NCBI RefSeq assembly: GCF_022763305.1
Contig: NZ_JALEGT010000034.1
Coordinates: 1 to 46,000, forward strand
DNA: 46,000 nucleotides
Reading direction: 5' to 3'
Source: Marivita sp.
GTDB lineage: Bacteria > Pseudomonadota > Alphaproteobacteria > Rhodobacterales > Rhodobacteraceae
Positions 1 to 46,000 of the stretch are shown piece by piece. Position numbers and translations under genes: made by a program. The number at the start of each line of letters is the position of its first letter. Within the stretch, counting starts at the first letter, position 1. Below the pieces are notes generated by a model that was not told where the DNA came from, did no database searches, and saw nothing but the letters and a program-made list of their open reading frames with translations.

Positions 1-33
1 ATGTGGGGACCCTGCCCAATCCGATACTGCCAT
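1..33 (-). CDS. N-terminus of a gene leaving the window, next in the hup operon
   Basis: An ATG on the minus strand at 33 is preceded by a strong purine-rich ribosome binding site (GGGGGAGGG at about 37-45). It opens a frame of 11 codons (MAVSDWAGSPH) that runs off the left edge. It lies 64 bases beyond the hupJ stop in the same direction, so it is probably the next gene of the hydrogenase accessory operon. In related clusters this place is taken by hupK or hyp genes. Too little protein is visible to identify it. Confidence 0.5.
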   Translation of the reverse strand, partial: MAVSDWAGSPH

Positions 34-97
34 GATCCCTCCCCCAAGTCACTCAGCGAGAGTGAATCAGAGAAATGTAACATCCGCAACTGTAGTA

Positions 98-877
98 CTA
101 GCGTGTCTCCGCCAAACCGCCCGAGATCACCGCACGGCGCGTCGGCACATCGGTCAGGACCGGCACGTCGTCCTCGGCGGGCGCAAGGGCCGCCTCTCGC
201 TCGGCGCGGATGTCGGCGGCACGGTCGGTCTCGGCGCGGTTGCCTTCGTCGAAGAGCGCCACCATGACCGCGCGCGCCACCTCCTGCGCCTGCATCTGGG
301 TCGAGAAATCGCCCATCGGTGAAAACAGCGAACAGGCCTTGTAGCCGCCGATCATGTCGCGGGTGTTGTGGATGAACTCATACTCACCGGACGGAAAGGC
401 GATCAGCTCTTTCGCGCCGGGCACCAGACCCGACCAATCCTCGTCTTCGGCGGGAAGCTGGATCAGGTTCATGAACCACGGCGAAATCAGCACACCCAAA
501 GGCCGTCCATCGACCATGCGAAAGCCCACAGCCTCGACCGAAAGCAGCTTGTTCACCATCGGCAGGTCGCGCATCTTGGCGTGCCAGATCTCGCGGAATT
601 CAGCCACCAGCCTCGCGGTCAACGCATCCAGACGGGCGGTTGCGGCGATATGTTCAGAGCCGGGGTCTTCCAGCACCATGAACTGCTCTTTCGGTGCACC
701 GCAATTGGGGCAGGACCAATCGTCGGGCAGCGCCAGAAACGGTGTTCCTGCCTCGACCTGACGGTAATCATCACCTTCTGCCGGATCGTAGGGCGTCCAG
801 CAGATCTTGCATTCCATGACCGCCTGCGCGCTGATCTTGTCCTCAGCGCCAAGGAAACTGCCTTCAAAGCGGCTCAT
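98..877 (-). CDS. hupJ: Rubredoxin-HupJ fusion, hydrogenase assembly protein
   Basis: A 259-residue protein with two parts. Residues about 20-65 form a rubredoxin domain with the iron ligands Cys23, Cys26 (CKIC) and Cys56, Cys59 (CPNC). The rest matches the HupJ/HybE family of [NiFe]-hydrogenase assembly chaperones, with the conserved run of MVDGRPLGVLISPWFMN type. In rhizobia HupI (rubredoxin) and HupJ are separate proteins. Both families serve maturation of the uptake hydrogenase, mainly of the Tat-exported FeS small subunit, and HupI-like rubredoxins matter most when maturation happens in air. The start overlaps the hupH stop by 4 bases (ATGA), implying translational coupling. The last ~35 residues are acidic and low in complexity. 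The fusion is clear from the sequence; the role is known from the families. Confidence 0.9.
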   Translation of the reverse strand: MSRFEGSFLGAEDKISAQAVMECKICWTPYDPAEGDDYRQVEAGTPFLALPDDWSCPNCGAPKEQFMVLEDPGSEHIAATARLDALTARLVAEFREIWHAKMRDLPMVNKLLSVEAVGFRMVDGRPLGVLISPWFMNLIQLPAEDEDWSGLVPGAKELIAFPSGEYEFIHNTRDMIGGYKACSLFSPMGDFSTQMQAQEVARAVMVALFDEGNRAETDRAADIRAEREAALAPAEDDVPVLTDVPTRRAVISGGLAETR

Positions 878-1719
878 CGGATCGCCTCCAGCACGTTGAC
901 CAGACGCTTGGCGCTGTCGCTCAGATCTTCCGGCGCGGCGCAGGCGACTTCGGGCACCTTGGTCACTTCGAACGTGTCGAGGATCAGCGTCTCCTGGGAA
1001 TTGAAGAACTGAACGCGCCAGACATGGGGCACCGCCGTTGCCGTCACCCGGCAGTTGCCATAGCCGCGCGACAGGATCGTCACCGCGCCTTCGCCCACCG
1101 CCTGATCGAGCCAGACAAGGTCTTCCTCGGTATGGGGCAGCAGCGAAAGGTTGATGACGTGCAGCTCGACCTCGGGCGTATAGGCTGCGGATTTGTCGGC
1201 AAGCTCGATCTGCAAGGGCGGGGCGTTGTCCACCCCAGGGGCAAGGGGGGTGTCCTTGCCAAGCGCCTTGCGCACAGGGGTAAACGGCGCCTCGGTCACG
1301 CAGGCCGGAATAGCAGCAACTTCGATCACGTCCGATTTTGCGGATTTCAACGTCCAGATGCCCGCAAACACGCTTTCCTGTACGGCGATGGCGGGAATGG
1401 CGCGCACTTTGGCGGACACTTCGCCACTGCCCATGGTTTCCGCGATCAGCGCGCGGTTTGCGGCATCCAGACCGACCAGATCGAACTGGCGGGTGCCACC
1501 GTGGACGCTGACCTCTTCAGCGGCCTTTGCGACCTGCTCCAGCAGGGCGAAGGCGGCGGTCAGATCGGCATCGCCCAAATCCTCGATTTCGGGGATACGC
1601 GGCGAATAGGTGCGCATGTCCTGCGGCAGCGGCATGTATTCCAGCGCCTCGTCCTGATGGTCGAGCGGTTGCGAGCCAGGGCCGAAACCTGTGGGGGGCA
1701 GCATGAAGGGATTTGTCAT
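874..1719 (-). CDS. hupH: Hydrogenase expression/assembly protein HupH (HyaF family)
   Basis: 281 residues, the normal length for HupH/HyaF. The C-terminal part is typical of the family: an E(V/L)HVINLSLLP-like stretch, then GYGNCRVTATAVPHVWRVQ and FFNSQETLILDTFEV. HupH proteins are cytoplasmic helpers in hydrogenase small-subunit maturation, acting in a complex with HupG and the hydrogenase precursors in Rhizobium and Ralstonia. The gene sits between hupG (12-base gap) and hupJ (4-base overlap), the usual order in alphaproteobacterial hup operons. No domain with a catalytic signature is visible, so the role rests on family and context. Confidence 0.9.
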   Translation of the reverse strand: MTNPFMLPPTGFGPGSQPLDHQDEALEYMPLPQDMRTYSPRIPEIEDLGDADLTAAFALLEQVAKAAEEVSVHGGTRQFDLVGLDAANRALIAETMGSGEVSAKVRAIPAIAVQESVFAGIWTLKSAKSDVIEVAAIPACVTEAPFTPVRKALGKDTPLAPGVDNAPPLQIELADKSAAYTPEVELHVINLSLLPHTEEDLVWLDQAVGEGAVTILSRGYGNCRVTATAVPHVWRVQFFNSQETLILDTFEVTKVPEVACAAPEDLSDSAKRLVNVLEAIR

Positions 1720-1731
1720 GGTCTTGTCCTC

Positions 1732-2115
1732 TTATTCGGCAGCAACGGGCAGGGAGAGGAAATGCGTGATCCGCTCCACGTAGTCGGACCAGTCACGCAC
1801 TTTGGGAATGCCGCCGAGGCACGCCCCGTTGCGGAAGAAGATCAGGCTGGGTGTCTTGAGGACACCGGTGCTTTCACGCAGCTCTGTCTCGATGGCATCC
1901 GTGGCGACCGCACAGTCGAATTGGCCCTGGAACGCCTGACGCAGCTCAGGGAGAATGACAGCCACGTCAGGCGTTTCCAGGTTCCGCCGCGCATCGCCGG
2001 GCACGAAGATCGCATGCGTGCCGGGTGCCTCGGTGAAGCGGGCGACATCCGCTATGGTTTGAAGCGCGGGATATCCGAAATCGGTGGTCAATCGGGTGAC
2101 AAGAGGGTGGGTCAT
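1732..2115 (-). CDS. hupG: Thioredoxin-fold hydrogenase chaperone HupG (HyaE family)
   Basis: 127 residues starting at MTHPLVTR. This ATG was chosen because it has an AAGGA ribosome binding site and lies 16 bases after the hupF stop; longer in-frame starts would run into hupF. The protein has a thioredoxin-like fold pattern (strand AVILPEL, then TPSLIFFRNG) but no CxxC pair, as is normal for the HupG/HyaE family, which acts as a chaperone rather than a redox enzyme. Family members bind the Tat-exported small subunit precursor and act with HupH/HyaF. Confidence 0.88.
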   Translation of the reverse strand: MTHPLVTRLTTDFGYPALQTIADVARFTEAPGTHAIFVPGDARRNLETPDVAVILPELRQAFQGQFDCAVATDAIETELRESTGVLKTPSLIFFRNGACLGGIPKVRDWSDYVERITHFLSLPVAAE

Positions 2116-2131
2116 ATCCGGTCCTTGTTGG

Positions 2132-2446
2132 TCAGCCATAGGTCTTGCCGGCGTCGAACGCGGCTTGCAGATGCGGTGGCAATTGTGGTGTGGCGGCATC
2201 GAGATCGGCAAAGGCATCGCCCAAGGCGTTGCCTTGCATCACCGACCGCAGCCCCTCGAGCGCGGCGCTGATCTTTTCGGCCTCGTTTTCCGAGATCACC
2301 TCGCGCGCGGCCCCGAGAAAGGTCAGCACCCAGTCGCCGACCTGCGCCTCGGGGGTCAGCGACAGGTCGATCAGATCGCCGCTGTCCCTGACGGTGCCTG
2401 CGATGCCGGTGATGGCTGTGATCTGCAGGGGCAGGCCAATGCACAT
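2132..2446 (-). CDS. hupF: HypC/HupF-family hydrogenase maturation chaperone
   Basis: 104 residues beginning MCIGLPLQI. Cys2 is the invariant residue with which HypC-family chaperones hold the Fe(CN)2CO precursor or the large-subunit apoprotein. The beta-barrel part ([18 protein letters not shown]) matches HypC. The tail of about 30 residues beyond the usual 75-80 residue HypC is characteristic of HupF, which in rhizobia protects HupL during synthesis in oxygen. It ends 3 bases before the hupD stop side and precedes hupG by 16 bases. Confidence 0.92.
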
Positions 2447-2449
2447 GGG

Positions 2450-3058
2450 TCAGTCCGCCGCCGGAAAGAAACGCGCATCCCCGACGCGGCAGGCCTCGTC
2501 TTCCGACGGTCGGCCGGCCTCGTAGGCGCCTTGCATGATGGATGGATCGGCCAGCAGGTCGCTTTCGGTGCGGCCCGGTTTGGCCACATGTCCCATCTGT
2601 GCAAGGTAGGACAGCGCCACACGCACGGCCGGTGCGATCTTGGCGGCCACGACATCGCGCAGCCCACCACCGTAATCCTCGAGCTCTTCCGGCTGGCAGC
2701 CGATCAGCAGAAGGCGGGTCGGGCAGTAGCCCATCAGCTGCGCCGTCGCGATCACGTCCTGAAAGCCGGTCTGATGCAGGGACATCTTCTTGGCACCCAT
2801 GAAGCGGGGCACCTCGTCATCCTCCACAACCTTCAGAGTGCCGGGTTCCAGCCCGTAATCCACCGCATCGAACACGATCAGCGTGTCGGCCTCTTCGAGA
2901 AACGGCAGCAGGTAAAGCCCCTGTGTGCCACCGTCGAGCAGTGTCACGCTGGCTGGCAGGTGCCAATGCTCGGAGAGGTATTCGACGCAACGCACGCCAA
3001 AGCCTTCATCCGCCCAAAGCACGTTGCCGATGCCCATGATCAGAACCCGGTCTGCCAT
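2450..3058 (-). CDS. hupD: Hydrogenase maturation endopeptidase HupD
   Basis: 202 residues from MADRVLIMG; this start has a GGGAGG ribosome binding site, unlike a possible upstream start 13 codons earlier. It carries the HybD/HupD signature GIGNVLWADEGFG with the nickel-sensing Glu18, the FDAVDYG motif, and His95 in the SLHQTGF motif. The enzyme removes the C-terminal peptide of HupL after nickel insertion; the target is visible at the end of hupL (cut after DPCLACSTH). It is the first gene after a hairpin and an AT-rich gap, so hupDFGHJ may have its own promoter. In several relatives hupD follows hupC directly. Confidence 0.94.
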   Translation of the reverse strand: MADRVLIMGIGNVLWADEGFGVRCVEYLSEHWHLPASVTLLDGGTQGLYLLPFLEEADTLIVFDAVDYGLEPGTLKVVEDDEVPRFMGAKKMSLHQTGFQDVIATAQLMGYCPTRLLLIGCQPEELEDYGGGLRDVVAAKIAPAVRVALSYLAQMGHVAKPGRTESDLLADPSIMQGAYEAGRPSEDEACRVGDARFFPAAD

Positions 3059-3282
3059 TTGTCCCTCCCTTTTTCGGACAGGAAAGTGTCTTTCCATCCT
3101 TGGCTGAAAGCGAGACTAGCTTACCGGTTGTGTCGCTGGATCGAAAAAATGTAACTCTGATCTGATTTATTTAAGTATCTGATTAGCAATGGTATTCTTT
3201 GGTATGCCGATTTTCGCCAAACGACATAATGGGCATTTTGTGTCCGGTATTATGGAAAAATGGAGACAAAGTAACCATAAGA
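3059..3282 (-). promoter_or_regulatory. hupD: AT-rich leader of hupD, probable promoter region
   Basis: This gap between the hupC hairpin and hupD is clearly richer in A+T than the surrounding genes, most strongly at about 3155-3215. I see no gene and no convincing sigma-54 or FNR-type site in it. Its composition, plus the hairpin just upstream in the direction of transcription, suggests a separate promoter for hupDFGHJ. No exact -35/-10 pair can be assigned with confidence. Confidence 0.35.
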
Positions 3283-3309
3283 AAAGGCGGACGACTCGCG
3301 CCCGCCTTT
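3283..3309 (-). terminator. Hairpin with short T tract after hupC
   Basis: On the minus strand an 8-bp perfect stem (AAAGGCGG / CCGCCTTT) encloses an 11-base loop and is followed by TTTTCTT. It lies 24 bases beyond the hupC stop. The stem is GC-rich and the T run is short, so this may be a full or partial intrinsic terminator. It would separate the structural operon hupSLC from the maturation genes. Confidence 0.55.
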
Positions 3310-3332
3310 CCAAGATGTGCAATGGTAGTGCC

Positions 3333-4118
3333 TCAGTTCGGATCGTCGTCCTTGAACGTCCGTGTCCCCGAGATCATCGTCGACACCATCGACTGGCGGG
3401 ACATGATGTCTTCGCGCACGGCGGCATAGATGTGGATCATCACGAAGATCACGATGGCCCACATGCCCAGATGATGGATCTGGTGCATCATGTGCGACCC
3501 GCCCACAAGGTCGAGCAGCGGCCCGAACATCGTATCAAGGATGCCATCGCGCCCCACGCCCTCCGAATAAAGCGCAAAACCCGTCACGATCATGAAGGTC
3601 ATGCCCACGGTCATGAAGAAGAACATCGCGATCTGCGCCAGCGGGTTGTGGCCGACATATTTGCGCGGGTTCTTCTTGAGAAAGGCGTACCACTTGATCT
3701 CGTCCAGCACTTCGGACCACCACTTACCGCTCCAGAGCGGCAGCTTGAACATCTGCTTGGCGTGGTGGTTGCCCACGAAAGCCCAATAGATGCGCCCGAA
3801 GAAGCCGACCGTCATGATCATGGCGGCGGCGAAATGGGCAAAGCGGATGTAGCCGAACAGGAACTGGTCCGTGGCCTCCGCCATCTCGATCGACGGCGGG
3901 GGCGACCCGATCAGGTAGCCACTGACGCAGAGAACAAGGATCGCCGCCGCGTTGATCCAGTGCCAGAGCCGCACAGGCGCCTCGTAGACATAGACCGATG
4001 TGTTGCGGGTGATCGTCGCCCTGTCAGCCTCGGTGGCGTCGCCGGTCAGGGGCGCGATGGAGTAGAACTCCATCTTGCGCTCCATCTCGGCGGGGATGTC
4101 TGTCACGTCGGTTTTCAT
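3333..4118 (-). CDS. hupC: [NiFe]-hydrogenase cytochrome b subunit HupC
   Basis: 261 residues starting at MKTDVTD. This ATG overlaps the stop of the preceding small gene (ATGA), which decides it over a GTG three codons upstream. The protein has the four membrane segments of HyaC/HupC cytochromes b (about residues 50-70, 90-115, 150-175 and 205-230) and several conserved histidines, such as VRLWHWINA near residue 50 and the HMMHQIHHLGMW stretch in the last segment. HupC anchors the HupSL dimer to the periplasmic side of the membrane and passes electrons from the small subunit to quinone. Confidence 0.94.
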   Translation of the reverse strand: MKTDVTDIPAEMERKMEFYSIAPLTGDATEADRATITRNTSVYVYEAPVRLWHWINAAAILVLCVSGYLIGSPPPSIEMAEATDQFLFGYIRFAHFAAAMIMTVGFFGRIYWAFVGNHHAKQMFKLPLWSGKWWSEVLDEIKWYAFLKKNPRKYVGHNPLAQIAMFFFMTVGMTFMIVTGFALYSEGVGRDGILDTMFGPLLDLVGGSHMMHQIHHLGMWAIVIFVMIHIYAAVREDIMSRQSMVSTMISGTRTFKDDDPN

Positions 4119-4288
4119 GGGAGCCACCGGCCCCGCAGCGCAAGGACAGCGGCCACCGCGATCAGCGCGACCCCCAGAAGCGGCGCTGCATGCGTCATCC
4201 CGTGGGCGGCCTCGGGCAGGGGGGCATGGCCCCCATGCGCAAAGGCGGCTCCGGGCAGAAGGACGGCGAGTGTGAGTAGCGTTTTCAT
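4115..4288 (-). CDS. Small His-rich exported or membrane protein between hupL and hupC
   Basis: A 57-residue frame of its own, starting with ATG 14 bases after the hupL stop and ending in a 4-base overlap with hupC, so it is built into the operon. It begins with a signal-like sequence (MKTLLTLAVLLPGAAFA) with an AFA|HGG cleavage pattern. A short His-rich stretch follows (HGGHAPLPEAAHGMTHAAP), then a hydrophobic segment (about 36-51) and a basic end (RGRW). The mature N-terminus resembles that of HupE/UreJ nickel permeases, which also start with His just after the signal, but the rest of HupE is absent. It could handle nickel or assist assembly of the HupSLC complex; this is inference. Confidence 0.7.
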   Translation of the reverse strand: MKTLLTLAVLLPGAAFAHGGHAPLPEAAHGMTHAAPLLGVALIAVAAVLALRGRWLP

Positions 4289-4302
4289 GGTTCGGTCCTC
4301 CC

Positions 4303-6096
4303 TTAACGGACTTTGACGGTGGTCAGTTCGTCCCCATCGGGCGACATGACATGGGTGGAACAGGCAAGGCACGGATCGAAACTGTGCAGCGTGCGCAGGA
4401 TTTCGACCGGCTCTTCGGGGCGTTCCATCTTGGTGTTCATGAGGCTGGCCTCGAACGCGCCGATATTGCCCTGGCTGTCGCGCGGCGACCCGTTCCAGGT
4501 GGTCGGCACGACGCATTGGTAATTCTCGATGCGCCCGTCCTTGACCTTGACCCAGTGGCCCAGGGCGCCGCGCGGCGCTTCGGTCATGCCCACGCCCTTG
4601 GCCTCTTTCGGCCATGTGCTGGGGTCCCATTTCGCCACGTTTGCCGTGCTTTCGTCACCGTTCTTGATGTTGGTCACAAGCTTGTCGAAGAAGTACTTCT
4701 GCAGACGCCCGCAATATTCGCTTTCGAGCGCCCGAGCCGCCGTGCGGCCCAGCGTCGAGAACAGTGCCTCGGTCGGAAGATCCATCGTCCGCAACAGGCC
4801 ATTGACCTGCTCGGTGATGTCCTCATGCCCTTTGGCGTATCCGACGATGTAGCGCGCCAGCGGGCCTACCTCCATCGCGTGACCGCGCCAGCGGGGGGCC
4901 TTGATCCACGAATATTTCGCACCTTCGTCGATCTGCTTGATGTTGGTCCGGGTGCCCTTGAGGTTCGGCCCCAGCTCGAACTTGGCCTCGGTGACGCCGT
5001 CCCACGGATGCAGGCCTTTGCCCGGCTCGCCGTATTCGTACCACGAATGGTCGACGAATTCCTGAACCTGCTCGGGGTCGCGCACATCCACGTCGTGCAC
5101 GGTGCTGAGATCGCCATTGATGATCGCGCCGCGTGGCAGGTGAAGCTGCTCGGGCGAGAAATCATTGGGATGCTCGGGAATGTCGCCATAGGCAAGGCAC
5201 GCCTGCGAGGACAGACCGCCGCCATAAAGCCAGTTCTTGTAGAACCCGCCAATGGCGATCACGTCGGGCAGATAGACGTTCTTGTTGAACTCGATGCACT
5301 TCTCGATGATGGAGCTGACCATGTTCAGCCGCTCCATGTTGATCGCGCCGACAGCCCCCGTGGAATGCACGTTGATCGGGCAGGGCACGCCGCCCACAAG
5401 CCAGTTTGGATGCGGGTTCTTGCCGCCGAAGATGGTGTGGACCTTGACAATCTCCTTTTGCAGATCAAGCGCCTCGAGGTAGTGCGTCGTCGCCATCAGA
5501 TCGGCTTCGGGCGGCAGTTTGTAGGCCGGGTTGTCCCAGTAACCGTTCTTGAACAGCCCCAACTGTCCGCTTTCGACAAACTGCTTGAGCCGGTTCTGCA
5601 CGTCGCGGAAATAGCCGGGGGACGACATCGGATGGCTTGGGCTGACCGTCTGCTGCAGTTCGCTCGTTGCTTTCGGATCGGCGCGCAAGGCATTGACAGG
5701 ATTGACCCAATCCAGCGCATGCAGGTGGTAGAAATGCACGACGTGATCGTGGATCTGCAGGTTGAGCTGCATGATGTTGCGGATCGAGTTGGCGTTGTCG
5801 GGGATCTCGATTCCCAGCGCGTCCTCGACCGCGCGCACCGATGTCAGCGCGTGCGTGCCGGTGCAGACACCGCAAATCCGTTCGGTAAAGGCCCAGGCAT
5901 CGCGCGGATCGCGCCCCTTGAGGATCACCTCGAGGCCCCGCCACATCGTTCCGGTCGAGACCGCGTTGCGGATATAGCCCTCCTCGTCCACGTTCACTTC
6001 GCAGCGCATATGGCCTTCGATCCGGGTGACGGGATCGACCACGATGCGTTTGCCGCTGTTGTCGAGATTGAAGCCGTTCGGCGTTTGGACAACCAT
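4303..6096 (-). CDS. hupL: Uptake [NiFe]-hydrogenase large subunit HupL
   Basis: 597 residues, full length for a membrane-bound uptake hydrogenase large subunit. The N-terminal nickel site motif [10 protein letters not shown] gives Cys75 and Cys78; the C-terminal motif DPCLACSTH gives Cys576 and Cys579. The protein continues 15 residues after that His ([15 protein letters not shown]), the peptide removed by HupD. It oxidises H2 at the NiFe site and passes electrons to HupS. It has no signal of its own and is exported with HupS via Tat. The gene follows hupS by 2 bases. Confidence 0.97.
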
Positions 6097-6098
6097 GC

Positions 6099-7217
6099 TC
6101 AGGCCTCCTCAGTCTTCGGGGTTGGGGTTTTCTGGGCTTTGTTCTGCGCCGATTTCAGCGCCGAAACCGCCGCATGAAGCGCGACACCGCCGCCAACGAC
6201 ACCGGCCGCGGCCATGCCGATCTGGTCGGCGTTTTTCTCCACGCCGAACTGCGTGAGGTCGGTCACGCGGTCATAGAACGTGCCCTGATCCCAGAACCCG
6301 TCTTCGGAACAGCCGATACAGCCATGCCCCGACTGGATCGGAAAGCTGACGCCCTCGTTCCAGCGCACGGTGGAACAGGCATTGTAGGTGGTCGGACCCT
6401 TGCAGCCCATCTTGTAGAGGCAATAGCCCTTGCGCGCGCCGTCGTCGTCCCAGGCTTCGACGAACTGGCCCGCATCGAAATGTGGCCGGCGATAGCACTT
6501 GTCATGGATACGTTGACCGTAAAACATCGCCGGCCGGCCCTGCCGGTCGAGTTCCGGCAGGCGGTCAAACGTCAGCATGTAGGTGATCACCCCGGTCATC
6601 ACTTCGGCGATGGGCGGGCAGCCCGGCACCTTGATGATCGGCTTGTCGGTGATGACCTTGTGCACGGGGGTGGCCTGTGTCGGGTTCGGCTTTGCCGCCT
6701 GCACACAGCCATAGGACGCGCAGGCGCCCCAACTGATGACCGCCTTGGCATCCTTGGCGGCCATCTTGAGCTTTTCGACAAAGGGTTTGCCGCCCGAGAT
6801 ACAGAACATCCCGTCTTCATTGAGCGGCGGGTTGCCCTCGACGGCCAGAATGTACTGGCCTTTGTACTTTTCGATCGTGTCCATCATCGCGGCTTCAGCT
6901 GCATGGCCTGCAGCGGCCATCAGCGTGTCGTCGTAATCGAGGCTGATCATCGACAGGACCACGTCCTTGGCGAGCGGGTGCGCCGAGCGAATGAACGATT
7001 CCGAACAGCAGGTGCACTCCAGCCCATGCACCCAGATCACCGGGGTGCGCGGCTTGGTTTCCATCGCATGGGCGATCTTGGGCACGAAGGCCGGGCCCAG
7101 ACCCAGCGCGCTCGCCGTGAGCGAGCAGTATTTCATGAAGCTGCGGCGGGTGATCCCCTGCCTGCGCATCACGTCGTAGAAGGTTTCGATATCAGGCAAA
7201 CCGGTCTCCTCCGCCAT
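6099..7217 (-). CDS. hupS: Uptake [NiFe]-hydrogenase small subunit HupS, oxygen-tolerant type
   Basis: 372 residues. A long Tat signal carries TRRSFMKY at residues 23-30 and ends near AHAME (about 50). The proximal cluster motif is [10 protein letters not shown], giving Cys68, Cys70 and Cys71, and [11 protein letters not shown] gives Cys166 and Cys171, with Cys200 further on. Cys70 and Cys171 match the two extra cysteines of the 4Fe-3S cluster in E. coli Hyd-1 (19 and 120, mature numbering), the hallmark of oxygen-tolerant group 1d enzymes. Medial and distal cluster ligands ([19 protein letters not shown]) are present. A hydrophobic C-terminal helix (about 335-355) precedes a Lys-rich tail, as in membrane-anchored HyaA/HupS. 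Confidence 0.97.
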
Positions 7218-7418
7218 CTGCCGGGCGGAAAGGTCGCCCGTGAAAAGTCTCCATTCTTTTCATCGCGCGGGTCGCAGGCGAAGGGTTCAAAAAACGACAG
7301 TCGTGGTTTGATTGCGGATTGTCTTTCAAATCCAATATGTTGCTGAATGATTTGTGGCTTGTTCGGGCTCTTGCGACGGCTGGATGGTAACCGGTTGGTC
7401 AGGGCGGTGGTCGCGGTC
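7218..7418 (-). promoter_or_regulatory. hupS: Promoter region of hupSLC
   Basis: This 201-base gap between hypF and hupS is the only non-coding stretch upstream of the structural genes, so the H2-responsive promoter should lie here. It contains a TTG-N5-CAA site (7319-7329, listed separately) and a perfect inverted repeat ACGAC-A-GTCGT at 7294-7304. I do not see a clear sigma-54 -24/-12 element. No intrinsic terminator is visible after hypF, so read-through from hupTUV-hypF is possible. Confidence 0.5.
7319..7329. promoter_or_regulatory. Candidate HupR-type binding site TTG-N5-CAA
   Basis: TTGTCTTTCAA matches the palindromic TTG-N5-CAA core recognised by the NtrC-like regulator HupR in Rhodobacter capsulatus. 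It lies 102 bases upstream of the hupS start, inside a wider imperfect palindrome GATTG...CAAATC. HupT, encoded upstream, is the kinase partner of HupR; no hupR is present in this window. The core is only six fixed bases, so a chance match in a 200-base gap is possible. Confidence 0.4.
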
Positions 7419-9650
7419 TTACCGGTCGCGTGGATCCGTGGTGGCGGCGATCAATGCCTGTCCCAAAGCCAGCCCGCCATCATTTGCCGGCACCTTGGTG
7501 TGCAGCAGCACCGGCACGTCCCCCAAGGCCGAAACGGTCAGGTCGAGCAGCAATGCATTCTGGAAACACCCGCCGGACAGGGCGACCGCCTTGGCGTCAC
7601 CGGCGATCACCAAGCGCCGTGCTATGGCTGCGCAAGCGTGGGCCAGCCCGCAGTGGAAGCGCAGCGCCATATGGCTTTTGTCCGTACCTTGGCGCAGGTC
7701 GGCCACCGCCGCCTCCCACATCGGTGCGAGGTCGATCACGCCATCGGTTTCGGAAAACGGGTAGGGGTCGCCTGCAGCAGCCACCGAGCGCCAGGCCATC
7801 GCCTCCAACTGCATCGCGGCCTCGCCTTCGAAACTCTGCGCGCCCGCAAACCCCATAAGGGCTGCAAACGCATCGAACAACCGCCCGGCGGAGGATGATA
7901 TCGGCGCGTTCACCCCCTTCGCCATCGCCTGCCGCAACACGTCGCGCGGTGCGTCCGCCAGCATGGTGTCGGCGACATCGGACAGCGCCGCCTGATCCAG
8001 CCGCGCCAACAGATTGCGCCACGGCTCTCGGCTGGCCATGTCGCCGCCCGGCAGAGGGGCGGGCATCAGATGCGCGGCACGGGTGAAGCCGGCATAATCT
8101 CCCAGCAAGACCTCGCCCCCCCAGATCGTGCCATCGGACCCAAGGCCCAGACCGTCCAGAATGATCCCCGCCACGGCACCGCCCTCCAATGGCCAGCCAT
8201 TTTCGGCCAGACAGGCGGCCAGATGCGCGTGATGGTGCTGCACCTCGACCAAGGCAGCGCCCGCCCGTGCCGCCGCATGCTGCGACGACCGGTAGCCGGG
8301 GTGCAGGTCACAGGCGAAGACCTCGGGGTGATGATCGAACAGCGCCGCATAATCCGCATCCGCCTTCACGAACTCGTCCCATGTCAGCGGATCGTCCAGA
8401 TCGCCCAGATGATGCGACAGCAGCGCCTGACCGTTCTTCACAAGGCAGATCGCGGATTTCAGATGCGCGCCGAAGGCCACGACCTGAGGGGTATCTTCGA
8501 ACCCCGGAGGCAGGGGCAGCGTGTCCGGCACCATCCCCCGCGCGCGGCGCAGGATCATCGGGCCGTGTTTCGTCACCTGCATCACGCTGTCATCCAGCCG
8601 CCGCGCGATGTCGCGATTGTGGGACAGGATGCCATCGGCAAACCCGCCCAGCTTTTCCATCGCCTCGTCATTGCCGATCACCTGTGGTTCTCCCGACAGG
8701 TTGCCTGAGGTCATCACCAACGGGCGCTGCACGGCATCCAGCAGCAGGTGGTGTAACGGCGTGTACGGCAACATCCAGCCCAGCCGGTCCTGTCCGGGCG
8801 CCAGCGCGTCGGGCAGGGAGCGCTGGTGCGCCAGAAGCACAATGGGGGCTGCGCTTGAGGATAAAGCCGCATGTTCCTCCGGCGACGGGGTCGCGTGTGC
8901 CGCGATCTCCTCCCAACGTCCCATCAGCGCCAGCGGCTTGGTTGGCCGGTGCTTGCGGGTGCGGAGCGTTGCAATCGCCTCGGCATTGGTCGCGTCGCAA
9001 CACAGGTGAAACCCACCCAGCCCCTTGATGGCGAGGATCTCGCCTGCCAGAAGCCGCTCGGCCGCACGGGCGATCACGTCCTCGCCGTGGTCCAGCCAAA
9101 GCTGCGGGCCGCAAACCGCGCAGGCGACGGGCTGCGCATGGAAACGACGATCTGCCGGGTCGGTATATTCCGCCGCGCAATCGGCGCACATCTCGAACAC
9201 GCCCATCGTCGTCTTGGCGCGGTCATAAGGCAGGCCGTGCAGGATGGTGAACCGCGGCCCGCAATGGGTGCAATTGGTGAACGCATATCCCGCGCGACGG
9301 GGATCAGAACCGCGAATATCGGCGAGGCAATCGGGACACGTTGCGGCATCGGGCGTCACCCGCGTTTCCGCACCACTGCCCTGGCTGGCGGTGATCTCGA
9401 ACGTGGTGGGTGCGTCGTCAAACAAATGCGGCGCGGTTTCCACCGCATCCACCCGCGCCAAAGGCGGCGCATCGCTGGTGATGGCCGAAACGAAGCCACC
9501 CAGATCAGCCCCACACGCGTGGATCAACACGCCCTCGGGGTCATTCAGAACCTCACCCGTGATCCCGAACCGCCGCGCCAATTGCCAGATGAAAGGGCGG
9601 AACCCGACGCCCTGAACCTGCCCGCGCACGCGGATGCGCAGACCGCCCAT
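7419..9650 (-). CDS. hypF: Carbamoyltransferase HypF
   Basis: 743 residues from MGGLRIRVRG; this ATG overlaps the hupV stop (ATGA) and is preferred to an in-frame ATG five codons earlier. Domains in order: an acylphosphatase-like domain (about 1-90, with RGQVQGVGFRPF), two zinc fingers (CPDC...CTHC and CADC...CAVC, about 105-180), a YrdC-like domain (about 190-370, with KPLALM) and a Kae1-like domain (with HHHAHLAACLAENG). HypF makes the thiocarboxamide on HypE that becomes the CN ligands of the NiFe site, starting from carbamoyl phosphate. Here it belongs to the sensor operon hupT-hupU-hupV-hypF, as in R. capsulatus. Confidence 0.96.
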   Translation of the reverse strand: MGGLRIRVRGQVQGVGFRPFIWQLARRFGITGEVLNDPEGVLIHACGADLGGFVSAITSDAPPLARVDAVETAPHLFDDAPTTFEITASQGSGAETRVTPDAATCPDCLADIRGSDPRRAGYAFTNCTHCGPRFTILHGLPYDRAKTTMGVFEMCADCAAEYTDPADRRFHAQPVACAVCGPQLWLDHGEDVIARAAERLLAGEILAIKGLGGFHLCCDATNAEAIATLRTRKHRPTKPLALMGRWEEIAAHATPSPEEHAALSSSAAPIVLLAHQRSLPDALAPGQDRLGWMLPYTPLHHLLLDAVQRPLVMTSGNLSGEPQVIGNDEAMEKLGGFADGILSHNRDIARRLDDSVMQVTKHGPMILRRARGMVPDTLPLPPGFEDTPQVVAFGAHLKSAICLVKNGQALLSHHLGDLDDPLTWDEFVKADADYAALFDHHPEVFACDLHPGYRSSQHAAARAGAALVEVQHHHAHLAACLAENGWPLEGGAVAGIILDGLGLGSDGTIWGGEVLLGDYAGFTRAAHLMPAPLPGGDMASREPWRNLLARLDQAALSDVADTMLADAPRDVLRQAMAKGVNAPISSSAGRLFDAFAALMGFAGAQSFEGEAAMQLEAMAWRSVAAAGDPYPFSETDGVIDLAPMWEAAVADLRQGTDKSHMALRFHCGLAHACAAIARRLVIAGDAKAVALSGGCFQNALLLDLTVSALGDVPVLLHTKVPANDGGLALGQALIAATTDPRDR

Positions 9651-11083
9651 CAGTGCACCGTGCACACCATGCAGGGGTCAAAGCTGCGCACGATATGCTG
9701 CACGCTGAGCGGCGTGTCTTCGGCCTTACCCACCTCAGCGCCGACCAATGCGGCCTCGACCGGGCCGGGCAGGCCTGCGGCGTCGCGCGGGCTGAAATTC
9801 CACGTCGTCGGCGCGATGATCTGGTAGCCGCTGATCCGTCCGTTCTCGACGCTGATCCAATGGCCCAACGCCCCCCGCGCTGCCTCGACCAGTCCTTCGC
9901 CAGAGCCATGGGGGGGCAGAGAGACATCTTCGATGAACCGCGCCTCGGGGGTGAGCGCGGCCAGCCAGCGTTCCAGCAGGACCTGCGTGCGTGCGATTTC
10001 GAGCAGCCGACCCGCCACACGGGCGCGCACATTCGATCCCTGCGCTGCCAGCGCACGCGCCGCCGGGTGCCCGTCCACCACCTGCCGCGCAAAGGCCCCG
10101 GTCTCCATGCTCTGCCCACCAAGGCGTGGAGCCTTGCACCAGCTATAGGCGGGGGCCTGCATGTCTTCGTCCGGGTGCGTTTCGCCCTTGGACGGGTGCG
10201 CGGTGTCGCCATGCATCCATGCGTGGCTCAGGTCTTCGCGGATCGCGCCCGTGTCCACCGGGGACAGCGCGCCATCCTGCCAGACACCCTGCGCAAAGCC
10301 ACGGCCCTCTGGCAGGGGATAAGCCCCAAAGGACAGGTAGCGACCGGGACCAAAGCCCATCTCACCCAGACCCAGATCGGCGGCGATCTCCATGAAAAGA
10401 CCGGCATCGCCTTTGCCCCAGCCGATCAGCGCCTCGGCGGTCTCGACCTCGGCAAAGGCTTCGACCGACGCACCGAAAAGCGTGGTTTCCAGATAACGGC
10501 GGAAGGACGCCAGCGTGCTGCCCATGCGGATACGGTCGCGCAAGGTCGGCGCGCGGGTCACGCCGCCGGGCTGGATGGCCAGCGTGTGGGGCCACTTGCC
10601 GCCCAGAAGCCCGACAATGTGCAGGATCTCCGCCCGTGCCGCTACACAGGCTCGTGCAGCAGAGCCTTCCATCGCCGTGAACCGCGCGACGGCCCGGTCG
10701 TGCCATGAACGCCCAGCATAGGCCGGGCGGGCAAAATCGGCGCAGAAGAATAGGTTGAAATGGGTCAGGTGATCGCACAGGTTCTCGATCCCGTGCATGA
10801 TCGCGGTCGCCAGCGCCCCTTGCGGCAGTTGCGCCCGACCTGCCAGATCGCCCAAGGCTGCCGATGCCGCCGCAGATTGGCTGATCGAACAGATGCCACA
10901 GATGCGCGGGGTGATGGTAAGCGCATCCATCGGATCCTTGCCCAGCATCATCACCTCGAAGCCCCGGAACATCGGAGAGTTGGCATAGGCCGCCGTCACA
11001 TGACCGTCCGCTACTTCCAGCCGGATTTCAAGATCGCCCTCAACACGGTTGAACGGGCCGACAAGCAGGGATCGTGTGGTCAT
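9650..11083 (-). CDS. hupV: Regulatory (H2-sensing) hydrogenase large subunit HupV
   Basis: 477 residues starting at MTTRSLLVGP, where the ATG overlaps the hupU stop (ATGA). The nickel-binding motifs are RICGICS (Cys62, Cys65) and a C-terminal DPCMVCTVH (Cys471, Cys474). The protein ends exactly at that His, with no cleavable tail, which is the mark of sensor hydrogenases (HupV/HoxC) that need no endopeptidase. With HupU it senses H2 in the cytoplasm and controls the kinase HupT. It overlaps hypF by 1 base. Confidence 0.95.
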   Translation of the reverse strand: MTTRSLLVGPFNRVEGDLEIRLEVADGHVTAAYANSPMFRGFEVMMLGKDPMDALTITPRICGICSISQSAAASAALGDLAGRAQLPQGALATAIMHGIENLCDHLTHFNLFFCADFARPAYAGRSWHDRAVARFTAMEGSAARACVAARAEILHIVGLLGGKWPHTLAIQPGGVTRAPTLRDRIRMGSTLASFRRYLETTLFGASVEAFAEVETAEALIGWGKGDAGLFMEIAADLGLGEMGFGPGRYLSFGAYPLPEGRGFAQGVWQDGALSPVDTGAIREDLSHAWMHGDTAHPSKGETHPDEDMQAPAYSWCKAPRLGGQSMETGAFARQVVDGHPAARALAAQGSNVRARVAGRLLEIARTQVLLERWLAALTPEARFIEDVSLPPHGSGEGLVEAARGALGHWISVENGRISGYQIIAPTTWNFSPRDAAGLPGPVEAALVGAEVGKAEDTPLSVQHIVRSFDPCMVCTVH

Positions 11084-12072
11084 TTCTGCTTGACCCTGAG
11101 TGTCGGCGTCACCTTGATCCGGTCCGCCACGGCGTTGTCCGACAGCCGCTTTGGTGTCGCCGCCTTGGACAAAGACGCCAGCGCCATGAACCACGCTTTC
11201 GGCATGTCCGACGGCAGGCCCACCGGGATGCCTGCGAATTTGGGCGTTTCGCTGAACGGGTGGCTGGGTTCCTCGAATTCGGGTGCGGTGCAGTTGATGC
11301 AGGCATAGCCCGCGCGGGTGCAGGAACTGCCGCCGTTCCAGCCGCGAATGTTGCAATCGCCCACCGCCTGCGTGCCCACACAGCCCAGATGCTCCATCAT
11401 GCAGCCCATCTGGCCGGGCTTTTCGGCACTGGCCTTGTATTCGTAGAACTCGTTTTTCGGACAGGCATGGTGGACAAGGTTCTCGGCATAGAAGAGCGGG
11501 CGTTGAAGCGCGTCGAGCGCGTCCGCCCGCATCTCTCCGGCCGCGATCAGCATCAGGGTTTCCGTGACCCAATCGGGATGCGTCGGGCAGCCTGCCACGT
11601 TGATCACCGGAAGGCCCGATCCACTGCGAAAGCTCTCGGGCAGGGCCCCACCGGGATTGCGGCCGTCATACTGCACGCCGATGGCCCCCGCCGGGTTGCC
11701 GCCCGCCGACGTCACACCGCCATAGGTCGCGCAGGTGCCCACCGCCACCACATGGGCGGCGCGCGGGGCAAGGCTTTGCACCCAATCAAGCATCGAACGC
11801 CCGGTGCCCGACAGCATCTGGAACCGTCCGGTGCCTTTGGGTCCGGTCAGGATCGAGCCTTCAATACAGAGGATGTCAAGCGGCACGCGCCCGGTCTCCA
11901 CATCGTCCAGAATGCGCCGCACCTCGCCGCCGGTTTCCTGCGACAGGGCCGGGTGCCAGAGAAATCGCAGACCGGCATTGTCGAGAAGGTCGAACACGCC
12001 CGGGGATTCCGCATTCAGCAAAGACATCGTGCAGCCGCCGCAGCCTGCCGATTGCAGCCAGAGGATGTTCAT
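11080..12072 (-). CDS. hupU: Regulatory hydrogenase small subunit HupU
   Basis: 330 residues with no Tat signal, as expected for a cytoplasmic sensor; the protein opens directly with the proximal cluster motif SAGCGGC (Cys11, Cys14). Standard ligands follow in GTCATYGG and VAGCPTHP, so the proximal cluster is an ordinary 4Fe-4S one, unlike that in HupS. The downstream part has Cys/His ligands for the other clusters (HHACPKNEFYEY, MEHLGC, CNIRGWNGGSSC, CINC). ATGA overlaps couple it to hupT upstream and hupV downstream. Confidence 0.95.
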   Translation of the reverse strand: MNILWLQSAGCGGCTMSLLNAESPGVFDLLDNAGLRFLWHPALSQETGGEVRRILDDVETGRVPLDILCIEGSILTGPKGTGRFQMLSGTGRSMLDWVQSLAPRAAHVVAVGTCATYGGVTSAGGNPAGAIGVQYDGRNPGGALPESFRSGSGLPVINVAGCPTHPDWVTETLMLIAAGEMRADALDALQRPLFYAENLVHHACPKNEFYEYKASAEKPGQMGCMMEHLGCVGTQAVGDCNIRGWNGGSSCTRAGYACINCTAPEFEEPSHPFSETPKFAGIPVGLPSDMPKAWFMALASLSKAATPKRLSDNAVADRIKVTPTLRVKQK

Positions 12073-13391
12073 TCAGGGTCTCCTGCGGGCAGGCACAGCT
12101 CGAAACAACTGCCGTCTGGCCCGGTCCGGGCAAGGGTGAGCGTGCCGCCGTTTTCCTGTGCGATCTTCTGCGAGATCGACAGGCCCAGCCCGGTGCCTTT
12201 GCCGACTGGCTTGGTGGTGAAAAAGGGGTCGAAGATGGCAATGGCATGGGCTTCGGAAATCCCCGGCCCGTTATCCGTCACCTGAAGTACGGTTTTGCCC
12301 TCGCGCTCTTCGGCGGTCAGCGTGACCAGCGGGTCGGTGGTGTCGGCCAGCGCGTCGATGGCGTTCTGCACGAGGTTCATCACGATCTGCTGCACATGGC
12401 CGGGATTGCCCAAGGCAAAGGCCTGTGCCTGGCCGTACACGGCGATACGGACAGGGGTCTTGGTGCCGCGCACCACCCAATCTGCGGCGGTGCGGGCGGT
12501 CTGGACCATGTCAAAACGCACCTTCTCGCCCGATCCGTCGGCACTCAGGCGGCGCAGGTCTTCGACGATGTCGCGCACCCGTTCGGCCCCGTCCTTGGCC
12601 CCGTCTATGGCGCCGCGCAGATTTTTTACCGTTCGGTCAAGTTTCAGCTCGTCGCGCAGGGCGACCAGCTCCGGGCGGCTTTTGCCCGCCTGGACCGCCT
12701 CGAAATAGGTCTCGAACCGTCGGGTGTATTTTTCCAGCGCATGGGTGTTTGCGTAGACGAAACTGATCGGGTTGTTGAGTTCATGCGCCACACCCGCGAC
12801 CAGCCGTCCGAGTGAGGCCAGCTTTTCGTGCTGGACCAGTTGCGCCTGCGCATTCTGCAGCGCGATGTGGCTGGCTTCGAGTTCGCGGTAGGCGTTGCGC
12901 AATTCGCCCAAGGGACGCCCGACAAGCACGACGCCTTCGCTGCGCCCGCGCGGGTCAAGGCGCGGGCTGACGCTGACTTCGAGCGGTGTCGCGCCGTCCG
13001 GGGTGAGAAATCCCGCCTCGACCACCCGAGGGCGGCGGTCCCGCATCGCTTCGGTGATGACATTGGTCAGGACCTGACCGGATGGCGCGTCCAGCAGGTC
13101 GGTGAGTGGCGTGCCGGACGCCGGATCGGAGGTGCGGCCAAGGATGGTCGAAAACGCGCCGCCGGTGCGTTCGATGCCCAGCGTGCGATCCACCACGATC
13201 AGCAGTTCCGAAATCGAGGACAGCACCGAGGCCATGAATTGGCGCATCTCGTCGAGTTCGCGGTTCTGCGCCTCGAGCCGTTCCTGATAGTCCACCAGTT
13301 CGGAATAGGTCCGGTCCATGGCGGCAACCACGTCGCGCCAGGTCTGGTCGTCCAAAGCGTGCAGAGGCTCGTCCGGGGTCAGGGCTGTCAT
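12069..13391 (-). CDS. hupT: Sensor histidine kinase HupT
   Basis: 440 residues, soluble (no membrane segment). An N-terminal coiled-coil-like stretch (about 25-55) leads into a PAS domain (about 55-165), then the dimerisation box with phospho-acceptor His203 (GVAHELNNP) and an ATPase domain with N box (VQNAIDAL), G1 (DNGPGIS), F (FDPFFTTKP) and G2 (GTGLGLS). In R. capsulatus HupT phosphorylates HupR and, with HupUV, represses hupSL when H2 is absent. The gene opens the sensor operon and diverges from phnF across 165 bases. Its ATG has a GGAGG site. Confidence 0.95.
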   Translation of the reverse strand: MTALTPDEPLHALDDQTWRDVVAAMDRTYSELVDYQERLEAQNRELDEMRQFMASVLSSISELLIVVDRTLGIERTGGAFSTILGRTSDPASGTPLTDLLDAPSGQVLTNVITEAMRDRRPRVVEAGFLTPDGATPLEVSVSPRLDPRGRSEGVVLVGRPLGELRNAYRELEASHIALQNAQAQLVQHEKLASLGRLVAGVAHELNNPISFVYANTHALEKYTRRFETYFEAVQAGKSRPELVALRDELKLDRTVKNLRGAIDGAKDGAERVRDIVEDLRRLSADGSGEKVRFDMVQTARTAADWVVRGTKTPVRIAVYGQAQAFALGNPGHVQQIVMNLVQNAIDALADTTDPLVTLTAEEREGKTVLQVTDNGPGISEAHAIAIFDPFFTTKPVGKGTGLGLSISQKIAQENGGTLTLARTGPDGSCFELCLPAGDPE

Positions 13392-13510
13392 GGGTCCTCC
13401 ATTGCGCTACCCTAACCCCAGCGCTTCGGCTCCTGCAACATCGGTGGAGGGAAGGGGGCCGGTGCAGGTAAGGGCGAACCCGCCGGATCGTCACCGATCT
13501 TTGTTGCAGT

Positions 13511-13526
13511 TGACACATCCGTGTCA
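13511..13526. repeat. Inverted repeat TGACAC-N4-GTGTCA in the hupT/phnF divergent region
   Basis: A perfect 6-bp inverted repeat separated by four bases lies between the divergent genes hupT and phnF, 120 bases from the hupT start and 31 bases from the phnF start. Its geometry suits a dimeric regulator. It is not the same sequence as the ATTCAT palindrome next to phnF. The regulator is unknown. Confidence 0.4.
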
Positions 13527-13546
13527 CACGGTGCCGGTAGGACATG

Positions 13547-13562
13547 ATTCATTCGGATGAAT
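13547..13562. promoter_or_regulatory. 16-bp palindromic operator, copy 1 (phnF)
   Basis: ATTCAT-TCGG-ATGAAT, an inverted repeat of 6-bp arms with a 4-base centre. Exactly the same 16 bases occur in front of phnC (19997-20012) and, in the opposite orientation, in front of the second phnD (32499-32514). This copy overlaps the first possible start codon of phnF, as expected for autoregulation by a GntR/PhnF-type repressor. Site and repetition are seen directly; binding by PhnF is inferred. Confidence 0.8.
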
Positions 13563-14294
13563 ATCAGCATGACACGAGATCGATGGCGCGACATTCGCGC
13601 ATCCCTGGAAAAAGACATCATGGACGGCATTCTGGAACCCGGTTCGCAACTCCCGACGGAGCCGGAGCTGGCGCAGATCCACAAGGCCGGTCGGCACAGT
13701 GTCCGGCGGGCCATCGCGGATTTGGCCAAGACCGGACATCTGAGCATCGAACAGGGCCGGGGCACCTTCGTGCAGCCGCGTCCCAAGCTGGAATACACGA
13801 TCGGGTCGCGGACGCGGCTGCGGCGCAATATGGCGTCACAGGGCGTCGATGTGTCGGGCCGCATGCTGGGGGTTGAGCGGATACCGGCGTCGGATCGGAT
13901 TGCCGAACGGCTGGGCGTCGCGCCCGGCACCGAGGTGATTGCCACACGGCGGCTGACGCTGGCGGATGGTGTGCCGGTGTCCTTTGGCACGATCCATCAC
14001 GAGGCCCGACGGTTCGCCGCCTTCGCAGAACGGCGCGAGGCGCTTGGGTCCACCTCGCAGGTCTATGCCTCTTACGGGATTGCCGACTACCTGCGCGCCA
14101 GCACCGAGATGCTCGCCCGTCCCGCCAGCGCAGACAAGGCGCGGCAGTTGCGCCAGCATCCGGACATGCCGGTGATCGTCATCACCGCTGTCGATGCCGA
14201 GCTTGACGGCACGCCGCTGGCGGTGAGCGAGGTCATCTGGTCGGCAGCACGGGTCCGGTTCACCATCGACACACGCGGAGATGCAGACACATGA
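13557..14294 (+). CDS. phnF: GntR/HutC-family regulator PhnF
   Basis: 245 residues. An N-terminal winged helix (about 8-72: SQLPTEPELAQIHKAGRHSVRRAIADL...GRGTFV) is followed by a UTRA ligand domain (about 90-240), the PhnF/HutC arrangement. PhnF proteins repress phosphonate or phosphate-stress genes. The first ATG lies inside the palindromic operator and has no good ribosome binding site. An in-frame ATG at 13569 (MTRDRW) is a plausible alternative that would leave the operator wholly upstream. The stop overlaps phnG by 4 bases, so the regulator is the first gene of the C-P lyase operon. Confidence 0.9.
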   Translation: MNISMTRDRWRDIRASLEKDIMDGILEPGSQLPTEPELAQIHKAGRHSVRRAIADLAKTGHLSIEQGRGTFVQPRPKLEYTIGSRTRLRRNMASQGVDVSGRMLGVERIPASDRIAERLGVAPGTEVIATRRLTLADGVPVSFGTIHHEARRFAAFAERREALGSTSQVYASYGIADYLRASTEMLARPASADKARQLRQHPDMPVIVITAVDAELDGTPLAVSEVIWSAARVRFTIDTRGDADT

Positions 14295-14734
14295 CAGCAC
14301 TGCTACAGACCCTGTCCGGATGGACCCACGCGCAGCAACTTGATGTGCTGGCCCGGGCGGATGCCGCGCGGATCAAGGCCTTTGCCGAACCGCTGATCGC
14401 CGATCTGCCCGAGATCACGGTGATCGAGAACCGGACCGGGCTTGTCATGCTGCCGATGCGGGACACCGCGCAGGGCACGCATTTCCATCTGGGCGAAGTG
14501 CTGGTGAGCGAAGCGCATGTGTCCGCCGGAGGGCAGGAGGGCTACGGGATGCGGCGGGGGCGCGATCTTGAAGCGGCGATGGCGATGGCGGTGGTCGATC
14601 TGGCGATTGCGCTGGGCCATGCGCCCGATGCCTGCGCCGCGTTCCTGTCGACCGAGCTGCGGGTGCAGTCGGAGGCCGACACCGAAACCCTGCGCAGGGT
14701 CGAAGCGACCCGCGTCGACATGGAGACTTTCTGA
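14291..14734 (+). CDS. phnG: C-P lyase core subunit PhnG
   Basis: 147 residues, about the usual length for PhnG. Recognisable features are TGLVMLPMRDTAQGTHFHLGEVLVSEA, the YGMRRGRD motif and the end EATRVDMETF (E. coli: ASRVDFFTM). PhnG is part of the PhnGHIJ core complex; with PhnH, PhnI and PhnL it is needed to couple ATP to the phosphonate, releasing adenine. Its ATG overlaps phnF (ATGA) and its last base is shared with the phnH start region. Confidence 0.92.
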   Translation: MTALLQTLSGWTHAQQLDVLARADAARIKAFAEPLIADLPEITVIENRTGLVMLPMRDTAQGTHFHLGEVLVSEAHVSAGGQEGYGMRRGRDLEAAMAMAVVDLAIALGHAPDACAAFLSTELRVQSEADTETLRRVEATRVDMETF

Positions 14735-15267
14735 TGAGCCTGCACCCTGTTCCGTCGGATTTCGAGGCGCGCTGCAATGCGACCTTCGACGCGGTGATGT
14801 GGGCGCTGGCGCGTCCGGGAGTGATGCGCGACCTGCCTCAGGCGGGCCTTGCGCAAGTCGTCGACGCGCTGATCGACCGGGAATGTGCGGTCCATTGCCC
14901 GGACGAGGCGCTGGCCATGCTGGCGCGGCGCACCGGGGCGGAGCTTGTGGGGCCGGAGGCGGCGGATCACGTCTTTGCCGAAACGGTCACGCCCGAGATG
15001 CCGGACCGTCTGGCCTGCGGTTCCGATCTGCATCCTGAGGACGGGGCGACGCTTGTGGCCGGTGCCGTGTTCGGAACCGGGCAGCGCCTGCGTCTCACCG
15101 GGCCGGGTGTGGACGTCGAGGTGATCGTGACCATTGGCGGTCTGCCCGGTGACTTCTGGCAGCGGCGCGCGGGGGCGATGCGCTATCCGATGGGGTTCGA
15201 GATGTTGCTGGTCGATGGCGCGCGTCTGATCGGCGTGCCGCGATCCACGGTGGTGGAGGTGCTCTGA
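14734..15267 (+). CDS. phnH: C-P lyase core subunit PhnH
   Basis: 177 residues, slightly shorter than E. coli PhnH (194). Matching segments are the N-terminal FDAVMWALARPGVMRDLP, the glycine-rich RLRLTGPGV, the YPMGFEMLLVDG stretch and the end LIGVPRSTVVEV. PhnH is a PLP-transferase-fold protein without the cofactor and forms part of the PhnGHIJ complex. It starts one base inside the phnG stop (TGATG) and overlaps phnI by one base. Confidence 0.92.
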   Translation: MSLHPVPSDFEARCNATFDAVMWALARPGVMRDLPQAGLAQVVDALIDRECAVHCPDEALAMLARRTGAELVGPEAADHVFAETVTPEMPDRLACGSDLHPEDGATLVAGAVFGTGQRLRLTGPGVDVEVIVTIGGLPGDFWQRRAGAMRYPMGFEMLLVDGARLIGVPRSTVVEVL

Positions 15268-16331
15268 TGGCCTATGTGGCGACCCGCGGCGGCGAACGCG
15301 CGATCGAACAGTCTCAGCGGCTGTTCAAGGCCGAGATGGGCGAGATCACCCCCGAGCGTGTGGCCGAGATCCGCGCGGCGATGCCCTATCTCATCGACCG
15401 GGTGATGGGCGAAGCGTCTCTTTATGACGAAGACCTTGCCGCTTTGGCTTTGGCGCAGACAGGCGGCGAGCTTTACGAGGCGGTGCTCTTGCTGCGGGCT
15501 TGGCGGACGACGCAGCCGCGCATCGCTGTGGCGGAACCGGTGACGCAGGAGGGGTTGTTCACTCATCGGCGCATTTCGGCGACGTTCAAGGACATTCCCG
15601 GTGGGCAGGTGCTTGGGCCGACGATGGATTATGCGCATCGCATCCTCGCGACCGAGGTGCTGGACGGTGAGGTGCACCGCCCCGATCCGGTAGAGCCTGC
15701 GGCAAGGCCGTCGCCCGCGCGGCAGCCGTCGGTTGCAGAGTGGCAGGCGGAGAACGGTCTACTTACTGCGGCTGTCCCAGACACGACGGTCGGCAACGAC
15801 ATCCCCGACGTGACGCGCGAACCGCTGCTGTTTCCGGCGAAGCGCGCGCACACCTTGCAAAGCCTTGCACGGGCGGAAACGGGGGGCGTGCTGGCGCTGG
15901 GCTATGCCGCACAGCGCGGCTACGGGCAGGCGCATCCGACGGTGAATGAGTTGCGTCTGGCTGAGGCCGAGATCGTTGTCACCCATCCGCGGGGAACGCA
16001 GTTCAGCGCCGGGCGGGTCAAGGTCAGCCAGGCCGAGGTGGTAGACAAGAAGGGTGACGGTCTGCGGCTGGGCTTTGCTGCGACATTGGGCTGGAACGAG
16101 GTCAAGGTGATCGCGGCGGCGACGCTGGACCTTAATGCCGAGGGTGCGCCGAAGGGGGCGCCGACCGAAGAGGAGTTCTTCCTCTATCACACCGAAGGCG
16201 TCGAAAGTTCAGGCTTCTGCATCCACTTCAAGCTGCCACACTATGTGACCTTCCAGTCGAGCCTCGACGCCATGCGCGATGCCAAGGCCCAAAAGGCCGC
16301 CACCGAAAAAAGCCCGGAGCCTGCGGAATGA
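15267..16331 (+). CDS. phnI: C-P lyase core subunit PhnI, divergent C-terminal half
   Basis: 354 residues, the same length as E. coli PhnI. The N-terminal part is typical: YVATRGGERAI, LIDRVMGEA, EAVLLLRAWRTT, RRISATFKDIPGGQVLGPT. The end keeps the two histidines (His320, His325 in SSGFCIHFKLPHYV) that match the zinc-binding His328/His333 of E. coli. Between them, residues about 226-288 differ from what I recall of the family: where E. coli has a TECEMVN...FTRGYGL...ERKAMAMALVDRAL region, this protein has a shorter, quite different sequence. PhnI is the nucleosidase that starts ribosyl-phosphonate formation. Whether the altered half keeps that activity is open. Confidence 0.88.
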   Translation: MAYVATRGGERAIEQSQRLFKAEMGEITPERVAEIRAAMPYLIDRVMGEASLYDEDLAALALAQTGGELYEAVLLLRAWRTTQPRIAVAEPVTQEGLFTHRRISATFKDIPGGQVLGPTMDYAHRILATEVLDGEVHRPDPVEPAARPSPARQPSVAEWQAENGLLTAAVPDTTVGNDIPDVTREPLLFPAKRAHTLQSLARAETGGVLALGYAAQRGYGQAHPTVNELRLAEAEIVVTHPRGTQFSAGRVKVSQAEVVDKKGDGLRLGFAATLGWNEVKVIAAATLDLNAEGAPKGAPTEEEFFLYHTEGVESSGFCIHFKLPHYVTFQSSLDAMRDAKAQKAATEKSPEPAE

Positions 16332-17242
16332 CCCTTCAGACCCTCACCAAACCTTGGGAGCCGATGTCGTATGGCTTTCTGGACGGATCGGCCAAGCGCG
16401 AGATCCGGCGCAAGATGATCAAGGCCATCGCGGTGCCGGGCTGCCAGATGCCCTATGCCAGTCGCGAGGTGCCGATGGCGCGGGGGTGGGGCACGGGTGG
16501 TCTGCAGGTGTCGCTGACGCTGGTGAACCCGGCGATGCGGGTCAAGGTGATCGACCAAGGGGCCGATGACAGCGTCAATGCCGCGTCGATCCGGCGGTTC
16601 ATCGCGCGGGTGGCGGGCACGCCGACGACGATGGACACGCTGGAGGCCGATCTGATCCAGTCGCGCCACCGCATCCCCGAAGAAGTGCTGCGCGAAGATC
16701 AGGTGCTGGTCTTGCAGGTGCCGAACCCGGAACCTTTGCGGCCGGTACAGCCGAACATGTCGATTGCCCGGCAGATGCATGCGGATGCGGATTACGGGCG
16801 GATGTGGCTGCAGCTTTACGAACAGATCGTCCGGTCCGGGCGCGTCATGCAGGGGGCCAGCTATCCCAGCCTCGTGCATGGGCGGCACGTCATGACCCCA
16901 TCACCGATCCCGCGCTGGGACGTGCCCAAGCTGCATATGGCGAAACATCTGACCATTCTGTCGGCAGGCCGGGAAAAGCGCATCTTCGCGGTGCCGCCCT
17001 ATACGCGGGTCGAACCGCTGGTGTTCTCGGACGTGCCCTACAAGGTCGAGGATCATGCCGACCTGACCTGTCATCGCTCGGGAACGCGCGGGTTTTTCAT
17101 GAACGAGATCCCGCAGGATGACGGTACTTTGGTCTTCGAAGTGTCGGACAGCGCATGGGGCGTCAAGGCGATCCGCCGCCGCGACGGGGAAGAGGTCGCG
17201 CTGGGCGAGACCTGGTACAAGAACGGGAAGATGCCGTCATGA
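16328..17242 (+). CDS. phnJ: PhnJ homologue lacking the radical-SAM cysteines
   Basis: 304 residues (E. coli PhnJ 281). The PhnJ core is clear: KVIDQGADDSVNAASIRRF, QSRHRIPEE, PNPEPLRP, DPSPIP-like TPSPIPRWD, GREKRIFAVPPYTRVE. Gly38 (VPGCQ) matches the radical Gly32 of E. coli. From Pro237 on, the sequence aligns without gaps to the E. coli segment holding Cys241, Cys244, Cys266 and Cys272, but these positions are Thr247, Arg250, Val272 and Gly278. The only nearby Cys, 248, is one place off. The frame is open and overlaps phnI and phnK by 4 bases each, so this is not a simple frameshift. About 25 extra residues follow. As written it cannot hold the usual 4Fe-4S cluster or form the Cys272 thiyl radical. 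Confidence 0.9.
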   Translation: MTLQTLTKPWEPMSYGFLDGSAKREIRRKMIKAIAVPGCQMPYASREVPMARGWGTGGLQVSLTLVNPAMRVKVIDQGADDSVNAASIRRFIARVAGTPTTMDTLEADLIQSRHRIPEEVLREDQVLVLQVPNPEPLRPVQPNMSIARQMHADADYGRMWLQLYEQIVRSGRVMQGASYPSLVHGRHVMTPSPIPRWDVPKLHMAKHLTILSAGREKRIFAVPPYTRVEPLVFSDVPYKVEDHADLTCHRSGTRGFFMNEIPQDDGTLVFEVSDSAWGVKAIRRRDGEEVALGETWYKNGKMPS

Positions 17243-18036
17243 CGCTTACACTCGACGCACCGCGTATCGTCACCACGCATCCGCTCTTGCAGGTGCATCA
17301 CGTGTCGAAATCCTATGGATCGGTCAAGGCGCTGCGCGATGTGTCCGCAATTGCCTATCCCGGCGAGGTTCTGGGCATCGTAGGGGAAAGCGGATCGGGC
17401 AAATCCACCCTTCTGCGCATGATGAACCTCGAGGAAACGCCGGACTCGGGCAGCTACACGCTCGACCTGCCGGATGTAGAGGGCAATCTTTTCGACCTCG
17501 ACCGGTTCGCACGCCGGATGCTCTGCGCCACGCGGATCGGGATCGTCTACCAGAACCCGCATCTGGGTCTGCTGATGAAACATTCCTCTTCGGGCAACGT
17601 GGCCGAGCGGCTCTTGGTGGCGGGCGAACGCAGTTTCGCGACGCTGCGCGCCAAAGCCACCGCCGCGCTGGAGGCGTCGGAGTTTCCGCTCGACCGGCTG
17701 GATGCGCCGCCCATCGAACTGTCGGGGGGGATGCAACAGCGGGTGCAACTGGCCAAGGCCATCGCGCTGGAACCTGCGCTTCTTTTGCTGGATGAACCGA
17801 CCACCGGGTTGGATGTCAGCGTGCAGGCGCTGGTGCTCGATACCCTCAAGCGTCTGCAACAGGAACGGCGGATCACCATGGTGATCGTCAGTCACGATCT
17901 GGGTGTGATCCGCACCCTGGCGGATCGCGTGATGGTCATGCGCGGAGGCGCGGTCGTCGAGGCGGGGCTGGTCGACCAGATATTCCAGGACCCGCAACAC
18001 GCCTACACACAACAATTGGTGCATGCAAAGCTATGA
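17239..18036 (+). CDS. phnK: C-P lyase ABC-type ATPase PhnK
   Basis: 265 residues from MTLTLDAP; this ATG overlaps the phnJ stop (ATGA). Walker A is GESGSGKST, the signature LSGGMQQRVQLAKAI, Walker B LLLLDEPTTGLDVS, and the switch His is in IVSHDLGV. It ends with the dipeptide-transporter-like tail VDQIFQDPQHAYTQQLV common to PhnK. It has no membrane partner here: PhnK docks on the PhnGHIJ core, in E. coli on the PhnJ insertion domain, and its ATPase activity is needed in C-P lyase turnover. Confidence 0.94.
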   Translation: MTLTLDAPRIVTTHPLLQVHHVSKSYGSVKALRDVSAIAYPGEVLGIVGESGSGKSTLLRMMNLEETPDSGSYTLDLPDVEGNLFDLDRFARRMLCATRIGIVYQNPHLGLLMKHSSSGNVAERLLVAGERSFATLRAKATAALEASEFPLDRLDAPPIELSGGMQQRVQLAKAIALEPALLLLDEPTTGLDVSVQALVLDTLKRLQQERRITMVIVSHDLGVIRTLADRVMVMRGGAVVEAGLVDQIFQDPQHAYTQQLVHAKL

Positions 18037-18752
18037 CCCCGGTTCTGGACATCGAAGGCCTGAGCAAAGGCTTTACCCTGCATCATCTGGGCAACCGGAT
18101 CGAGGCGTTCGACGACATCTCGTTCACCGTTGGCGCAGGTGAGTTCGTGCTGCTCAAGGGGGCGAACGGGGCAGGCAAGTCGACCCTTTTGCGGACGCTC
18201 TACCGGTCCTATCTGCCGCGCGCGGGGGTGATCCGGTTCCATTCCGATCATGGCCCTATCGACCTTGCCCGCGCGGCAGATATTGACGTGGCGCATCTGC
18301 GGCGGACCGAGATCGGGTTTGTCACCCAGTTCCTGCAGGCGCGGCCCCGCGTCAGTGCCGAGGCCATCGTGGCCGAACCGCTGCGGTTGCACGGTGTGGC
18401 GGTGGAAGAGGCGCTGGCGCAGGCGCGGGACGCCTTGGAAACCTTCGGGGTAAAGCCGGACCTGTGGAAGGCCTATCCCACAACCTTTTCCGGTGGGGAG
18501 CAGCAGAAGGTGAACCTCGCACGGGCGTTGATCCTGCCGCAGAAACTATTGCTTCTGGACGAACCCACTGCATCGCTGGACGCGCATGCACGCGCGGCGC
18601 TGGTGGCCCGACTGGCCGAACTGAAGGCGGCTGGCACCGCGATGATCGGGGTGTTTCACCATCCCGGCGACGTCGAACAGCTGATCGACCGCGTGGTCGA
18701 TCTCACACCCGATTTCATCAAGAGCGAGGACCGGACCGATGTGGATCTCTGA
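18033..18752 (+). CDS. phnL: C-P lyase ABC-type ATPase PhnL
   Basis: 239 residues with Walker A GANGAGKST, signature FSGGEQQKVNLARAL, Walker B LLLLDEPTASLDA and the switch His in GVFHHPGDVE. PhnL is the second soluble ABC ATPase of the pathway and acts with PhnG, PhnH and PhnI. It overlaps phnK by 4 bases and phnM by 14. Confidence 0.94.
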   Translation: MTPVLDIEGLSKGFTLHHLGNRIEAFDDISFTVGAGEFVLLKGANGAGKSTLLRTLYRSYLPRAGVIRFHSDHGPIDLARAADIDVAHLRRTEIGFVTQFLQARPRVSAEAIVAEPLRLHGVAVEEALAQARDALETFGVKPDLWKAYPTTFSGGEQQKVNLARALILPQKLLLLDEPTASLDAHARAALVARLAELKAAGTAMIGVFHHPGDVEQLIDRVVDLTPDFIKSEDRTDVDL

Positions 18753-19926
18753 TGTGACGCTGGTGCTTCCCGACCGCGTGGTCAGCCGCGCGTCGTTGCG
18801 GATTGCGGAAGGCAAGATTGCCGAGCTTGTCGAACGTCCCGTGCCCGGCGGCATCACCGGCCCGGACCTGACGGTCTATCCGGGCTTCATCGACATGCAT
18901 GGCGACATGATCGAGCTGGAACTCGAGCCGCGCGCGCGGGTGGATTTCCCGATGGAAGTGGCGCTGGCCTCGCTGGATGCGCGGCTTGCGGCGGCGGGTG
19001 TGACAACGGCCTATGCCGCGGTGTCCTTCTCGCGCGGGGCGCGTGACGGGGAACGTCGGTCCTATGCGCATACCAGCCAGGTCATCCGTCAGCTTCACGC
19101 GATGCGCGACACCTGCCGGGTCGATCACCGGATCCACGCGCGGTTCGACATCACCTTCGACAATGCGGTCGGTGTGCTGGAGCAATTGCTGGACGATGAG
19201 CAGGTCGATCTGGTGTCGCTGATGGATCACACGCCGGGGCAGGGGCAGTACCGCAATCTCGAAGTGCACGTGAAGAACAAAGCGGCGCATCACGGGATTT
19301 CGGAAACCGAAGCGCGGCAGATGGTGGCCAATACCATTGCGTTGCGGTCGCGCCCGCAGGAGATCCTGATGGGCAATATCCGCGCGGTGTCGAAAATGTG
19401 CGCCGATCACGGAGTGAGCCTTGCCAGCCACGATGATGATACCGTGCCCAAGGCGCATCTGATGGCCGACATGGGGGCGAGGATCGCCGAATTTCCCGTG
19501 ACGATGGAGGCTGCCAAGGCCGCGGTGGACAAGGGCATGATGACCGCGATGGGTGCGCCCAATGCGATGCGGGGGCAAAGCTATTCGGGCAACCTGTCCG
19601 CGCGGGATCTGCATGCGGCGGGGCTCTTGCACATCCTTGCGTCCGATTACCATCCCGGTGCCATGCTGGCTGCCGTCCACGCTCTTGCCCCAAGCGATCC
19701 CGACGGGTTGGCCGGGGCGGTGCGGCTTGTATCGGTCAATCCGGCGCGGTCGCTCGGACTGTCGGATCGGGGGACGCTGGCCATCGGAAAACGTGCGGAT
19801 CTGTTCGTCGCCGATGCGCGTGGCCGGGTCGCACTGACGCTGTGTGGCGGGCAGGTCGTGCATCACAACGGGACGCTCGACCTCGCGGCGGCCAAATCTC
19901 CGGCATTTGCCGAGGCGATGGGGTGA
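18739..19926 (+). CDS. phnM: Ribosyl-phosphonate triphosphate diphosphatase PhnM
   Basis: 395 residues of the amidohydrolase superfamily. Metal-ligand motifs are visible: GFIDMHGDMIE near the start, ASHDDDT in the middle and ASDYHPGAML near the end. PhnM removes pyrophosphate from alpha-D-ribose 1-phosphonate 5-triphosphate to give the 5-phosphate substrate of PhnJ. The start is set by a GAGCGAGGA ribosome binding site at 18722-18730, inside phnL. This is the last gene of the phnFGHIJKLM operon; 90 bases and a palindromic operator separate it from phnC. Confidence 0.94.
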   Translation: MWISDVTLVLPDRVVSRASLRIAEGKIAELVERPVPGGITGPDLTVYPGFIDMHGDMIELELEPRARVDFPMEVALASLDARLAAAGVTTAYAAVSFSRGARDGERRSYAHTSQVIRQLHAMRDTCRVDHRIHARFDITFDNAVGVLEQLLDDEQVDLVSLMDHTPGQGQYRNLEVHVKNKAAHHGISETEARQMVANTIALRSRPQEILMGNIRAVSKMCADHGVSLASHDDDTVPKAHLMADMGARIAEFPVTMEAAKAAVDKGMMTAMGAPNAMRGQSYSGNLSARDLHAAGLLHILASDYHPGAMLAAVHALAPSDPDGLAGAVRLVSVNPARSLGLSDRGTLAIGKRADLFVADARGRVALTLCGGQVVHHNGTLDLAAAKSPAFAEAMG

Positions 19927-19996
19927 GAAGTTCAACGAAACTTCATTCGACGGTGCACTGACTGTTACGTTCGAGACCTAGGGTCAGGCCAAGGAA

Positions 19997-20012
19997 ATTC
20001 ATTCGGATGAAT
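19997..20012. promoter_or_regulatory. 16-bp palindromic operator, copy 2 (phnC)
   Basis: ATTCATTCGGATGAAT, base-for-base identical to the copy at phnF. It ends 4 bases before the phnC start codon, so a bound regulator would cover the translation start region and act near or downstream of the transcription start. The remaining gap after phnM (19927-19996) shows another half-like TTCATTCGA at 19942-19950 but no clear terminator. Confidence 0.8.
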
Positions 20013-20016
20013 CGCC

Positions 20017-20817
20017 ATGGCCGGAACCCTCTCGCTCTCGAACGTATCCCGGATTTTCGGAGACACCCGCGCGGTTGACCGCGTTTCGCTCGACATCGCG
20101 CCGGGCCAGTTCGTCGGGGTGATCGGTCGCTCTGGGGCGGGCAAGTCGACCATGCTGCGGCTGGTGAACCGGTTGATCGACCCAAGCGAAGGGTCGATCT
20201 CGTTCGATGGCACGGAGATCACGGCTCTCAAGGGCAAGGCGCTGCGGGCATGGCGGCGCGACTGCGCGATGATCTTCCAGCAGTTCAACCTTGTCGACCG
20301 TCTGGACGTGCTGACCAATGTCCTGATCGGACGGCTGGCCGAGCATGGATTCTTCAGCTCCATGGCGATGCGGTTCACGGATGAAGAGCGCACGATGGCG
20401 CTGCAGGCGCTCGACCGGTTGGATCTTGTCCCACAGGCGCTGCAGCGCGCTGGCACGCTTTCGGGGGGGCAGCAGCAGCGTGTGGCCATTGCCAAGGCCC
20501 TGGTGCAACGGCCGAAAATCATGCTCGCGGACGAACCCATCGCCTCGCTTGATCCTGCCAATGCCACGCTTGTCATGGACGGGCTCAAGCAGATCAACAC
20601 CGAAGACGGGCTGACCGTTCTGGTCAACCTGCACACGCTGGACACCGCACGCGCCTATTGCGACCGCATCGTCGCGATGCGCGCGGGGCGCGTGTTCTTT
20701 GACGGAACTGCCACGCAGCTCACCGATGACGTTGTCCGCGACATCTACGGGACCGAAGGCCTGCGTGACTTCAACGAAGCCGTGACCTCGACGCAACGGA
20801 TCGCGGTGACTGCCTGA
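20017..20817 (+). CDS. phnC: Phosphonate ABC importer ATPase PhnC
   Basis: 266 residues with Walker [10 protein letters not shown], a Q-loop in [13 protein letters not shown], signature [15 protein letters not shown] and Walker [14 protein letters not shown]. The PhnC-specific stretch [15 protein letters not shown] is present. It energises import of phosphonates with PhnD and the two PhnE proteins downstream. An AAGGAA at 19991-19996 is 20 bases from the start and would better serve an out-of-frame ATG at 20007, so initiation here is unusual. First gene of a run of ten plus-strand genes reaching 26956. Confidence 0.95.
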
Positions 20818-20867
20818 CCTGAAACATCCAACTCGACTGCCAAAATCAACCAACGGGGAGATGACCC

Positions 20868-21788
20868 ATGAAACTGCTCACCACATCGGCGCTTGTCGCC
20901 ATCATGGCAACCGCAGCCACAGCAGAAGGCTGGAAAGACGATTACCAGGTTCTGAAGTTCGGCATCCTGTCCGGCGAGAACGAAAAAGACCGCCTGATGC
21001 GCAACGAGCCGCTGCGCGTCTACCTCGAAGATACGCTGGGTGTTCAGGTCGAAATCTTCACCGCGGGCAATTATGACGGCGTGATCCAGGCGCTCGCCGC
21101 CAACCAGATCGAGATCGCGCGTCTTGGCTCTTCGTCCTACGCTGCCGCCTATACGGCAACAGAGGGTGGCGTCGTGCCGACGCTGACGTCGCGCAAAACC
21201 GATGGGTCCACCGGCTATTTCTCGATTGTCGTCACACGCTGTGACAGCGGAATCACGTCTTTGGAAGACGCCAAGGGCAAGGTCCATGCCTTTGCGGACC
21301 CAGACAGTACCTCGGGCTATGCGGTGCCGTATTACAACATGATCACGCGTGACGGGTTCAAGCCGGAAGAGTTCTTCGGCACCGTCACCTTCTCGGGCAG
21401 CCACGAAGCCGGTGTGAGCGGGGTGGTCAACGGAACCTTCGACACAGCCGCGACCTATCAGAACAATGATGTCGACGGCATCTATCAGCGTATGGAAGAA
21501 AAGGGCATGATCGAACCCGGTCAGGTCTGCAAGATCTGGGAAAGCCCGGAAATCACCTCCGGCCCGTGGACATTCCGCAAGAACCTGCCCGAAGCGCTGA
21601 TCGAAGACGTGACAGCCGCGATAGAGAGCTTCCCGGACGCCGATCCGGAGGGCTGGAAGCTCTATTCGTCCTGGACCGCGGACGATCCCAACCCGGAAGC
21701 CGGTTTCCAGCGCGTCAACGCCGAGCGTTACCAGTGGATCATCGACATGCGCGCGTGGATCAAGGACCAGCGTCGTTCGGGGTCGTGA
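20868..21788 (+). CDS. phnD: Phosphonate-binding periplasmic protein PhnD
   Basis: 306 residues with a Sec signal peptide (MKLLTTSALVAIMATAATA, cleavage before EGWK). Typical PhnD motifs follow: LKFGILSGEN near the start, GNYDGVIQALAANQIEIARLG, and FADPDSTSGYAVP, the loop that closes on the phosphonate oxygens. It captures phosphonates in the periplasm for PhnCEE. A GGGGAGATG ribosome binding site precedes the start. The two strong hairpins after the gene probably keep its transcript level above that of the permeases. Confidence 0.94.
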   Translation: MKLLTTSALVAIMATAATAEGWKDDYQVLKFGILSGENEKDRLMRNEPLRVYLEDTLGVQVEIFTAGNYDGVIQALAANQIEIARLGSSSYAAAYTATEGGVVPTLTSRKTDGSTGYFSIVVTRCDSGITSLEDAKGKVHAFADPDSTSGYAVPYYNMITRDGFKPEEFFGTVTFSGSHEAGVSGVVNGTFDTAATYQNNDVDGIYQRMEEKGMIEPGQVCKIWESPEITSGPWTFRKNLPEALIEDVTAAIESFPDADPEGWKLYSSWTADDPNPEAGFQRVNAERYQWIIDMRAWIKDQRRSGS

Positions 21789-21802
21789 TCCATTGACCTG
21801 AT

Positions 21803-21851
21803 GGGGAAGCCGCGCTTCTCCACGCCCATGGTGCCTTTCGGGCGCCATGGG
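21803..21851 (+). terminator. Two tandem hairpins between phnD and phnE
   Basis: First stem GGGGAAGC / GCTTCTCC (21803-21810 and 21814-21821, one G-U pair, 3-base loop). Second stem CCCATGGTGCC / GGCGCCATGGG (21825-21835 and 21841-21851, one U-G pair, loop TTTCG). Neither has a T run. Such structures after a binding-protein gene usually attenuate transcription or protect the upstream message, giving more binding protein than permease. Confidence 0.6.
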
Positions 21852-21909
21852 TGACGTTTGCATGGCACGGGTCCCGCCCGGGCCATTCGCGCCACGACCG
21901 GAGTACAGC

Positions 21910-22857
21910 ATGTCCGCAACAGCCGATTTCCCCGATCTTGCCCGAACCGACCGCGCGGCGGCCCTGTCGGCCTTCGAGGCGGAGTTCGCAGCGCAGCGCC
22001 GGTATGCGCGCCGTGCCTGGGCCATCGGCGCCGGTCTGTTCCTGATCGTTTTCCTGCTGACGGCGTGGATCGGCGATTTCTTCAAGGTCACGCAGGTGAC
22101 CATGCCGGACGGATCGCGCGACTGGCGCTGGATCATCCCGGCGGGCATTCCGCGTCTTGGCGAATATATCGAAAAGACCATCCCGACCCTGCGCTGGGAG
22201 ACCCTTGGCGCGGATTTCGCCAACTGGTTCTGGCGCTGGAAGATCTGGATGGAGCTGTTGTTCGAAACCGTCCTGATCGCCTTCATGGCGACGGTGTTCG
22301 GAGTGATCGGCGGGTTTCTTCTGTCCTTCCCGGCCTCGCGGAACCTTGCGCCCAACACATGGGTCCTTTGGATCACCCGCCGCTATCTCGAGATCGCGCG
22401 GACCGTGCCGGAGCTGGTCTGGGCGCTGATCTTCGTCTTCTGTTTCTCCGTCGGGCCGATGGCCGGGGTTCTGGCCATCGGGCTGCATGCGGCGGGCGCT
22501 CTGGGCAAGCTGTATTCCGAGGTCAACGAGAACATCGACATGCGCCCGCTCGAAGGTGTGAAAGCCGCCGGTGGCACGTGGTTCGACCAGATCCGCTACG
22601 GGGCGGTGCCGCAGGTGATGCCCAACATCATCAGTTACACGCTGCTGCGGTTCGAGATCAACGTGCGCGCCTCGTCGATCATCGGCTATGTGGGTGCGGG
22701 TGGTCTGGGGCAGGAATTCCGCACCGCCATGAGTTTTCAGGAATACACCGACCTTTCGGCGCTCTTCGTCATCATCTTCGTGACCGTGATGATCATTGAC
22801 TACGGGTCGGAAAAGCTGCGCCACCGGATCATTCACCTTGAGGAGACCCAGCCATGA
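21910..22857 (+). CDS. phnE: Phosphonate ABC importer permease PhnE, first copy
   Basis: 315 residues from MSATADFP, chosen for its GGAG ribosome binding site; an earlier in-frame ATG would start within the hairpin. An N-terminal soluble part precedes the first membrane segment (about 40-58), and a periplasmic loop of about 60 residues follows. The transport domain has five to six segments and the ATPase-coupling motif EGVKAAGGTWFDQIRYGAVPQ. The end VGAGGLGQEF is characteristic of PhnE. It pairs with the next gene as a heterodimer. Confidence 0.93.
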   Translation: MSATADFPDLARTDRAAALSAFEAEFAAQRRYARRAWAIGAGLFLIVFLLTAWIGDFFKVTQVTMPDGSRDWRWIIPAGIPRLGEYIEKTIPTLRWETLGADFANWFWRWKIWMELLFETVLIAFMATVFGVIGGFLLSFPASRNLAPNTWVLWITRRYLEIARTVPELVWALIFVFCFSVGPMAGVLAIGLHAAGALGKLYSEVNENIDMRPLEGVKAAGGTWFDQIRYGAVPQVMPNIISYTLLRFEINVRASSIIGYVGAGGLGQEFRTAMSFQEYTDLSALFVIIFVTVMIIDYGSEKLRHRIIHLEETQP

Positions 22858-23711
22858 CCGTCACCCCGGAGCAGATCGCCGAGGCACGCGCAAACGTTCC
22901 GCTGGCCTTTCAGGCCCCGTTGCCGGTGCGCCTGCGCCGCTATGCGCTCTGGGCGTTTTTCGTGGGGCTGTTCTGCTGGTGCCTTTACGATTTCAACTTT
23001 TCGCCCGCCCGCATCTGGGAGGGGCTTGGGCGCTTCGGCACTGTCGCAAGCTTCATGTTCCCGCCCTATATCTGGACCTCTTGGGCCGAGTTCTCGGAAA
23101 TCCTCAATGGTCTGGGCGAGACCCTCGCGATCGCCTTTCTGGGCACGGTGCTGGGCGCGGTCTTTGCCTTTCCGCTGTCCTTTCTCGGGGCCAAGAACAT
23201 CAATCGCCTGAACTGGCTGCGCCTGTCGACGCGGCGTGGCTATGACGTGATCCGCGCCTTCGAGACGCTGATCCTTGCGCTGATCTTCATCCGCGCCTTC
23301 GGGCTGGGGCCGCTTGCGGGCATCCTTGCCATCGCGGTGAGCGAGATCGGCACCTTTGCCAAGCTGTTCTCCGAAGCTATCGAGAACACGTCGAACAAAC
23401 CCGTTGAAGGCGTCAAAGCCTCGGGCGGATCGCGGTTGCAGCAAATCCGTTTCGGCATCGCCCCGCAGGTCAACCCGGTGATCCTGTCGATCCTGCTCTA
23501 CAACTTCGAGTCCAACGTGCGGTCGGGCACGATCCTTGGCATCGTCGGGGCTGGCGGGATCGGGTTTCTGCTGTCCGACCGCATCGCGGCCTATCGCTGG
23601 GGCGAGGCGTGGTCGATCATCTTCCTGATCATCGCCATGGTCTACGTGATCGACTGGCTGTCCGGCCTGATCCGGCAACGGCTGATCGGAAAGACGGACC
23701 TGGCGAAGTGA
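22854..23711 (+). CDS. phnE: Phosphonate ABC importer permease PhnE, second copy
   Basis: 285 residues, homologous to the preceding protein, with the coupling motif EGVKASGGSRLQQIRFGIAPQ and the signature VGAGGIGFLLSD. Five to six membrane segments are visible. The ATG overlaps the first phnE by 4 bases. Two phnE genes in a row, forming a permease heterodimer, are usual in alphaproteobacterial phn clusters. Confidence 0.93.
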   Translation: MTVTPEQIAEARANVPLAFQAPLPVRLRRYALWAFFVGLFCWCLYDFNFSPARIWEGLGRFGTVASFMFPPYIWTSWAEFSEILNGLGETLAIAFLGTVLGAVFAFPLSFLGAKNINRLNWLRLSTRRGYDVIRAFETLILALIFIRAFGLGPLAGILAIAVSEIGTFAKLFSEAIENTSNKPVEGVKASGGSRLQQIRFGIAPQVNPVILSILLYNFESNVRSGTILGIVGAGGIGFLLSDRIAAYRWGEAWSIIFLIIAMVYVIDWLSGLIRQRLIGKTDLAK

Positions 23712-24226
23712 GCCATCCGCGGCGGATCATGATCATTGGCAGCGCGGGGTCTGGCAAGAGCACGCTTGCGCGGCAGATCGGGGAGGCACGGAAGCTGCCC
23801 GTCTATCATATGGACCGCGAAGTATTCTGGCTGCCGAACTGGGTGGAACGGAGCAAGGATGATCAGTTGCGGCAGGTCGAACGGATTGTCGCACTCGACG
23901 CCTGGGTGTTCGAAGGCAACAATTCCCGCACCTTCCACTTGCGTGAAGCGCGGGCCGACATGCTGATCTGGCTGGATGTCGCGCTCTGGAGGCGGGCTCT
24001 TCGGGTGCTGCGCCGATCCCTGAGCCACCGGAGTGAGGCCCGCCCGGACATGGCCGAGGGCTGTCCCGAACGGCTGCGGATGCTGCCGGGGTTTCTGTGG
24101 TTCATCCTGTCGACTGCAAGCGAGGGTCATCGCAAGCAATCGGACTTTTTCAACAGGTCTGCGCTCTGCAAGATCCGGCTGACCGGACTTCGCGCGACGG
24201 ACACCTTCCTGGAGACCCTGACATGA
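23708..24226 (+). CDS. P-loop kinase, adenylate-kinase/FlaR-like
   Basis: 172 residues with a GTG start overlapping the phnE stop (GTGA); an internal ATG at 23729 is possible but leaves little room before the P-loop. Walker A is GSAGSGKST (about residues 11-19). Then come an NMP-binding-like part ([16 protein letters not shown]), a Walker-B-like MLIWLDV and an arginine-rich lid ([16 protein letters not shown]). This fits small nucleotide-kinase-like proteins of the FlaR/topology-modulation type. It is not PhnN by motif, but its place in the operon suggests phosphorylation of a pathway intermediate; that is inference. Confidence 0.75.
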
Positions 24227-24852
24227 GTGGCGCTGGATCGAAGAAACACCTCACCGAAGCCCCGAACATCCATCCCGAAGCCAGCGTTGTGGACTGCGAA
24301 CTGGGGGCTTGGACCGAGGTGGGCAAAGGCACGTCGATGCGGGCGTCGACCATGGGGGATTGGTCCTACATTACCCAGGATTGTCATGTCGTATGGACCA
24401 GCATCGGCAAGATGTGCTCGATCGCGAATTCCACGCGCATCAATCCCGGCAACCATCCGACATGGCGCGCAGTCCAGCATCACAGCGTCTACCGGGCCGA
24501 GGCCTATGGGCTTGGCGAGGACGACCACGACTTCTTTGACTGGCGCAAGTCGGATTGGGTGACGATCGGTCATGACGTGTGGATCGGCCACGGTGTGACC
24601 GTGACGGCAGGTGTGACCATCGGGACAGGGGCCGTGATTGGTGCGGGGGCAGTTGTGACGCGCGATGTCGCGCCCTATACGGTTGTGGGAGGCGTTCCCG
24701 CACGCCCGATCAAACGCCGCTTCACCGAGGCTCAGGCCGAGGCGCTGCAGGAGATCGCGGTCTGGGATTGGCCAAGAGAGAAATACAAAGCGGCATTGCC
24801 GGACATACGGGCGCTCGACATCGATGCCTTCATTGAAAAATATCGCCGCTGA
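24223..24852 (+). CDS. Hexapeptide-repeat acetyltransferase of the phosphonate-associated family
   Basis: 209 residues from [10 protein letters not shown], overlapping the kinase by 4 bases. A left-handed beta-helix of hexapeptide repeats appears twice (about 20-70, and about 120-160 in [19 protein letters not shown]...[12 protein letters not shown]), with the closing [17 protein letters not shown]. The inserted loop [12 protein letters not shown] is typical of the hexapeptide family often found in phn operons. Members transfer acetyl groups from acetyl-CoA; the acceptor in phosphonate metabolism is not established. Confidence 0.85.
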
Positions 24853-25387
24853 CCCGCCGCCCGAGCAACCTGCGCGCCGCATTTTCGATACCGGGTTCCT
24901 GTTCCTTGCGCTTTCCGCGCTTCTGGCTGGCGTGCTGGTTGTCGTGCTCAAGGGGTGGGACCGAGCGGCTGAAATCGCGCTGTCCGAGCTGTGGTTCATG
25001 ACCGTTCTCGCCCCCAAGATCGCGGCCGGCATGTTCATCGCGGCCACGCTGCCGCTGCTTCTTCCGCGCGACAAGGTGGCGATCTGGATTGGCCGGGAAA
25101 GTGGCCTTCGAGGGCTGCTTCTGGCCGCTTTCGCGGGAGCAGCGATCCCCGGCGGTCCGGCAATGACCTTTCCGCTGGCGGCGAGTTTCGGTCTTGTCGG
25201 CGCGGATGTCGGTGCGATCATGACCTTCGTCAGCAGCTGGGCACTGCTCAGCCTGAACCGCACGCTGATCTGGGAGTTTTCCTTCCTGCCGGTCGATCTG
25301 GTCTGGTGGCGCATTCTTTTGTGCCTGCCGGTGCCGATCCTGGTCGGGATGGCGGCGCGGGCGGTTTTCGGTCGGAGTTCCGAGTGA
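24824..25387 (+). CDS. Half-size permease, first of a tandem pair
   Basis: 187 residues with about five hydrophobic segments. It probably starts at ATG 24824, overlapping the hexapeptide gene by 29 bases. The core [23 protein letters not shown], the motif [16 protein letters not shown] and the end [20 protein letters not shown] recur in similar form in the next protein. The glycine/proline loop between helices resembles the permease (ArsP/DUF318-like) superfamily, but at about half its length. I infer that two halves combine into one transporter. The substrate is unknown; operon position suggests phosphonate-related export or uptake. Confidence 0.65.
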
Positions 25388-25866
25388 ACATTCTCATTGG
25401 AACAGTCCTGCTGGGTGCCGTGGCGCTGTGGCTTTACTGGCGCCTGCCCAATGCCGAATGGCGCGCTGCCGGGATGGCGAATGCGTGGCGCATGGCGCAG
25501 TTCACCGCCCCCCGGATCATCGTGGCCCTTCTGGGGGCCGGGTTTTTTGCCGAGCTGCTGCCCCCCGAGCAGGTGCGCGCACTTTTCGGAGAAGGGGCCG
25601 GGGTGTCGGGTGTTCTTCTGGCAATTGCCTTGGGTCCCATCACGCCGGGTGGCGCTTTTGTGGCTTTTGCGGTGGGGGCGGCGGCACTCAAGGCGGGGGC
25701 CACATCGAGCCTTGTCGTCACCTATGTCACCGCGTGGTCGCTCTATTCCGCGTCGCGGTTTCTGGCCTATGAACTGCCCCTGATGGGCCGACAGTTGGCC
25801 TTGCGTCGGTTGATCCTGTGTCTGCCGGTGCCCTTCGTGATTGCCGGTGCGGCGCATGTCTTCTGA
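25384..25866 (+). CDS. Half-size permease, second of a tandem pair
   Basis: 160 residues with a GTG start in a GTGA overlap with the previous gene. About four hydrophobic segments are seen. It repeats the pattern of its neighbour: GPITPGGAFVAFAVGAAALKAGA, VTAWSLYSASRFLAYE, and RLILCLPVPFVIAGAAHVF. The shared spacing suggests the two arose by duplication and work as a heterodimer. No close functional family can be named with certainty. Confidence 0.65.
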   Translation: MNILIGTVLLGAVALWLYWRLPNAEWRAAGMANAWRMAQFTAPRIIVALLGAGFFAELLPPEQVRALFGEGAGVSGVLLAIALGPITPGGAFVAFAVGAAALKAGATSSLVVTYVTAWSLYSASRFLAYELPLMGRQLALRRLILCLPVPFVIAGAAHVF

Positions 25867-26434
25867 TCGGGCCGGGATTGAGCCGCTGCTCGTGCGGCCG
25901 ACCCAGAGGCATCTCGAGTCCTACCGGTCCGCTTTGAAGACAGGGTGGTCGCCGGACAATCTGCGCCCCAAGGCCGCCGAAGAACAGCTTGCTGCACTCG
26001 CAGCTGACCCCAAGGCATTCCTTGACCGAATGCACGACCCCGAGGCCAAGGGGCCACCGGTACGGCTGCCCGATGGGTCCGAAGTGCCGCGCTTGCCAGG
26101 TCTGCGGCGCTGGATCTGGCAGGACGGGTTCTGCGGAAGCATCGGCTTGCGCTGGCAGCCGGGCAGCACTGACCTGCCGCCCCATTGCCTTGGTCATATC
26201 GGCTACGCGGTGGTTCCGTGGCGGCGGGGCGAGGGGCTTGCCACGCGGGCTATGATCGAGTGTCTGCCGCTTGCGCAGTCCTATGGCCTGACCCATGTGG
26301 ACCTGACCACTGACCCGGACAACCTCGCGTCGATCCGCGTCATGGAAAAGGCCGGTGCGCGGTTCGTGAAGACCTTCACGCGCGTCGATGCATTGGGTGG
26401 TGCTACAAGCGTGCTGTATCGAATTGACCTCTGA
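25856..26434 (+). CDS. GNAT-family acetyltransferase
   Basis: 192 residues starting at ATG 25856, which overlaps the permease gene by 11 bases. GNAT features: LGHIGYAVVPWRRGEGLATRA, with the acetyl-CoA pyrophosphate loop RRGEGLA, then LTTDPDNLASIRVMEKAGARF (motif B). In E. coli the phosphonate locus carries an N-acetyltransferase, PhnO, of another GNAT subgroup; this one may play a similar role on aminophosphonates, which is inference from position only. Confidence 0.8.
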   Translation: MSSDRAGIEPLLVRPTQRHLESYRSALKTGWSPDNLRPKAAEEQLAALAADPKAFLDRMHDPEAKGPPVRLPDGSEVPRLPGLRRWIWQDGFCGSIGLRWQPGSTDLPPHCLGHIGYAVVPWRRGEGLATRAMIECLPLAQSYGLTHVDLTTDPDNLASIRVMEKAGARFVKTFTRVDALGGATSVLYRIDL

Positions 26435-26449
26435 CAGGAGCCTGTCTGC

Positions 26450-26956
26450 ATGCCCGACAGTCAGATTGACACCGACCGTCTGATCCTTATCCGTCCGGCG
26501 CCGGAGCATCTTGACGCCTATGTCTCATACTGTGCCAGTGCGCGGGCGCGGTTTGTTGGTGGGCCGTTCGATGCCACCAAGGCGTTCGAGAAATTCTGTG
26601 CCATGGCCGGGCATTGGACGCTGCGGGGGTTCGGTCGGTATGTCGTCACGCTTCGGGATGGCGGACGGGCAATCGGCCATGTCGGGGCGTTGCAGATCGA
26701 CGCTGCGGATCCGCCCGAGATGACCTGGAGCCTGTGGACCGACACCGCCGAAGGCAAGGGGATCGCGCACGAGGCGGCTGCGGCGTATCTTGCGGGTGCC
26801 AAAGCGCGGCTCGGTCTTTCCGAGGTGATCATCCGGATCGCCGAGGGCAACATCCGGTCGCACAGTCTTGCCCGTCGGTTGGGAGCGACGCTGGATGAGA
26901 GCGCTGTTGCGCCCGGTTGGATGCCGGACGCCGTGACCTACCGCCTGACGCTCTGA
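26450..26956 (+). CDS. GNAT-family acetyltransferase, RimJ/RimL-like
   Basis: 168 residues. The opening IDTDRLILIRPAPEHLDAY is typical of RimJ/RimL-type GNATs, followed by GHVGALQID, EMTWSLWTDTAEGKGIAHEA (acetyl-CoA loop, weak form) and IRIAEGNIRSHSLARRLGA. It lies 15 bases after the other GNAT gene, probably as the last gene of the phnC operon. The substrate is unknown. Confidence 0.8.
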   Translation: MPDSQIDTDRLILIRPAPEHLDAYVSYCASARARFVGGPFDATKAFEKFCAMAGHWTLRGFGRYVVTLRDGGRAIGHVGALQIDAADPPEMTWSLWTDTAEGKGIAHEAAAAYLAGAKARLGLSEVIIRIAEGNIRSHSLARRLGATLDESAVAPGWMPDAVTYRLTL

Positions 26957-26962
26957 CGTCCT

Positions 26963-27184
26963 TCAGTGGTGCGAAGACAGCCGGTTTGCACGGGCATCAG
27001 CCTGCGCGCGCGCAATCCAGTTCTGGATTTTCTCTTTTGGCGCTCCCGAGAATTCGGCTGTGCCATTGGTGTCGAAGATATGCTTCCGGGGGTCGAAAAC
27101 ACGTGGGGAACGGGCGGTGTCTTCCTTGATCCAGACGGCAACAACTTGCTGCGCTTCATCAAGTTCCGCGATGTAGTAGGTCAT
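26963..27184 (-). CDS. Small hypothetical protein
   Basis: 73 residues (MTYYIAELDEAQQVVAVWIKE...RANRLSSHH), hydrophilic, with codon use resembling the neighbouring genes and a central FDPRKHIFDTNG. It is convergent with the GNAT gene (6 bases between stops). No strong ribosome binding site precedes the ATG. I do not recognise the family. An opposing plus-strand frame exists but reads less like a protein. The remaining part of this 310-base interval (27185-27266) shows nothing I can assign. Confidence 0.4.
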   Translation of the reverse strand: MTYYIAELDEAQQVVAVWIKEDTARSPRVFDPRKHIFDTNGTAEFSGAPKEKIQNWIARAQADARANRLSSHH

Positions 27185-27266
27185 TCGTCAACCATGATCG
27201 TGTCGCACCCGCAGGACGCTAGGCAGCCGGTCACGATTCGGCAAGCGCGCGCAGCCGCGACTTTGG

Positions 27267-28082
27267 TCACACGGCCAACCCCAGGTCCTGCAAGGCCTTG
27301 AATCCCTTGGGAATGTCCATCTTGTCGCGGAGTTCCAGAACAAGGTGAGGCGCAGTGCTGCACGCGCCCAAAGCCCGGAAAACGGCGGTCCATTCGATCT
27401 CGCCTTCGCCGGGCGCCCAATGCCGGTCTGCATGGCCGTCGACGTCCTGCAGATGCACATGGGCCAGTTGGTCGCCCGCGTCGCGGACGAAATCCTCGAC
27501 CGGCGGGGCGCCGGACATGCGGCGTGCAAGCTGCGCATGGCCCGTGTCGATGGACAGCGCGATGGCGTTGGAGTTGAAGCTGTCCACCATGGCGCGGCGT
27601 GTTTCGGGGCGCACATCCTGGATGTTCTCGATCACAAGGGTCTGACCGGCCGCTTCGGCTGCCTCCACAACCGGGCGCAGGGTGGCATGGATCCGGTCCA
27701 GCTTGGCCTCGGCATAGCCTTTCCAGCTGAAGACATTGTTCTGGAACCAGAGCGTGTAGGGGGAATGCAGCACCATCTGGCGTGCCCCGATCCGGTCCGC
27801 GGCTTCGAGCGCCTTGAGCAGACGGGCCGTGATCAGCGGTTGCAGAACCGGATCCTTGTTGTCGATGTCCAGCCCTTCGAACGGGCCGTGGATGCCGACG
27901 CGGCCTGTATGCCCGTCCAGAGCCGCCCTTACGGCTGCGATGCGGTCCTCGTATTCGGTTGTGAGGGCGGCATGGGACATGAAATCCTGAATTTCGATGT
28001 CGCGGTCTGCGTCGAACAGCCAATCGCGGTGATCCGCGATCTCGGCGGCTTTGAGGCAGGCTCCGATCTTGAGCGGGGTCAT
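27267..28082 (-). CDS. Sugar-phosphate isomerase/epimerase-like TIM barrel
   Basis: 271 residues from MTPLKIGACL, with a good AAGGAG ribosome binding site 9 bases upstream. It is an AP-endonuclease-2/xylose-isomerase-type barrel: GRVGIHGPFEGLDI, QMVLHSPY, LVIENIQDV (metal Glu), LSIDTGHAQLA (metal Asp and His), LAHVHLQDVDGHADRHWAPGEG and HLVLELRDK. Such enzymes isomerise or epimerise sugars and related compounds using a divalent metal. It is the last gene of the second phn operon, 76 bases after phnM2, suggesting action on a ribose- or sugar-derived product. Confidence 0.82.
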   Translation of the reverse strand: MTPLKIGACLKAAEIADHRDWLFDADRDIEIQDFMSHAALTTEYEDRIAAVRAALDGHTGRVGIHGPFEGLDIDNKDPVLQPLITARLLKALEAADRIGARQMVLHSPYTLWFQNNVFSWKGYAEAKLDRIHATLRPVVEAAEAAGQTLVIENIQDVRPETRRAMVDSFNSNAIALSIDTGHAQLARRMSGAPPVEDFVRDAGDQLAHVHLQDVDGHADRHWAPGEGEIEWTAVFRALGACSTAPHLVLELRDKMDIPKGFKALQDLGLAV

Positions 28083-28158
28083 GCGGGCGTCTCCTTGAAG
28101 CATGGTCTGCAGTCAGGTCGTCATGGCACGGCACTGCAACCGCGCCATGACAGAGGGT

Positions 28159-29367
28159 CTATCCTGCGGGCTGGCCGCGATAGGCCGGGCGTCCCGCCAC
28201 CCATGTGCCGCGAATGGCTGGCGGATGACCGTCGGGCCAATCCACCAGCACGAGATCGGCGCGGTTGCCGACGGCGATCACGCCGCGATCCGTCAGGTTC
28301 ATGGCCCGCGCTGGCCCGGACGACACCAACGACCAGAGGCGCAGACGGTCGGCGCGGCGGTCGGCGTCCAGACGGGACACGGCCGCGAGCATCGCGGGGT
28401 AGAAGTAATCCGAGGCCAGTGCATCGCAGAGCCCGGCCTCGACCATGTCGCCCGCCGCCAGAGAGCCGATATGGCTGCCCCCGCGCGCGGCATTCGGCGC
28501 GCCGAAGATGATCGTGTCGCCATGGGCGCGCGCAGCCTCGGCAGCTTCCAGCACCATCGGGAATTCGGCCACGCAGGCACCCCGGTCGCGGAACCAGGCG
28601 CGGGTTTCGGCGCGCGTGTCGTCATGGCTGAGCATCGGCGCGCCTTTTGCACGGGCCATCGCCGCGACGGTTTCGATGGCATTCGGCACGTCACTGCGCC
28701 GGTCCCAGATCTCCCCCAGCAGGGCAATGTAATCGTCCTCGCTGATGCCCGAGCGATGGGCCTTGGACGCCGTGCGTTTGCGCATGCGGTCATCATCGAG
28801 TTCGGCCACCGTGAAATCCGGGCTGAATTCGAACGCGCGATCCTGGATCGGCACGTCATAGGCCCGCATGGTCATGGACGTGTGATCGTTGAAGGCAACC
28901 GACGGCAGCAGCGGTGCGTCCAGCGCCCATTCGATTGTTTCGAGCGCCTCGAACGCGAAGGTTTCCCATCGCAGTTGCACGCGGTTCTCGACCAACAGCC
29001 TGGGGGCGAGATCGCGGATCGCCTGCATGACCTCACGTCCTCGTGCCACATCGCGCAGGCCCGGTTCCCAGCCCAGCGTCAGGGCGTGATAGGCCGTTGC
29101 GATCCCGTTTGTGGCGAGCTGGCGGTCGGTGTCGAGGACGGCGGCTTCGGTCGGGAAGAACACGCCGGGTCGGGGCATCAACTGCCGTTCGAACGCATCG
29201 CCATGCACGTCGATCAGGGCAGGGGCCAGAATGAGACCGCGCGCGTCGATCACCTCGCCCTGCCCGGGGCCGCCGATTTCGGCGATGTTGCCCTCCGCGA
29301 TGGTGACGGTCGTGTCCTGGATGCCGTCGGGCAGATAGACCTGCGCGCCTTCGAAACTCTGTATCAC
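28159..29367 (-). CDS. phnM: Second PhnM-like amidohydrolase
   Basis: 402 residues with a GTG start in a GTGA overlap with the methyltransferase stop; an ATG ten codons earlier is possible. It shares with PhnM the metal motifs ALIDVHGDAFE, MLSHDDT and ASDYFYPAMLAAV, and the NAARGGSHIG loop corresponding to NAMRGQSYSG in the first PhnM. Overall it is clearly diverged from that copy. PhnM enzymes remove pyrophosphate from ribose-1-phosphonate 5-triphosphates; a related substrate is likely here, but it has no phnGHIJ of its own. Confidence 0.88.
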   Translation of the reverse strand: MIQSFEGAQVYLPDGIQDTTVTIAEGNIAEIGGPGQGEVIDARGLILAPALIDVHGDAFERQLMPRPGVFFPTEAAVLDTDRQLATNGIATAYHALTLGWEPGLRDVARGREVMQAIRDLAPRLLVENRVQLRWETFAFEALETIEWALDAPLLPSVAFNDHTSMTMRAYDVPIQDRAFEFSPDFTVAELDDDRMRKRTASKAHRSGISEDDYIALLGEIWDRRSDVPNAIETVAAMARAKGAPMLSHDDTRAETRAWFRDRGACVAEFPMVLEAAEAARAHGDTIIFGAPNAARGGSHIGSLAAGDMVEAGLCDALASDYFYPAMLAAVSRLDADRRADRLRLWSLVSSGPARAMNLTDRGVIAVGNRADLVLVDWPDGHPPAIRGTWVAGRPAYRGQPAG

Positions 29368-30008
29368 AACCGCTCCATCACAAGGTGCCAATGCCATGAG
29401 CCGGGTGTCTCATGTTCGCGGTCTTCGAGCCAGCGGCATTCGAAGCCGGAAAACAGCGCCAGCAGTTCTGCCGCTGTGCAGAAGTAATGCGGATGCATCT
29501 TGTCCGTCCCCGGCGCGTCGAACACCCAGGCGTTTCGACTGATCTCGCGTCCGGGGTATTTCGCGGTTTCGCAGGGCAGCCTGCGTTTTGACAGCATGGT
29601 GCCAAGATAGGTGCCGCCGGGCTTCAGCACGCGGCGGATGTCGCCGATGGTGCGCAGCAGGATGTCTTCATCGCCATGATAGATCACGTTCCAGCTCAGG
29701 ACGTGATCGAAGCTGTGATCCGCGAAGGGCAGCGCGTGCATGCGCGCCTTGACGGTTTCGACACCCCCGATACGGTCGATCTCGGCCAGTCCTTCCGCCG
29801 CGGCGTCCAAGGCCACCACGTCGAACCCCTGCGCCGCCAGCCAGAGCGCATGCCGCCCGACGCCCGCGCCCAGATCGAGGATGCGCGCACCGGGGGCGAG
29901 CCCTGCGGCCCAGCTTTTCACATCCTCTTCCGGGGTCAGCCATTTGCTGCCCGCTTGGATCCCGGCCCACTGGTCGTTCCAGTGCTGATCCGCCGTGTCT
30001 GTCTTCAC
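29364..30008 (-). CDS. SAM-dependent methyltransferase, class I
   Basis: 214 residues. Motif I is ILDLGAGVGRHALWLA (about 44-59), the acidic end of strand 2 is VVALDAA, then MHALPFADHSFDHVLSWNVIYH and IRRVLKPGGTYLGTML, all standard for class I methyltransferases. It lies between phnE and phnM2 with 4-base overlaps on both sides, so it is part of the phosphonate operon. The substrate is unknown; a small molecule in the second phosphonate pathway is the natural guess. Confidence 0.88.
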   Translation of the reverse strand: MKTDTADQHWNDQWAGIQAGSKWLTPEEDVKSWAAGLAPGARILDLGAGVGRHALWLAAQGFDVVALDAAAEGLAEIDRIGGVETVKARMHALPFADHSFDHVLSWNVIYHGDEDILLRTIGDIRRVLKPGGTYLGTMLSKRRLPCETAKYPGREISRNAWVFDAPGTDKMHPHYFCTAAELLALFSGFECRWLEDREHETPGSWHWHLVMERL

Positions 30009-30808
30009 TTTTGTTCTCCGATAATGCGTGTGCGGGCCCAGCCCGAGAGGTGTTCGATGGCGATGACCACGACCGCGATCATCAGGATCACGGTCATCGC
30101 GGTCGGGTAGTCGAAGAGATCAAACCCGACCTTCAGCTCGATCCCGATGCCGCCCGCGCCGACGAGGCCCAGGATGGTCGACGACCGCACCGCCTTTTCA
30201 AACGCGTAGAGCCCGGTCGAGACAAAGGCCGGCATGGCTGCGGGAATGGTCGCGCAGGCGACCACGTCGATCTTGCGCGCGCCGGTTGCGGTCAGGCTTT
30301 CCGCAGGCCCTTTGTCGGTCGCTTCCATGTCATCGGCAAAGAAGCGGCCGCAAAAGCCGATCGTGTCCACCGCGATGGCCAGCATGCCCGCAAAGGGACC
30401 AAGACCCACTGCCACGACAAAAACCAGTGCCCAGGCAATGTCGGGCACCGCGCGAATGAACCCGAGGATGGTGCGCACGATCTGGTTGACGGCCGGACCC
30501 GCGATCAGCCCGCGCGCGGCCAGAAGGGCGATGGGCACCGACAGGATCACGCCGATCACCGCACCGGCCACTGCGATCTGAAGAGTCTCGACCATCTTCC
30601 AGTCCAGTCGGGCCAGGACCTGAGGTTCGAGATTGGGCGGAAAGGCCCGGGTGGCGAAATCGGCAAAGCGTGGTGGTGCCGTCATCACCTTGTCGAGCGA
30701 AAAGCCAGCGCCTGCGAGACACCAGAACAGGATGACAAGGCCAAGGACATAGCCCAGAAACGACAGCGCCGAAGGGCGTTCGATGCGGGCCGGAGCGAGT
30801 TCAGTCAT
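30005..30808 (-). CDS. phnE: Phosphonate-type ABC permease PhnE, second system
   Basis: 267 residues with six hydrophobic segments. The coupling loop ESLTATGARKIDVVACATIPAAMP and the end VGAGGIGIEL are of PhnE type. Only one permease gene is present in this operon, so it should act as a homodimer, unlike the two-PhnE system at 21910-23711. It overlaps phnC2 by 8 bases and the methyltransferase by 4. Confidence 0.92.
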   Translation of the reverse strand: MTELAPARIERPSALSFLGYVLGLVILFWCLAGAGFSLDKVMTAPPRFADFATRAFPPNLEPQVLARLDWKMVETLQIAVAGAVIGVILSVPIALLAARGLIAGPAVNQIVRTILGFIRAVPDIAWALVFVVAVGLGPFAGMLAIAVDTIGFCGRFFADDMEATDKGPAESLTATGARKIDVVACATIPAAMPAFVSTGLYAFEKAVRSSTILGLVGAGGIGIELKVGFDLFDYPTAMTVILMIAVVVIAIEHLSGWARTRIIGEQK

Positions 30809-31619
30809 AGAGCCCTCGCAAATCCGAAGGTGCCAGTGATGCGGCGGTCGCGTCGAGTTTCAGCTGCCCGTTGGACAAGCCCAGAACGCGGTCGCCGAAC
30901 CGCAGCGCATGTTCGATATTGTGTGATGTGAAGACAACCGTGACGCCTTCGTCCTTCACCAGACGGAAGAACAGCGCCATGACGTCTTCCCCCGCAGACG
31001 GGTCGAGCGAGGCGCAGGGCTCGTCGGCGAACAGAACCTTGGGGCGGCTGACAATTGCGCGGGCGATGGCGACACGCTGCGATTGCCCGCCCGACAGCCG
31101 GTCCGCGCGGCGGGTGGCGAAGTCGGCCAGCCCGACCTTGCCCAGAGCCTGCATCGCGGCCAGGCGCGAGGCCTCGGGGGCGAGCATGTGCGACCAGTGC
31201 CGCACGCCCGGCGATTGGCCCAGAAGCCCGTGGATCACGTTGGAAAGAACCGACAGGCGAGGCACGAGGTTGTGTTTCTGCGACACGAGGCCGACCTGTG
31301 CGCGCAGTCCGCGCAACGCGGCGCCCTTGGCACCTGAGGTTTCCTCGCCCAGAAGGTGAACGCTGCCCGAACTGACCGGGATCAGCCCCATGAGACAGCG
31401 CAACAGGGTCGATTTGCCCGCGCCATTGGCCCCCACCAGCGCGACGGCCTCGCCGCGGGCAAGACGGAAGCTCACATCCTCGAAGATCGCCGTCTCGCCA
31501 AAGCGCTTGGCCACATGGCGCGCTTCGATGTCGACAGGCGACACCAGGACGCTGCGCGCCCCAGGTACCACCGGCTGCACGCGAGGTGCAGCCGGGTCCT
31601 TGAGACCAAGATCACTCAC
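30801..31619 (-). CDS. phnC: Phosphonate-type ABC ATPase PhnC, second system
   Basis: 272 residues with a probable GTG start (VSDLGLKD) overlapping the phnD2 stop by 8 bases; no better start is visible upstream. Walker A GANGAGKST, Q-loop VSQKHNLVPRLSV, signature LSGGQSQRVAIARAI, Walker B VLFADEPCASLDPS and switch His in FTSHNIEH are present. The N-terminal ~35 residues before the ATPase fold are Pro/Val-rich and unusual. It powers the PhnD2/PhnE2 importer. Confidence 0.9.
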   Translation of the reverse strand: MSDLGLKDPAAPRVQPVVPGARSVLVSPVDIEARHVAKRFGETAIFEDVSFRLARGEAVALVGANGAGKSTLLRCLMGLIPVSSGSVHLLGEETSGAKGAALRGLRAQVGLVSQKHNLVPRLSVLSNVIHGLLGQSPGVRHWSHMLAPEASRLAAMQALGKVGLADFATRRADRLSGGQSQRVAIARAIVSRPKVLFADEPCASLDPSAGEDVMALFFRLVKDEGVTVVFTSHNIEHALRFGDRVLGLSNGQLKLDATAASLAPSDLRGLYD

Positions 31620-32481
31620 CGATGAAATTGTCGAATTGCGGGTAGCCCGCATTGGCATACATCGAGCGCACGTAGTCATAGGCGCTGTCCTCGATCGCGA
31701 CGAGGTCCATGCCGACATATTTGTCGTTTTCTTCATGTGCGGTGATGCCTGCGATGATCTGCGCCTTGTTGTCGAGGATGGCGTCGCGCACCTTCATCGC
31801 CGCGTCCTGCGGCACATGCGCGCCGACCATGATCATGTCATTGGGCAGGTCGCCCGAGCGCGCGATCATCTTGAAGAACCCGTAGGGCAGTTCGTCCTGA
31901 CCGTTCCGCACACCGACAAAGGTGCCCGCGTTCATGCCAAGCGCGTCGATATCGCCGTTCTTGAGCGCCTCGAACGCGATGTTGCGCGAGGTGTGGGTCT
32001 TTTCGATGTCGTTCACCGGATCGACGCCGTAATCGGCCAGCAGCTGCATGGGGCAGAGCATGTTCGACGTCGAGCCGATGTCGCCGAATGCAACCTTCTT
32101 GCCCTTCAGATCGGTCGGCACATTGAGGCCGCTGTCGGCGCGCACGACGATGGTGCAGTGGTAATCCGGACGGCCGAGGCCAATCAGGGGTGTTGCGTTG
32201 GTCAGTTTGTTGATGACGACGTATTCGGCCGGGCCGGAGACCACGAAATCCACGGTTTCACCGCGCAGGGCTTCTGCCGCTGCCGTGCGAGAGTTGACCG
32301 GGAAGAACTCGAATGTATCCCCGGTCGCGTCTTCCAGCGCGGTCTTGAACGGACCCCATTCGAGCTGCAGGCGCTCCATGCCTTCGACATCTGTCACGGC
32401 GAGCTTCCAGGTCTCTGCGGTGGCACCGAAGGCGGTTGCCGCAGCAAGGCCCAGTCCGAGTACGAGTGATTTGAATTTCAT
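31612..32481 (-). CDS. phnD: Phosphonate-type binding protein PhnD, second system
   Basis: 289 residues with a Sec signal (MKFKSLVLGLGLAAATAFGATA, cleavage before ETWK). PhnD-family features are VNSRTAAAEALRGETVDFVVSGPAEY, KGKKVAFGDIGSTSNMLCP and the domain end NIAFEALKNGDIDALG. It is only distantly similar to the PhnD at 20868, so it probably binds a different phosphonate or phosphate ester. A GGAGG site precedes the start, and the palindromic operator lies 17 bases upstream. Confidence 0.9.
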   Translation of the reverse strand: MKFKSLVLGLGLAAATAFGATAETWKLAVTDVEGMERLQLEWGPFKTALEDATGDTFEFFPVNSRTAAAEALRGETVDFVVSGPAEYVVINKLTNATPLIGLGRPDYHCTIVVRADSGLNVPTDLKGKKVAFGDIGSTSNMLCPMQLLADYGVDPVNDIEKTHTSRNIAFEALKNGDIDALGMNAGTFVGVRNGQDELPYGFFKMIARSGDLPNDMIMVGAHVPQDAAMKVRDAILDNKAQIIAGITAHEENDKYVGMDLVAIEDSAYDYVRSMYANAGYPQFDNFIGE

Positions 32482-32498
32482 GACAGCCTCCGTTGGTC

Positions 32499-32514
32499 AT
32501 TCATCCGAATGAAT
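32499..32514. promoter_or_regulatory. 16-bp palindromic operator, copy 3 (phnD2)
   Basis: ATTCATCCGAATGAAT, the exact reverse complement of the copies at phnF and phnC. It sits 17 bases upstream of phnD2, so read in the direction of each operon all three copies have the same orientation. This ties the second phosphonate operon to the same regulator. A 12-bp perfect palindrome TCAAAGCTTTGA lies further upstream (32537-32548), and a TTGAAC at 32540-32535 on the minus strand could be a -35 box; no convincing -10 follows. Confidence 0.8.
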
Positions 32515-32573
32515 CACCGCAGGCTGTGGCAATCGTTCAAAGCTTTGATGAAGTGTTTGTAAAACTTCCCGCT

Positions 32574-32588
32574 CCGGCCGGTGGCCGG
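32574..32588 (-). terminator. GC hairpin after an unknown gene, weak terminator candidate
   Basis: CCGGCC-GGT-GGCCGG forms a 6-bp perfect stem 15 bases beyond the stop at 32604. On the minus strand a TTTT run follows only after an 8-base interval, so it is a poor match to an intrinsic terminator. It lies between the unknown gene pair and the phnD2 promoter region. Confidence 0.3.
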
Positions 32589-32603
32589 GGGTTCATGCGT
32601 GGG

Positions 32604-33221
32604 TCACGACGTTTCCGGTTCCAGCGATTCCCGCGCGTAGAACCGTTCGGCGATCCGGACCGCGCGGCCGGTGCGGAAGAGTTCCGGCATGCTCCATTCC
32701 GGTTCGTCCCCGGCAAAGAGGTCAAGAAACGCAATCGCCAGCGACGGGTCCTTTTCCACATTCTCGCGGAAGCTCCACCAGGTGCGGCTTTCATTCAGGC
32801 GGTCGCTGGGATGCTGTTCGGAGTGGAAATCTGTTTCGAGCACAAGGCCCCGCACATTCAGGCAGAACGCGACATAGAGATAGCCTTCAGGCCAGAAATA
32901 AGCGGGGTTCGAGTCGTCCGCCGAGTCGGGCCGGCTGATCAGCGCGACAGGCTTGTGCTTGATCAGCGTCCGCAGCATCAGCCCGGCGGCGAAGCCGACA
33001 TAGGCGGGCTTGTCGTCATCCCGTGTCGGTTTTTGCGCTTCGAACGCCTTGAGCCATTCGGCAAAGACCTGCGCCAGAGCCCCGCGATCCACCGAGAACG
33101 CATTGCCGGTCTGGGCCTCGGTGTTGCGCACCTGCTGGTCGAACGCGTCCACGAACCAGCGCAGCCGCTGGGCGGATTTGCGCAGCGGCTGGTCTGGGCT
33201 CTGTGTTTCGGGAACCGGCAT
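32604..33221 (-). CDS. Uncharacterised protein
   Basis: 205 residues, soluble, no signal peptide. Visible segments are RLRWFVDAFDQQVRNTE, a mid-part with PAYVGFAAGLMLRTLI and VALISRP, and an aromatic-rich stretch AYFWPEGYLYVAFCLNVRGLVLE, followed by TWWSFRENVEKDPSLAIAFLDLF. I do not recognise the family and see no catalytic motif. It follows the other unknown gene by 11 bases, so the two are probably co-expressed. Its position next to phnD2 may be coincidence, because the operator lies after it. Confidence 0.7.
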   Translation of the reverse strand: MPVPETQSPDQPLRKSAQRLRWFVDAFDQQVRNTEAQTGNAFSVDRGALAQVFAEWLKAFEAQKPTRDDDKPAYVGFAAGLMLRTLIKHKPVALISRPDSADDSNPAYFWPEGYLYVAFCLNVRGLVLETDFHSEQHPSDRLNESRTWWSFRENVEKDPSLAIAFLDLFAGDEPEWSMPELFRTGRAVRIAERFYARESLEPETS

Positions 33222-33232
33222 GGATCGGGGTC

Positions 33233-33934
33233 CTACAAATGCGATGACGTGTCAGAAAGGAAATCGGCAAACGCACCGGGATTGCCAAGGGCGCTCGCGG
33301 CCTCGGTCTGCAGGGCCCGGACCAGAGCCATGGACAGATCGAGCAATTTCTCCTCCTCCACAAGGTTCTCGGCACGTTTCGAGGCCAGCCAGACCGCGAT
33401 GGCGACGAGGGCAAGATCGACCTCGGTCTCTTCGGCGTCGGTGATGCCGCGCGCAAGACCGGGCATGAGGCCGATGGCCGAGGACTGGCGCAGGTCCAAC
33501 ACGATGGCGGCGGTGTTCTGACATCCCGTCAGGGCGCTGTCCCGTCCCAGACGCGACAGGCGGTCGGCGACGATGGTCTCGCTGATCAGATGGCGGTGTT
33601 CCACGCTGGTCTCGTTGAGATGCTCCCAGGCATAGACGATCACCCGCGCGGCGGCTGGAACCCCGGAGGGATCCGCCGTGCTGCCGGTTGCAAACTCTGC
33701 GGCCGCGCGGATCTGGTCCATGTCGATGGGTGCATGGATCAGGCGCTTGCCCGCCTGCTCAAGCGCCTGCATGGCGTGCTGAAACCGGCTGCGCAGGGGC
33801 TCGGGCAACAGTTTGGCGGCGGGTTCGAGCATGTCTTCGGTTGCATCCGCCAGCGAGGCCACCCCCCGCAACGCATCGCGGATCGGCATGTTGAGGTCGG
33901 GCAGAAGGCTGAATTTCCGTTGATTGGCAATCAT
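33233..33934 (-). CDS. Uncharacterised helical protein
   Basis: 233 residues from MIANQRKF; this ATG has an AGGTGG site 6 bases upstream, unlike a GTG three codons earlier. The protein looks all-helical: ALRGVASLADATEDMLEPAAKLLPEPLRSRFQHAMQAL has amphipathic spacing, and the C-terminal half has long Ala/Leu-rich helices. No membrane segment or known motif is visible. The 123-base gap upstream to the SorC gene (33935-34057) shows no assignable feature. Confidence 0.7.
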   Translation of the reverse strand: MIANQRKFSLLPDLNMPIRDALRGVASLADATEDMLEPAAKLLPEPLRSRFQHAMQALEQAGKRLIHAPIDMDQIRAAAEFATGSTADPSGVPAAARVIVYAWEHLNETSVEHRHLISETIVADRLSRLGRDSALTGCQNTAAIVLDLRQSSAIGLMPGLARGITDAEETEVDLALVAIAVWLASKRAENLVEEEKLLDLSMALVRALQTEAASALGNPGAFADFLSDTSSHL

Positions 33935-34057
33935 GATGTCCACCTGTGGTTCGTCATGCTAGCACTTGCGGGGCGGCTGATCTAGGCGTGGTGCAGGCCA
34001 TCTGCCTGCCGAAGCGGAGCGCCGTGTCGCACACCGTCCGCCGCGATATGTCCCGGT

Positions 34058-35041
34058 TCAGGAATGGCTCTCCGCCCGTTCCACCGTGCGGTCGGGCTGT
34101 TTTTCGGCGGTCTCCAGCAGCGTGCGTGCCGTGATCTCGTCCGTGATGAGAACGGTCGGGACAAGCGACGTGATCGTTGCACGCAGGATCTCGATCTTCT
34201 CGCGGCCGCCGGACATCAGGATCTTCTTGGGGATGCGCTTGAGCCGGTCCAGCGACATGGAGATCGAGCGCTGGTTCACCGGGTGGTCGATGACGTTCCC
34301 GTCGCGGTCAAGGAAGTGGTACAGGAAGTCGCCAACGGCCCCAGCCGCGATCAGCGACTGGCGGTCCGATTCCGTGATGTGGCCGGACCGGTAGGATGTG
34401 GTGAGCGACGTGATCCCGCCGCAGGACAAAAGCGCGGCGTCGCAGGCTTCGGCCAATTGCAGGATCTGATCAAGGCCGCAATTCTCGAGCAGGGCGTGGC
34501 GGGTCTGCGGCGAGTCGACAACCGCCGGGGCCGAGATCAGGTATCCCTCTGCCTCGAACAACTCCGCGAATTGCCAGGCGAATTCCGCCGGGTTGAACCG
34601 TCGGGCCTGGGCAATGCCGCCCAGCAGCGACACGACGCGGACGTCCGACAGGGGGCGTTCCTCGATATAGGGGAGCATCGCATGCAGCGTCTTGCCCCAG
34701 CCCACGCCGATGGTCATTCCGTTCCGCATGAGCTCGGACACATAGGTGCCCGCGGCCGACGCAATGACACGCGTGGGATCGTCTTCCATCGCTTCGAGCG
34801 GAGCGACGATGGCCTGTTCGAGGCCGAAGCATTCCTGGAGCCTTTGCTGGAGTTCCACCAGTACGGTCAGTTCGGATTTGATCCGAATGACCACCTCGCC
34901 GCGTTTCTTGGCTTCCGACAGAAGACGCGTGACCGTGATGCGGTTGATGCCGAGTTTTTTGCCGACATCGGATTGGGTCATCCCCTCGATGTAGTAGAGC
35001 CAGGCCGCGCGCACCCGAAGCTGGTCCTGCGATTTAGCCAT
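34058..35041 (-). CDS. SorC-family sugar-responsive regulator
   Basis: 327 residues. An N-terminal helix-turn-helix (about 8-50: RAAWLYYIEGMTQSDVGKKLGINRITVTRLLSEAKKRGEV) is followed by a sugar-phosphate-binding domain with MTIGVGWGKTL, VVSLLGGIAQARRFNP and AVGDFLYHFLDRDGN, typical of SorC/DeoR-type regulators such as EryD. An AGGAGG site precedes the start. It is the last gene of the oxidoreductase-E1-E2 operon, and probably senses a phosphorylated sugar or polyol made by the nearby kinase. The effector is unknown. Confidence 0.9.
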   Translation of the reverse strand: MAKSQDQLRVRAAWLYYIEGMTQSDVGKKLGINRITVTRLLSEAKKRGEVVIRIKSELTVLVELQQRLQECFGLEQAIVAPLEAMEDDPTRVIASAAGTYVSELMRNGMTIGVGWGKTLHAMLPYIEERPLSDVRVVSLLGGIAQARRFNPAEFAWQFAELFEAEGYLISAPAVVDSPQTRHALLENCGLDQILQLAEACDAALLSCGGITSLTTSYRSGHITESDRQSLIAAGAVGDFLYHFLDRDGNVIDHPVNQRSISMSLDRLKRIPKKILMSGGREKIEILRATITSLVPTVLITDEITARTLLETAEKQPDRTVERAESHS

Positions 35042-35125
35042 CGGTTCGCCTCCTGCTGATCCGGCCTGCGCCGCGTGTCTTTTAGGGATAGCCGAAGTTT
35101 TTGCCGGGTGACAATGAACATCTGA

Positions 35126-36436
35126 TCAAACACTTGACGCGATGATCCGCCCGACAGCGTCGCTGCATTCGATCTGCGGCATGTGCCCGATCCCGTCGAA
35201 GAGGTGCAGCGCCATGGTGCCCGGCGCGCGCAGGGCGTGTTTCCAGGGCAGGATCGCGTCCTGTTTGCCCCAGATGATCCGGGTGGGCGTGTCGATCCGG
35301 TCCAGCGCCGCGCGCAGGTCGAAGGCCTGTACCCCGTCTGGAAAGAGCACGTCAGCCAGCCGCGTCTGAGCCGCGCGCAGGTTCGGGTCGGCGCGCCCCG
35401 CCATCGCCAGCCGCACGTAGCTGTCGGTGATCAGGTCTTCCTCCGCCACGAGACTTCGCAGCCATGGGCCCAGACTTTCGGCGCGCGTCGCGCGGCAAAT
35501 GCCGGACAGCGCCGCCCCGTTGATGTCGGGCCCCAGACCGGCTGGCGCAATCAGGGTGAGCGAAGACAGACGCTTGGCGCGGGTGTCGGCCAATGCAAGG
35601 CTGATCGCACCGCCAAGGCTGTGACCGACCAGATGTGCTGTCTCGAGGCCCAGACCATCGAAGGTTCGGCGCACCTCGCGGACCAGATCGGCAAAGCTGT
35701 CGATGCGCAGCTTGGGCGATTTGCCATGTCCGGGCAGGTCAATGCGGATGATCGGTCTGTGCTTGAGATGCGCTTCGACGGCGGCCCAGGACGTGGCGTC
35801 GTTGGCAAACCCGTGGATCATGACGACGGGAGTACCGGTGCCGCCCTTGGAACGGGTCACGGCCAGATCGCCGGTTTCCGCCTTGAACGACGCGGGAGCG
35901 GTTGGGGCAGGGCGCGCCTCGCCCTGTTTGAGGATGGTCTCCACATCCAAAGCCTGAACCCGTCCGCGCGGGCCGGTTCCGATCAGGTCGGCAATGCGCA
36001 GGCCCGCTTCCGCCGCAAGCGCCCGGGCGCGCGGTGTGGCACGCACCTTGTCGGTTGCGGTGTCGGTTTCGACAGCTTCGGCGGCTGTGACCAGCTCCAG
36101 TTCCGGCTCGGCCTCTGCGCTTGGTGCCTGCGCAGGCTCGGGCTTGGCATCAGCCTCGGACTGGCCCGCGAACGGGGCGGGTTGCGGCCCGACGTCTTCG
36201 CCGTCCGCATAGAGCCAGGCACAAGGGGTGCCGATGGGGATTTGCATCCCTTCGGGCGCGGTGTGGTGAAGAATGCCATCACCCGGCGACTCGACCTCCA
36301 TCGCGGCCTTGTCGGTTTCGATGTCGAACAGCGGATCACCCTTGGCCACGCGGTCGCCCTCGGCGACGTGCCACGACATGATCTTGCCCGTGGCCATGTC
36401 CATGTCGACCTTGGGCATGATGACTTCGGTGGGCAT
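35126..36436 (-). CDS. acoC: Acetoin-dehydrogenase-type E2 (lipoyl domain plus alpha/beta hydrolase)
   Basis: 436 residues from [10 protein letters not shown], overlapping the E1beta stop by one base (TGATG). A lipoyl domain with the modified Lys43 (ETDKAAMEV), an Ala/Glu-rich linker and a peripheral-subunit-binding domain (ATPRARALAAEAGL...GPRGRV) are followed by an alpha/beta-hydrolase domain (MIHGFAND, nucleophile Ser in VGHSLGGA, late His in GIGHMPQ). It lacks the usual 2-oxo acid acyltransferase domain. This layout is that of AcoC in acetoin dehydrogenase, which passes the acyl group to CoA. No E3 gene is in the window. Confidence 0.88.
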   Translation of the reverse strand: MPTEVIMPKVDMDMATGKIMSWHVAEGDRVAKGDPLFDIETDKAAMEVESPGDGILHHTAPEGMQIPIGTPCAWLYADGEDVGPQPAPFAGQSEADAKPEPAQAPSAEAEPELELVTAAEAVETDTATDKVRATPRARALAAEAGLRIADLIGTGPRGRVQALDVETILKQGEARPAPTAPASFKAETGDLAVTRSKGGTGTPVVMIHGFANDATSWAAVEAHLKHRPIIRIDLPGHGKSPKLRIDSFADLVREVRRTFDGLGLETAHLVGHSLGGAISLALADTRAKRLSSLTLIAPAGLGPDINGAALSGICRATRAESLGPWLRSLVAEEDLITDSYVRLAMAGRADPNLRAAQTRLADVLFPDGVQAFDLRAALDRIDTPTRIIWGKQDAILPWKHALRAPGTMALHLFDGIGHMPQIECSDAVGRIIASSV

Positions 36437-37446
36437 CAGACGCGTCCCTTTGCTAGATTGCGCGCGGCCTCGAGAATGTCGGGCACCTGCGGCACAACTG
36501 CCTTTTCGAGCTCCGGATTGTAGGGGATCGGACACTCCGCACCGCCCAATCGGATGATCGGCGCATCGAGATAATCGAACGCATCGCTTTCCGCGACCAT
36601 GGCCGACACTTCGGCGCCCACGCCCAGCGTCTTCACGGCTTCGTAGACGCAGATCAGCCTACCGGTCTTGCGCACCGACGCCAGAACCGTGTCGCGGTCC
36701 ATCGGGCGAATGGTGCGCAGGTCGATCACCTCGGCGTCGATACCGTCCTCCGCCAGTTTGGCCGCCGCGTCGAGAGCCTTGTGCACCATGATCGACGTGG
36801 CGACGATAGTCAGGTCCTTGCCCTCGCGCATGACGGCCGCCTTGCCGATGGGCGTCGTGTAGTAGCCCTCGGGCACATGCGCCTTCATCTTGTAGAGCAG
36901 CTTGTGCTCGTAAATCATGACGGGGTCGGGATCTTCCAACGCGGCCAGCAACAGGCCCTTGGCGTCTTCAGGCGTCGCGGGCTGTACCACCTTGAGACCC
37001 GGCACGTGGGCTGTCCACGCCTCAAGGCTCTGGCTGTGCTGGGCGGCCGCCCCGGTGCCCGAGCCTGAGGGAAAGCGCATGACCACGGGAACCGAAACGG
37101 CACCCCCCAGCATGTAGCGGATCTTGGCCGCCTGGTTGACGATCTGTTCCATCCCGAGTGTCGCGAAATCCGAGAACTGGAATTCGAAGATCGGACGCAG
37201 CCCGGTCATTGCGGCCCCCACGGCCACACCGGCACCGCCAAGTTCCGAGATCGGCGTGTCCATGACGCGGTCCGTGCCGTATTTCTCGACGAGATCACCG
37301 GTAACGCCAAAAGCTCCGCCGTAAACGCCGATGTCCTCGCCCATCAGGATGACACGTTCATCGCTGGCCATGGCGAGGTCCATCGCCTCACGGATGGCTT
37401 CGGCATAGGACAGCTCGCGCAGATCGGTCTTGCTGTGCATGTTCAT
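36436..37446 (-). CDS. acoB: Acetoin/pyruvate-dehydrogenase-type E1 beta subunit
   Basis: 336 residues of the transketolase-like E1beta family. Landmarks: [94 protein letters not shown]. It forms the thiamine-diphosphate active site with the alpha subunit encoded just upstream (4-base overlap). Which 2-oxo or alpha-hydroxy-ketone substrate is used cannot be told from sequence alone; the AcoC-type E2 favours acetoin-like compounds. Confidence 0.9.
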
Positions 37447-38459
37447 GATGCAGTCACTTCCGTGTAGACGTCGCGCGTCACTTCCTCGATTTTCGGATTG
37501 GTGCCCTCGGTCGCAAAGGCGATGGCCTCTTCGATGATCCGGGCGGCATCGGCTTCAATCCCCTCCACTTCGTCGGGTGTGGCGATCTTGTGATCCACCA
37601 GCAGCTTGGCCATCGCGGCGATTGGATCGCGGGCCTGCCATTCGGCAATCTCTTCCTTGGTGCGGTAGCGATTGCGATCCGACTTGGAGTGACCGCGCCA
37701 GCGATAGGTCAGGTTCTCGACCAGGCTTGGCCCTTCGCCGTTCCGGGCCCGTTCGACAGCGGCGTCCACGGCCTCGGTGACTGCAGAGAAATCGTTTCCG
37801 TCCACCGTCACGCCGGGCATCGAATAGGCGGCCGCGCGTTCGGCGATCCGCTTGACCGAGGTCGAGCGCTCGGTCGATGTGGACATGCCGTACTTGTTGT
37901 TTTCGCAGACAAAAACCACCGGCAGCTTCCAGACCGCCGCCATGTTCAGCGCTTCGTGGAAGGCGCCTTCATTGTTGGCACCATCGCCGAAGAAACAGAT
38001 CGTGACCGCGCCGGTCCCCAGCCGTTTGGCCGACAGGGCCGCGCCCACTGCAATGGGCAGCCCGCCCCCCACGATACCGTTTGCACCCAGATTGCCCTTG
38101 CTCGGGTCCGCGATGTGCATCGAGCCGCCGCGTCCCTTGCAATAGCCGCTTTCCTTGCCGAAGAACTCGGCGAACATGCGCGACAGGTCGGCCCCCTTGG
38201 CAACGCAATGGCCGTGCCCGCGATGCGTCGAGGTGATCTTGTCCTCGTCCGTGAGGGACATGCAGGACCCGACGGCGGACGCCTCCTGGCCGATGCTCAG
38301 GTGCATCGTGCCGTGGATCAGGCCGCGCATGTAGCTGTCTTCCGCACCTTCCTCGAATTTGCGGATCAGGTACATCTTCCTGAGAGCCTCTTTCAGCTCG
38401 TCCGCACTGTATCGCGCGATGGCGTAGGGCGTGTTGTTGGGTGTCACGGTGTCACGCAT
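37443..38459 (-). CDS. acoA: Acetoin/pyruvate-dehydrogenase-type E1 alpha subunit
   Basis: 338 residues. The thiamine-diphosphate motif is [20 protein letters not shown]...CENN (about 165-200), with the upstream [11 protein letters not shown] and GKGNLGANG-like loop [18 protein letters not shown], and the phosphorylation-loop region [16 protein letters not shown]. It decarboxylates or cleaves the substrate and passes the acetyl unit to the lipoyl group of the E2. It overlaps the oxidoreductase gene by 8 bases. Confidence 0.9.
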
Positions 38460-39783
38460 TGAGAAGGTCCTTCCCGTAGAGCATCATGTCCTGGCGGCGG
38501 CGCAGTTCGACCAGCCGGGATTGCGGCAGGGTGGCGTTGGCTGCGGTGATCAATTCACCTTTCCTGATCGGCGCCGTCACCGTGGCGCCGGTCAGCATGC
38601 CGGCGGGCAGGGCGCGGGCGTCCTGAGCGCGACCGACCTCCATCGCCCAGGCGCGGTAGGTGTATTCGCCGATCTGGTCCAGCGTGTCGCCGGGGCGCAG
38701 GTCTTCCTTGGCCAGAGCGCAGACCTCGACCACCGGCTTTTCGAGCGGGATCATGTCCGCCTTGCCGAAAAGCACGGCCCGTGCACAGGACAGCGGCACC
38801 TCGAGCGAGGTCAGGTGATAAGGGCGGATGAACTCGTAATAGGGGCCATCGCCCATCTTGAGGTCCTTCATCCGCTCGTGGATGCGCGGATGTTCCGCCT
38901 CGACGATGCAGAAGACGCCCGGAGACACGCCCTTGCCGATGGAGTAGTCCACCCGACCGATGCCGGATAGCAGTCCGCCGTCCTTTTTGGGAATGAGCAC
39001 CTTGGCGAGCTCTTTGGGGCCGGCGGCCGGGCCGTGCATGCCGTCCACATCGGGGATCAGCCCGGTGGCGTTGCCGATGGCGGCCATTTCGACCGCCGTC
39101 TTCGATCCGTCCACGAATTCCACCAGAAGGCGCGGGTTCATGTTCCGCCGTTTGGCTTCGGCTTCGTAGGCGTCGGGAGTGGCGTCCACGTTGAGCGGGT
39201 TGTTCTTGCCTTTCCCGGCGCAGACCACCTTGTGGCCCATGGCGGTGACGAATTCGATCAGTTCCATGCAGGACGACGGCTCGTCCCCTGCGCCCAGCGT
39301 GTAGACCACCCCCAGCTTTTCCGCTTCGCTGCGCAGGTAGGCGCCGATTGTGACGTCGGCCTCGACATTCATCATGACCAGATGCTTGCCGCGCTCCATC
39401 GCGCGCAAGCCGATCTCGGCTCCGACCGCAGGGATGCCGGTTGCGTCGATGACCACGTCGATCAGGCCGGATTCGAGGATCAGGTCAGCGTTGTCGGTGA
39501 TCGCCGTCTTGCCCGATTCGACGATCGCGTTCAGCCCGTCGGTCGTGGTTGCATCCTGGCTGTGACCCTCTTCGCGGCAGGCGATGGACACCGCCTTGTG
39601 GGCGTTCGGGATATTCAGTTCGGAAATCGCGGCGACATCGACGCCGTCCATCATGGCAGCGCGTGTGACGATGTCCGTGCCCATTTCGCCCGACCCGATC
39701 AGGCCGATGCGAACGGGTTTGCCGGAGGCGGCCCGTGCAGCGAGGTCTTTGGCCAGACCGGTGAGTGCGATGTTGGAGGCCAT
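38452..39783 (-). CDS. NAD(P)-dependent oxidoreductase, homoserine-dehydrogenase-like with SAF domain
   Basis: 443 residues from MASNIALTG; an AGGAAA site precedes this ATG. An N-terminal Rossmann fold has IGLIGSGEMGTDIVTRAA; the middle, with DATGIPAVGAEIGLRAMERGKHLVMMNVEADV, is homoserine-dehydrogenase-like. The C-terminal ~90 residues (VCALAKEDLRPGDTLD, ALPAGMLTGATVTAPIRKGELI) form a SAF domain like those of sugar-acid dehydratases. It heads the operon with the E1/E2 genes, so it probably oxidises a polyol- or sugar-derived intermediate that the E1 complex then cleaves. That order is inference. Confidence 0.8.
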   Translation of the reverse strand: MASNIALTGLAKDLAARAASGKPVRIGLIGSGEMGTDIVTRAAMMDGVDVAAISELNIPNAHKAVSIACREEGHSQDATTTDGLNAIVESGKTAITDNADLILESGLIDVVIDATGIPAVGAEIGLRAMERGKHLVMMNVEADVTIGAYLRSEAEKLGVVYTLGAGDEPSSCMELIEFVTAMGHKVVCAGKGKNNPLNVDATPDAYEAEAKRRNMNPRLLVEFVDGSKTAVEMAAIGNATGLIPDVDGMHGPAAGPKELAKVLIPKKDGGLLSGIGRVDYSIGKGVSPGVFCIVEAEHPRIHERMKDLKMGDGPYYEFIRPYHLTSLEVPLSCARAVLFGKADMIPLEKPVVEVCALAKEDLRPGDTLDQIGEYTYRAWAMEVGRAQDARALPAGMLTGATVTAPIRKGELITAANATLPQSRLVELRRRQDMMLYGKDLLNA

Positions 39784-39892
39784 GAGTCTTTTCCTGTCCA
39801 AGAAGTTTGGCTGCAATATCCTGAACTTTTGTTTGTCGGTCAAGCATAGTGTTCAAGTTGGTCAGAAAAGTTCTTGACGATATCCCGTTTCG

Positions 39893-39906
39893 TGAACAAT
39901 GGTTCA
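39893..39906. promoter_or_regulatory. Palindrome TGAAC-AATG-GTTCA in the divergent promoter region
   Basis: A perfect 5-bp inverted repeat around four bases lies in the 218-base gap between the divergent oxidoreductase and ABC transporter operons (39784-40001). Related half-sites GTTCA occur at 39851-39855 and TGAAC at 39823-39827. A possible -35 (TTGACG at 39874-39879) points towards the transporter. The SorC regulator encoded in the same locus is the likely binder; this is inferred. Confidence 0.45.
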
Positions 39907-40001
39907 ATGGCGGAATTAGGTGTTCCGGCGAATTTGTGGGTCCTGGGGGAGAGTTTCAGGGCGCGCAAAGGTCGGTGCACCACGCCATCAAGGGAGGAAA
40001 A

Positions 40002-41558
40002 ATGATGGAATTCAGAGGAAGACTATCCAGACGGTCGTTCATGGCGAGCGCATCTGCCATGGGAATCGCGGCAACCGGATCGACCTGGGGCGGCAAGCTC
40101 CTTGCGGCGAGCCACCTGCCGGATCCGCAGAGCGTGCTCGATGGCATTTCGATCTCGCAGTACGTGCGGGCGGATTACCGCGATCTTTACGGCATGTCGG
40201 ATGACAAACCGATCTGGGACAACAGCAAGGACTGGATTCGCACCGTCGATTGGGAAAAGGTCCGCTCCGAGCTGGCGGGCACAACCGTGCGGTTTGCCGT
40301 GGGTGCGGCCGACGCCGAATCCGCCGCCGAAGGGCTGGTGCCGTTCGAGGCGCTGTCGGGCATCACCGTCGAGCTGGTCCCGATCCCGGATGACAGCTTC
40401 TACGACAAGGCGCTTGCGGAATTCATTTCGGGCAATGCGTCCTTCGACGCGCTGCAGTTCTTCTCGCCATGGCTTGGGGATTTCGCGGCGCCCGGCTTCC
40501 TGTATCCGTTGCAGGATTTTGCGGACAAGTGGAACCTGCCGCTTGACGACTTCTATGACACCTACCGTCTGAACTACGGCTATTTCAACGGCCAGATGTA
40601 CGGCATCCCGTTCGACTGCGACATCCAGATGGTTCACCTGCGCAAGGGCTATGTCGAGCAGGTTCTGGGTGGACCGATCGACAAGGTGAATTCGGTTCCG
40701 ACCTATGACGAGCTGATCCGCCTCTCCGCCGAACTGAACCAGGTGGAGTCGGGCGTGTCGGGTGTTGGCATCATGGCAGCACCGGGCTTCTGGTCGACCT
40801 ACACGTGGGAACATATCGCGGCTCAGGCCGGGATGATGCTCTTTGACGAAAACTGGGAGCCGATTTTCAACGGCGATGCCGGGATGAAGGGTCTCGAGAT
40901 CCTGCTGGCACTGTCCAAGAACGCCAACGAAGGGCACGCCGGTGCAGGTTGGCCGGAAAACCGTGCCGCCTGGCTGGGCGGGCAGGTGGCCACCAATATC
41001 AGCTGGCAGGACAGCGGTACGCAGGCGATGCGGCCAGACCAGTCGCAGATCGTGGACGATTTCGTCACCATCTACGAACCGCGCATCTCGGGCGGTCGGT
41101 TTGCCCCGCCGAACATTGCAGGCTCGACCTCCTGCGTGTCCGCGTCGGCGCAGAACCCGGAAGGGGCGTTCCTGATGCTGGGCTTCCTGACCACCGCGTC
41201 GATCATGGCAATGAACGAAGCCAACGCGAACGGTGTGGCGCCGGGCTACAAGTCGGTTCTGGAAAACGAGAACCTGCACGAAGTCTCGCAGCCTGCGAAG
41301 GTCTGGGGCGACAGCCTGCATCACGCCTGGTGCAGCCCGCGCCTGCCGGGGGCGTTCCCGATCGAACAGGCCATCGGCAACGAGATCAACCGCGCCGTGG
41401 TTGGCCAGATCACCGCGAAGGAAGCGCTCGACAACGCGGCCGCGGCCGTGAAGCAGATCATGTCGTCGAACGGCTTCTATCAGGGCAATGATCCGGTACA
41501 GTACGCTCAGGCGGCGCCCGGACTCTATGTCGGTGAAGGCAAAGCCCTTCCGTTCTAA
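40002..41558 (+). CDS. CUT1-type carbohydrate ABC transporter, substrate-binding protein with Tat signal
   Basis: 518 residues, longer than most CUT1 binding proteins (about 400-450). The start is ATG 40002 or 40005, after GGGAGG. The N-terminus has a twin-arginine motif (LSRRSFMASA, residues about 9-18) and a hydrophobic stretch ending near LLAASH. Family features include FDALQFFSPWLGDFAAPGFLYPL, YGIPFDCDIQMVHL and WLGGQVATNISWQDSG. It delivers a sugar, polyol or oligosaccharide to the two permeases downstream. Aromatic residues are frequent, as usual in sugar pockets. Confidence 0.88.
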   Translation: MMEFRGRLSRRSFMASASAMGIAATGSTWGGKLLAASHLPDPQSVLDGISISQYVRADYRDLYGMSDDKPIWDNSKDWIRTVDWEKVRSELAGTTVRFAVGAADAESAAEGLVPFEALSGITVELVPIPDDSFYDKALAEFISGNASFDALQFFSPWLGDFAAPGFLYPLQDFADKWNLPLDDFYDTYRLNYGYFNGQMYGIPFDCDIQMVHLRKGYVEQVLGGPIDKVNSVPTYDELIRLSAELNQVESGVSGVGIMAAPGFWSTYTWEHIAAQAGMMLFDENWEPIFNGDAGMKGLEILLALSKNANEGHAGAGWPENRAAWLGGQVATNISWQDSGTQAMRPDQSQIVDDFVTIYEPRISGGRFAPPNIAGSTSCVSASAQNPEGAFLMLGFLTTASIMAMNEANANGVAPGYKSVLENENLHEVSQPAKVWGDSLHHAWCSPRLPGAFPIEQAIGNEINRAVVGQITAKEALDNAAAAVKQIMSSNGFYQGNDPVQYAQAAPGLYVGEGKALPF

Positions 41559-41600
41559 AGGTCTTAGACCAACCGTAAACAGGACAGGATCGAGATTGTC

Positions 41601-42545
41601 ATGAGCAATCCTGCACTGTCGGAAACCGGGGCGGCAAACGCTGCCCCGGCACAGCCGACGCACCGCAGTTTCAAGCGCCGCAGCAAACGCATGAAGGCTT
41701 TGCTGCCTTACATGCTTGTCGCGCCGGCTGTTCTTTACCTGATGCTGATCACGCTCTACCCGGGCATTTTCGCGATCACGCAGAGTTTCTATAACGTCAA
41801 GTTCGGACCGTGGCAGTGGGCCGGGTTCGACAATTACACGCGGCTCATGGGCGACTACCAGTTCTGGGGCGCGCTCTGGAACACGCTGGTGATCGGATCA
41901 ATCTCGCTGATCCTGCAATGTGTGATTGCGCTGGCGCTAGCGTTCTACGCCTATCGCGACCCGTGGGTGCAGGGCTGGCGGATCATCTTCCTCATTCCGA
42001 TGCTCTTCATGCCATCGGCGGTGGCGTTCATCTACAAGCTGGCTTTCCTCGACGCGCGCGTGGTGGCGGACCTTCTGATACGGGTCGGGGTTCTCGACGG
42101 GAACGTCGCGTGGCAGTCGTCCACATGGCTCAGCCGGATGATCCTGATCATCGCCGATGTCTGGCAGTGGACTCCGTTTCTTTTCATCATCTTCGTCGCC
42201 GGTCTTCAGGCGCAGGATGAAGAGGTGGAAGAGGCCGCGCGGCTCGATGGCGCGTCGTGGTATGCGATCTTCTGGAATATCTCGCTGCCCATGATGAAGC
42301 CGATCATCGCCGTCGCGCTGATCCTGCGGGCCATCGACATCACGACGATGTTCACAAACGTCTTCATCATCACCAAGGGCGGACCGGCCTTTGGCACCGA
42401 GACGATCAGCTATTTCATCTACCGGACGGGCTTCAAGTTCTTCAACTTCGGCTATGCCTCGGCCGCGTCGGTGATCATGCTGATCATCACCATCCTCATC
42501 GCGCAGTTTGTCGTCAAACGCGCCTTTGTTTCGGCGAGGGACTGA
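41601..42545 (+). CDS. CUT1-type carbohydrate ABC permease (MalF/UgpA-like)
   Basis: 314 residues. A basic cytoplasmic N-terminus (KRRSKRMKA) precedes six membrane segments starting with LLPYMLVAPAVLYLMLITLYPGIFAI. The coupling motif is EEAARLDGASWYAIFWNISLPMMKP. It forms a heterodimer with the next gene product. It begins 42 bases after the binding-protein gene. Confidence 0.92.
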   Translation: MSNPALSETGAANAAPAQPTHRSFKRRSKRMKALLPYMLVAPAVLYLMLITLYPGIFAITQSFYNVKFGPWQWAGFDNYTRLMGDYQFWGALWNTLVIGSISLILQCVIALALAFYAYRDPWVQGWRIIFLIPMLFMPSAVAFIYKLAFLDARVVADLLIRVGVLDGNVAWQSSTWLSRMILIIADVWQWTPFLFIIFVAGLQAQDEEVEEAARLDGASWYAIFWNISLPMMKPIIAVALILRAIDITTMFTNVFIITKGGPAFGTETISYFIYRTGFKFFNFGYASAASVIMLIITILIAQFVVKRAFVSARD

Positions 42546-42548
42546 GCC

Positions 42549-43394
42549 ATGGCCTCTCAACGCAAACGCTCCCGCGGCGAAAGCCTTGCCCTGCGCTATG
42601 CCATTCTTGGCGCATGGGCGCTGTTCTGCCTCGTGCCGGTTCTGTGGTTCCTGTCCATCGGCCTGCGCCCCCGGACCGAGATCATCACCCCGCAGCCGAT
42701 CTACTGGCCGACGTTCAGCCTCGATGCCTGGCACATGATCTGGGAAGACTGGCCGATGGGCAAATACCTGCGCAATTCGGTGCTGGCCATCATCGGGTCG
42801 GTAATCATCGACCTCGTGTTGGCGATCCCCGCCGCCTATTCGCTGTCGCGCTTCGAATACAAAGGGCGGGACGACATCGGGTTTTACATCCTGTCGACCC
42901 GCATGATGGCCCCGGCCATCGTGGCGGTGCCGATCTTCTTCCTCTTCCGCAATTTCGGGCTTCTGGACACGATCTGGGCATTGATGCTGATCTATGCCGC
43001 GATCAACCTGAGCTTTGTGACCTGGATCATCCGGTCCTACATGCTGGACATCCCGAAGGAACTGGAAGACGCCGCCAAGACCGACGGGGCGGGGGAATTG
43101 CGCATTCTCTGGGAAATCATCATCCCGGCGATCCTGCCGGGGATCATCACGGCGTCCGTGATCGCGATGATCTTCGCGATCAACGAATTCCTCTTCACGC
43201 TGCTCATCGCCTCGACACCTGACGCCTATACGATGTCGGTAGCTTTGGCGAACTTCACCGGTGGGTCGGATGGCGTGATCTACAATGCAATTGCGCTGGT
43301 CGCCTTCCTGGCGTTCCTGCCGGTGTTCCTCGTGGTCGTCCTGATCCAGAAACACCTCTCACGCGGCCTGACCATGGGGGCCGTCAAAGGATAA
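42549..43394 (+). CDS. CUT1-type carbohydrate ABC permease (MalG/UgpE-like)
   Basis: 281 residues with six membrane segments and the coupling motif EDAAKTDGAGELRILWEIIIPAILP. The short-form MalG architecture, with YFMPS-like first loop replaced by RPRTEIITPQPIYWPTF, is usual for this class. It starts 3 bases after the first permease and ends 3 bases before the ATPase gene. Confidence 0.92.
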   Translation: MASQRKRSRGESLALRYAILGAWALFCLVPVLWFLSIGLRPRTEIITPQPIYWPTFSLDAWHMIWEDWPMGKYLRNSVLAIIGSVIIDLVLAIPAAYSLSRFEYKGRDDIGFYILSTRMMAPAIVAVPIFFLFRNFGLLDTIWALMLIYAAINLSFVTWIIRSYMLDIPKELEDAAKTDGAGELRILWEIIIPAILPGIITASVIAMIFAINEFLFTLLIASTPDAYTMSVALANFTGGSDGVIYNAIALVAFLAFLPVFLVVVLIQKHLSRGLTMGAVKG

Positions 43395-43397
43395 GAC

Positions 43398-44447
43398 ATG
43401 GCAAGAATCCAACTCAAAAACATCCAGAAACGCTGGGGCGCCGTCTGGGGTGTCCGGGACGTGAACCTTGACATCGCGGATGAGGAATTCGTTGTCTTCC
43501 TCGGCCCGTCGGGCTGCGGAAAGACCACCACCATGCGCATGATCGCCGGCCTCGAAGACCCATCCGAAGGCGAGATCGTCATGGACGGCGAGGTGATGAA
43601 CGACATTGACGCCCGCGACCGGGACGTGGCGATGGTGTTCCAGGGCTACGCGCTCTATCCGAACATGACGATCTACGAAAACATCCGTTTTCCGCTGCGG
43701 ATGCGCGGCGTGCCGAAAGAGCAGCATGACACGCTGATCAAACGGGCGGCAGAACTGGTTGAACTGACCGAATATCTCGACCGCAAACCCAGCGCTCTGT
43801 CTGGCGGCCAGCGCCAGCGCGCCGCTCTGGCCCGCGCCATCGTCCGCCAGCCGCATGCGTTCCTGATGGACGAGCCGCTGTCGAACCTCGACGCCAAGCT
43901 GCGCCAGCATATGCGCGTACAGATCAAGCACATCCAGCGCGAGCTGAAGATCACCACCGTTTACGTGACCCACGACCAGATCGAGGCGATGACTCTCGCG
44001 GACCGGATCGTGATCATGGACAAGGGCGCGATCCAGCAGATCGGCACGCCTGACGAGATCTACAACGATCCGTCAAACACCTTTGTCGCCAATTTCATCG
44101 GTGCACCGCCCATGAACCTGATTGCGGGTGTGATGGAGCAGGGCATCTTCACAGCGCCCGGTGTCCGCGTCGAGGGGCTGCCCGCCAAACATGACGGCAA
44201 GGTCACTCTGGGCGTGCGCCCCGAGGATTGCGCGGTGACGGCCGAGGCCGGTCATCTGACGGGCAGCGTCTACGGGGTCGAGCCGACGGGCGACATGACC
44301 TATCTCACGCTCAAGGCAGGGGACAAGCTGATCGAGGTGAAGGCCCATCGCGACTATCGCGCGGACTTGAACTCTGACGCGTCTGTGGGCTTTGATCCCA
44401 AGCGGATTTACCTTTTCGATACGGCCTCCGGACAGCGCCTGCGCTGA
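43398..44447 (+). CDS. CUT1-type ABC ATPase (UgpC/MsmK-like)
   Basis: 349 residues. Walker A GPSGCGKTT, Q-loop MVFQGYALYPNMTIYENI, signature LSGGQRQRAALARAI, Walker B FLMDEPLSNLDAKLR and switch His in YVTHDQIEAMT are all present. The C-terminal regulatory OB-fold carries GVRPEDCAV. It powers the sugar importer; in related systems one such ATPase may serve several transporters. Confidence 0.94.
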   Translation: MARIQLKNIQKRWGAVWGVRDVNLDIADEEFVVFLGPSGCGKTTTMRMIAGLEDPSEGEIVMDGEVMNDIDARDRDVAMVFQGYALYPNMTIYENIRFPLRMRGVPKEQHDTLIKRAAELVELTEYLDRKPSALSGGQRQRAALARAIVRQPHAFLMDEPLSNLDAKLRQHMRVQIKHIQRELKITTVYVTHDQIEAMTLADRIVIMDKGAIQQIGTPDEIYNDPSNTFVANFIGAPPMNLIAGVMEQGIFTAPGVRVEGLPAKHDGKVTLGVRPEDCAVTAEAGHLTGSVYGVEPTGDMTYLTLKAGDKLIEVKAHRDYRADLNSDASVGFDPKRIYLFDTASGQRLR

Positions 44448-44472
44448 CGCCGGACAGGATGGAGCAAGACCC

Positions 44473-45417
44473 ATGACCTTCGACTACACCTCAATGGGCT
44501 TTCACACATTTGACGCGCTGTGCCGCCCGGTGACGGAAATCCCGCCCGGCGGAAGCACATATTTCGTCGATGAATTTACGTTGGCCGTGTCCGGCGCTGC
44601 TGGGTCAGCGGCCATTGTCGCGGCCAAGCATGGGCTCAAGGTGCAGGCCGTGGGAGGTGTCGGCGATGACCTGATGGGCGATTGGGTGCTCCGCCGCTTT
44701 GGCGATTTCGGCGTCGATACCGAGATGATGCAGCGCATCCCCGATATGACCACCTCGTCCAGCGTTGTGACCACCCGTCCCGACGGGGCACGTCCCGCAT
44801 TGCACAAGCGCGGGGCCACAGCCGGGTTCTACATCACCGACGACATGGTGGACCGGGTTCTGGACACCAAAATCCTGCACATCGGCGGCGTCGGCCTCAT
44901 GGACGCGATGGACCAGGGGCGCAATGCCGAACTTCTGGCCGAAGCCAAGGCGCGCGGCATCACCACCACGCTGGATGTCTTCGCCTCAACCCCCGAGGAT
45001 TTCCCGCTGATCCGCCCGCTTCTGGCGCATACCGATTACTTCATGCCCTCCGAGGAAGAGGCGATGGCCCTCTCCGGCATGACCGATTACGAACAGATCG
45101 CCGCGTTCCTGCTGGATCAGGGCGTCGGTGCCGTCATCCTGACGCTTGGCGCGGATGGCGCCATGTACCGCGATCAGCGCGGTCAGAAGATCGACATCCC
45201 ATCCTACAAGATCGACGTGGTCTGCACCTGCGGCTGTGGGGATTGCTTCAACGCGGGTTTTGCCACCGGTCTGCATCTGGGCCGATCCATCGAGGATTGT
45301 ATCCGCTTCGGACAGGCATCCTCGGCGCAGAATGCGATGGGGCTTGGCTCTCAGGCGGTTGTGTCCTCGCTCGAGAACACCATCGCCTTCATGGAAACCA
45401 CACCGACACGCGCCTAA
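44473..45417 (+). CDS. PfkB-family carbohydrate kinase
   Basis: 314 residues from MTFDYTSMGF, with GGAG upstream. The first PfkB signature is AVSGAAGSAAIVAAKHGLKVQAVGGVGDD; the second is near VCTCGCGDCFNAGFATGL, where the catalytic Asp of the family's GAGD anion-hole motif is kept but Ala is replaced by Cys (GCGD). TLGADGAMY is the usual ATP-side segment. It probably phosphorylates the imported sugar or polyol. It lies 25 bases after the ATPase gene and is likely the last gene of the importer operon. Confidence 0.88.
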   Translation: MTFDYTSMGFHTFDALCRPVTEIPPGGSTYFVDEFTLAVSGAAGSAAIVAAKHGLKVQAVGGVGDDLMGDWVLRRFGDFGVDTEMMQRIPDMTTSSSVVTTRPDGARPALHKRGATAGFYITDDMVDRVLDTKILHIGGVGLMDAMDQGRNAELLAEAKARGITTTLDVFASTPEDFPLIRPLLAHTDYFMPSEEEAMALSGMTDYEQIAAFLLDQGVGAVILTLGADGAMYRDQRGQKIDIPSYKIDVVCTCGCGDCFNAGFATGLHLGRSIEDCIRFGQASSAQNAMGLGSQAVVSSLENTIAFMETTPTRA

Positions 45418-45543
45418 ACGGTTAAGCCGCTCAAATCGGTTGAGGGCGATCATCTCGTCTGCGCTGAAATTGCAAAACTGGGCGCAAAGTGAGCCGGTTT
45501 CCGCGCCTGAACAAAGCCGCAGGTCTCAGGGCCAGAATGATCG

Positions 45544-46000
45544 TCAAGACTTCTCCGAAGGTGCCGTGTCCACCTCAGAAAGACGGGCCACTGTCTTGTC
45601 CATCGCACGGCCGATATGCGCCTTCATCTCGTCTTCGGCCCGCGCCACGTCGCCCTGCAACAGGGCCTCGATCACCCGGCTGTGTTCCGTCCACGAGGTC
45701 TCTGCCGACACGACGCCACGCACGACCACGGCCATGGACCGGCGGATGTGGTGCCAGTTCGTGCGCATCGTTGTCTGAATCGTGTCATTGCCCGCCCAGG
45801 TGTAGATCATCTCGTGAAACTCGAAATCGACGGCGATCTGCCGATGCGGATCGTTGGAGCGCACGGCATTCCAGCCCCGCTCCAGCATCGCCTGCGCCAC
45901 CTTGTCCGCATTCGCCGGTTTGCGCTCATGTGCGAGGCGGATCGCGAAGGGCTCGACGGCGCTTCGGAATTCGTAGATCGACAGGAACTGTTCGGGGCTG
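45544..46000 (-). CDS. FadR/FCD-type GntR regulator, C-terminal part only
   Basis: The frame is open to the right edge, so the N-terminal DNA-binding domain lies outside. The visible ~151 residues belong to an FCD effector domain: SPEQFLSIYEFRSAVEPFAIRLAHER, then FEFHEMIYTWAGNDTI (conserved Asp/His of the metal site nearby) and WTEHSRVIEALLQGDVARAEDEMKAHI. Such regulators respond to sugar acids or organic acids. It is convergent with the kinase gene; the 126 bases between (45418-45543) hold only a weak 5-bp stem (CTCAA/TTGAG) and no clear terminator. Confidence 0.88.
   Translation of the reverse strand, partial: SPEQFLSIYEFRSAVEPFAIRLAHERKPANADKVAQAMLERGWNAVRSNDPHRQIAVDFEFHEMIYTWAGNDTIQTTMRTNWHHIRRSMAVVVRGVVSAETSWTEHSRVIEALLQGDVARAEDEMKAHIGRAMDKTVARLSEVDTAPSEKS

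Follow-up and report, generated by a model that had tools for sequence, protein, structure and literature searches.

The 46,000-nucleotide stretch of Marivita sp. DNA analysed here (the window; contig NZ_JALEGT010000034.1) encodes a complete and highly conserved C–P-lyase-like complex whose PhnJ protein, PhnJ2, has lost three of the four cysteines that serve as cluster and thiyl residues in E. coli PhnJ. The same loss runs through an entire clade of proteins, termed Cys-less PhnJ below. The Cys-less complex modifies a known machine, by which bacteria release phosphorus from phosphonates, and its chemistry is probably new; Cys-less PhnJ probably catalyses a reaction other than the one for which it is named in databases. 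Searches of open-licence PMC papers turned up none on a Cys-less PhnJ.

The phnJ2 gene (16328–17242, forward strand) encodes 304 amino acids and belongs to the PhnJ family: its product scores 384.9 bits against PF06007 (cut-off 25) and matches E. coli PhnJ with E=4.5e-79, and none of the NCBIfam profiles matched it. The reading frame is intact and overlaps its neighbours by four bases on each side, phnI2 ending at 16331 and the start of phnK2 lying in the ATGA at 17239–17242, confirming what a model-made reading of the same letters (the sequence-only reading) had reported. The motif CX2CX21CX5C, by which radical-SAM C–P lyases (EC 4.7.1.1) are recognized, is absent from PhnJ2.

We take Cys272 of E. 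coli PhnJ to be the thiyl residue. According to PMC9947105, residues 241, 244, 266 and 272 of that protein make up a putative cluster site. HMMER alignment of PhnJ2 to E. coli PhnJ (7z15_D) contains a one-residue gap and pairs residues 248, 251 and 272 with 241, 244 and 266; Gly278 was paired with Cys272 by counting on past the end of this alignment and from the multiple alignment. Within the C-terminal domain stretch at 17066–17161, read from this alignment and from the residue counts given below, the equivalent of Cys241 is therefore retained as Cys248 (17069–17071), and the other three places are taken by Ser251 (17078–17080), Val272 (17141–17143) and Gly278 (17159–17161). The frame is corroborated by the nearest four-cysteine relatives, which read C-x-R-C-G where the Cys-less clade reads C-x-R-S-G. 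Four-cysteine PhnJ proteins carrying C-x-R-C-G or a variant of it (L189, L193, L190, Methylibium and haloarchaea) share the alignment frame of the retained cysteine, but keep all four cysteines and lie outside the Cys-less clade. From the gapped alignment and these relatives it follows that one cysteine was retained and three were lost. The sequence-only reading had aligned the region without gaps, reading Thr247, Arg250, Val272 and Gly278, and concluded that no cluster cysteine is left. Its first half is one residue out, and so Cys248 was missed; its second half stands, as does the loss of the motif. PhnJ2 also differs from E. coli PhnJ in having its own conserved C-terminal tail (Trp296 and Tyr297).

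An AlphaFold2 model of PhnJ2, built from a 42-row alignment, has a mean pLDDT of 57, and hence our use of it is confined to its structural match with E. coli PhnJ (TM 0.67, r.m.s.d. 7.1) and to the confidently modelled residues 241–300 (blocks of 79–92).

The cysteine pattern is a property of the clade. Not one of the 126 Cys-less rows, of which 95 are distinct and the lowest identity is 72%, contains CX2CX21CX5C, which is present in 82 of 85 other PhnJ rows, the three exceptions being a contig-edge fragment in two copies (L024 and L044) and a partly deleted gene (G011, locus L035). Residue counts come from rows of at least 270 amino acids, chosen from 211: 88 Cys-less (86 distinct) and 76 of other PhnJ (73 distinct). 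Each of the 88 has Cys at the first place, Ser or Thr at the second, Val, Leu, Ile or Ala at the third and Gly or Ala at the fourth, whereas all 76 others have Cys at each of the four. Since cluster ligands and thiyl cysteine are missing clade-wide, the claim that such a complex should be incapable of the known chemistry is upheld; relatives of this protein carrying all four cysteines, which would have spoken against it, did not turn up among the 126 rows.

A first sample of 61 genomes contained Cys-less PhnJ in 8 of the 17 from the window's genus (twice in G002) and in G036, from another genus. It was carried by 24 of 394 genomes of a family sample, with a gap in scores from 590 to 326 bits, by 2 of 387 in a class sample and by 5 of 397 in a phylum sample; these three samples overlap and each includes the window's own genome. 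A scan of named genomes gave at least 568 confirmed candidates, of which 80 loci (75–96% identity) were listed, all from Rhodobacterales, Hyphomicrobiales or uncultured kin. Among 215 plasmid records with a PhnJ match are eight Thermus thermophilus plasmids in two variants, and the PhnJ of one plasmid of each variant has likewise lost three cysteines and kept the first. In a tree of 52 hand-chosen rows, the Cys-less proteins of Alphaproteobacteria and Thermus form one clade with an ultrafast bootstrap of 100. Support is also 100 with the C-terminal domain omitted, so that the grouping is independent of the lost cysteines. The Cys-less complex could well be an old, separate branch of C–P lyase that has given up the radical-SAM step and retained the rest, a view to which we give about even weight.

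The Thermus member is best seen in the phn operon of T. thermophilus plasmid pVV8 (NC_017767), whose PhnJ (WP_014677597) is 62% identical to PhnJ2 over residues 14–283. As in the window, phnCDE and phnGHIJKLM stand together; the pVV8 operon differs in having a single phnE and a LacI-type regulator in place of phnF, and its PhnJ has Thr and Met at the places of Cys244 and Cys272 and no counterpart of Cys39.

In the window, phnF2, a GntR-type regulator gene (13557–14294; TIGR02325 over cut-off), is followed on the forward strand by phnG2 (14291–14734), named for its conserved position and a TIGR03293 score of 80 bits, below the cut-off of 89; phnH2 (14734–15267), just over the cut-off of TIGR03292 and matching E. 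coli PhnH; and phnI2 (15267–16331), recognized by its match to (E=1.5e-61) and alignment with E. coli PhnI. Beyond phnJ2 lie two ABC ATPase genes, phnK2 (17239–18036, searched from 17245; conserved positions in 80 rows) and phnL2 (18033–18752), and then phnM2 (18739–19926), of the ribosyl-phosphonate triphosphate diphosphatase type (PRK15446.2–4 over cut-off). The subunits PhnGHIJKLM are thus encoded together, with PhnG, PhnK (TIGR02323) and PhnL (TIGR02324) below their NCBIfam cut-offs and PhnI and PhnJ without an NCBIfam match. Walker A, signature, Walker B and H-switch are all intact in PhnK2, PhnL2 keeps its ATPase motifs, and both sets of motifs are conserved. Of the E. coli PhnGHIJ complex with PhnK and PhnL (PDB 4xb6, 7z15–7z19), PhnH, PhnI and PhnJ match window proteins by sequence; PhnG2 found no match among the solved chains.

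The zinc site has been kept. Amstrup et al. (2023; PMC9947105) describe a ribosyl cyclic phosphate (PRcP) at a zinc ion that is held by PhnI His328 and His333, joined in the open state by His219; the ligand is in contact with Arg107, His108, Gln124 and loop 47–50 of PhnJ. All of these have equivalents in the window's proteins, as does Gly32. The PhnJ2 counterparts, Arg113, His114, Gln130 and loop 53–56, are identical in 88 of 88 Cys-less rows; His320, His325 and His223 of PhnI2 correspond to His328, His333 and His219, and all three are found in 80 of 80 PhnI rows from the listed loci and in one Thermus PhnI. Judged by these residues, the zinc and PRcP site is intact, although the radical apparatus is gone.

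Starting from the observed cysteine pattern, clade, selection, zinc site, operon, Pho-box-like repeat and PhnN, we infer an ionic chemistry, its product and a class of substrates. Our confidence is evenly poised that the complex runs the C–P lyase cycle without its radical step, cleaving ionically at the zinc site and feeding PRPP. Phosphate starvation would switch the operon on and PhnCDE would import a phosphorus compound, a step carried over from the E. coli pathway. On the same model, PhnI with PhnG, PhnH and PhnL would exchange the adenine of ATP for the compound, linking it to the ribose, after which PhnM would remove pyrophosphate. The P–X bond would then be broken ionically at the zinc site where PhnI and PhnJ2 meet. 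The ribose 2'-hydroxyl could, for instance, attack phosphorus and displace X, giving a 1,2-cyclic phosphate, and PhnK and PhnL would open and close the complex. Because X must leave without a radical, it would be an ester, an amide or a carbonyl-activated carbon. The product would be converted to ribose 1,5-bisphosphate, from which PhnN would make PRPP, again as in E. coli. We suggest more tentatively, and at somewhat below even weight, that this is a widespread C–P-lyase-like machine which breaks a P–X bond with zinc and ATP, uses no radical and releases the phosphorus as PRPP.

If ionic cleavage is correct, the PhnI–PhnJ zinc site can serve by itself as a catalytic centre, and the complex acts on a substrate class not assigned to C–P lyase so far. 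It would also bear on where canonical C–P lyase chemistry happens: in the E. coli complex the cluster site of PhnJ lies 30 Å from Gly32, and Gly32 is 31 Å from the zinc in the open state (PMC9947105). The Cys-less clade separates the zinc site from the radical site naturally and has a thermophilic member, found in a laboratory strain, which makes the puzzle of these distant sites testable.

The window's genome also holds a canonical phnJ (G000:C68:54236; 477 bits), the second copy that the sequence-only reading had proposed to look for, with all four cysteines and ~48% identity to PhnJ2. It lies in its own phn operon (L031), which is paralogous to that of the window: matched proteins are 32–57% identical, phnG and phnH are unmatched at threshold, and L031 is accompanied by a PhnN over cut-off. 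We compared 51 distinct genomes, comprising 50 hand-picked from the 80 listed loci (fragments, duplicates and several metagenome genomes being omitted) together with G114 and G337, the latter counted once with G1167, which has identical coordinates; G000 was added for PhnP. In nine, no intact PhnJ was found besides the Cys-less protein: G114, Haematobacter missouriensis (G337 = G1167), H. massiliensis, five Devosia species and Marivita SBSPR1. Eight of these have no second PhnJ match at all and in Marivita SBSPR1 the canonical copy is partly deleted; completeness figures among the nine are for G114 and G337, both 99%. PhnN, which acts after cleavage, is over cut-off in all nine, on the same contig and within ~12.3 kb of the Cys-less gene, as well as in seven of seven genomes with both types (the window's included), but in only 1 of 21 without PhnJ (Fisher p 7e-7 for 9/9 versus 1/21). 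On a Mesorhizobium AR07 plasmid the Cys-less phn genes end in phnM and are followed by a DUF1045 gene and phnN. These associations disfavour the suggestion that the complex stops at the ribosyl-phosphonate stage. PhnP, considered as a marker of the cyclic phosphate, was over cut-off in none of 53 genomes, canonical carriers included, and so does not discriminate.

The PhnN association can be read in other ways. The one genome with PhnN and no PhnJ is G023, the Devosia genomes have a second PhnN elsewhere, and the PhnN beside their Cys-less operon could have been left behind when a canonical operon was lost. In three Devosia loci (L096, L100 and L110) a second transporter set, a hexapeptide transferase, phnN and a second phnM adjoin the Cys-less operon, and these genomes have no canonical phnJ match, a pattern that looks like replacement of the core. 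A decayed canonical operon is seen in Marivita SBSPR1 (L035, G011:C11, 1374–5558), where an internal loss in phnJ extends into the end of phnL, phnI is partial, phnK gave no match and a PhnN over cut-off lies nearby.

PhnJ2 might instead be a pseudoenzyme that scaffolds PhnI, PhnK and the zinc site, the complex making ribosyl-phosphonates whose C–P bond is cleaved by canonical PhnJ or another enzyme. We regard this as unlikely, though it deserves weight: of the 24 Cys-less carriers in the family sample, 21 show another PhnJ match with a lower score, compared with any match in 178 of 370 non-carriers (p 2e-4), a bias that also fits a helper role, and the two operons lie side by side in some genomes of the window's genus (for example L032/L033 and L037). 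Against a scaffold stand the nine genomes without another intact PhnJ, and the Cys-less Thermus plasmids each hold one PhnJ place, as far as the plasmid records go. The three carriers without a further match are G114 and G337 (each 99% complete) and G375 (79%). One genome, G002, has two different Cys-less operons (L037 and L038) in addition to a canonical one, which one of them directly adjoins.

The radical glycine of E. coli PhnJ, Gly32, is conserved as Gly38 in 88 of 88 Cys-less rows, Cys248 is equally invariant, and Cys39 adjoins Gly38 in 85 of 88. PhnJ2 might therefore still cleave C–P bonds by a radical, through a differently ligated cluster or an outside activase acting on Gly38, with Cys39 or Cys248 as a possible thiyl. 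In keeping with this, pVV8 has only the Cys-less type and is, according to PMC5529391, a plasmid enriched in phosphonate metabolism genes. We nevertheless consider such a route improbable. The single cysteine that 87 of 88 rows have in their C-terminal domain cannot hold a radical-SAM cluster, and between phnF and phnM there is no space for an extra gene, the largest gap among the 80 listed loci being 311 bases. Moreover, Tyr replaces Cys39 in L124, L125, L188, Microvirga and Thermus, so that Cys39 is not required clade-wide and its candidacy as a substitute radical cysteine is weakened. The sequence-only reading had offered a new reaction with Cys39 as its clue; the new reaction is still the best option, and the clue is weak. 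We also considered His243 as a new metal ligand; it is present in 88 of 88 rows, but no counterpart was seen in Thermus and we do not press the point.

In the E. coli pathway, PhnI chemistry on nucleotides needs no cluster. This could be taken to favour a function separate from phosphorus gain, for example nucleotide-ribose exchange or detoxification, and the evidence on substrate is all indirect. The setting of the operon makes that function distinctly improbable. A Pho-box-like direct repeat, TGACACATCCGTGTCAC (13511–13527, forward strand), lies 46 bases before the start of phnF2, and such a repeat occurs at −85 to −20 of phnF in 64 of the 77 listed loci (of 80) with enough upstream sequence, against control values of 0.026 and 0.006. 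Downstream in the window are phnC2, a transporter ATPase gene (20017–20817; TIGR02315 over cut-off), phnD2 for a substrate-binding protein (20868–21788; TIGR03431 over cut-off) and the permease genes phnE2a (21847–22857) and phnE2b (22854–23711), named by similarity and by position only (after phnD2, as phnE in L221), all on the forward strand. In 64 of 80 listed loci, C, D, E and E follow downstream without a change of strand. With the PhnN association, this points to phosphorus acquisition; the regulator and transporter still fall in families named for phosphonate, which counts against ionic cleavage as we propose it.

The clade is under purifying selection. The median pairwise dN/dS of Cys-less PhnJ is 0.146 (N-terminal part 0.103, C-terminal core 0.206), compared with 0.229 for other PhnJ (0.170 and 0.304), from 2727 Cys-less and 2066 other pairs with dS of 0.15–1.6, the pairs being non-independent and the two sets unequal in breadth. 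With the tree, this bears out the proposal that cysteine-poor homologues might form a clade under purifying selection. The genes F-G-H-I-J-K-L-M are complete in 77 of 80 listed loci, the remaining three being contigs of <8.4 kb; in one metagenome locus (L108) the phnF and phnI matches each fall into two pieces. Sequencing error, or the early decay that the sequence-only reading had allowed for, is refuted for practical purposes by the same pattern in all 126 rows (95 distinct), by low dN/dS, by the conserved, intact operons and by the relatives in Thermus.

The annotated members that we saw are all named alpha-D-ribose 1-methylphosphonate 5-phosphate C-P-lyase PhnJ, and so counts of phnJ taken as a measure of methane release can include proteins that should not yield methane by the known route. 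Marivita sp. SBSPR1 is credited with the full methylphosphonate pathway, methane production being inferred, in PMC8774927; the only intact phnJ found in its genome (JAIPUS, G011; L080) is Cys-less, with the reservation that this genome was assembled from a metagenome.

Several further features accompany these operons. In Haematobacter massiliensis the Cys-less operon is borne on plasmid pOT1-5 (L216), where an IS66 element separates phnM from phnC. In the window, a hexapeptide-repeat transferase gene of the type found in phosphonate operons (24226–24852, forward strand; TIGR03308 over cut-off) belongs to a cluster present in 47 of 81 compared stretches, L031 included. A second phosphonate-like cluster on the reverse strand (27267–32481) encodes an epimerase-like TIM barrel, a methyltransferase, PhnE, a PhnC-like ATPase, a PhnD-like binding protein and a second PhnM-like diphosphatase (over the PRK15446.2–3 cut-off); in 9 to 20 of the 81 compared stretches, the window included, relatives of its genes lie close to the Cys-less operon. 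Upstream of the phn operon, also on the reverse strand (9650–13391), are open reading frames that resemble, by eye, hydrogenase large and small subunits and a sensor kinase.
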